Source of the DNA: Candidatus Levybacteria bacterium RIFCSPLOWO2_02_FULL_37_18
GTDB taxonomy: Bacteria; Patescibacteriota; Microgenomatia; Levybacterales; UBA12049
Direction of reading: 5' to 3'
DNA: 37,747 nucleotides
Assembly: GCA_001784115.1 (NCBI GenBank)
Contig: MFPD01000027.1
Location: 1 to 37,747, forward strand
A program made the translations under genes and the position numbers. The notes beneath the pieces are model-generated. The model was given only the letters and a program-made list of their open reading frames with translations. It was not told where the DNA came from and made no database searches. Positions 1 to 37,747 of the stretch are shown here, piece by piece (the stretch's first letter is position 1; each line of letters opens with the position of its first letter).

Positions 1-153
1 CCTCAATGAGTCCAATCTTTTTTTTATCCAATCTCGTTCAACCTTTAATTTGCCGATTTGTTGATAGAGCTCCTGTATCAATTCTTCCCTGTTTTTCTTG
101 CCTTTTTTAATTGCATCAAAAGGCATGTCATTAAGTTCTAAATGCCAATCCAT
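1..153 (-). mobile_element. Partial IS3-type transposase OrfA-like ORF, running off the left window edge
   Basis: Minus-strand frame open from ATG at 153 to window start: MDWHLELNDMPFDAIKKGKKNREELIQELYQQIGKLKVERDWIKKRLDSLR; the ELYQQIGKLKVERDWIKK segment resembles the coiled-coil end of IS3-family OrfA. Confidence 0.5.
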
Positions 154-158
154 ACCAG

Positions 159-282
159 GTAACTGTTCACGCTTCCGACACGATCTCGTCATCCTGAACG
201 TAGTAAAGGATCTATTCGGTAAAAGATTCTTCTGCTTTCAGTCTCAGAATGACAGTTTTATGTTAGAAGTGTGAACTGTTAC
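159..282. repeat. Dispersed palindromic repeat element (intergenic copy)
   Basis: Imperfect inverted ends gtaactgttcacgcttc / gaagtgtgaactgttac around a core gtcatcctgaacgtagtaaaggatct...tctcagaatgac that resembles the copies inside valS and the O-antigen ligase. Confidence 0.6.
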
Positions 283-285
283 AGG

Positions 286-768
286 CTATTTGAAGTGTTT
301 TTTGTAAGAAAACGCGTGGGTGAGGGCAACAGCGAGGGCATCTGCTGTGTCATCGGGTTTGGGGACTTCTTTTAAATTTAAAAGCGTTTTTACCATTTTT
401 CCCATTTGTGTTTTTTCTGCTCTGCCGTAGCCTGTTAGTGCCATTTTTACCTGAAGCGGTGTGTATATTCCAATTTTCAAATTGAACTGCGCTCCAAGTA
501 ATAAAACTACTCCCCTTGCTTGCCCTACCACAAACGCGGTTTTTGCATTTGTATTAAAAAACAATTCCTCAACAGCCAACGCGTCCGGTTTGTGCTCTTC
601 AATAAGTTCCTTAAGTGTCTTATGTATCTTAAGTAACCGCTCTGGAACAGGAAGTTTAGAACTGGTCTCAATACACCCACTGTTTACTATTTTCAATTTA
701 CTATTTTCAATTGTTATTATTCCCCACCCCATTCTCCCAATCCCCGGATCTATACCGAGTATAAGCAT
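286..768 (-). CDS. ruvC: Crossover junction endodeoxyribonuclease RuvC
   Basis: MLILGIDPGIGRMGWGII, AVEELFFNTNAKTAFVVGQARGVVLL, KPDDTADALAVALTH. Preferred start ATG at 768 rather than the ORF-track start at 780 (TTG). Confidence 0.94.
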   Translation of the reverse strand: MLILGIDPGIGRMGWGIITIENSKLKIVNSGCIETSSKLPVPERLLKIHKTLKELIEEHKPDALAVEELFFNTNAKTAFVVGQARGVVLLLGAQFNLKIGIYTPLQVKMALTGYGRAEKTQMGKMVKTLLNLKEVPKPDDTADALAVALTHAFSYKKHFK

Positions 769-885
769 AATTTTAAACAATTATATCATGCGCATAATTT
801 TCAATTTCCATTGAATGTTTAAAAATTTAAATTTTCAAATTAAAAATTTTAAATTAGTTCTTTTGCTATTTTTGTTTATTTTTCG

Positions 886-891
886 TATAAT
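886..891 (+). promoter_or_regulatory. -10 element (TATAAT) 8 nt upstream of the rplY ATG
   Basis: cgTATAATatccttttATGGCT; a weak -35 (ttgcta) lies 17 nt upstream. Confidence 0.6.
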
Positions 892-899
892 ATCCTTTT

Positions 900-1658
900 A
901 TGGCTCAGCATCCAAAACTAAAAGTTGAAAAACGAACAGTTTTAGGCAAAAAAGTTAAGAAGCTTCGAAAAGAAGGAATTCTGCCTGCAAATATTTACGG
1001 CAAAGACTTAAAATCTACTGCTGTTCAAGTTCCATTAAAAGACTTTTTGGCTGTATTTAGGCAAACCGGAGAAACAGGACTCGTTGAAGTCCAGTTAGAC
1101 GGCCAAATAAGGCCGGTTTTAATTAAAAATCTCCAGCTTGAATACGTTGATAGGACTCCTGTTCATGTAGACTTTTACCAGGTTAACTTAAAAGAAAAAG
1201 TAAAAACCATGGTTCCCCTTGTTTTTGTTGGCGAACCAAAAGCAGTCACAGACAAACTTGGATTACTCCTTACTCCAATCTCAGAAATCGAAGTCGAAGC
1301 GCTTCCTGCTGATTTGCCGGAGAATATAGAAGTCAGTGTTGAACACTTGACAACAGTTGGTGACCAAATTGCAGTTTCTGAGTTAAAAGTTCCATCAGTT
1401 GTAACTGTTTTGTCTGATCCCGAACACGTAGTAGTAAAAATTGACGAATTAGTCAGCAAAGAAACATTAGAGGAAATTGCAGCTGCCGAAGCTGCAGCAG
1501 AAGCTGCAAAAGCCGCGTCAGACGCGGCCGAAGCCGGAACCCAAGGAGCAACACCAACAGCCGAGGGCGAACAACCAGCAGAGAAACCAACTGAAGCCGA
1601 ACAAAAACCCGCCGAAGCTCCTAAAAAAGAACCAAAAGCAGAAGAGAAGAGGGAGTAA
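900..1658 (+). CDS. rplY: Large ribosomal subunit protein bL25 (CTC family) with Ala/Glu/Pro-rich C-terminal tail
   Basis: KVEKRTVLGKKVKKLRKEGILPANIYGKDLKSTAVQV, HVDFYQVNLKEKVKTMVPLVFVGEPKAV; low-complexity tail EAAAEAAKAASDAAEAG...KEPKAEEKRE. Confidence 0.93.
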   Translation: MAQHPKLKVEKRTVLGKKVKKLRKEGILPANIYGKDLKSTAVQVPLKDFLAVFRQTGETGLVEVQLDGQIRPVLIKNLQLEYVDRTPVHVDFYQVNLKEKVKTMVPLVFVGEPKAVTDKLGLLLTPISEIEVEALPADLPENIEVSVEHLTTVGDQIAVSELKVPSVVTVLSDPEHVVVKIDELVSKETLEEIAAAEAAAEAAKAASDAAEAGTQGATPTAEGEQPAEKPTEAEQKPAEAPKKEPKAEEKRE

Positions 1659-1684
1659 TTTTAAATTGAAGATTGAAAATTCTT

Positions 1685-1711
1685 AAAAAAATTACTTTAG
1701 TAATTTTTTTA
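1685..1711. terminator. Probable bidirectional intrinsic terminator between convergent rplY and the TPR gene
   Basis: aaaaaattactttagtaattttttt: perfect stem flanked by A and T runs; overlaps the last codons of the minus-strand ORF. Confidence 0.6.
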
Positions 1712-2159
1712 ATCTTCTCGCATCTTCAAAAAATGGATCAATTGACAAAGCTTTTTCTATATACAATTTTGCAGCTTGTTTATTTCCCAATTGATACCTC
1801 AGGAGGGCAATTCTATAATAAGCGTCTTTAAAACCTTTATAATCTTGGATTATCTTGTTCCAAAACTCAATTTCCAGCAAAATTTTTTGCCTGTCTATTT
1901 CCACCTGTTTTCTTTTACTAAACAACTCATAGCCTTTTCCCAATTCAACTATAATTAATAACAAAAGCGTTCCAGATATAACTACCACCCAAAATTGTTT
2001 TGTTTTCCAATGTTTTAGAATTTTTTTTGCTTCGGTAATAAATCGGGAAAAAGTCGGGAATTGGTTTTTGCTCAAGACAAATCTTTTTTCTGAAGCTATT
2101 TGAACTTTATTTGCAGATTTTTTAAATTTTTTAGGCGGCAATTTTTTCATACAGGCCAC
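1692..2159 (-). CDS. Single-TM protein with C-terminal TPR-like repeat
   Basis: TM segment FWVVVISGTLLLLIIVELG; TPR-like FKDAYYRIALLRYQLGNKQAAKLYIEKALSIDPFFEDARRL. Overlaps the 3' end of valS. Confidence 0.6.
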   Translation of the reverse strand: MACMKKLPPKKFKKSANKVQIASEKRFVLSKNQFPTFSRFITEAKKILKHWKTKQFWVVVISGTLLLLIIVELGKGYELFSKRKQVEIDRQKILLEIEFWNKIIQDYKGFKDAYYRIALLRYQLGNKQAAKLYIEKALSIDPFFEDARRLKKLLK

Positions 2160-4363
2160 GAGGAAATCATGATGGAATCTTTATTCCCCAGTTTTTGGTA
2201 AATTTCCTCAGTCACAAACGGCATAAAAGGATGAAGCAGTTTAAGAAGTATTATGTATAAAGTATAAAGTATTAAGTATGAATTATCATCGAGACGATTT
2301 TTAACATCTTCTATATAAATATCTGCAAATTCATGCCAGATATACTCATAAAGTCGTTCTGCTGCTAAGTTGAATTGGTGCTTATCAATAAAAATTGTTA
2401 TTTCATTGGATAAGTCTTGTGTTTTCTCAATCCACTCTTTATCATTGTCATTTTTAGCAGTCTTAAACAGTATTTTTATGTCATTCAGAGGGAGCGCAGC
2501 GACCGAAGAATCTCTTGACGCATTAACAGATCCTTCGCTTCGCTCAGGATGACTCAATGAAGAACGTTTCATTTCAATGAAGCGGGCTATATTCCAAATT
2601 TTATTAGAAAATTTTTTCATGGCATCAAGTTTTCCATATGACATTGCCTGATCATGACCAAGTGCTGTTCCGTACACTAAGGCCATTCTCACTGCGTCTG
2701 CTCCGTACTGCTCAACAAGCTCCAATGGGTTTACCACATTGCCTTTACTTTTACTCATTTTCTTACCGTACGGGTCATTTACCAATCCATGCAATACTAC
2801 ATGTGTAAACGGAACCTTAGTAGTGCTATATATTCCAAGCATAACCATTCTTGATACCCATGCTTTTAAAATATCGTACCCGGTTTCCATTACAGAAGTC
2901 GGATAGAATCGTTCAAAGTCTCCCTGTTTGCTGGTTTTAAGAGTCACAACTGGCCATTGTCCAGATGAAAACCAGGTATCAAAGGTGTCAGTATCTTGTT
3001 CTAGGTCTTTTGAACCGCACTTGAGGCATTTTTCTGGTTTAGAACCGTCTGTAACAACCCAACCATCATTGCTCGATTGTTCCATTGTTCTATTGTTAGA
3101 TCCTGAAACGAGTTCAGGATGACATCGTAAACACTTCCAGGCTGGGATTCTTATTCCCCACACAATTTGGCGAGAAATATTCCAATCCCGTAAATTTTCA
3201 AGCCATTGAAAATATAATGTTTCAAAGTTTTTAGGAAAAATCTTTACTTCTCCGCTTTTAACCGCTGCTATTGCTTTTTCTGTAAATGATTTTACTTTTA
3301 CAAACCACTGCTCCATTGGAAGCGGCTCTAAAACTGTTTTGCATTTATAACAAACTCCTATTCTATGAACATATTCCTCGTCTATTTTTTCAATGAGCTC
3401 TTTTTGCTTCATTTCAGTAATAATTGCCTCCCTTGCTTTTTTCACATACATGCCAGCAAATTTCCCCGCATGCTCATTCATAGTACCGTCATAATTAATA
3501 ACTTGTTTTAGAGGAAGATTGTGTCTTTGGGCTACTTCATAATCATTAAAATCATGAGCAGGGGTAATTTTCACTACACCAGTACCAAACTGCAGATCCA
3601 CATATTCATCTGATATCACTTTAATCTTTGCCTTTCCAAGTACTGTTTCTATTTCAATTTCTTTTCCTACAAACTTTTTATATCGCTTGTCTTTTGGATT
3701 AACAGCAACTGCAGTATCTCCAAATTTGGTCTCTGGTCTAGTTGTTGCAAGCACTAACGGACCGTATTTTACATAATACAGCGGACTTTTCCGCTCTTCA
3801 TGCACAACTTCCAAATCAGAAAAAGATGTTCCGTCTTTTGTACAATAATGAACAAGCCGAAATCCTCTGTAAATAAGTCCTTCGTCATACATTTTTTTAA
3901 AAGTTTTATACACAAGTTTGACAATTTCAGGATCTAAGGTATATTTTTCCCGCGACCAATCTAGAGAAAATCCAAGCCTTCTAAGCTGATTTTCTATTTT
4001 ACCTCCAGATGACTTTACAAAATCCCAAATCATTGAATAAAGCTCTTCTTGTGAATAATCAAATCGAGATTTGCTTTGGCTTTGGAGTTGTTTCTCAAAT
4101 ACGAATTGCGTTTCAAATCCAGCATGATCTGTCCCAGGAAGCCACAAAACTGCCTCCCCCTTCATACGATGAAAGCGGATTAAAATGTCTTCTATGACAA
4201 ACATTGCGTGTCCAAAATGAAGATCTCCATTTGCATTCGGAGGCGGCAAAATTATGCAGTAGGGTTTTCCACCAGGATTGACTTCAGGCTTAAAATATCC
4301 CTTTTCTTCCCACTGCTTATATAATCTTTCTTCGACTAACCTGGGTTCATACACCTTGTCCAT
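2147..4363 (-). CDS. valS: Valyl-tRNA synthetase, carrying two in-frame repeat insertions
   Basis: PPPNANGDLHFGHAMFVIEDILIRFHRMKG, LPGTDHAGFETQ, KMSKSKGNVVNPLELVEQYGADAVRMAL, WNISRQIVWGIRIPAW. ATG at 4363 (MDKVYEPRLVEE) is preferred over the ORF-track start at 4387. Confidence 0.95.
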   Translation of the reverse strand: MDKVYEPRLVEERLYKQWEEKGYFKPEVNPGGKPYCIILPPPNANGDLHFGHAMFVIEDILIRFHRMKGEAVLWLPGTDHAGFETQFVFEKQLQSQSKSRFDYSQEELYSMIWDFVKSSGGKIENQLRRLGFSLDWSREKYTLDPEIVKLVYKTFKKMYDEGLIYRGFRLVHYCTKDGTSFSDLEVVHEERKSPLYYVKYGPLVLATTRPETKFGDTAVAVNPKDKRYKKFVGKEIEIETVLGKAKIKVISDEYVDLQFGTGVVKITPAHDFNDYEVAQRHNLPLKQVINYDGTMNEHAGKFAGMYVKKAREAIITEMKQKELIEKIDEEYVHRIGVCYKCKTVLEPLPMEQWFVKVKSFTEKAIAAVKSGEVKIFPKNFETLYFQWLENLRDWNISRQIVWGIRIPAWKCLRCHPELVSGSNNRTMEQSSNDGWVVTDGSKPEKCLKCGSKDLEQDTDTFDTWFSSGQWPVVTLKTSKQGDFERFYPTSVMETGYDILKAWVSRMVMLGIYSTTKVPFTHVVLHGLVNDPYGKKMSKSKGNVVNPLELVEQYGADAVRMALVYGTALGHDQAMSYGKLDAMKKFSNKIWNIARFIEMKRSSLSHPERSEGSVNASRDSSVAALPLNDIKILFKTAKNDNDKEWIEKTQDLSNEITIFIDKHQFNLAAERLYEYIWHEFADIYIEDVKNRLDDNSYLILYTLYIILLKLLHPFMPFVTEEIYQKLGNKDSIMISSWPV
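2480..2553. repeat. Palindromic repeat element inside valS
   Basis: gtcattcagagggagcgcagcgaccgaagaatctct...agatccttcgcttcgctcaggatgac, read in frame as SHPERSEGSVNASRDSSVAALPLND. Confidence 0.85.
3061..3123. repeat. Second repeat-derived insertion inside valS (zinc-ribbon region)
   Basis: gatcctgaaacgagttcaggatgac (palindrome arm) plus the ACAAT-type stretch tgctcgattgttccattgttctattgtt; read as CHPELVSGSNNRTMEQSSNDGW. Confidence 0.75.
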
Positions 4364-4482
4364 GAAGCTAATTGTAGCATAGAACAAGAGAACGTAGAAG
4401 AAGTTACTTTTTCCCGAGGATTCCCCGAATAATTCCCGCTTAAGACTCGCATGCTCCTTCGGCGAGGCTGGCCCGATCCGAT

Positions 4483-5790
4483 TTATGAAGGTACTAGTTT
4501 ATATCCACGGGTTTTTATGGTTTGAATTTCGTACTGGCTTTTTTGGAGTTTTAACTTGCTTCTGACCCTGGCAACCAACCTATCAATTGCCCAGTCAGAT
4601 ACGCCTAGCTCTTCTACCTCCGGCCAGACAGCTTCAACAATTTTTTCGCGTTCACAAATTTCACTTATGTGATCTTTTAAGAAAGAAAAAAGCGCGTGTT
4701 CTTTTCTGCTAAATTCAATACTTCCGTTTTCTGACAATGGTTTTTTGTCTTTTTGTTGTATGTAGTAATCAAATAAGGGACTAAAAAGTGCTCGAATGTT
4801 GTTTTGTGATTCATATAAAAACCCGCTGTCCCAGATATACCGTCCCAGTTTTCGCTCTTCATCAGAAATTGCTTGACCTTTGCTTATTTTTACAATAATT
4901 TCTTTTTCTTTCTCTGACAAGCTTTCCCATAATTCTTCTGACTGAAGACTAATTCGCTCATCTTTTAACAAGAGATCAAATAGCTCTGCTTTTGTTTTTG
5001 CCTCTTTTTTTCCTTCATGTAAAAAAATTAAAACAAGCTGAAAATACTGAACATATCCGTCCGCTAAATCAAAAATTGATTGTTCTATAGCAGGTGAAAT
5101 CGTAAGCTTGTATTCATCTTTGTATGTTTTATATATAATCTCCATATCCTCTTTTTTAGCAGGTTTCATGTACATTTCTTGGGCAAATGTAGATAGTGAG
5201 GCTCGTGTAAAAACCTCGGGAGCTAAAATATCAAGCCGCCGAAAACTGGTGAATACATACGCGAGTTTCCCATGTGTTGCATCCTGCAATCCCTGTAAAT
5301 TAGCAAAAAACTCAGGCGTGACCGCATCCTTGATGCGATCAAACCGAATAAAAAATATATTTGGAAAAATGCCGTTTTCAACGATTTTTTGCAAGGTTTT
5401 TCTAACTCCGTCGATAGTCAAAAATAAATCCTGGGATTGAATACTACTTGAGAATAACTCCTCAGCATATGTTTTTATTGAAACAGGATAGTTAGAATCT
5501 TCTAAAGCATCTATAATCCGCTTAAACGTAAGCCTCCAAAAAGGAAAGATTTCTTTTTCAACCAAATCATTCAAATCAACAGGAATAAACAGGTGTTTTT
5601 GAGTGGGGCTGATATAAGTTTTTACTATTTTTTCGTGGTATAAAAAAAACCTTAAAAAATTATTAATTCCCACCCGCTTCATGCCAACAAGCACAACCGA
5701 ACTTCTATTTTTTAACTGTTTTCCTAACTCTGCTGCCTCTTCTTTTCGAAACGTTAAGGGAAATGTTGCCTCTATAACAGTTTTGTCCAT
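4483..5790 (-). CDS. P-loop/STAND-like ATPase (degenerate Walker A) with C-terminal OmpR/PhoB-type winged helix
   Basis: VVLVGMKRVGINNFLRFFLY near the N-terminus; C-terminal EFSRKEHALFSFLKDHISEICEREKIVEAVWPEVEELGVSDWAIDRLVARVRSKLKLQ...IQTIKTRGYKLVPS is a Trans_reg_C-like domain. Confidence 0.75.
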   Translation of the reverse strand: MDKTVIEATFPLTFRKEEAAELGKQLKNRSSVVLVGMKRVGINNFLRFFLYHEKIVKTYISPTQKHLFIPVDLNDLVEKEIFPFWRLTFKRIIDALEDSNYPVSIKTYAEELFSSSIQSQDLFLTIDGVRKTLQKIVENGIFPNIFFIRFDRIKDAVTPEFFANLQGLQDATHGKLAYVFTSFRRLDILAPEVFTRASLSTFAQEMYMKPAKKEDMEIIYKTYKDEYKLTISPAIEQSIFDLADGYVQYFQLVLIFLHEGKKEAKTKAELFDLLLKDERISLQSEELWESLSEKEKEIIVKISKGQAISDEERKLGRYIWDSGFLYESQNNIRALFSPLFDYYIQQKDKKPLSENGSIEFSRKEHALFSFLKDHISEICEREKIVEAVWPEVEELGVSDWAIDRLVARVRSKLKLQKSQYEIQTIKTRGYKLVPS

Positions 5791-5900
5791 ACGCGTTCAT
5801 GCTTATTGTAATGATTCCAAAATCTTTTCGCAACACCGTTGTCCCCTAAAAATGACTGTCAGGTTTCTGTCTTACACTGGTCAAGCAGTAAATTTTGCTT

Positions 5901-5906
5901 TATACT
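5901..5906 (+). promoter_or_regulatory. -10 element TATACT, 6 nt before ATG 5913
   Basis: gctTATACTaaacttATGTCC. Confidence 0.5.
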
Positions 5907-5912
5907 AAACTT

Positions 5913-7346
5913 ATGTCCGATATGCCAGCATTAACAGCCGAACGAGGGATAGTTGCTCCTCATGGAGCAATGCTCACAGGAGAAGCACTCAAGGCTCAAC
6001 TTGTTCAAGTAAGTCCTGAGCGATCAAGGGATGCACTCTATGGAGTAATCGAGTCTCCTTTGGCAACAGCCGTACAAGAAGTAACAGTTGGCCCTTACAA
6101 CGGGGAATTAAATGGCCAGGATGTTAAAAACTTCCTTTCTTCGCCCTCTGAAGTACTAGTGGTAGGATGCGGAAGAAACGAAGCGCAAAATGGAAACCTT
6201 GCCCCTAATCTTGCCTATATGCAAGAAAGCACCAATGGAGCAGGAAATGTATTGTTTGTAGATGCCAACTCCACTGACAATTCCGTAGATACCGCACGAG
6301 CTATGGGAGTAGATGTATTAAGACGCGGAGACGTGCTTACGGAAGTCGTCGATAGAAGAGCTCTTGCTGAAATTCTTGCAATACCGCCAGAGGTATTAGA
6401 AGGCAAGGAAATCACCAGACAACCTCCTCTCCGAAAAGGAATTGATGTACTTATTGCTCGTATTTTGCTTCTCCAAGCTAAAAAAGCAGGACTTGCCCCA
6501 AAACATGTTCTTTTTTCAGACACAGACCTTAAATCCATTCCAGGAGGATCCCTGCAAAAATATCTAATTGGCATGGCTCAGGTAGAAAATAAGACGGCTG
6601 ACGAAAAAGGAACACAACTTAAAGATCCTACAGAAGACAGAAAAGTCTACAGACCCCTTCAACTTGTCGCACGGGCTGCAATTGACTTAAATAAAAAACG
6701 AAGAGACGGAAGAGAACAACAAGGTATATTTACTGGCTCTGAGAATAGAAATAACGAATCTATTTTCGTGTTTGGAAATATGGCAGAAGTCGACTCTGTT
6801 TCTCCATTTTTAAATGAAAGGCAAAGAGAAATTGCCCTTGCCTTAAGTGTAACGCCTGATCTTATTGTCCATCCCTTAACAGGAGAACTTATTATTGCTA
6901 CAGACTCTGAGCTAAGAGCTATGGGAGCAACAGGACAGTGTGTTGAAATTGCTCGCATTATCTCTCTTGCTGGAGAACAACATACTACCCTTGGCAGTTC
7001 TGATCCGCAATTCTTAAAAGATGTCTTACCCCTTGTAGGTAATGTACGCAGAGGCGAACAACAAAGAATTGACGAACCACAAACTGACGCGAAAGAATGG
7101 TGGATGATAGGAGAAGTTATTCCTAAATTCTGGAGAGCTACTACAGAATACATGATACAAACTGGTAAATTTTCTCATGAATTCAGCATGGAAGATTATA
7201 CTAGATTAAATAGATGGCTTCGAGATAGCCGAAGAGGCAGCAGGCTTAATAATCAAACCCAAACAAGAGAAATCGATGAATTCCCCATGGAACGCGCAAT
7301 TCCCTCTGTCCAACAGCTTGACGAAGCAGGGCTGTTAAAAATTTAA
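5913..7346 (+). CDS. GT-A fold glycosyltransferase-like protein (GpgS/MpgS-like pattern)
   Basis: VLVVGCGRNEAQNG...VLFVDANSTDNSVDTARAMGVDVLRRGDVL...RKGIDVLIARILLLQAKKAGLAPKHVLFSDTDLKSIP: DxNSTDxS and SDTD motifs. Start moved from 5895 to 5913 because the -10 lies between them. Confidence 0.6.
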   Translation: MSDMPALTAERGIVAPHGAMLTGEALKAQLVQVSPERSRDALYGVIESPLATAVQEVTVGPYNGELNGQDVKNFLSSPSEVLVVGCGRNEAQNGNLAPNLAYMQESTNGAGNVLFVDANSTDNSVDTARAMGVDVLRRGDVLTEVVDRRALAEILAIPPEVLEGKEITRQPPLRKGIDVLIARILLLQAKKAGLAPKHVLFSDTDLKSIPGGSLQKYLIGMAQVENKTADEKGTQLKDPTEDRKVYRPLQLVARAAIDLNKKRRDGREQQGIFTGSENRNNESIFVFGNMAEVDSVSPFLNERQREIALALSVTPDLIVHPLTGELIIATDSELRAMGATGQCVEIARIISLAGEQHTTLGSSDPQFLKDVLPLVGNVRRGEQQRIDEPQTDAKEWWMIGEVIPKFWRATTEYMIQTGKFSHEFSMEDYTRLNRWLRDSRRGSRLNNQTQTREIDEFPMERAIPSVQQLDEAGLLKI

Positions 7347-8506
7347 TCGATTAGCATCCGAGGTATCCTTTTTCCGTTAATATTTACAATATACTCAAAC
7401 CAAAATGTACCCATTTTTTCTGCTACTTCTTCTATAGTAATTTCTTCATCTCCTTGTTTTCCGATAATAACAACCTCATCACCTAACGCAAAATCTCCTT
7501 CATTTGGAAGCTTTAGAACTGTTTGATTCATGGAAATAAGACCAATAATTGGAGCTTTTTTTCCACCCACAAGCATACAACCCACCTCATGGGAAAGACT
7601 ACGCCTATAACCATCTGTATATCCCATAGGCACAATTCCTATACGAGTATCTTTCTCTGCTTTCCATGTCCGCCCATAACCAACCGTAGAACCAGCTGGA
7701 ATCGTTTTTACACATGCAAGTTTTGCTTTTAGCGCAACCATTGCTCGCTTTGGAGTAAAAGCGAATGGAAAGTCTCCCGGAGGTAAGCCATAAATTATAT
7801 TTCCAGGTCTTACTGCACTTAATCGCTTCTTAGGATCATCTCTATGCATTTTTGGCAATCTCATAACAGATGCCCCGTTGGCAACATGAATATATGACGG
7901 TAAGGGTATATTATTTGACTGAAGCTCATCTAAATAATGATTAAATACTTCTAATTGTTCGTAGGCAAAGCTTGGGTCATCATCTCCTGCTGTAGCAAAA
8001 TGAGTCATAATACCTTCTAAGTCAACATGAGGAGATTCATGAACTTCTTTTGCAAGCATAATTGCCTCTTCATTTGGCCATATCCCTTCCCTATGCATCC
8101 CAGTGTCAACATATAAATGAACCCGCGCCTTTTTACCGATTTTTCCCGCAGTATTTTCTATAGCTGGAAACATTTCGCTATCTGAAATCGCCAAAACCAT
8201 ATCTAATTCTAGAGCCTCTACAATATTACTAGAATCTACATAGTCTAAAACAAGCAAGGGAATTTTGACTCCTCCTTGTCGTAGCTCTTTTGCTTCTCGA
8301 AATGCCGATACCCCCACATACTTAGCACCGAGGTCTTGAAGTATATTCCCAACTAACACAGAGTCATGGCCATACCCATTAGACTTTATCATTGGTATTA
8401 TTGTTATTTTTTCCCCTACTGTTTCCTGAATAGATCTCCAGTTATACTCAATATTTTTCCTGCTTATTTCCATCCAGACCGGATGATCTCTTTTTTTGTC
8501 GTTCAT
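7343..8506 (-). CDS. Alanine racemase-like PLP enzyme (paralog 1)
   Basis: VWMEISRKNIEYNWRSI, IIPMIKSNGYGHDSV (PLP-Lys region), VHLYVDTGMHREGIWP, AVRPGNIIYGLPPG, VGYGRTW, VPMGYTDGYRR. Confidence 0.88.
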   Translation of the reverse strand: MNDKKRDHPVWMEISRKNIEYNWRSIQETVGEKITIIPMIKSNGYGHDSVLVGNILQDLGAKYVGVSAFREAKELRQGGVKIPLLVLDYVDSSNIVEALELDMVLAISDSEMFPAIENTAGKIGKKARVHLYVDTGMHREGIWPNEEAIMLAKEVHESPHVDLEGIMTHFATAGDDDPSFAYEQLEVFNHYLDELQSNNIPLPSYIHVANGASVMRLPKMHRDDPKKRLSAVRPGNIIYGLPPGDFPFAFTPKRAMVALKAKLACVKTIPAGSTVGYGRTWKAEKDTRIGIVPMGYTDGYRRSLSHEVGCMLVGGKKAPIIGLISMNQTVLKLPNEGDFALGDEVVIIGKQGDEEITIEEVAEKMGTFWFEYIVNINGKRIPRMLID

Positions 8507-8513
8507 AGATATA

Positions 8514-9674
8514 TTATGCTACAAGTTTGATTGCTCCGACAATACCGCAATCTGGTATGTCAACAAATTCAACTTTTTTGTCTGTTAATTGCCTGACCGT
8601 CTCCTCAACTGTCTTTTTAAAATTATGAGCTTTCCAGAAAACGCTCCCATCCATTACAAATAACATATCTTTTCCTTTAAAATCCGCGACCCCAGCAACC
8701 TGACACCCAACCAATTGCCCTGCACGATCAATAAAGCTTTGCGCAAGATCAGAAACCCCAGGAATTCTTTTCTCGCTTATATTGGATAATTCTTTTGTTG
8801 AAGAAATCGGAGGGTGATTTACACCTCTTTTTTCAATTGCATCATTAAAATGTTTATAGAGATTACTTCCGTTTACGTCTTTTCCAAACGGCCACCCAGA
8901 CCCTGGCTGCTCGGCAAGATGTTTTGCAAGTGGGGTCATGGGAAATTTATCAAAACTTGCCGCATCAAGATTGACAAATGTCTCAGAATCAAGCAAAAAC
9001 CCCATATTATACCCTGTTCCAACAACGCCAAATGCAATGTTGTCCCCATAAGAGAATGTTTTTCCAGCTAATACCTGACAAAGCCCGTCACCTGCTACGG
9101 AAACAGTAATAGGAGAGCCTCTTTTTTCAGAAAGATTTTTCCCAACTTCCGCTCCCAGAGCTTTTCCAATTAGCTCTGGTGCTGTAATAGATCTCGTATC
9201 GTCAATTTCTGTAATAACTCCATCAAGTTTTTCTCCATCAAACACTGGCTTCATGGTATTTGCGAAGTTAACTGCAACAACACGTACTCGCGGGTCTACT
9301 GTCTCCTCAAAAAATGTGTGTAATTCTTCCAACGTTTGCATACGCGGGAGTTTTTCCGGACCGAATTTTTCAACAATCCTAACTCCACCAGCGGTTTTTT
9401 CTCAAAGAACTCTTACCCCATCACTCCCTCCGAGCATACGCACCTCAAACAATTCACCTTCTGCAACTAAAGACTTTTTGGGAAGATTAAATCTATCTGT
9501 AATAAATGGAAGGCTTGTGGTATTTTCTGCGCCAGTTTTGTATGCAGCATGTGCTGCTTTAAGTTCTGAAATAAAGTTTCCATGGACACCCAAAAGTTCG
9601 GCACGGGAAAAACGATCAGGAACTGGCATTTGGCCTCTTAACTCTGGTATCCATCTTGGTTCTAAATCTGTCAT
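8514..9674 (-). pseudogene. Hexokinase-fold protein interrupted by a single in-frame UGA codon
   Basis: ORFs 9402..9674 and 8514..9341 are in the same frame; TGA at 9402-9404 followed by EKTAGGVRIVEKFGPEKLPRMQTLEEL. Aligns without gaps across the stop to the intact paralog at 13170-14252. Motifs: AFGVVGTGYNMGFLLD, NLDAASFDKFP, GSNLYKHFN. Confidence 0.75.
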
Positions 9675-9675
9675 A

Positions 9676-10662
9676 TTATTTTAAATCCTGAATAATATGG
9701 TTCTCAAATAACTCAACTACTCCTGAGGCCATTGGCTGGCTTGCAGCTATTACTCCAGGACAATCTTTTAGTCCGCCATTTCCTACAGCCATTGTTACCA
9801 CACCTGGTATTTCAGTCATATTATCCGAAACTGGATTGTCGCCAATATGATACACGGGAATTCCCAAAGGCTTTAGAACCCAAGATAGGTAACCCATTGC
9901 CCTCTGCTTTGACGCACCGGCACTTTTTACAATAACTAGCTCTGATTCGTGATTTACATCATCCACCATTCCCTCTGGATCTGGAAATGGACGTTCCGAA
10001 GCTAACCGATCACGCTCTTCAAGTAAAATAGCTGCCATTTCCTGATGAAATCTGGCACTTTCTGGCGTATGTCTCACAATTTTTCCTCCCTGAACCTGAT
10101 CAAGAAGGCCAGTAACAAAACTTGCCGAAACCTTTCTTCCCGTATTTACCATTACTAACTGATTATGTTGCCCAGGAATATGAGTATCGGCAAAAAGAAA
10201 AGGCCATGGATCAAGATGAAGAACTGCCGTAGTATCTTTTAACTCCTTTTCTTCTATAAGTCTTTCTGCAAATCGTGCTATTAACTCCTTAAACCAATCT
10301 CCGCTTCTCACCAAGTGTACCTCGCGTCCATCAGGAAAACGAACAAGCCCACCTCGCTCAGCAATCGATAATCCCCTCATTCCAAGCCATCCTTCCAAAT
10401 CTACATATGATGAGTCAGAATCGTAACTGGCAACAACTCCTTTTTTTTGCGCTTCTTTGATTACTTCCTCCAGCCGTGGATCAGTTGGCTCCCCAACTTC
10501 CATATGAATAGTCGTATCATCTTTATCCATAAAGACAACAGCACGGGCATGAAGCGATTTGTAATAATCTCTAATCATAAGAGAAGATTGTGTTTCTTCT
10601 TGTGCGTCGGGATTTATTACGGTTTTTACGGGGAATCTATTGGCTTCCAGAGAAGTTACCAT
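9676..10662 (-). CDS. HAD-superfamily phosphatase-like protein
   Basis: DxDxT motif in VVFMDKDDTTIHME; VIVKSAGASKQRAMGYLSWVLKPLG; GDNPVSDNMTEIPGVVTMAVGNGG...GVVELFENHI. Confidence 0.7.
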   Translation of the reverse strand: MVTSLEANRFPVKTVINPDAQEETQSSLMIRDYYKSLHARAVVFMDKDDTTIHMEVGEPTDPRLEEVIKEAQKKGVVASYDSDSSYVDLEGWLGMRGLSIAERGGLVRFPDGREVHLVRSGDWFKELIARFAERLIEEKELKDTTAVLHLDPWPFLFADTHIPGQHNQLVMVNTGRKVSASFVTGLLDQVQGGKIVRHTPESARFHQEMAAILLEERDRLASERPFPDPEGMVDDVNHESELVIVKSAGASKQRAMGYLSWVLKPLGIPVYHIGDNPVSDNMTEIPGVVTMAVGNGGLKDCPGVIAASQPMASGVVELFENHIIQDLK

Positions 10663-10682
10663 AATAGTTATATACCATATCT

Positions 10683-11882
10683 CTAACTATTTGTCATTAC
10701 ACGAGGCAATCGTGTGGTATGTTGAAGCTTTGTTACATAACGTATAACATTTGTTTCCATACTCTCCGCGAGTTCCTCCAACGTAATTTCTTCATCTCCT
10801 TGTTTACCTACGATAACAACTTCGTCACCTAAGCAATATGTCTCATCAATTGGAAGCTTTAGAACCACCTGATTCATTGCTGCTCTATCTAAAATAGAAA
10901 CTCGTTTTCCGTGAATAAGCATTGATCCTCCTGAATCACGAGGACGGTAGTCGTCGGCATGTCCCACATTTACAATCCCCATTGTTGTATCTTCATCTAA
11001 TTTTGTACCTCCATACCCTACTTCCTCACCCTTAGAAACTGTTTTATAGCCTGCAAGTTTTGCTTTAATTGCAGTTAGAATTTTCTTTGGTGCAAATTTC
11101 ATATATTGGGAAAAATCCTCGCTACCCGGCGTAAAACCATACACAATATTTCCTGGACGAACTGCTGTAAATCTTCCCGTATATGTCTTTAGAATTCTCA
11201 TGATAGTTGCTCCTTCTGCTGCGTGTACGTAAAGAGGCAACTGGATACCTCTTTTCTCTACATTATCCAAGAATTCGTTAAATATACCCAGTTGCTTGTA
11301 AGTTTTTGTGAGATCGGGATTTGTTGGGTCGGCAAAATGAGTCATCAATCCCTCTAGGTCAACATGTGAAGACTGGTGAATTTTTTCTACAATCTCAACC
11401 GCCTCTTGTGGTGGCCAAATTCCCTCACGATGCATGCCTGTATCTACAAAAACATGCACTTTTGCTTTTTTCCCTAACTTTTTCGCCGTGTCTTCAATTT
11501 CAGGAAACATCTGGACATGAGAGACTGTTAAAGCAACATTCATATTCAATGCTGCTGGAAGGTTTTCTGGATCGACATAGTCAGTAACCAAAAGAGGAAA
11601 ATTAATCCCATTGCATCTAAGCTCAAACGCCTCACCAAGCGTTGATACCCCAGCATATCGTGCTCCTGATTCTTGAAGCACTTTCCCGACTTCTACGGCT
11701 CCATGACCATAGGCATTAGCTTTTAACATTGGGATTACTGTTACATCCGGACCAACAATTGACGCTATAGCATTCCAGTTGTGTTCAAGGTTTGGTCTGC
11801 TTAGCTCTACCCAAGCAGAATGCCCTTTAAATTCTTTTTTAGGAGCTTTAAGTTGCTCTTCTGATTCGTTTGTTTCTAACAT
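10683..11882 (-). CDS. Alanine racemase-like PLP enzyme (paralog 2)
   Basis: AWVELSRPNLEHNWNAI, VIPMLKANAYGHGAVEVG, VHVFVDTGMHREGIWPP, AVRPGNIVYGF. Start revised from 11921 to 11882 (MLETNESEE) because a strong promoter lies between. Confidence 0.85.
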   Translation of the reverse strand: MLETNESEEQLKAPKKEFKGHSAWVELSRPNLEHNWNAIASIVGPDVTVIPMLKANAYGHGAVEVGKVLQESGARYAGVSTLGEAFELRCNGINFPLLVTDYVDPENLPAALNMNVALTVSHVQMFPEIEDTAKKLGKKAKVHVFVDTGMHREGIWPPQEAVEIVEKIHQSSHVDLEGLMTHFADPTNPDLTKTYKQLGIFNEFLDNVEKRGIQLPLYVHAAEGATIMRILKTYTGRFTAVRPGNIVYGFTPGSEDFSQYMKFAPKKILTAIKAKLAGYKTVSKGEEVGYGGTKLDEDTTMGIVNVGHADDYRPRDSGGSMLIHGKRVSILDRAAMNQVVLKLPIDETYCLGDEVVIVGKQGDEEITLEELAESMETNVIRYVTKLQHTTRLPRVMTNS

Positions 11883-11892
11883 ATGTGAAAAC

Positions 11893-11921
11893 ATTATATT
11901 TATTTTAACTAGTTTACGCAA
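11893..11921 (-). promoter_or_regulatory. Promoter of the racemase/HAD/hexokinase operon
   Basis: Minus strand: TTGCGT-17 nt-TATAAT, with ATG 10 nt downstream of the -10. Confidence 0.65.
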
Positions 11922-11965
11922 GATTATCTATATTTTATACCCTAGTAAGCAATTTAGAGATATTG

Positions 11966-11971
11966 TATAAT
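11966..11971 (+). promoter_or_regulatory. -10 element TATAAT, 8 nt before ATG 11980
   Basis: ttgTATAATccctttgtATGACT. Confidence 0.55.
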
Positions 11972-11979
11972 CCCTTTGT

Positions 11980-13158
11980 ATGACTGTTATTTTAAAAAAG
12001 GATCAAGAATTTTTGAATTCGATCAAGAAAACACTTGCTCCTTTTAAAGCTGGCGTAAAAAGAAAAGCGCAAGGCGAACTTCCCTACGATTATCTGGTTC
12101 CTTCCGGATACTATGAAGAACAATGGGACTGGGATGCGTTTTTTATTGGCATGGCACTTGCCTCTGATATCCCCTCAGAAGGCATTTTTCTTAGGAATGT
12201 CGCTCTTAATCTTCTTCATAATTCCCGAAATGATGGATACATTCCAGGCTGTATTACAAAAGACGGTCCAGAAGGCGGACATAGGTCATTTCTTATGAAG
12301 CCTTTTTTGGCTCAAGGAGCATATTTTGCCTCTAACTTCCTCAAAGATTTTTCTTGGATAGCTCCACATTTTTCTCAGTTAAAAACAGTGGTCTTATATC
12401 GGGAAAAAAATGTCTGGAATAAAAAGTATAATTTAGGTGTATGGACAAATATTATGGCTTCAGGAGCTGATAATAATGTCTCAGGTTTTGGATATCCGGA
12501 AAATTCTGTTGTGGCAACTGATCTAAATACTTTCGTTTACCAGGAATATAAAGCAATGAGTTTAATTGCTGAACAACTTCGAAAAACAAAAGAGTATGAC
12601 TATTTTTCCAAACGCGCATCAGAAATAAAAAATAATATTAACAAATATCTCTGGGATGAATCAGATGGAATCTATTACAACATTGACAGTCGTGATGGGT
12701 CGTTTATTAAAAGAGTCAGCTACAACTCATTTCATCCCCTCTGGGCACATATCGCAAATAAAGAACGTACCAACAAGTTTATTAAAAATTATGTTTTGAA
12801 CTCTAAAAAACTCTGGTCAAATTATGGCATTAGAACCCTTGCCAAAGATGATAAAGAATATAACAATGCTAATATTATAAAGCCTTATTCAAACTGGCAA
12901 GGACCAGTATGGCCAATTGCAAATTATTTTGCTGTTTCTGCTTTACTAAATTATGGATTTCAAAAAGAAGCAGTTGATGTAGCAAAAAAGGTGGCAAAGC
13001 TTTGTTTGGATGACATTAAAAAAACAGGAGGCATGCATGAAAATTATGATGCAGAAACAGGACTCCCTATTGCAGCTCCGAATTTTATTAGCTGGAATCT
13101 TCTCGTTCCGGTTATGCTTGAGGATGCCTTAACAAATAAATCCAGATTTGCTCTATAA
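11980..13158 (+). CDS. GH63/trehalase-like (alpha/alpha)6 glycoside hydrolase
   Basis: PSGYYEEQWDWDAFFIGMAL, NNVSGFGYPENSVVATDLNTFVYQEY, KYLWDESDGIYYNID, NWQGPVWPIANYFAVSALLNYGF. Confidence 0.8.
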   Translation: MTVILKKDQEFLNSIKKTLAPFKAGVKRKAQGELPYDYLVPSGYYEEQWDWDAFFIGMALASDIPSEGIFLRNVALNLLHNSRNDGYIPGCITKDGPEGGHRSFLMKPFLAQGAYFASNFLKDFSWIAPHFSQLKTVVLYREKNVWNKKYNLGVWTNIMASGADNNVSGFGYPENSVVATDLNTFVYQEYKAMSLIAEQLRKTKEYDYFSKRASEIKNNINKYLWDESDGIYYNIDSRDGSFIKRVSYNSFHPLWAHIANKERTNKFIKNYVLNSKKLWSNYGIRTLAKDDKEYNNANIIKPYSNWQGPVWPIANYFAVSALLNYGFQKEAVDVAKKVAKLCLDDIKKTGGMHENYDAETGLPIAAPNFISWNLLVPVMLEDALTNKSRFAL

Positions 13159-13169
13159 TATTCTACTTC

Positions 13170-14252
13170 ATGAATACCCACCATCTTATTACTATTAAAA
13201 ATAACTTTGTCACCGAACTTCAGAGGGCAAACAAAGGGCAAAAAACCAGTCTTCCGTTTATCAGACACGAGCCTGCCTCCCAATCACTGGTAAAAGATGG
13301 AGAATTATTTCAAGTACTTGTGGTCGGAGGAAGTATTAGCAAAAAGGCGCTTGTTAAAAAACAGGGAAAAGATTTACGCATTCTTGAGGTTTCTCAAAAA
13401 AATCAATCACCTTTTAAAAGTAAAGAAGCCTTTTTATCGTTTATAGAACAAGGGCTTTCCGACAGTGTTACAACATTATCGCTTAACCTTGCCTACCCCC
13501 TTAGGCCGGTATTTAACAATTCAAAATTAGAAGGAATTTTACTCTCCGGAACCAAAGAAAATACCTTTAATGGATTAATCGACAAAAATATGTGTAAAGA
13601 AATCGAAAAACATATCCTCACAAAGAAAAAAAGGAAAATACAGGTGACTGCAGCAAATGATACCGTTTGTCTTCTCCTCTCAGGCCTAACACAACTGCCA
13701 TATAATCAGCTTGCCTGCGGGATAGTTGGAACAGGAGTTAATTTTGCCTTTTTTTTAGATAGATACGTATTGGTGAATTTGGAAGCTGCTAACTTTGACA
13801 AATTCCCTCAAACAGAAGAAGGAAAAGAAATTGACAAAAATTCTTCGCTGCCAAAAAGAGCACTTTTTGAAAAAGAAACATCCGGTGCGTATTTGTACAA
13901 ACACTTTAACTTACAGCTACACAAAAAGCATTTGCCTATTATATCTATTGATGACACAAAAGAATTAACAATATTAGCTCAGGAAACACATTCACTATAC
14001 TCACAAATTTCAAGACAAATCTTGTACTCCTCATCAGAACTTGTTGCAACCCAAATTGCGGGAATTTCTGAATTTTTAAATCGAGACTTAACCTTTGTTA
14101 TGGAAGGAAGTTTATTTTGGGAAGGGTTTGAATACAAAACACATCTTGAGCAAACGCTTTCAAAAATCCATAATGACAAACAAATAAGTTTCAAGCATAT
14201 CCATAATAGTTATATTGTTGGAGCCGCTCAGCTTGCTTGCCCGCAAATATAA
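13170..14252 (+). CDS. Hexokinase-fold protein (intact paralog of 8514-9674)
   Basis: TSLPFI...GELFQVLVVGGS...LSLNLAYPLRPVFNN...ACGIVGTGVNFAFFLDRYVLVNLEAANFDKFPQ...SGAYLYKHFN; collinear with the 8514-9674 protein. Confidence 0.7.
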   Translation: MNTHHLITIKNNFVTELQRANKGQKTSLPFIRHEPASQSLVKDGELFQVLVVGGSISKKALVKKQGKDLRILEVSQKNQSPFKSKEAFLSFIEQGLSDSVTTLSLNLAYPLRPVFNNSKLEGILLSGTKENTFNGLIDKNMCKEIEKHILTKKKRKIQVTAANDTVCLLLSGLTQLPYNQLACGIVGTGVNFAFFLDRYVLVNLEAANFDKFPQTEEGKEIDKNSSLPKRALFEKETSGAYLYKHFNLQLHKKHLPIISIDDTKELTILAQETHSLYSQISRQILYSSSELVATQIAGISEFLNRDLTFVMEGSLFWEGFEYKTHLEQTLSKIHNDKQISFKHIHNSYIVGAAQLACPQI

Positions 14253-14255
14253 ACT

Positions 14256-15047
14256 ATGAGTACTCAAGATTCCAAAAACTCTCAAAAGATTCTTGATCTT
14301 TTAAAAAAAGAGTATCCCAATGCTAAAATCATTTTAAATTATTCGAATGAATGGGAATTGTTGGTTGCGGTGATATTGTCAGCACAATGTACTGACGTGA
14401 TGGTAAACAAAGTGACAAAAAAACTGTTTAAAAAATACAGAAGCCTAAATCTATCATCGCGAGCGAAGCGTGGCGATCTCAAGTCTAAAGAGATTGCTTC
14501 GTCACAAGCTCCTCGCAATGACAGTTCACGCCTTGATCGAACAATAACACCAGAAACTCAAGAAATAATAAACTTTGCCGAGGTTCCAATAGCTGAACTG
14601 GAACAAGATATACGGTCTACAGGTTTTTATAAAAATAAAGCCAATAATATTCGGGCAGCTGCAAAACTCGTTCTTGAACAGTTCAACGGAGTACTACCAC
14701 GAACTATGAACGAACTAACTAAGCTACCGGGTGTTGCTCGAAAAACTGCAAACGTTGTTCTAGGAAATGCTTTTGGAATACTTGAAGGAATTGCAGTTGA
14801 TACTCATGTTGGAAGATTATCTCAAAGACTGGGACTTTCTGACCAAAAAGACCCGAACAAAATCGAACAAGACCTTATGAAGCTCTATGATAAAAAAGAT
14901 TGGTTTAAACTCACCTATTTACTAATTGAACACGGCAGAAAAGTCTGCGTTGCTAAAAAACCAAAATGCGACGGGTGTATACTTAACAAACTGTGCCCCA
15001 ACGCATTCAAGTTCTCACACTTTAAAAATTATCCTAAGGATAATTAA
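14256..15047 (+). CDS. nth: Endonuclease III, with an in-frame repeat insertion
   Basis: VAVILSAQCTDVMVNKVTKKLF, LPGVARKTANVVLGNAFG, VDTHVGRLSQRLGL, FeS loop CVAKKPKCDGCILNKLC. Confidence 0.94.
   Translation: MSTQDSKNSQKILDLLKKEYPNAKIILNYSNEWELLVAVILSAQCTDVMVNKVTKKLFKKYRSLNLSSRAKRGDLKSKEIASSQAPRNDSSRLDRTITPETQEIINFAEVPIAELEQDIRSTGFYKNKANNIRAAAKLVLEQFNGVLPRTMNELTKLPGVARKTANVVLGNAFGILEGIAVDTHVGRLSQRLGLSDQKDPNKIEQDLMKLYDKKDWFKLTYLLIEHGRKVCVAKKPKCDGCILNKLCPNAFKFSHFKNYPKDN
14454..14523. repeat. Palindromic repeat element inside nth
   Basis: tcatcgcgagcgaagcgtggcgatctc...gagattgcttcgtcacaagctcctcgcaatgaca, translated SSRAKRGDLKSKEIASSQAPRND. Confidence 0.85.
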
Positions 15048-15084
15048 GCCCAAAACGCAAAGTAAAGTTGACTATGGTATGTGT

Positions 15085-15090
15085 TATAAT
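15085..15090 (+). promoter_or_regulatory. -10 element TATAAT, 8 nt before ATG 15099
   Basis: tgtTATAATtaacttttATGTTT. Confidence 0.55.
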
Positions 15091-15098
15091 TAACTTTT

Positions 15099-15731
15099 AT
15101 GTTTGACCTGCAAAGCTTCATTAAAGCCGTCGGATATGTAGGTGTTTTTAGCATAGTATTTATTGAATCGGGGCTTTTGTTTGGTTTTTTTCTCCCCGGA
15201 GACAGCCTCCTGTTTACGGCAGGATTTCTTGCATCTCAAGGGTATTTGGATATAACTGTACTTGCTTTCGGTTGTTTTTTAGCAGCTGTCTTAGGGGACA
15301 GCGCCGGATATCTTATTGGACATAAACTTGGTAGAAAACTATTCACAAAAGAAGATTCACTTTTTTTCCATAAAGATCATCTCGTGCGCGCAGAAGAGTT
15401 TTACAAAAAAAACGGCGGTAAAGCAATTATTTTGGCCCGATTCATGCCGTTTATCCGGACATTTGCGCCCATTGTTGCGGGAATTGGATCCATGAAGTAT
15501 TCACAGTTTCTTTTTTACAATATTTTTGGCGGTGTATTATGGGCTATTGGAGTTACGTATGCAGGGTATTTCTTAGGAAGTACTATTCCTGACGTAGATA
15601 AATATCTGCTTCCCATCATCGGCCTTATTATTCTCGTCTCCGTTGCACCACCCTTTTACCACGCATTCAAAACAAAAGAACAACGACAGCAATTCATTGC
15701 CGCAATACGTTCTTTCAGAAAGAAGAAATGA
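15099..15731 (+). CDS. DedA/SNARE-associated family membrane protein
   Basis: FIESGLLFGFFLPGDSLLFTAGFLASQGY, AAVLGDSAGYLIGHKLGRKLF, ILARFMPFIRTFAPIVAGIGSMKYSQFLFYNIFGGVLWA. Confidence 0.92.
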   Translation: MFDLQSFIKAVGYVGVFSIVFIESGLLFGFFLPGDSLLFTAGFLASQGYLDITVLAFGCFLAAVLGDSAGYLIGHKLGRKLFTKEDSLFFHKDHLVRAEEFYKKNGGKAIILARFMPFIRTFAPIVAGIGSMKYSQFLFYNIFGGVLWAIGVTYAGYFLGSTIPDVDKYLLPIIGLIILVSVAPPFYHAFKTKEQRQQFIAAIRSFRKKK

Positions 15732-16558
15732 CCAGGACTTCTCACAAACAATGTATCCCTCTTATTCTAACAGTTGTCACTTTTTTATTTCTATGCCTTT
15801 TCCTCTACGGGTTTATGCTCATTCTCAATTTTTTACCCACGCAGGAAAAAGTTCAATTTAGCTTAAGAAAACGGGACGTTCTCGTGGGGCTTACCATCTA
15901 TTTAAAAACCTCCATTGATTTTGCGATTTTTATAGGGAATCTCATGAGGGGCAACCCGGGCTGGAAAAATCGAATTGCAATAGAAATTGGTACAACTGTC
16001 GGAAATGCGCTCGGAACATTGGCGGTATTGACAATCTGGAACTTTTTCCGAGAAGTGACCCTTCTTATGGCTTTTATGATTATCCTTGCATCGTTTGTGT
16101 TGCTGAAGATGGCCGAGGAAAGTTTTGAAGAATTTAAAAAAAACAAAATACCCGTGGCAACTACTCTTATGAAACTACTCTTTTATCCGTTTAAAAAAAT
16201 TAATCATCTTTTCTCTCCTGTCTTAAATAAGCTTGTTCCCCGTGTTGGCATCGCAAAAGTAAATAAGATGCCATGGATACGGCTTGCATTCTTTTCTTTT
16301 ACAATTCCCTTTATTTTAGGTCTTGATGATTTCGCCGGATATATTCCCTTGTTTTCCGTTATTAATGTATTCGGATTTGCAATCGGAGTTTTTTTAGGAC
16401 ACATGCTTTTAACCGCTGCTCTCTTTCTCTCTCCAAAAAGAACAATTGCCGTTGTCAAACATCCTCTTATGCTTTTTATGGGGACACTGGCGTTTATTGC
16501 AATTGCTCTCTTTGGATTTTTAGAAGTTTTTCGTTTGATACTATCCCTTGTTCATTAG
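15728..16558 (+). CDS. Uncharacterised polytopic membrane protein
   Basis: Several hydrophobic segments; ATGA overlap with the DedA gene suggests translational coupling. Confidence 0.6.
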   Translation: MTRTSHKQCIPLILTVVTFLFLCLFLYGFMLILNFLPTQEKVQFSLRKRDVLVGLTIYLKTSIDFAIFIGNLMRGNPGWKNRIAIEIGTTVGNALGTLAVLTIWNFFREVTLLMAFMIILASFVLLKMAEESFEEFKKNKIPVATTLMKLLFYPFKKINHLFSPVLNKLVPRVGIAKVNKMPWIRLAFFSFTIPFILGLDDFAGYIPLFSVINVFGFAIGVFLGHMLLTAALFLSPKRTIAVVKHPLMLFMGTLAFIAIALFGFLEVFRLILSLVH

Positions 16559-16560
16559 TC

Positions 16561-16679
16561 TTCATACTTGATACAATTACATCTATCATTCCGAGTTCTG
16601 ATTGAAGAACGAAAAATCTCTATAAGAAAGATTGCTTCGCCCGCCTTTGGCGAGGCTCGCAATGACAAACAAGTATGAA
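16561..16679. repeat. Composite palindromic element with perfect 10-nt inverted ends overlapping the galE start
   Basis: ttcatacttg (16561-16570) / caagtatgaa (16670-16679); internal copies cattccgagttctgattgaagaacg and gattgcttcgcccgcctttggcgaggctcgcaatgac. Confidence 0.75.
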
Positions 16680-17646
16680 CATTCTTGTAACTGGCGGAGC
16701 CGGATATATTGGCAGTTTCATGACCAAAGTTTTACTTGATAACGGATACGCTGTTTTCGTTGTTGACAGTCTGGAAAGAGGCCACAAAAACGCGATAGAC
16801 AAACGGGCTGATTTTCGAAAGCTAAATATTGGCAATACGCATGACTTAGAACAATTATTTTTAGGCCAACACATTGATGCCATTATTCATTTTGCTGCAT
16901 ACATCTCCGTTGAAGAATCAACAAAAAATCCAGAGCTTTACTATCAAAATAACGTATTGGGTTCTAAAGCTCTGTTTGCAACTGCAGTCGAACATAATAT
17001 AAAAATGTTTATTTTTTCATCGACTGCTGCCGTATATGGAAACCCAACACAAGTTCCCATCCCCGAAGATCATCCAAAAAATCCAACAAGTCCATACGGA
17101 AAAACAAAACTGCAAATGGAAGAAATTCTATCAAGCCTTACCCAAGGAAGAGATATTTCTTTTACAGTGTTGAGATATTTTAATGCCTCCGGGGCATCAC
17201 TTGACGGATCATTGGGAGAAAACCACACTCCAGAAACGCATATTATTCCAAACGCCATAAAAGCTGCATTGCGTAATGAATCTTTTTCATTGTTTGGAAC
17301 TGATTATAAAACAAGCGATGGAACATGTGTCAGAGATTATATTCACGTACTTGATCTTTGCGATGCGCACTTACTGGCGCTGGAAAAATTAAAAAAACAA
17401 AAAGGACAGTGTTATTACAATATTGGCACAGGAATCGGATATTCCAATCTTGAGGTACTTAAAGAGGTAAAACGCATAACAGGAACAAAAATAAAAATGG
17501 AGGAGAAAAATCGAAGACCTGGCGACCCGAATGTCTTAATTGCAGATCCTGCAAAAATTATCCAAGAGCTTTCTTTTGCTCCCAAATATTCAGACATAGA
17601 AACCATTGTAAAATCTGCATATCTCTGGCATAGAAATCAAGCCTGA
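16675..17646 (+). CDS. galE: UDP-glucose 4-epimerase
   Basis: MNILVTGGAGYIGSFMTKVLLDNGY, SSTAAVYGNP, SPYGKTKLQME, LRYFNASGAS, GTCVRDYIHVLDLCDAHLLAL. Confidence 0.93.
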   Translation: MNILVTGGAGYIGSFMTKVLLDNGYAVFVVDSLERGHKNAIDKRADFRKLNIGNTHDLEQLFLGQHIDAIIHFAAYISVEESTKNPELYYQNNVLGSKALFATAVEHNIKMFIFSSTAAVYGNPTQVPIPEDHPKNPTSPYGKTKLQMEEILSSLTQGRDISFTVLRYFNASGASLDGSLGENHTPETHIIPNAIKAALRNESFSLFGTDYKTSDGTCVRDYIHVLDLCDAHLLALEKLKKQKGQCYYNIGTGIGYSNLEVLKEVKRITGTKIKMEEKNRRPGDPNVLIADPAKIIQELSFAPKYSDIETIVKSAYLWHRNQA

Positions 17647-20262
17647 TTATTTTCGAACCAAGTCAACTCTAAATTGAGTATCTCTTTTCAAAGGAAATTT
17701 AGCCCATGCAATTTTTTCTCCTGTTATCATACGATCATCTTTTTTAAAAAGCGTAAAGGTATTTGGATATACGAATGATGCGCTCCATATATCTTCTTCT
17801 GTTCCCGGCTGTTTAAAAATGCGGAGTTTGTAGGATACAATTTTTCCGATTTGCGGAGTATTTTTCAACCGGTACGTAATGACTACTTTTTTTTCAGAGC
17901 TACTTGGAACAGTAAGATAAAAACCATAGACTGTTTTTTCCCCCTGCTCATACTTCTCAACTTCTATCCCCTCTTTGTTTTTAATTTGTTGTTCATTTGA
18001 AAGAACAAAACCCTGAGTTTTATCATCAATACCAATTGATAAAAGTTCTGATTTTTTTGGCAGGATAAATCTAACATAGAATTTATAATCAATTTCTTTT
18101 GTATTTGGTTCTGCAATGTTTTTGTAATTTATTTTTAATTTCCCCGACACACTTCCTTCTTTAGACAGAGTTGTTAATAGGTCTACTTTTCTTTGCACAA
18201 AATAATTTGCTTTATTCCCTCCAATGTTTGATTCGTTAATGCCTACAAAATCCTGTATTTCATTTTCTCTTTCATAGACCGTAGCAGGAATTGCCGATGA
18301 AACACCGGCTACGGAAAATGGCCTTTGCATATCTTTGTCTAAAAACGCAAAAAGAATATGTTTTTCTGCTATTGACAGATATAAAGCATCAAGCAGCTGA
18401 GTATACGAATGAAGAGTCGCAATTTTATTTTGTATCGCGATAAATAAAGAAGCAATAAAATTTTTCTTTTGGGTAGATCCTGGGAAAAAAAAATTTTCCG
18501 CATACTCCTGTGTAAGCCAATATACGTTTTCTTCGGTGACGGTCTTGTTGTAATCTAAAACTTTTACTTCTCCGATTGCTTTTAAAATCTGTTTTACAAC
18601 AGATACGTCTATCCCGATAACACCGTCAATATCAACTCCTGTTTCTTGTTTAAATATAAATGCGGAAACTGTTGCTGCTTTTGGAAAGTCAATATTGTAA
18701 TTGCTGTCTCGTAAAAATAAATGTTTTATGCCCATGTATTTTTGTAAAAACTCAGGCGGATCAATATGTCCCTTTAATTTTCCGTCTGCTTCATACACAT
18801 CTTCAATTGAAAAACCCTCCATCTTTCCTTTATTAAAAGACACAGTCGCATAAGATCCAATAAATCCTCCTGTTGCTCGAAGCTCCATATTGTTTTGGAA
18901 CAACAAAAGATATGTTTTTTTTCTATCGATTCCCAGTACGGAGAGCAGGACTTCGTTTATGTGCTCAAGAAGTACTGTTTGATCCTGGATACTTTCTAGC
19001 TTTTGCTTAATATCACCCGGAACCAATGGATCTATTTTTAAATATTGAAATTCTAAAATAGACTCTTTTATCAATCTTTGAGAAATAAGAAAATCTTCTT
19101 GCGGCTTTTTTGCCGTACCCAGAAATACGTGGGCTAAAGAGCCCAATGCATCATGCAGCTTAACAACAGTACTGCTCAAACTTTTTCCTTTTTGTAAAGA
19201 GTCTGTAAGTTTTTGGACATGTATTCTCTGCCCAACATATGATGACTCTAAAAGCACAAATGGGGAAAAAGAATTTCCAAAAGAAAATATTTTTACGGCC
19301 TTCGTTGCGTGTGATTTACTATCCGCATACTTTCCTTCTTCTGCTTTCTCCTTAACCTTTTTTAATTCATACGTCCCTAGCGACAAACTTAAAATACTTA
19401 TGACAACAGGAAGAAGTACAAAGAATATACACAGGGCAATAATAAAGAGTATTGCTTGCCTGCTGTTTGTTGTCTGTCTTGAGCGCTCAGATGATTGTGT
19501 TTTGGGTTTTTGATACAATCCTTTTTCCAAAACCTCCTCTAAACGTTTTTTTAAAAGATATTCGTCGGGAATACAATACTCCCCTTCTTCTAAAAAAAAT
19601 TGCGGATGTGTTTTTGTTTCTTGTTTTGAAAAATCTATTTTAAAAAGCGGATTTATTTTTTTTAACGCTCTTGCAAAAGATAACTCCGTGGGCGGGTTTT
19701 TTTGAAAAATATAAAAAATTCCGGAGTGTTTTTTTTCGTCAAAAAAGAGTTTCGTAATTACGCGTATTGCATCTTCCATATGTACAGGATAAATCGTTTC
19801 TACTCCCGTTTTAGCAATTTCTATCACTCCTTTTTCGTATGCATTGACAAGAATTTCTTCTACTCTATTTTTCCCCGAAACCATATTCCCAAATACATCA
19901 CCCAGAATAAAAAACATTATATTTTTTTTATCACGAATTCTCTCCCGCAAATCTTGCGCATATTTTCTTTCCAGGACAACAATACATTTCTTTCTTGTTT
20001 GGGCTTGTAATTCGGAAAGTGAATTTTTTATTTCTTCTTCGCCGTTATATACGACAAATATGTACTCATATTCGTACTCGGGAATTACGGGCAGTTTTTT
20101 TCTTTCTTTTTTATAGTGGATATATACGTCATCCTCAGACCTAACATACGCCTCTGGTTTTTTACTGCTTACCAATACAAAGGAATATGCGTCTTTTACG
20201 GATTGCCAAAATATATTTCCAATATTGTCTTGTTTGTCCAGAATTAATACGCGCTGCTTCAT
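17647..20262 (-). CDS. DUF4012-domain protein with N-terminal nucleotide-sugar-epimerase-like domain and central TM
   Basis: DUF4012-like: KTYLLLFQNNMELRATGGFIGSYATVSFNKGKMEGFSIEDVYEADGKLKGH...LRDSNYNIDFPKAA. TM: AILFIIALCIFFVLLPVVISIL. N-terminal FILGDVFGNMV...VETIYPVHMEDAIRVITKL is SDR/epimerase-like. Confidence 0.75.
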   Translation of the reverse strand: MKQRVLILDKQDNIGNIFWQSVKDAYSFVLVSSKKPEAYVRSEDDVYIHYKKERKKLPVIPEYEYEYIFVVYNGEEEIKNSLSELQAQTRKKCIVVLERKYAQDLRERIRDKKNIMFFILGDVFGNMVSGKNRVEEILVNAYEKGVIEIAKTGVETIYPVHMEDAIRVITKLFFDEKKHSGIFYIFQKNPPTELSFARALKKINPLFKIDFSKQETKTHPQFFLEEGEYCIPDEYLLKKRLEEVLEKGLYQKPKTQSSERSRQTTNSRQAILFIIALCIFFVLLPVVISILSLSLGTYELKKVKEKAEEGKYADSKSHATKAVKIFSFGNSFSPFVLLESSYVGQRIHVQKLTDSLQKGKSLSSTVVKLHDALGSLAHVFLGTAKKPQEDFLISQRLIKESILEFQYLKIDPLVPGDIKQKLESIQDQTVLLEHINEVLLSVLGIDRKKTYLLLFQNNMELRATGGFIGSYATVSFNKGKMEGFSIEDVYEADGKLKGHIDPPEFLQKYMGIKHLFLRDSNYNIDFPKAATVSAFIFKQETGVDIDGVIGIDVSVVKQILKAIGEVKVLDYNKTVTEENVYWLTQEYAENFFFPGSTQKKNFIASLFIAIQNKIATLHSYTQLLDALYLSIAEKHILFAFLDKDMQRPFSVAGVSSAIPATVYERENEIQDFVGINESNIGGNKANYFVQRKVDLLTTLSKEGSVSGKLKINYKNIAEPNTKEIDYKFYVRFILPKKSELLSIGIDDKTQGFVLSNEQQIKNKEGIEVEKYEQGEKTVYGFYLTVPSSSEKKVVITYRLKNTPQIGKIVSYKLRIFKQPGTEEDIWSASFVYPNTFTLFKKDDRMITGEKIAWAKFPLKRDTQFRVDLVRK

Positions 20263-20277
20263 GGTAAAAATTTGTAA

Positions 20278-20715
20278 TTATAGAGATTTGGCTTTATTAA
20301 GAGCCATATTAACAAGTGAGTCAGCTTTTTTATTTTTCTCGCGGGAAATATACGCATATGATACAACAAGACCCAGCTCTGCTTCTTTTTCTCTGATTTT
20401 AAACAAGAGGTTTTTAAGGGCAGCATTTTTTATTTTATATAAACCAGTAAGTTGTGAGTACGCAAGCTGTGAATCCATGAAAAAATATATTTTTGTATCC
20501 TTGTCTAAAAGCTTCTTGTTTTTACAAAGCCACGTAATTGCAAAAAGAATTGCCTTGTATTCTGCAATATTATTTGTTGCGATACCAATTGGTTCTCCGC
20601 CGGACAGAAGTTGCCTCCCGTGTTCGTTTTCAACATATACTCCGATTGCCGATTCTCCCGGATTTCCCCGAGAACCACCATCCGTATAAATATATAAAGC
20701 TTTATTCATGTTCAA
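20278..20715 (-). CDS. Ribonuclease HI-like protein
   Basis: LYIYTDGGSRGNPGESAIGVYVEN, ATNNIAEYKAILFAITWL, FFMDSQLAYSQLTGLYKIKN, ISREKNKKADSLVNMAL. Confidence 0.9.
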   Translation of the reverse strand: MNMNKALYIYTDGGSRGNPGESAIGVYVENEHGRQLLSGGEPIGIATNNIAEYKAILFAITWLCKNKKLLDKDTKIYFFMDSQLAYSQLTGLYKIKNAALKNLLFKIREKEAELGLVVSYAYISREKNKKADSLVNMALNKAKSL

Positions 20716-20811
20716 TACATAGAATCTCGTTGGTATTTGTGTATTTTTTTGGCGCGAGAAGCACGGTGATACAGCGTGTTGGGCAAAAAAAGGGGCAGTG
20801 TAAAAAGAAAT

Positions 20812-22272
20812 TCAATAGCCATTGTTTTTATTGTAGCAAAGACCGAGGATAAAAGAAAAAAGCAATTGCCCCTGCTGTAGTGTAAGAAAATAATGATCAA
20901 ACAAACCAATGATTAAAATTGTGAAAAGTAGTGTGGCTCCGGGTGCACCCCGATTGAATCGGGACAAACCGGAATGACGAACCGCGTTCAAAATGAACCA
21001 AATAAAGAATGTGAATCCTACAATTCCGGTTTCCGCCAATAGTAACAAATAAATATTGTGCACCGGCTGGAGCAGTATTGTTTTTGTGTTTGAACTTATA
21101 TAATCAGGCAGATTAATAAGAAAATTATTTAAGCCTACTCCAAACAAAGGATGATTTCTGAAGATAGATAATGCTGCTTTATTAAGTTCTGTTCTATACA
21201 CTATGGATTCGTCGCTTAGTTGGATACTAAACCGAGAGAATAGGGGAAAGAAGAATAATCCAAAAAGTAAAAAAGCAAATAATCCAATTAGCCAATACGT
21301 CTTAATTTTTGTTCTTAACTGAACAATCAGCCGATATGCAAATATTAAAATGTACAATAGAACTGCAGTTCTGCTCATTGTTAAAAACAATGCGACCGAA
21401 CCAAAAGTAACAATGCTTGTCATTCCGAACGAAGTGAGGGATCTCTTTTCCACAATGACAGAACGCGTATGTGTATTGAGTAGCATTTGCAAGACAATGA
21501 GGAGATAGCCTGCGAGCACATTCGGATGGGAAAAAGTTCCGTATGGTCTAAGAACCAACGCGCCGTTTAAAGAAGCATTCGCAATGCCGGGAGTTTGAGG
21601 ATTAAAAAATCGCTCGCCGAAAAAATAAAATATTCCCTGTAGAGATCCTTGATGCAGATACTGGGCAGTTGCAAGAAAAGACTCAAATACAACTCCTATG
21701 CTAAAAAGTGTAATCAACCGATTATTGCTAAACCTGAATTTAAGCGCTGTATAATACCCAAAGAAAATAAGCTCCAAAAGTTTTATAAATCCATACAATC
21801 CCAGTTGGGGAAATTTGGAAAAAACAATTCCGGTTCCAAGAGACAGAAAGAAAATAAAATAACAAATGTCATTGCGAGGAGTCAAGAATAAAGCTGGACG
21901 ACGAAGCAATCTTAAGAGATTCTGAATCCCATTCGGCAGGCTCAAGGCCTGAGCGGAGTCGAACGACAAGTTCAGAATGACAGGAATAAGATTGCTTCTC
22001 CACCAGCTGACTCCTCGCAATGACAAAAATGAGTCAATGAGCCATAAAACAATCAATAATAAAATCAATACATCAGTCATGTATATCGTGGGGGAAAGGT
22101 AGTCAATTCGCAGTCCAAGAACTTTTGAATACTCCGGCCAAAAATGAAGACCAAGTTGAGTAGGGAGAAAAAGAATAATTGAATAAAAAAGAAGTAGCTC
22201 TGTCATTGCAAGAAGTTCTTTAGAACGACGAAGCAGTCTGTGTTCAAAAAAGATTGCCGCGATCATATTCAT
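20812..22272 (-). CDS. O-antigen ligase/polymerase-like membrane protein riddled with repeat insertions
   Basis: Multi-TM; LRPYGTFSHPNVLAGYLLIVLQMLL, LTMSRTAVLLYILIFAYRL, NHPLFGVGLNNFLINLPDYI, PVHNIYLLLLAETGIVGF. The N-terminal start lies inside a repeat; the native start may be a later Met. Confidence 0.85.
   Translation of the reverse strand: MNMIAAIFFEHRLLRRSKELLAMTELLLFYSIILFLPTQLGLHFWPEYSKVLGLRIDYLSPTIYMTDVLILLLIVLWLIDSFLSLRGVSWWRSNLIPVILNLSFDSAQALSLPNGIQNLLRLLRRPALFLTPRNDICYFIFFLSLGTGIVFSKFPQLGLYGFIKLLELIFFGYYTALKFRFSNNRLITLFSIGVVFESFLATAQYLHQGSLQGIFYFFGERFFNPQTPGIANASLNGALVLRPYGTFSHPNVLAGYLLIVLQMLLNTHTRSVIVEKRSLTSFGMTSIVTFGSVALFLTMSRTAVLLYILIFAYRLIVQLRTKIKTYWLIGLFAFLLFGLFFFPLFSRFSIQLSDESIVYRTELNKAALSIFRNHPLFGVGLNNFLINLPDYISSNTKTILLQPVHNIYLLLLAETGIVGFTFFIWFILNAVRHSGLSRFNRGAPGATLLFTILIIGLFDHYFLTLQQGQLLFSFILGLCYNKNNGY
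20933..20978. repeat. Repeat-derived segment in the ligase gene
   Basis: gtggctccgggtgcaccccgattgaatcgggacaaaccggaatgac, with perfect inner palindrome cccgatt-g-aatcggg. Confidence 0.6.
21419..21459. repeat. Short palindromic repeat copy in the ligase gene
   Basis: gtcattccgaacgaagtgagggatctcttttccacaatgac, read as SVIVEKRSLTSFGMT. Confidence 0.75.
21868..22024. repeat. Nested palindromic repeat: one element family inserted in another, inside the ligase gene
   Basis: Outer arms gtcattgcgaggagtca...agctgg...aagcaatctt / aagattgcttctccaccagctgactcctcgcaatgac; inner element gattctgaatcccattcggcaggctcaaggcctgagcggagtcgaacgacaagttcagaatgac (about 21916-21983). Confidence 0.85.
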
Positions 22273-22286
22273 TCGCTCGCAATGAC
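22202..22286. repeat. Palindromic repeat at the 5' end of the ligase ORF
   Basis: gtcattgcaagaagttctttagaacgacgaagcagtct...aagattgccgcgatcatattcattcgctcgcaatgac. Confidence 0.75.
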
Positions 22287-22288
22287 GG

Positions 22289-22741
22289 TTAACGGGGTCT
22301 TATAACCAGGGCTCTGTCTCTTCCAACTCCGGTAGATTCTGAAACCACTTCGTTATCTTCTACAAGCAGCATATGAATTATCCGGCGTTCCCAGGATTTT
22401 AAATGAGAAAGCGACATTTCTCTTTGCTCGGAAAGCACTCGTTCCTTTGTCTTAAGAGCAAGATTTGTTAAATAATCAGTTCTGTTTTTCTTGTAATCTC
22501 CTGCTTCGATAGAAACCCTGACAAATTTTCCCAGTTTTTTAGAAACTGCCAAAGAGGCAATCAACTGAAGACTTTCCAAAACCTCGCCGTGGTACCCAAT
22601 AACAATTCCCATGTCATTTGTATCCAACAAGACATGAAGGGTTTCATTGTCAAAAGAAAGCTCAAACGTCCCTTCAATTTCTAACGCTTTAAGCAAATCT
22701 TCTATTGTTTTAAAAACTTTCTTTTCTTCTTTTTTATCCAT
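22289..22741 (-). CDS. khpB: KhpB/Jag RNA-binding protein (KH + R3H)
   Basis: MGIVIGYHGEVLESLQLIASLAVSK; R3H-like MSLSHLKSWERRIIHMLLVEDNEVVSESTGVGRDRALVIRP; next to yidC. Confidence 0.88.
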   Translation of the reverse strand: MDKKEEKKVFKTIEDLLKALEIEGTFELSFDNETLHVLLDTNDMGIVIGYHGEVLESLQLIASLAVSKKLGKFVRVSIEAGDYKKNRTDYLTNLALKTKERVLSEQREMSLSHLKSWERRIIHMLLVEDNEVVSESTGVGRDRALVIRPR

Positions 22742-22743
22742 AG

Positions 22744-23553
22744 TTATTTTTTATTTTTGTTTAATTTTTCTACCCACTCAGCTAATCCTCCAAGTCCGGA
22801 AATTTTATGTTGTTGTAGTATACCAAAAACAGTAAACGTATTCCAATACAAAGAAAGGCCAATGGGAAGGGAGTAGGAAAAAAATCCAATCATGACAGGA
22901 AATATATACATAGACTGCGTTTGGAAAGCAGAAGAAAAATCATCTCCGCTACTTGACGGATTATTTTTTGACCGAACAGGAGTTTTTACATACATCATTT
23001 TTGATTGAATAAACTGAAATACTCCCGTGGCAACAGGAATTAAAATTATTAAATACATAGTTTGTATAAGCTGAGAAGGGCTTTGAGAAAGCGGAATGCC
23101 AAGAAAACGAGCATCCCATGTGCTTGTTAATTGTAGCCAGTCAAAGTAAAGCACTTTATTTATCTCGGAAAGAACCATGTCCGGCTTTAAGGCAACTATT
23201 TTCCCAAGCACCGAATACAAAGCCCAAATTATAGGAAGTTGAATGACAACGGGAAGGCATCCGGCAGCCGGATTTATTCCGTGCTCTTTATAAAGCTTCA
23301 TCGTTTCTTCTTGCAAGCGCTTTGAGTCACCCTTATGTAGCTCTTTTAATGTATGTAAATGAGGCGTGACTTTTTGCATTTTGCTTGAAGCTTTTAACTG
23401 CGAAGCGGTAAAGGGGTATAAAATAAATCTGATTAAAACAGTAAGCAAGATTACAGAAAAACCCAAGGGAGATGGAATATGCAAAAACACAAGCACCTTA
23501 TAAATTGCTATTAAAACATTAATAATCGGCTCAACTAAAAAGGTATCAAACAT
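22744..23553 (-). CDS. yidC: YidC/Oxa1 membrane protein insertase
   Basis: FSVILLTVLIRFILYPFTASQLKASSKMQKVTPHLHTLKELHKGD, LYKEHGINPAAGCLPVVIQLPIIWALYSVL. Confidence 0.93.
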   Translation of the reverse strand: MFDTFLVEPIINVLIAIYKVLVFLHIPSPLGFSVILLTVLIRFILYPFTASQLKASSKMQKVTPHLHTLKELHKGDSKRLQEETMKLYKEHGINPAAGCLPVVIQLPIIWALYSVLGKIVALKPDMVLSEINKVLYFDWLQLTSTWDARFLGIPLSQSPSQLIQTMYLIILIPVATGVFQFIQSKMMYVKTPVRSKNNPSSSGDDFSSAFQTQSMYIFPVMIGFFSYSLPIGLSLYWNTFTVFGILQQHKISGLGGLAEWVEKLNKNKK

Positions 23554-23560
23554 ACATTAA

Positions 23561-23660
23561 ATGCAAAAGGCAAAAATCAAAAGGCAAAATTATTCCTTAA
23601 TGTTAAAAACTTTTGAGTTTTGAGTTTTGCTTTTGACCTTTGACTTTTGAGTTTTGAGTT
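23561..23660. repeat. Heptameric low-complexity repeat (TTTTGAG/TTTTGAC type)
   Basis: ttttgagttttgagttttgcttttgacctttgacttttgagttttgagttt with about 7-bp period. Confidence 0.7.
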
Positions 23661-23861
23661 TACAAAGGGTTGGCATGATAGTATCCTTCGAATCGACCTA
23701 TATCCTCCAATAACAATTCCATGTTTGCCAATAGATCTTTTAGCATATTCCGAACAACTAAGATTGTGGCGGCATTTTGCGGAAACACCAAGCATCTGGC
23801 TTATAATTTTTGATACAAACATCTGATACAAACTAATGAAAAACAAAAGGATTATCCTCAT
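23577..23861 (-). CDS. yidD: YidD membrane-insertion factor with repeat-derived C-terminal tail
   Basis: ISLYQMFVSKIISQMLGVSAKCRHNLSCSEYAKRSIGKHGIVIGGYRSIRRILSCQP; tail KLKSQRSKAKLKTQKF falls in a 7-bp periodic repeat. Confidence 0.85.
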   Translation of the reverse strand: MRIILLFFISLYQMFVSKIISQMLGVSAKCRHNLSCSEYAKRSIGKHGIVIGGYRSIRRILSCQPFVNSKLKSQRSKAKLKTQKFLTLRNNFAF

Positions 23862-24187
23862 TTCAAATAATCTTCTTTTTTTAATACGTGTAACACGCTA
23901 AAACAAATTTCTTGCTGGTCTTTTTGAATTATTTCTTGTTTTACAATAAATAGCATATCAAGGCCTGATTGTATTATACCAAGATTTTTTTCTATACACA
24001 TGCTAATTATTCTTTTTGTTCTATTTCTTTTTACCGCACGTTTGTCAATCTTTTTAGAAACAACAAATCCATATCTGTTATACAAAAATCCGTTTTTACT
24101 AACTTTTAAAGTAAACAGGGGGGTTGTGTAAGACGCACAATGCATTAACCGGGTGCCAAGCACAAGTCTATTTTGTTTTTTTAACAT
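23858..24187 (-). CDS. rnpA: Ribonuclease P protein component
   Basis: GFVVSKKIDKRAVKRNRTKRIISMCIEKNL; next to rpmH. Confidence 0.9.
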   Translation of the reverse strand: MLKKQNRLVLGTRLMHCASYTTPLFTLKVSKNGFLYNRYGFVVSKKIDKRAVKRNRTKRIISMCIEKNLGIIQSGLDMLFIVKQEIIQKDQQEICFSVLHVLKKEDYLK

Positions 24188-24325
24188 CTATACTGATCGT
24201 CGTTTTCTTTTTTTATCCTTTCTTCTTTTTAGTACCCGCTTACCATTATGGGTTTTCATTCTTGACAAAAATCCATGTTTTCTTTTCCGCTTTACCTTTT
24301 TAATTTTGGCCTTGAATTTCTCCAT
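24188..24325 (-). CDS. rpmH: Large ribosomal subunit protein bL34 (45 aa, below the ORF-track cutoff)
   Basis: Own translation: MEKFKAKIKKVKRKRKHGFLSRMKTHNGKRVLKRRKDKKRKRRSV. Confidence 0.93.
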   Translation of the reverse strand: MEKFKAKIKKVKRKRKHGFLSRMKTHNGKRVLKRRKDKKRKRRSV

Positions 24326-24333
24326 GTCTCAAT

Positions 24334-24339
24334 AGTATA
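24334..24339 (-). promoter_or_regulatory. -10 element of rpmH (TATACT, 8 nt before ATG)
   Basis: Minus strand: TTGCTT-18 nt-TATACT-ATTGAGAC-ATG. Confidence 0.55.
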
Positions 24340-24426
24340 ACAAATAATTAATCAAACAAGCAAATATGGTTCTGCATTCTAAATTCTATATTAACGCCTG
24401 ATCTACTTCTATCTATTTTTACTCTC

Positions 24427-24456
24427 TTGACAAAAAGTTGTCCACATTATTACACT
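24427..24456 (+). promoter_or_regulatory. dnaA promoter with a DnaA-box-like site in the spacer
   Basis: TTGACA (24427-24432), 18-nt spacer containing TTGTCCACA (24438-24446), TACACT (24451-24456). Confidence 0.6.
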
Positions 24457-24472
24457 GCATGTTACCATTTCT

Positions 24473-25867
24473 ATGAAAAACGATCTAAAACCCATGTGGA
24501 ACAATATTTTAGCCAGCATTGAAACAGAAATATCCAAAGGAAGCTTCCTGGCGCTATTTAAGTCCACCTCTCTTTTGTCTTTGGAAAAAGATTCCTCGCG
24601 AAACCGGCTGGTAGCAAACATTAGCGTCCCTTCAACCATCATCATTGACATGATCAAAAAAAAGCATTTAATGCTTCTTAAAGCAGCTATTAAAAAACAA
24701 GCAAAGGAAGATGCTGATGTTGTTTTTGTTCCCAAGTCTCTTCCGATAGATACACAGGAAATAAAAAATGCGCCCTTATTCGTACACACTATGAATCAAC
24801 TCGAAGAAGCAGCAAGGCCTCAACCGATAAAAACTTCAGATTTTTTACCCAGGTTTCGAAGCGACTACACCTTTCAAACCCTGGCGGTATCAGACAGTAA
24901 TCAGCTCGCATTCGTTGCCGCCTCAACTGTTACTAAAAATCCAGGAACATCGTATAACCCGCTGTTTTTATACGGTCCATCCGGAGTAGGAAAAACTCAC
25001 TTAATGCATGCAATAGCAAATGAGATAAACAAAAAACAACCGGGCATAAAAATTATGTATAAAACATCTGAGGATTTTACCAACGAAGTAGTTGAGGCAA
25101 TTCGGAGTAATCAAACACACGGGATGAAAAAGAAATTCAGAAGTACCGATGTATTTATTGTTGATGATGTACAGTTTATTGCCGGCAAAGACAAGGTCCA
25201 AGAAGAGTTATTCCACACATTTAATATTTTAATTGATAAAGGCGCTCAGATTGTTTTGTCTTCAGACAGGCCTCCCCAAGAAATTAAAAAACTCGAAAAA
25301 CGGCTTTCTTCCCGTTTTTCAGGAGGCTTAACCGTTGACATAGAACCTCCTGATTTTGAACTTCGGTGCGCCATTTTGCTCATTAAGGCTAAAAAATACG
25401 GGTACGATTTACCGATTGACGTAGCAAAGGTTATCGCGCAAGACATTGAGGACACAAGGTTTTTGGAAGGCACGCTGCTTCGTCTTATTACAGAAGCAAC
25501 CACAAAAGGACAGGCATTAACCGACTCACTGGCGCAAAATTCTTTAAAAAATAAAACGGGCGAACAAAAACACTTTATAAGACCCGATGAGCTTATTAAG
25601 TCTGTATGCAGTTTTTACAATGTAAAACCAACCCAGTTAAAAGGCATAAAACGTGACGCTTTCTTGGTGAAGGCCAGACAAATTTGCATGTATTTACTCA
25701 AAAAAGAACTTCATCTGCCGCTTGTTGAGATTGGAAACTTATTGGGAGGAAGAGATCACACGACTGTTATGCACGGATGCGGAAAAATCGAGCGATTACT
25801 CATGGAAAAAGAAAAATCTGCTTTGTTTGATGAGGTCAGGGGGATAACTAAAACACTCATTGGATAA
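24473..25867 (+). CDS. dnaA: Chromosomal replication initiator protein DnaA
   Basis: LFLYGPSGVGKTHLMHAIANEI, DVFIVDDVQFIAGK, SSDRPPQEIKKLEKRLSSRFSGGL, GGRDHTTVMHGCGKIE. Confidence 0.97.
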   Translation: MKNDLKPMWNNILASIETEISKGSFLALFKSTSLLSLEKDSSRNRLVANISVPSTIIIDMIKKKHLMLLKAAIKKQAKEDADVVFVPKSLPIDTQEIKNAPLFVHTMNQLEEAARPQPIKTSDFLPRFRSDYTFQTLAVSDSNQLAFVAASTVTKNPGTSYNPLFLYGPSGVGKTHLMHAIANEINKKQPGIKIMYKTSEDFTNEVVEAIRSNQTHGMKKKFRSTDVFIVDDVQFIAGKDKVQEELFHTFNILIDKGAQIVLSSDRPPQEIKKLEKRLSSRFSGGLTVDIEPPDFELRCAILLIKAKKYGYDLPIDVAKVIAQDIEDTRFLEGTLLRLITEATTKGQALTDSLAQNSLKNKTGEQKHFIRPDELIKSVCSFYNVKPTQLKGIKRDAFLVKARQICMYLLKKELHLPLVEIGNLLGGRDHTTVMHGCGKIERLLMEKEKSALFDEVRGITKTLIG

Positions 25868-25893
25868 GGTGGGAAAAACTTTTACCATTGTGT

Positions 25894-26020
25894 TTATCTA
25901 CATGTTTTCCACATTTTTATCAACAGGTTGTTATCATTTTTTTAATTACGTTTATGTTTATAATTCTTTCCAGGATTGCATTTATACACATTTCCCTATA
26001 TACTACTACAACTACAAATA
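25894..26020 (+). promoter_or_regulatory. Putative oriC core: DnaA-box-like sites followed by a DnaA-trio-like tract
   Basis: TTATCTACA (25894-25902), TTTTCCACA (25905-25913), TTATCAACA (25917-25925), TTATACACA (25982-25990), then CTACTACAACTACAAATA (26003-26020). Confidence 0.6.
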
Positions 26021-26033
26021 GATATATCGTCGT

Positions 26034-27161
26034 ATGAAACTACATGTTCTCTCGGAAAACATAACAAGAAAGCTTCCTTTACTTTTACGGGCAGTATCCA
26101 CAAAAACCCAATTACCAGTACTTCTTAATTTTTTAATTCTGACACAAGACGGAAAACTGGTCATAAAAAGTACAGACCTTGAGATTGGCATAGAAGTTTC
26201 TATACCAGTAAACATTGAAGAAGAAGGTGGCGCAACCGTTGTGGCACGAAAATTTTATGACCTCATATCTTCTTTGCCTCCAGAGAAAATTACAATTGAA
26301 ACCCTAGATTCAGGATTAATCATAAAAACCTCAAAAACAAAAAGCACTTTACAAATAATTCCAGCAGAAGAATTTCCAAAGCTATACGAAGAAACAGGAA
26401 GAAGACTAACTGGCTTTAAAAACAAAGACTTAAAAGACTGTATTGTGCCGGTTGTATTTGCTGCAAGCAGCGACATAACACGACCCGCGCTTTCGGGCGT
26501 TTACATAAAACAAGAGGAAGATTCATTTTTACTGGTTGCAACAGACGGATATAGGTTATCTTTAAAACGATATATTGGGAAAATTGTTCATAAAAAACCG
26601 GCGGAGAAAGAATGGGAAAAACCTCTTTTGGTTCCAAGTAGGTTATTTAAAGAAATCAATACACTAAAAGGAGAAGACGAAGAGGAAGTAATATTTTATA
26701 TTTCAAAAAACAATAATCAGATTTTATTTAAAACCACGGACACTATTATTGTCGGAAGACTTATAGAAGCGGAATACCCAAACTACCAAAAAATCATTCC
26801 TTCCAGTTTTCAAACGAGGGTTGTTTTCGACAGAGAGGAAGTGGAGAAGGCAATAAAAATTGCTTCGGTATTTGCCAGAGAAGCATCCAATGTTGTCAAG
26901 TTTGAAATGAAGGATAAACGCATATTTATTTCGGCAAATGCGCCGTCGGTTGGAGAAAACATTGTGGAAGTAGAGGCTGACATACAAGGAGATGAAAATC
27001 AAATCGCGTACAACGCCAGGTACCTTTTGGATTTATTTGCCAACAGTACCTCTGATCAGCTTGTCTTAGAAATGACCGAATCTTTAAGCCCGGGCGTGTT
27101 TAAAATTCCAAATGACGACACCTTTCTTCACTTAATCATGCCAATACGAGTACAGTCGTAA
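26034..27161 (+). CDS. dnaN: DNA polymerase III beta sliding clamp
   Basis: MKLHVLSENITRKLPLLLRAVSTKTQLPVLLNFLI, RPALSGVYIKQEEDSFLLVATDGYRLSLKR, C-terminal HLIMPIRVQS. Confidence 0.96.
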   Translation: MKLHVLSENITRKLPLLLRAVSTKTQLPVLLNFLILTQDGKLVIKSTDLEIGIEVSIPVNIEEEGGATVVARKFYDLISSLPPEKITIETLDSGLIIKTSKTKSTLQIIPAEEFPKLYEETGRRLTGFKNKDLKDCIVPVVFAASSDITRPALSGVYIKQEEDSFLLVATDGYRLSLKRYIGKIVHKKPAEKEWEKPLLVPSRLFKEINTLKGEDEEEVIFYISKNNNQILFKTTDTIIVGRLIEAEYPNYQKIIPSSFQTRVVFDREEVEKAIKIASVFAREASNVVKFEMKDKRIFISANAPSVGENIVEVEADIQGDENQIAYNARYLLDLFANSTSDQLVLEMTESLSPGVFKIPNDDTFLHLIMPIRVQS

Positions 27162-27204
27162 AAAGACTCTGGACAAACCAGAGCGACGAGTATAGACTCA
27201 TGGT

Positions 27205-28134
27205 ATGGGCAGGTTTCATGAAGGCGAACCAACTGTATTAAGAAGAGATGTTTTAACATGGGTAGCTGCTTTTGGTGTTCGCTCAGTCACCCCCGTTTCT
27301 TTTTTAGAACAAGGATTTCTGGGCTTTATTGATAAATACACGGGTGATTTTAAAAGATTTAGAAAAGAAGGAGAACGCGTTATAGATTATTTTTCCGGAT
27401 TTATGTCAGATGACAGGGAGTTTAGACTAAATGCTTCTTTAAGCATGAGGCAGTTTGTGGCAATCAGGACAAGGTTAGCTGAGAAAGGTTGGGGGATGTC
27501 CGAGTCGTTCTTTTTTACCTACGGAAAGGAAGGTATGGATTTGTATTCTCCTAAGGATACCGCTAGGGATCCGGAAAGAACCAAACAAAAAGCAATTGAA
27601 TATGCAGAATATCAAGTTGATATGCAGCCGAAAGTTAAAAGAATAGGAATTGCGCATAGCGCCGGATTTATTCCATTATTGGAAATCCTTAGCCAATTTC
27701 CCAACAGATACGATTTGGTGATATTTTTATCGTCTCCTTTATATGGTCTTGAGCCTTCGATTCCTCGAAAATTAAAAGCAGGGGTAGTACATCAGGTTCT
27801 TCGTCAGGCGATTGGCATGGAAGAACACCTTTCGCAGTATTTATTTAATCTTTGGAAAGATAAAGACTATAGAAAAAACCTTGATACCTTTTTTGATCAA
27901 TTTGTTGAAGACGGAAATGAAGTATATTGTTTTACAACTGAAAACGACACAATTGTTCCCAAGGAATCAGCGTTATTAAAAAGCGCGCTTGTAGAAGCGG
28001 GAGGGAATAAGATTCGACAAGTTTTGCCAATTGTATGGTCGCTTTATCCACAAGATGCTCATGGAGCAGTATTTATCGATAAAGAAACGCTAGAAACTAT
28101 TGCTGAGATTGTGGGAGAAAATAAAGCAGCCTAA
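27205..28134 (+). CDS. Alpha/beta-hydrolase-like protein
   Basis: GIAHSAGFIPLLEILSQFPNRYDLVIFLSSPLYGL (GxSxG-like HSAG); FTTENDTIVPKESA; late His in PQDAHGAVFI. Confidence 0.5.
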   Translation: MGRFHEGEPTVLRRDVLTWVAAFGVRSVTPVSFLEQGFLGFIDKYTGDFKRFRKEGERVIDYFSGFMSDDREFRLNASLSMRQFVAIRTRLAEKGWGMSESFFFTYGKEGMDLYSPKDTARDPERTKQKAIEYAEYQVDMQPKVKRIGIAHSAGFIPLLEILSQFPNRYDLVIFLSSPLYGLEPSIPRKLKAGVVHQVLRQAIGMEEHLSQYLFNLWKDKDYRKNLDTFFDQFVEDGNEVYCFTTENDTIVPKESALLKSALVEAGGNKIRQVLPIVWSLYPQDAHGAVFIDKETLETIAEIVGENKAA

Positions 28135-28859
28135 AAACTATTGATGTAATTGATACTATGCGTTGTGGGATCAACGCCATGGCTTTTTATCCAATCAATA
28201 ACTTCCTGTTTTACTTTTTCTCGATCAGAAATCTTCATTTTTACCTCAAGGGTTGATTTAGTCTTATAGACAATATCAAAACTACCGGTTTTGTATGGAG
28301 TATAATCCACAAGCGGATAGTATTTTTCCAGGTATGCTTTTTCTTTATCAACCTGCAGCGATGAAGAAGATTGAGCAGGAGTTATGGAGGTGGTAAAGTT
28401 CCAGGAGTATACGGTTTTTCCAAAGCTATCTTTTAAAACAGCTGTATATGTTGTATTTGTTTGTAATCCGCCATAAATTTTTGCAATGACTTGTTTTGCG
28501 GGAAACGTGTTGGTTATTTTAAAGTAATACGGAAGAGGAGGGGAGAATTCTAAGATAAACGACTTGTTGGACTGGATATAGACATTCGTAAAAATGGAAA
28601 CCTCAATCTCTCCCGGATATACATTTTTTTCATTATTCTGGGGACTTGTCTCTACTGCTTGGAATGGAACTTGAGAAGGAGACGGTTTTTGAGCAGAAGG
28701 GTACGCGGTGGGAAACGGAAGGCTTTGGTCAGGAATATTTTGTCTTTTGTTAAAGATAAAGAAAGCCCAAAAAAGAGAAACAAGCGCTGCTCCCGTAATA
28801 GCAAACAGCAGCATGGTTTTATGCGCACCCAAGAAATAAAACAACTTTTCCATATTCAT
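28131..28859 (-). CDS. Membrane-anchored protein with Ig-like (SbsA-like) domain and a C-terminal module shared with 29608-30132
   Basis: TM MLLFAITGAALVSLFWAFFIF; VETSPQNNEKNVYPGEIEVSIFTNVYI...LQTNTTYTAVLKDSFGKTVYSWNFTT; C-terminal KVKQEVIDWIKSHGVD. Confidence 0.55.
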   Translation of the reverse strand: MNMEKLFYFLGAHKTMLLFAITGAALVSLFWAFFIFNKRQNIPDQSLPFPTAYPSAQKPSPSQVPFQAVETSPQNNEKNVYPGEIEVSIFTNVYIQSNKSFILEFSPPLPYYFKITNTFPAKQVIAKIYGGLQTNTTYTAVLKDSFGKTVYSWNFTTSITPAQSSSSLQVDKEKAYLEKYYPLVDYTPYKTGSFDIVYKTKSTLEVKMKISDREKVKQEVIDWIKSHGVDPTTHSINYINSF

Positions 28860-29614
28860 TTTTTCCGGACCCTAAAAAAAGTATAGCAATCTTTTGGGTG
28901 AGTTTGTGCATCATTTACAAAACAGGTTGTCGGGTAACTTGATTCTATCCCTTCAAAGCGAATGGTGTCCGGCAAAAGCCTTTTAAAGATAAGCGCGTGT
29001 CCTGCTGATCCAACACTATCGCATCCACTTGCAAAGCCTATGTCTCCTGGTTGTATGTCGTCTGAGTCTGTCCTTGTATAGGTAAGGAGTGAGCTGCGAT
29101 CGGAGTTTAACAAAGAAGGATTCTCCAAGATTTCTACCGGTGAATTTTGAAGAAGAGTAGTAGTGTCGCCGGAAGCAAGGGTGAGAGATATGGCGTTAAA
29201 TCCTAAACACTCCACACATCCATTCGGCTTTGCTCTTTCTCGTCTTTTGCTGAATTTTTCCACAAAATCTCCGGAATATCCTCTTTCCTGAAGAAGGTTT
29301 AAGGTGCATGACTCAACAGCGTTGTTAGTGCGGGTATTGCCGTTTAGTTTTGTTTTTCCTCCAGGCGGGTCTTCGGGAGTGCAGGCTTTGTATGCATTCG
29401 CAACATCTTGGGCAGCTTTGGCAAAATCAGAGGTCTCAGGCTGAGTGCCAACTTTGACTCTGACAGTATTGCTATACGATTGAGCAACAGAGTATGTTGA
29501 ATGAAGCATATAGTATATAACAATTACCATAATTATAATCAGGCGACCACAAAGCTTTGAGTTTTGAGCTATAGTTTTGAGTTTTGACATTTGAGCCATG
29601 GGTTTTCTTAGCAT
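28856..29614 (-). CDS. CHAP/amidase-like peptidoglycan hydrolase, membrane-anchored or secreted
   Basis: N-terminal TM; GCVECLGFNAISLTL (candidate catalytic Cys), IQPGDIGFASG, GSAGHALIFKRL (candidate His). Confidence 0.55.
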   Translation of the reverse strand: MLRKPMAQMSKLKTIAQNSKLCGRLIIIMVIVIYYMLHSTYSVAQSYSNTVRVKVGTQPETSDFAKAAQDVANAYKACTPEDPPGGKTKLNGNTRTNNAVESCTLNLLQERGYSGDFVEKFSKRRERAKPNGCVECLGFNAISLTLASGDTTTLLQNSPVEILENPSLLNSDRSSLLTYTRTDSDDIQPGDIGFASGCDSVGSAGHALIFKRLLPDTIRFEGIESSYPTTCFVNDAQTHPKDCYTFFRVRKK

Positions 29615-30132
29615 CCTTCCAGCAAATAACTAAATGTTATATTTTTATTCTGAAGCTGATTTTTTAGAGAACTACGTAAAACAAACATAATTGGCAAATT
29701 GCAAATTCCGCTTTGACTAAATCCTTGATCCTTAAACCACTCGGTCACATCTTGTTTTACCTTTGCAATATGTTCTGAAAGAATCTCAACTTGAAACATA
29801 TCATACGACTTGGAATAGTAAATTGCATATGAAACATTTATATTAACGACTTGTTTATTTTTTAAAGCCTGACTTATTAGTTTTGCGCGAATATTCCCCT
29901 CCGATTCATTTAGAGGCCGTCGGTGATCGATCTTGTCTGCAAGCTTGACAATTGAGCTTGAATTATAAATAATGCCAGATACTTGTTTGTTTGGAAGAGG
30001 CTGAATATACAGTGTTGGAGCAGGGAAAGCTTTTGGCGCATTATCTTGAGGAGTTTTTATGCTTAAAATAACAAGAACTAAAAAAGAAAGAATTGAAAGA
30101 ATAATAAGTCCTAATAAAATTTTGTTTCTCAT
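29608..30132 (-). CDS. Membrane-anchored protein, paralogous C-terminal module
   Basis: TM LLGLIILSILSFLVLVILSI; AKVKQDVTEWFKDQGFSQ matches KVKQEVIDWIKSHGVD in 28131-28859. Confidence 0.5.
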   Translation of the reverse strand: MRNKILLGLIILSILSFLVLVILSIKTPQDNAPKAFPAPTLYIQPLPNKQVSGIIYNSSSIVKLADKIDHRRPLNESEGNIRAKLISQALKNKQVVNINVSYAIYYSKSYDMFQVEILSEHIAKVKQDVTEWFKDQGFSQSGICNLPIMFVLRSSLKNQLQNKNITFSYLLEGC

Positions 30133-30133
30133 G

Positions 30134-31270
30134 TTAATTATACGGGCAATCTAAAGGTGTAAGACTAAACCTTTGTCTTGTAGCAGTATCGTGCTTAACA
30201 GGCTCCCAATAACAAAAACTATTGTTAATAGTTAATTTATTATAATTGATTGCATTTTCTATTTGATTTTCCCATACTACGTCACCGGCATCATATTGGT
30301 TATTTCCTTTTCCATTAGGATTCATTTGCATAAGCCCATATGCTCCCTTTCCGCTTGAGGAACCGCCATTGTATGCATTGGGAGAATATGAGCTTTCACG
30401 ATCTGCTAAGAACAACCACAGTGTTTTGTTAACTGAATCAAGCCGGTTAAGTGTTTCACCCAATTTGTCTGTTCGTTCTCCAAGATTTCCCGCAAATGTA
30501 CAAGCTGGGTCTCCAAAATTAATTCCCGCAGGATTGCCAGTTGGAAGATCAACATAAAGACGAGAGGGATTATTGGCTGATAAGCACATATCTGTTGTTG
30601 GAGTAGCTCCAGCTGATTCTCCATACGCTGTATTGTCAATGTTGATATTATTTTCTTTTGGTTTGACAGTAAGGGTAAAGGTATATTTTTTTTCGCCTGA
30701 ATCAGGGTTTGTGGTTGGCAAATTCACATCAGGATCAAGTTTCCAGGTAATCAAAGTTTTATCAGCGTTAAGTTCATGATTTCCGCTTGCACTGATAAGC
30801 TCTGCATTCGAAGGAACAGGGTCTTTAATTATAATATTTTTTTCATTTGTGCCGACATAGGTGGCAACAGTGGTAAACGTAGTTTCTTCGTTTTCATCAG
30901 GAAGTTCTGTCGGATCCGCGGATTTTTCAATGGTTAAGCCTGGGACTTCCGGTTGTCTGACAATGCCGGTTGGCAATGGTATGTCAGGACCTTCTGTGTC
31001 TCCCGGAGCCTCAGCTGTTTTGGGCTTAATGATAATAATTATGGTAATAATAATAACTAGAACAATTGCAGCAATCGGTCCCCACACGGGAAAAGAAGCA
31101 ATCAAACCGCTGGCTGCACTTCCAAGCCTGGCAAGTCTTGCCAATTGTTGAGTTTGTTTTAGCGTGCGCAAAACATTTCCGGCTGAATCAAGAACGCTGT
31201 TAATACTGTCTAGATTGCTGCTTCTTTGTGGTGGAGAATCTTGATTTTGAGCTTGTGTATTATAAGCCAT
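30134..31270 (-). CDS. Membrane-anchored DUF11-like domain + lytic transglycosylase (SLT-like)
   Basis: TM GPIAAIVLVIIITIIIII; LTIEKSADPTELPDENEETTFTTVATYVGTNEKNIIIKDPVPSNAELIS; LFLADRESSYSPNAYNGGSSSGKGAYGLMQMNPNG. Confidence 0.7.
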   Translation of the reverse strand: MAYNTQAQNQDSPPQRSSNLDSINSVLDSAGNVLRTLKQTQQLARLARLGSAASGLIASFPVWGPIAAIVLVIIITIIIIIKPKTAEAPGDTEGPDIPLPTGIVRQPEVPGLTIEKSADPTELPDENEETTFTTVATYVGTNEKNIIIKDPVPSNAELISASGNHELNADKTLITWKLDPDVNLPTTNPDSGEKKYTFTLTVKPKENNINIDNTAYGESAGATPTTDMCLSANNPSRLYVDLPTGNPAGINFGDPACTFAGNLGERTDKLGETLNRLDSVNKTLWLFLADRESSYSPNAYNGGSSSGKGAYGLMQMNPNGKGNNQYDAGDVVWENQIENAINYNKLTINNSFCYWEPVKHDTATRQRFSLTPLDCPYN

Positions 31271-31297
31271 ATTAGAAAATTAACCTAATTTTTTAAC

Positions 31298-31330
31298 AAA
31301 TTCGAATACCAAAGCACGAAATTCGAGTTT
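31298..31330. repeat. Short intergenic inverted-type repeat
   Basis: aaattcgaataccaaagcacgaaattcgagttt between the SLT and VirB4 genes. Confidence 0.35.
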
Positions 31331-31337
31331 TTACTCC

Positions 31338-33140
31338 CTATGAATTAGAGATGTTTGCCTGTTGTGTTGTATTAGCAGGAGGAATTTGTTGGGCTTGCTG
31401 TTTTGCTAAGAGTTCTTCCGGATTTGAGGTAATAAGCGTATGCTCAAACGGCGCCGCCATAACCTTCATGACAACATGATTTTGTCCGGCAAAAAATAAC
31501 CCTTCTCCAATGCCGGAACCAACCAAGAGTTGCTTCTCGCCCTCGGTTAAAAAAAAGGTTTTAGAAACAATGTCAGCCTCAGCTGTGCCTTGCCGTAAGA
31601 GAATTTGGATAGAGGAGTTTGACAAAACTGCTTTACCATAGTCAGTTGATAAAAAATCTTCTACGTCTTGAGTAGCTGTTGTTAATCCTAAGTAGTATTT
31701 CCTGGCCCGTTTGGCAATACTATAGACATACGAAGCAGAGTCCTCATATCTCATCATATACCACGCCTCATCTAAAATCAAAAGCCTTTTTTTGAGTGTT
31801 TTTCGAATTCTCGTCCAGACAAAATCTAAAATTATATGCATGGCAATGGGGCGCAGGGTTTCTTCAAGTCCCCGGATCGAAAACACAGTCATGGGGTTGG
31901 TGATATTAAAATTAGATTGCTGGTTAAAAATGCCTGCTAAACTTCCTTTAATAAATCGTTCTAAAAGCAGCGCTAAGTTTTTAGCAACAGGATCTTCCAT
32001 GCCCAAAAGCGTTTTGTATAAATCTTCCATTAAAGGTGGTTCTTTGGTTTGGGTCGCAGGATCAGGGGTTATGCCTTTTTGCCGGTAGGCTTCAACTAAA
32101 GCTCTGTCTAGAATTGCTTCCTGGGCAGCATCGAGTTTTCCCACCACTATTTTTAAAAGCCCGTGCAAAGACAAAATTTTAAGTCCTAATTCATTTTCTC
32201 CTTCTTGGTAAAGCCCGGAAAGATCAAACGGATTCATTCTTATAGGTGAGGCAGGAGTAAAAGAAAGAATCTCTCCGTTTAGAGAGCGGGTTAATTCCGT
32301 GTATTCTCCTTCCGGGTCAACAATAATTACTTCCGTGCCAAACATAAACTGCCGCATTGCCTCAAGTTTAATGAGGTATGATTTTCCCGAACCCGACTTG
32401 CCCAAAACGACTTCATTCGCGTTTTCCAGAGAAAACCTGTCAAAAATGACTAAAGATCCATTCTGCTCGTTTATGCCGTATAAAACACCTTTGTTTTGAG
32501 TCAGTGTGGCAGACGTAAATGGAAATGTTGACGCTAAGGAAGACGTATCCATGTTTCTGGTGATAAAAAGCCTGTTTTGGCCTAAAGGCATAGTTGATTT
32601 TACTCCGTCTTCCATTTGCAGAGTGGCAGTTTTTTCAACCAAAAGTACAGACGACAATGTTGCTTTTAAGCGTTTTGTCGCTTCCTCTAAATCAGAAAGC
32701 GTAGGGGAAGAAAGGGTAATGTAAAAGCTAAAATGGAAAAACCGCTCAATTCCTTTGGCAAGTTCTTCCTGAAGCGCTAACGCGTCTTCAAGACCTGCCT
32801 GAATAGTCGGGTCAAGCACCTTGCCTTTTTCTTGCTCGGAAGAAAGTGTTGCTTCCATTTCCGCGATTTTTCTTTTTAAATTGGTTAAGATATCGCCTGA
32901 CTCGGTCGGGTAGATAAACATGGAAAGATCCAGTGAGTGATCAAAGTTAATCAGCGGTTCAAGCCAGTTGGCAGATACGTATCTTGGGTAACCAACCATA
33001 AAAATCGTGCGATAGAACATGTCCCCAACTCGTATGTAGCGAAAATCAACTTCAACCGAAGAAGGGGCAAGAAGATCAGGCAGGGAAACCATGCCTTTTT
33101 CAAGGTTTTGTAATATGTTTTGATTAGGTTGTTTTGCCAT
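31338..33140 (-). CDS. virB4: VirB4-type T4SS ATPase
   Basis: Walker A EVVLGKSGSGKSYLIKLEAMRQF; Walker B KRLLILDEAWYMMRYED; RARKYYLGLTTATQDVEDFLSTDYGKAVLSNSSIQILLRQ. Confidence 0.93.
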   Translation of the reverse strand: MAKQPNQNILQNLEKGMVSLPDLLAPSSVEVDFRYIRVGDMFYRTIFMVGYPRYVSANWLEPLINFDHSLDLSMFIYPTESGDILTNLKRKIAEMEATLSSEQEKGKVLDPTIQAGLEDALALQEELAKGIERFFHFSFYITLSSPTLSDLEEATKRLKATLSSVLLVEKTATLQMEDGVKSTMPLGQNRLFITRNMDTSSLASTFPFTSATLTQNKGVLYGINEQNGSLVIFDRFSLENANEVVLGKSGSGKSYLIKLEAMRQFMFGTEVIIVDPEGEYTELTRSLNGEILSFTPASPIRMNPFDLSGLYQEGENELGLKILSLHGLLKIVVGKLDAAQEAILDRALVEAYRQKGITPDPATQTKEPPLMEDLYKTLLGMEDPVAKNLALLLERFIKGSLAGIFNQQSNFNITNPMTVFSIRGLEETLRPIAMHIILDFVWTRIRKTLKKRLLILDEAWYMMRYEDSASYVYSIAKRARKYYLGLTTATQDVEDFLSTDYGKAVLSNSSIQILLRQGTAEADIVSKTFFLTEGEKQLLVGSGIGEGLFFAGQNHVVMKVMAAPFEHTLITSNPEELLAKQQAQQIPPANTTQQANISNS

Positions 33141-33777
33141 TTTGTGCCCCTTTTACTACAGGTATTTGGATATCTTCGGATGTTGTTGCCGCGTCAATGT
33201 CGCTTTGGAGGGGATTAAATACAGAATAAAACAATCTTACCAATTCTTCTTTTTGTAAAACCTTTGCTTTTAGGTTAGTGCGGGCAATTTGCTCTAAGAG
33301 CGCGTTTGTCTTTGTGGTTAACGATGCTTTTGCCTGCGTGATAAAATCTTTGCTTTTTATGGCATGAGTTGCCCCCAGCTCTAAAGAAGAAAAAGAAATA
33401 ACGACATAAAAGCGTTTGTCCAAAATGCTGTTTTGTCTTACCAGTTCTCCGATATATTGACGGTATTGGGTAATATAGGTACCAAGCTTTTGCTCTTTTG
33501 CTTTCTGGGCTTCTCCGTCAAGTAGCTTAAGATACGAAGAAATATCTTCCCGTTTGCTTTTGATCAAGATCTGAATGGGGAATGAAAGCGAGTTTAATAA
33601 GCCCGCGTATCCTGCGATTTTGGCGTATTGTTCGGCTTGGGACAAAAGGGCAAAGTTAGTTGCTTCAATTTCGATTATCGAACACGCAAAGCCGTTGGTT
33701 AAAGCAACCACAGTATCTACTATATCCGCGATTTCGGTAAAGTATTGAGTTGTCGCGTGAATTTTTGTTTTGCTCAT
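33124..33777 (-). CDS. TraC/VirB4 N-terminal-domain-like protein encoded separately
   Basis: YFTEIADIVDTVVALTNGFACSIIEIEATNFALLSQAEQ...LNSLSFPIQILIKSKR...RFYVVISFSS; 17-nt overlap with virB4. Confidence 0.7.
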   Translation of the reverse strand: MSKTKIHATTQYFTEIADIVDTVVALTNGFACSIIEIEATNFALLSQAEQYAKIAGYAGLLNSLSFPIQILIKSKREDISSYLKLLDGEAQKAKEQKLGTYITQYRQYIGELVRQNSILDKRFYVVISFSSLELGATHAIKSKDFITQAKASLTTKTNALLEQIARTNLKAKVLQKEELVRLFYSVFNPLQSDIDAATTSEDIQIPVVKGAQNGKTT

Positions 33778-34967
33778 GTTCCGAATAATTGCTTTTTTAA
33801 TTCATTCCGATGGTCAATTGCAACAATTTCAAGTGGAGGAATAATTTCCCCTGTGGCAGAGAGTTCCGCGGGATCAAACGTATGCCTGCCTGAAGCATCT
33901 TCAAACGTTATTTTATAGCGGCCGTTTGGCAGGGGAGTGGCTGAGGCAAACTGTCCAATAACATTGGTCTTAAACGCCCTGACAGGATTTCCTTCCTGAT
34001 CCTGAATATCAATTAAAATACTCGGCAGGACATTTCCCCTGGGGTCTTTAATAACGCCGGTGATTAAATTCGGAACTTCCGGAGCATACGAAGAAATCGG
34101 CTTTGGAGTATTTGTCGAGGGTCCCAGACGTCTTCCGCGTGGTTTTTGAGCTTCAAACCTAGCTTTTAGAGCTATGAGCTCTTCTTCTAGTTGTTTTTTT
34201 TGAGCCAGGATTTCTTCGAGCTGCTTTTGCAGTTCTTCTGTTTTTTGATGTGCCACAACGGTATGTGTTGCTGTTTCTTCTTCTTTGGCCTGATCAAGTT
34301 CTTTTTTAAGATATTCTGATTCTTTTTCCAATTCTTTTTCCAACTCCTCGGGATTTTCTTTGTCAATGTGAATGGGCGTATCTTTTTTTGGCTGAGGGGC
34401 TTGCTCAGGTGTTGGAGTTTGTGAGGCAAAGGTTGAGCCGGAAACAGGATTCATGGAAATAATCTGAGGGGGGGGTGTGGAGGCAGGCTTTGTGTTTACA
34501 AGTATGGGGCTTGCCAGCACCGTTTTAATAAATAATTCTTCTTTTTCATCAAGTTTGGTTTTAGGTTTTTCAATCTTTTTTTTCGTGATTGTTTGGACCA
34601 TCTGAGAAATCTGCTGTTGGTTTATTTGACTTCGGGCTGTTGTTTTTTTAGGAATTGGTACGGAGATGTCTATTGGTTTTCCGATTTTACCATAGACATA
34701 CTGATCCGGAGCAAACAAAGCATGGACAAACAAGGAAAGCATGGCGTCAAAAGGCCTGCCTTCTATTGGTACAAACGCGAAAGAAAACCCTAGAGAAGCA
34801 GGAACTATTACCAAAGGAATTTTTGCAAAAATCGGGAAGGGCAAGGCATAGCAAATCCATGAGATAACACACCCAGATGCTAAATACAAAAACTGCTTAA
34901 TCGTCATGTTGCCGATAAGCTTAAACTGAAACCCGGTAACATTCTGGGGGATGGGATGATTTTCCAT
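33774..34967 (-). CDS. PrgI-like T4SS membrane protein fused to coiled coil and carboxypeptidase-regulatory-like domain
   Basis: N-terminal VTGFQFKLIGNMTIKQFLYLASGCVISWICYALPF...FVPIEGRPFDAMLSLFVHALFAPDQYVYGK; C-terminal NLITGVIKDPRGNVLPSILIDIQDQEGNPVRAFKTNVIGQFASATPLPNGRYKITFED. Confidence 0.8.
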   Translation of the reverse strand: MENHPIPQNVTGFQFKLIGNMTIKQFLYLASGCVISWICYALPFPIFAKIPLVIVPASLGFSFAFVPIEGRPFDAMLSLFVHALFAPDQYVYGKIGKPIDISVPIPKKTTARSQINQQQISQMVQTITKKKIEKPKTKLDEKEELFIKTVLASPILVNTKPASTPPPQIISMNPVSGSTFASQTPTPEQAPQPKKDTPIHIDKENPEELEKELEKESEYLKKELDQAKEEETATHTVVAHQKTEELQKQLEEILAQKKQLEEELIALKARFEAQKPRGRRLGPSTNTPKPISSYAPEVPNLITGVIKDPRGNVLPSILIDIQDQEGNPVRAFKTNVIGQFASATPLPNGRYKITFEDASGRHTFDPAELSATGEIIPPLEIVAIDHRNELKKQLFGT

Positions 34968-35015
34968 AATAATCTCAAATCTGATATCTCAAATGTCAAA
35001 TCTACATCTGAAATC

Positions 35016-35430
35016 TTAAAACCTTTTTCCTTTTAAGGTTAAAACACTAGATCCCAACATATTACTTATTTCTGTTAATTCTTCTAAAAGATATTGGGCA
35101 TTCAGTTTTTAATGCAGGACAAGAGCCTCTTAATAAACATAGCCAGTATTTTGTTTCGTTAGAAGATTTTAGAGCGATCTCGTAGAATTTAATAAAATCG
35201 CGTCGTGAACTCGCAGTTTGAGCTTCCATCATGTTTGCGCCGATCGAAGCAGCAGCGCGAAGAAACTGGTCACCAATCGACCAAAATGCTCTTTTATCAG
35301 GAAGGGAGTTTATAAACTTTATTATTGCTAAGGCAAATTGGTAAACCCGGACTTTTACGTCTTTAGATTTTAGATTTAAATTGTAGTTTTGCGATTTGCG
35401 ATTTGCGATTTGCGATTGGACAAGCGTCAT
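35016..35430 (-). pseudogene. Four-helix bundle protein (S23/TIGR02436-like) with a 1-nt frameshift
   Basis: VYQFALAIIKFINSLPDKRAFWSIGDQFLRAAASIGANMMEAQTASSRRDFIKFYEIALKSSNETKYWLCLLR; expected C-terminus AQYLLEELTEISNMLGSSVLTLKGKRF continues in another frame to TAA at 35016-35018. Confidence 0.75.
35362..35418. repeat. Heptameric repeat (TTTGCGA x4, TTAGATT units)
   Basis: ttttagattttagattt...gttttgcgatttgcgatttgcgatttgcgattgg; 7-bp period. Confidence 0.75.
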
Positions 35431-35664
35431 ACTGGCAGTATAGATTCAAATATATGATATCTCTATCTTTGGATATTTATCTGTGCATTGAGTGTATATC
35501 GTGAAAAATCTCTTTTCAACCCCCACAAAGCGAGTCAGACAGGATCAAAATAATGTGGATTTCGTGAAAAGTATACTTATGTGGATCAGTTGCTATTTTC
35601 TTTTACAGTTTTTCTTGGCCATCTTTGACGTTGAAGAATATTTAGAAAATGCCAAAATTGACTT

Positions 35665-36081
35665 TTAGGGTAAAGTAGAAATACCCACTTTTTTAAAATC
35701 TGAATCTAAAGAGATGACTGATTCGACATCAAATTTTTTAACTAAAGCAATAGTTGTGGCATCTGTTAAGGACAGTTTATGCTCAAAAAATTTTTGAACT
35801 ATTTCAAACGCCTCTGATTGTATTTGCTCATCAACCCAAAGCTCTATTATGTTGGAATTTTTTATTCCGTCATTGATTAGATTAATGAACCTTTTGGTTA
35901 TTTTAAGATCAGTATCATAAATCAGCCTAGTTACTGTTTCGTCAATCACATCATTTGAGGTGTGAATTATTATGCCTTTCTTTGAAAGCTGTTTGACTAG
36001 ACTCTTGATAGTTAAATGTTTGGGCTGTTTTGATAAAGAGTAGGAAATCCAGGCAGAGGTATCTATAAAAACTTTGCGCAT
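35665..36081 (-). CDS. PIN-domain toxin-like protein
   Basis: MRKVFIDTSAWISY, DVIDETVTRL, LSLTDATTIALVKKFDVESVISLDSDFKKVG. Confidence 0.85.
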   Translation of the reverse strand: MRKVFIDTSAWISYSLSKQPKHLTIKSLVKQLSKKGIIIHTSNDVIDETVTRLIYDTDLKITKRFINLINDGIKNSNIIELWVDEQIQSEAFEIVQKFFEHKLSLTDATTIALVKKFDVESVISLDSDFKKVGISTLP

Positions 36082-36083
36082 TG

Positions 36084-36338
36084 TTAGTCTTTAAGATAAA
36101 TGTTATTTACATTTGTAGAAATATCTCTACTAGGACCTTTAGCAAAGCCTGCCATTTTAAGCAGGGAGTTATTTTTCATTAGCTTCTTGCTGTGAGCTTC
36201 CAATAGCTTCCCATAAACCTTGGCCATACGGTCTATTATATCCCTGATGATTTTAGAGCGTGAAAGATTTGTCAGTTTGGTAAGCTCATCAAGAGTATTA
36301 ACTGAGTCTGGGTTTAAGTAGATCTGATATCTATTCAT
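36084..36338 (-). CDS. Ribbon-helix-helix antitoxin-like protein
   Basis: MNRYQIYLNPDSVNTLDELTKLTNLSRSKIIRDIIDRM; immediately upstream of the PIN gene. Start revised to 36338. Confidence 0.8.
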   Translation of the reverse strand: MNRYQIYLNPDSVNTLDELTKLTNLSRSKIIRDIIDRMAKVYGKLLEAHSKKLMKNNSLLKMAGFAKGPSRDISTNVNNIYLKD

Positions 36339-36373
36339 ACATACACCATAACAAAGATGGTGTATGTTGTCAA
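36339..36373 (-). promoter_or_regulatory. TA promoter with perfect inverted-repeat operator
   Basis: Minus strand: TTGACA-17 nt-TATGGT-6 nt-ATG; 11-nt perfect arms acatacaccat / atggtgtatgt span spacer and -10. Confidence 0.8.
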
Positions 36374-36496
36374 GTACGCTTACCACCATATTTGTAATAG
36401 ACCCGCTTTTGCTGCTTTGCCTAACTTGAGAAGCCTGAACATGGGGAATTTGTTCGGGGACTGCAAGTGAGGGCGCTAAAACAGGTTCAATAAAAG

Positions 36497-36526
36497 TTTA
36501 CAAAAAGAGGAGGAATGGGTTATAAT
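36497..36526 (+). promoter_or_regulatory. Promoter of the AbiEii-type module
   Basis: TTTACA-18 nt-TATAAT-6 nt-ATG (36533). Confidence 0.65.
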
Positions 36527-36532
36527 GCGGGT

Positions 36533-36772
36533 ATGGTAAAGATTTGGGATTATGATATAAATGAGCTTAAGAAAACCGAAGGCGGTAGAAGGATAATTCT
36601 GGAAAGAATGATTAATTATGGTCCTGATGAAGGAGAAAAAATCAATCTTTCCGAAGTAAAAAAAAATTGGGATAAACTACAGCTCTTTACACTGCAAAAA
36701 AGATTATTAGAACTTTTAATATGGGGAAAGTACATCTCCTCACGAAAGAGCAAAACACCATTTTGGATGTAG
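36533..36772 (+). CDS. Putative antitoxin partner of the AbiEii-like protein
   Basis: MVKIWDYDINELKKTEGGRRIILERMINYGPDEGEKINLSEVKKNWDKLQL; upstream of and overlapping the nucleotidyltransferase gene. Confidence 0.6.
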   Translation: MVKIWDYDINELKKTEGGRRIILERMINYGPDEGEKINLSEVKKNWDKLQLFTLQKRLLELLIWGKYISSRKSKTPFWM

Positions 36773-37377
36773 TAAGACAAAACAAGCTTGTTGCGTCCAA
36801 TTTTTATTTCACAGGCGGTACAGCGTTAAGTACGTACTATCTTCAGCATCGATACTCTGAGGATTTAGATTTTTTTAGCGAGAACAAATTTGACAATCAA
36901 ACCATTTTTACCATTATGGAAGAATGGAGCAAGACTCATAATTTTAGATTTGACTCTAGGTTTTCTCAGGTGGTTTATGTATTTAATCTTGTTTTTGCAA
37001 ACAATGCAAAGTTAAAAGTTGATTTTGCTCTATATCCTTACAAGAGACTTGAAAAAGGAGTTATGTATGACGGAATTGAAGTGGATAGCTTATCTGATAT
37101 TGCAGCAAACAAGTTATTGACTATCGCTCAACGGACAGATATTAAGGATTTTGTTGATTTATATTTTCTATTAAACAAATATACCATTTGGGATTTGATT
37201 GAGGGAGTTCGAATAAAATTTAGAATGAGGCTGCAACCATTTTTAATTGCTTCTGATCTGCTAAAAATAGATGAGTTTGATGTATTGCCGAAAATGATCA
37301 AGCCATTAAAGCTTGATAATTTAAAATCATTTTTTCGGGAAAAGGCAAAAGAATTAGCCCTAAAAGATGTGGAGTAG
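36721..37377 (+). CDS. Nucleotidyltransferase AbiEii/AbiGii toxin-family protein
   Basis: FYFTGGTALSTYYLQHRYSEDLDFFSENKF, KLKVDFALYPYKRLE, IAANKLLTIAQRTDIKDFVDLYFLLNKY. Confidence 0.88.
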   Translation: MGKVHLLTKEQNTILDVVRQNKLVASNFYFTGGTALSTYYLQHRYSEDLDFFSENKFDNQTIFTIMEEWSKTHNFRFDSRFSQVVYVFNLVFANNAKLKVDFALYPYKRLEKGVMYDGIEVDSLSDIAANKLLTIAQRTDIKDFVDLYFLLNKYTIWDLIEGVRIKFRMRLQPFLIASDLLKIDEFDVLPKMIKPLKLDNLKSFFREKAKELALKDVE

Positions 37378-37381
37378 AAAA

Positions 37382-37404
37382 TCCTGAATCTTAAGGAATC
37401 AGGA
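37382..37404 (+). terminator. Possible terminator hairpin downstream of the AbiEii-like gene
   Basis: tcctgaatcttaaggaatcagga, an imperfect hairpin followed after a gap by cctttttt. Confidence 0.4.
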
Positions 37405-37437
37405 ATAAAACTAAGCCTTTTTTCACGAGGCCAAGGT

Positions 37438-37600
37438 TTATCCTGCTTTTACCTTGCTCTTTTTCCTGCTCTTGCCATGCCGTCCGAGTTGAGAGATTTC
37501 TAGAGCAGGAGGAGACGGTTCGACAACAGGTTTAGGAGTCGTTTGAGAAGGTGTGAGTGTTGGAAGCGCCTGAAGAAGGAGTAAGGGTGGGAGAGGGTTC
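37438..37600 (-). pseudogene. C-terminal remnant of a Pro/Thr-rich secreted-type protein, apparently frameshifted
   Basis: Minus frames: ...VQKNEPSPTLTPSSG (one frame) and ALPTLTPSQTTPKPVVEPSPPALEISQLGRHGKSRKKSKVKAG* (another). Confidence 0.35.
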
Positions 37601-37747
37601 ATTTTTTTGAACTGTTGTCGAAGCTGTAGGATAGTGGCTTGGGAATATTTTTTCCCTCGGATAATCCACGTGTTTTTTTATCGACTCATTCTGAACTATC
37701 TGAAAGCAGCGAATCAGAATCTATAAAATGGAGATGCTGAAACCGAG

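Follow-up and report, generated by a model that had tools for sequence, protein, structure and literature searches.

We found that the seven tightly packed minus-strand open reading frames (ORFs) spanning positions 28131 to 34967 very probably encode the ATPase-and-wall half of a chromosomal Patescibacteria T4SS, through which the cell would pass protein or other macromolecules to, or take them from, a cell that it contacts. The operon is a well-conserved, ordinary member of the published Patescibacteria T4SS. What looks new is its second wall-cutting gene, which in closely related genomes appears to give way to unrelated enzymes, with a short tag at the start of the protein kept.

The window analyzed is the whole of contig C27 (37,747 bases), from a draft MAG of 1.11 Mb in 31 contigs that is 96.5% complete. 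When coordinates and overlaps were rechecked from the sequence, all seven genes and their boundaries were as an earlier sequence-only reading had described them. Profile searches supported its PrgI, VirB4-N-like, VirB4, DUF11-plus-SLT, and Ig-like (Big_5 by Pfam) assignments, and alignment and hhalign supported the CHAP assignment (Table 1).

Table 1 Features of the operon and its surroundings in the window
Feature	Coordinates	Strand	Evidence
PrgI/VirB3-like inner-membrane protein	33774..34967	-	Pfam PrgI 6.1e-8, CarboxypepD_reg 6.8e-6; 2 TM, residues 26-68
TrsD/VirB4 N-terminal-like protein	33124..33777	-	NCBIfam VirB4_plasma positions 100-287 4.1e-11; TrsD 0.003; conserved VirB4 neighbor
VirB4 ATPase	31338..33140	-	NCBIfam NF045971 (CD1110 family) 1.4e-114, above cut-off; Pfam P-loop_TraG 2.7e-26
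Membrane-anchored DUF11 + SLT wall hydrolase (VirB1-like)	30134..31270	-	Pfam SLT 4.2e-6, DUF11 2.2e-4; TM 63-81
Membrane-anchored protein, C-terminal alpha/beta domain	29608..30132	-	Invariant C144 and C174 in alignment; AlphaFold2 pLDDT 89
CHAP-type secreted hydrolase, exchange slot	28856..29614	-	Post-signal tag NTVRVKVGTQPE; invariant residues; hhalign
Membrane-anchored Big_5 (Ig-like) protein	28131..28859	-	Pfam Big_5 2.3e-5; C-terminal domain common with 29608-30132 protein
dnaA and dnaN	24473..27161	+	ORFs; same neighbors in relatives; replication-origin context
Contig end in dispersed repeat	37686..37747		62 bp identical to C18:38977-39038

The VirB4 sequence shows the motifs GKSGSGKS and LLILDEAW. 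The SLT protein has a catalytic-type Glu within DRESSYSPNAY..GAYGLMQM, and its homologs occupy the same position in most relatives. By itself, the CHAP-type hydrolase had no Pfam match, and its predicted structure (pLDDT 46) was too poor for use. Residues C136, H206, and E224 are invariant in its alignment with proteins from the same slot, two of which are Pfam-confirmed CHAP proteins, and hhalign matched it to the CHAP group (E value, 1.7e-5; probability, 78.5).

Both the PrgI and the CarboxypepD_reg domains were found in all 23 of the relatives tested. Alignment revealed a strongly conserved PrgI C-terminal domain (PNLITGIVKDPRGN..LPNILVEVKD..GNPVRAFKTN.LGQFASATPL) and a variable coiled-coil linker. 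Because two TM helices are predicted, this domain probably lies on the same side as the N terminus, in the cytoplasm. A C-terminal domain is common to the 174-amino-acid anchored protein and the Big_5 protein (hhalign probability, 97.7; E value, 2e-12; 45 columns). We considered the 174-amino-acid protein as a VirB8 (NTF2-like periplasmic fold) but could not identify it as one: its model had no PDB or viral fold match at an E value of <0.001, the best PDB match had an E value of 0.17, and none of the PDB matches listed was to VirB8. The protein is therefore left without a VirB8 assignment, and no VirB8 homolog was identified for the system.

The operon sits in the chromosomal replication origin region, since rnpA, yidC, jag, dnaA, and dnaN adjoin it, preceding it on the opposite strand; a single 309-amino-acid ORF (27205-28134) separates dnaN from the operon. 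A VirB4 match was detected in 68 of 82 genomes of the order, and the genome under study has only one VirB4. We compared the surroundings of virB4 in 17 relatives and then in 20 more, with ORFs called mechanically and labeled via iterative profiles; another 20 loci were added later as a held-out set. The relatives are Candidatus Levybacteria/Levyibacteriota and other Patescibacteria bins (Microgenomates). A recurring order begins with jag-yidC-rnpA and forward-facing dnaA and dnaN, continues with an anchored protein, a hydrolase, and a second anchored protein, and then runs through reverse-facing SLT, VirB4, TrsD, and PrgI genes to pilins and finally VirB6, both also reverse-facing. Between the pilins and VirB6 lie a gene for an AAA/Trans_reg_C protein and then a forward-facing gene for a charged protein of 850 to 1,330 amino acids. 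Some genes of this order are missing in some genomes, and a few loci stop at contig edges. In the relatives examined, the locus keeps its place next to dnaN, and the pilin genes are contiguous with PrgI in many. The sequence-only reading had named a lack of gene order conservation in relatives as evidence against its proposal; the order is conserved in those examined. Its suggestion of a chromosomal, envelope-spanning machine of the T4SS type is likewise supported.

Mean pairwise identity was 70% for VirB4, 60% for DnaA, 54% for DnaN, 52% for TrsD, 45% for PrgI, 37% for VirB6, and 20% for the gene in the SLT slot. VirB4 is thus the most conserved of the proteins compared, above DnaA, and so behaves as a core gene; the pilin array, the anchored proteins, and the hydrolases are the fast-changing parts.

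These observations bear on whether the operon belongs to a conjugative element, which is unlikely, given that three Pfam relaxase models gave no match over the cut-off. In the genome, PF03432 and PF13814 had no match and PF01076 matched only below threshold, at chance level (E value, 0.045). The earlier proposal that the machine does something other than conjugation agrees with this result. An integrative conjugative element with its relaxase and oriT off the contig would be compatible with the contig breaking off in a dispersed repeat, 2.8 kb beyond the upstream end of the operon, with toxin-antitoxin genes in between. Because the locus holds its position at dnaN throughout the order, VirB4 resembles a core gene, and none of the three relaxase models matched over the cut-off, we regard such an element as highly improbable. 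The assembly has nothing further on that side, where C27 stops in the repeat. The 62-bp identity could join C27 to C18, but this link is unproven, since that sequence is a dispersed repeat, present in eight complete or partial copies.

The sequence-only reading had described a compact system without a coupling protein, relaxase, pilin, or VirB6. None of these is encoded within the 37,747-base window, so the description holds there; for the genome it is not supported, except for the relaxase. Four VirB2-like pilin matches (PF18895), all over the cut-off, were found at C18:45037-46543. A VirD4/TraG-like protein of 792 amino acids is encoded at C18:1203-3581, away from virB4 (T4SS-DNA_transf, 4.5e-9; TrwB_AAD_bind, 4.8e-9). 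A polytopic VirB6/TrbL-like candidate of 554 amino acids is encoded at C10:4032-5696 (TrbL, 2.0e-5), with 20.6 to 23.5 bits, below the cut-off of 25.9. Fifteen homologous ORFs in the collected loci keep the TM pattern of this VirB6-like family, and many share a locus with pilins and virB4. We assign VirB6 as a candidate on the basis of one sub-cut-off TrbL match, the TM pattern, and position. Relatives hold pilins and VirB6 in the virB4 locus, and we infer from them that the system is split over C27, C18, and C10, with the apparently missing pilin, VirD4, and VirB6 parts off the contig rather than absent. The compactness of the operon is largely a contig-edge effect. A protein with FliG_M and FliG_C domains is encoded near the pilins (C18:39406-40590); it was rejected as a T4SS part because a search of the other 72 genomes of the family did not find it.

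A phylum-wide survey by Quinonero-Coronel et al. (2025; PMC12102498) described Patescibacteria T4SS with VirB4, TrsD, PrgI, and VirB2 arrays near dnaA, coupling proteins distant from virB4, and rare relaxases. Both the location close to dnaA and the missing relaxase are already published. The present system agrees with that description in its VirB4, TrsD, PrgI/VirB3, VirB2-like pilin array, dnaA-dnaN-rnpA vicinity, distant coupling protein, and lack of a relaxase. In Microgenomatia, the survey rarely found VirB6 and saw little association of VirB1 with virB4, whereas anchored wall hydrolases and polytopic VirB6-like proteins of one family are found repeatedly at the Levybacteria locus. Only one of eight VirB6-like family members reached an E value of 0.01 with the Pfam VirB6/TrbL model, which fits the reported scarcity by standard profiles. 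The VirB6 candidate, which closes the locus on the side away from dnaN, would fill this gap; we did not find it, or the conserved PrgI C-terminal domain, in the cited papers.

In Southlakia epibionticum, the T4SS genes SEML1_0006 to SEML1_0019 are essential for epibiotic growth, as determined by transposon sequencing, and have no recognized relaxase or coupling protein (Wang et al., 2023; PMC10633639); a review (PMC12857230) restates these findings. Peptidase and lysozyme homologs just downstream of the Southlakia virB4 are also essential (PMC12102498). By description, that system resembles ours in having pilins inside the cluster and no recognized relaxase, and its low locus-tag numbers suggest that it too lies near the origin. 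Southlakia belongs to another class, Saccharimonadia, and essentiality there is experimental. Gram-positive conjugation systems (MPF-FATA: CD1110 family, pGO1 Trs, PrgI/PrgJ) share with the operon a VirB4 over the CD1110-family cut-off and TrsD and PrgI homologs. They differ from it in that here the locus is chromosomal and core, no relaxase was found, the pilins are VirB2-like, and the hydrolase functions are on two separate proteins.

These genes are best read as serving transfer with a contacted cell, in one direction or the other. The VirB4, TrsD-like, and PrgI proteins would form a cytoplasmic motor, VirB6 would be the inner-membrane channel, and the VirB2-like pilins would make a contact pilus. 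Opening of the peptidoglycan would fall to the secreted hydrolase and the anchored SLT protein, the two anchored proteins would hold parts at the outer face, and the assembled machine would carry proteins or other macromolecules from one of the two cells in contact to the other.

An alternative hypothesis is that the machine mainly imports DNA, in a Ced/Ted-like or competence-like manner, feeding nucleotides to a cell possibly unable to make them. The authors of the survey favor import of DNA or other macromolecules (PMC12102498), and our VirB4 also matches the archaeal import ATPase CedB (8e-14). This similarity is weaker than that to conjugative VirB4 (1e-114), direction is unreadable from sequence, and Ced-type systems do not account for a pilin array or for the pair of peptidoglycan hydrolases; we therefore consider mainly DNA import unlikely. 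A pilus and wall-remodeling apparatus that serves attachment only, without translocation, seems more doubtful still. The rapid change of the pilin array, anchored proteins, and hydrolases would suit it, as would Ptl and Brucella VirB, cited as systems without a coupling protein (PMC12102498), but the genome encodes a VirD4-like protein and the VirB6 candidate has been retained along with the locus.

The gene between the two anchored proteins deserves separate treatment. The slot holds a CHAP protein in the window and CHAP, NlpC/P60, M23, or M74 proteins in relatives, as classified by Pfam; other relatives have M15-like and HExxH-type proteins there, assigned by visible motif only and without a Pfam match. 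Many relatives have no slot gene. The slot types differed within three same-genus pairs: CHAP versus M23 (G068 and G069; VirB4 90% identical), M23 versus HExxH type (G016 and G017; 84%), and M15-like versus NlpC/P60 (G035 and G036; 87%). In two further same-genus pairs, the slot types were similar within the pair. The slot separates kept parts, such as VirB4, from changing wall-facing enzymes. The survey describes neither the exchange slot nor the tag (PMC12102498), and searches of open-licence literature gave no mention of them, which leaves their novelty unproven.

The tag is a short motif around T-x-[VI]-G-[NTE] that directly follows the signal peptide in most slot proteins, often within a Cys-Cys loop (SCWVTKIGTPSEEAVLPFPC and NCVITNIGTGNPNAIPPNC, for example; NTVRVKVGTQPE in the window protein). 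The motif was noticed first and tested afterwards, with a training alignment made by eye. A regular expression matched 10 of 19 proteins, compared with a mean of 0.6 in shuffles, and none of 2,000 shuffles reached the observed count, the patterns having been fitted to the same sequences. In leave-one-out tests with a PSSM, 8 of the 15 listed proteins ranked 1 of 780, including the window protein, and 13 ranked in the top 20; the other two failed (ranks 78 and 210). A strict TK[VIM]GNP codon pattern, which has low power, gave 17 matches in 187 genomes of the class, one of them after a signal peptide, in the known slot protein of G006. In the held-out loci, ranks 1 and 2 of 147 proteins went to the slot proteins L130 (M23-like by motif) and L113 (HExxH). 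A third slot protein, L116, in which the motif is displaced by a single residue, scored low, and the motif was missing from a fourth, which lies at a contig edge. The tag therefore appears well supported in most slot proteins and is not universal.

We speculate, tentatively, that this is a T4SS with interchangeable wall-cutting tools, in which a constant signal peptide and tag dock whichever hydrolase currently fills the slot (CHAP, NlpC/P60, M23, M74/M15-like, or HExxH) and, when hosts change, lineages exchange the catalytic part so that it suits the new wall. Exchange to match a changing wall, the cell's own or the host's, is plausible; that the tag docks the enzyme on the machine is a guess, and the tag could alternatively reflect simple descent of the 5' end of the gene after its 3' part was replaced. 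On this view, the slot hydrolase should fit the partner cell's peptidoglycan and the tag should bind a T4SS component; if both hold, slot content could help predict the hosts of uncultured ultrasmall bacteria. The SLT gene position varies too, with SLT in most scoring members and M23, M15_4, or Amidase_3 in others.

The T4SS locus carries optional genes in some relatives (loci L039, L042, L043, L046, L048, L055, and L058), where a cassette of r404, r1007, r119, and 265-aa type genes, several of them without a Pfam family, is inserted between PrgI and the pilins. The AAA and Trans_reg_C protein encoded in the window shares a profile family with the regulator-like gene that adjoins the pilins in relatives. 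In the source genome, a solitary protein with FliG_M and FliG_C domains is encoded near the pilins. It was found in only 1 of 73 family genomes, that of the source (G000), and we know of no other reason for this lineage to have a flagellar switch protein.

Genes for a family of strongly charged proteins (850 to 1,330 aa) adjoin VirB6 in convergent orientation; members occur in L057, L041, L044, L050, L060, L063, L065, L066, L085, L090, L091, and other loci. BLAST connected members in 18 loci despite the divergence of the protein sequences, and a Pfam search of the family returned no match. These proteins are possibly a scaffold or a substrate.

Eight relatives (G027, G026, G061, G062, G076, G034, G001, and G036) encode second VirB4-like proteins. 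The identity of these proteins to the core VirB4 is no more than about 40%, which suggests that some relatives have another T4SS.

Directly upstream of the operon lie short genes that include a four-helix protein, which we labeled 23S-IVP-like by eye rather than by search; similar short genes occupy the same position in some relatives (e.g., L046). The two alanine-racemase-like genes of the window are separated by two other genes and share DNA blocks that are 70 to 79% alike. Eight full or partial copies of a dispersed intergenic repeat were found in the source genome, and another repeat (window 157-282) matches contig C18 at 96 to 98%.

Features of the window, other source-genome contigs (C), and numbered loci (L)
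Feature	Position	Strand	Basis or remark
23S-IVP-like protein, PIN toxin pair, AbiEii-like gene	window 35062-37377		
Charged protein	L057:559-4035		
FliG_M and FliG_C protein	C18:39406-40590 (= L038:6407-7591)	-	Pfam, 1e-21 and 7e-30
Cassette counterpart	C18:40647-44901		
AAA and Trans_reg_C protein	window 4483-5790	-	
Alanine-racemase-like genes	window 7343-8506 and 10683-11921	-	assigned by eye
Dispersed repeat, CATTCTGAACTATCTGAAAGCAGCGAATCAGAATC...	window 37686-37747; C18:38977-39038, 19154-19190		copies on C9, C11, C8, C19
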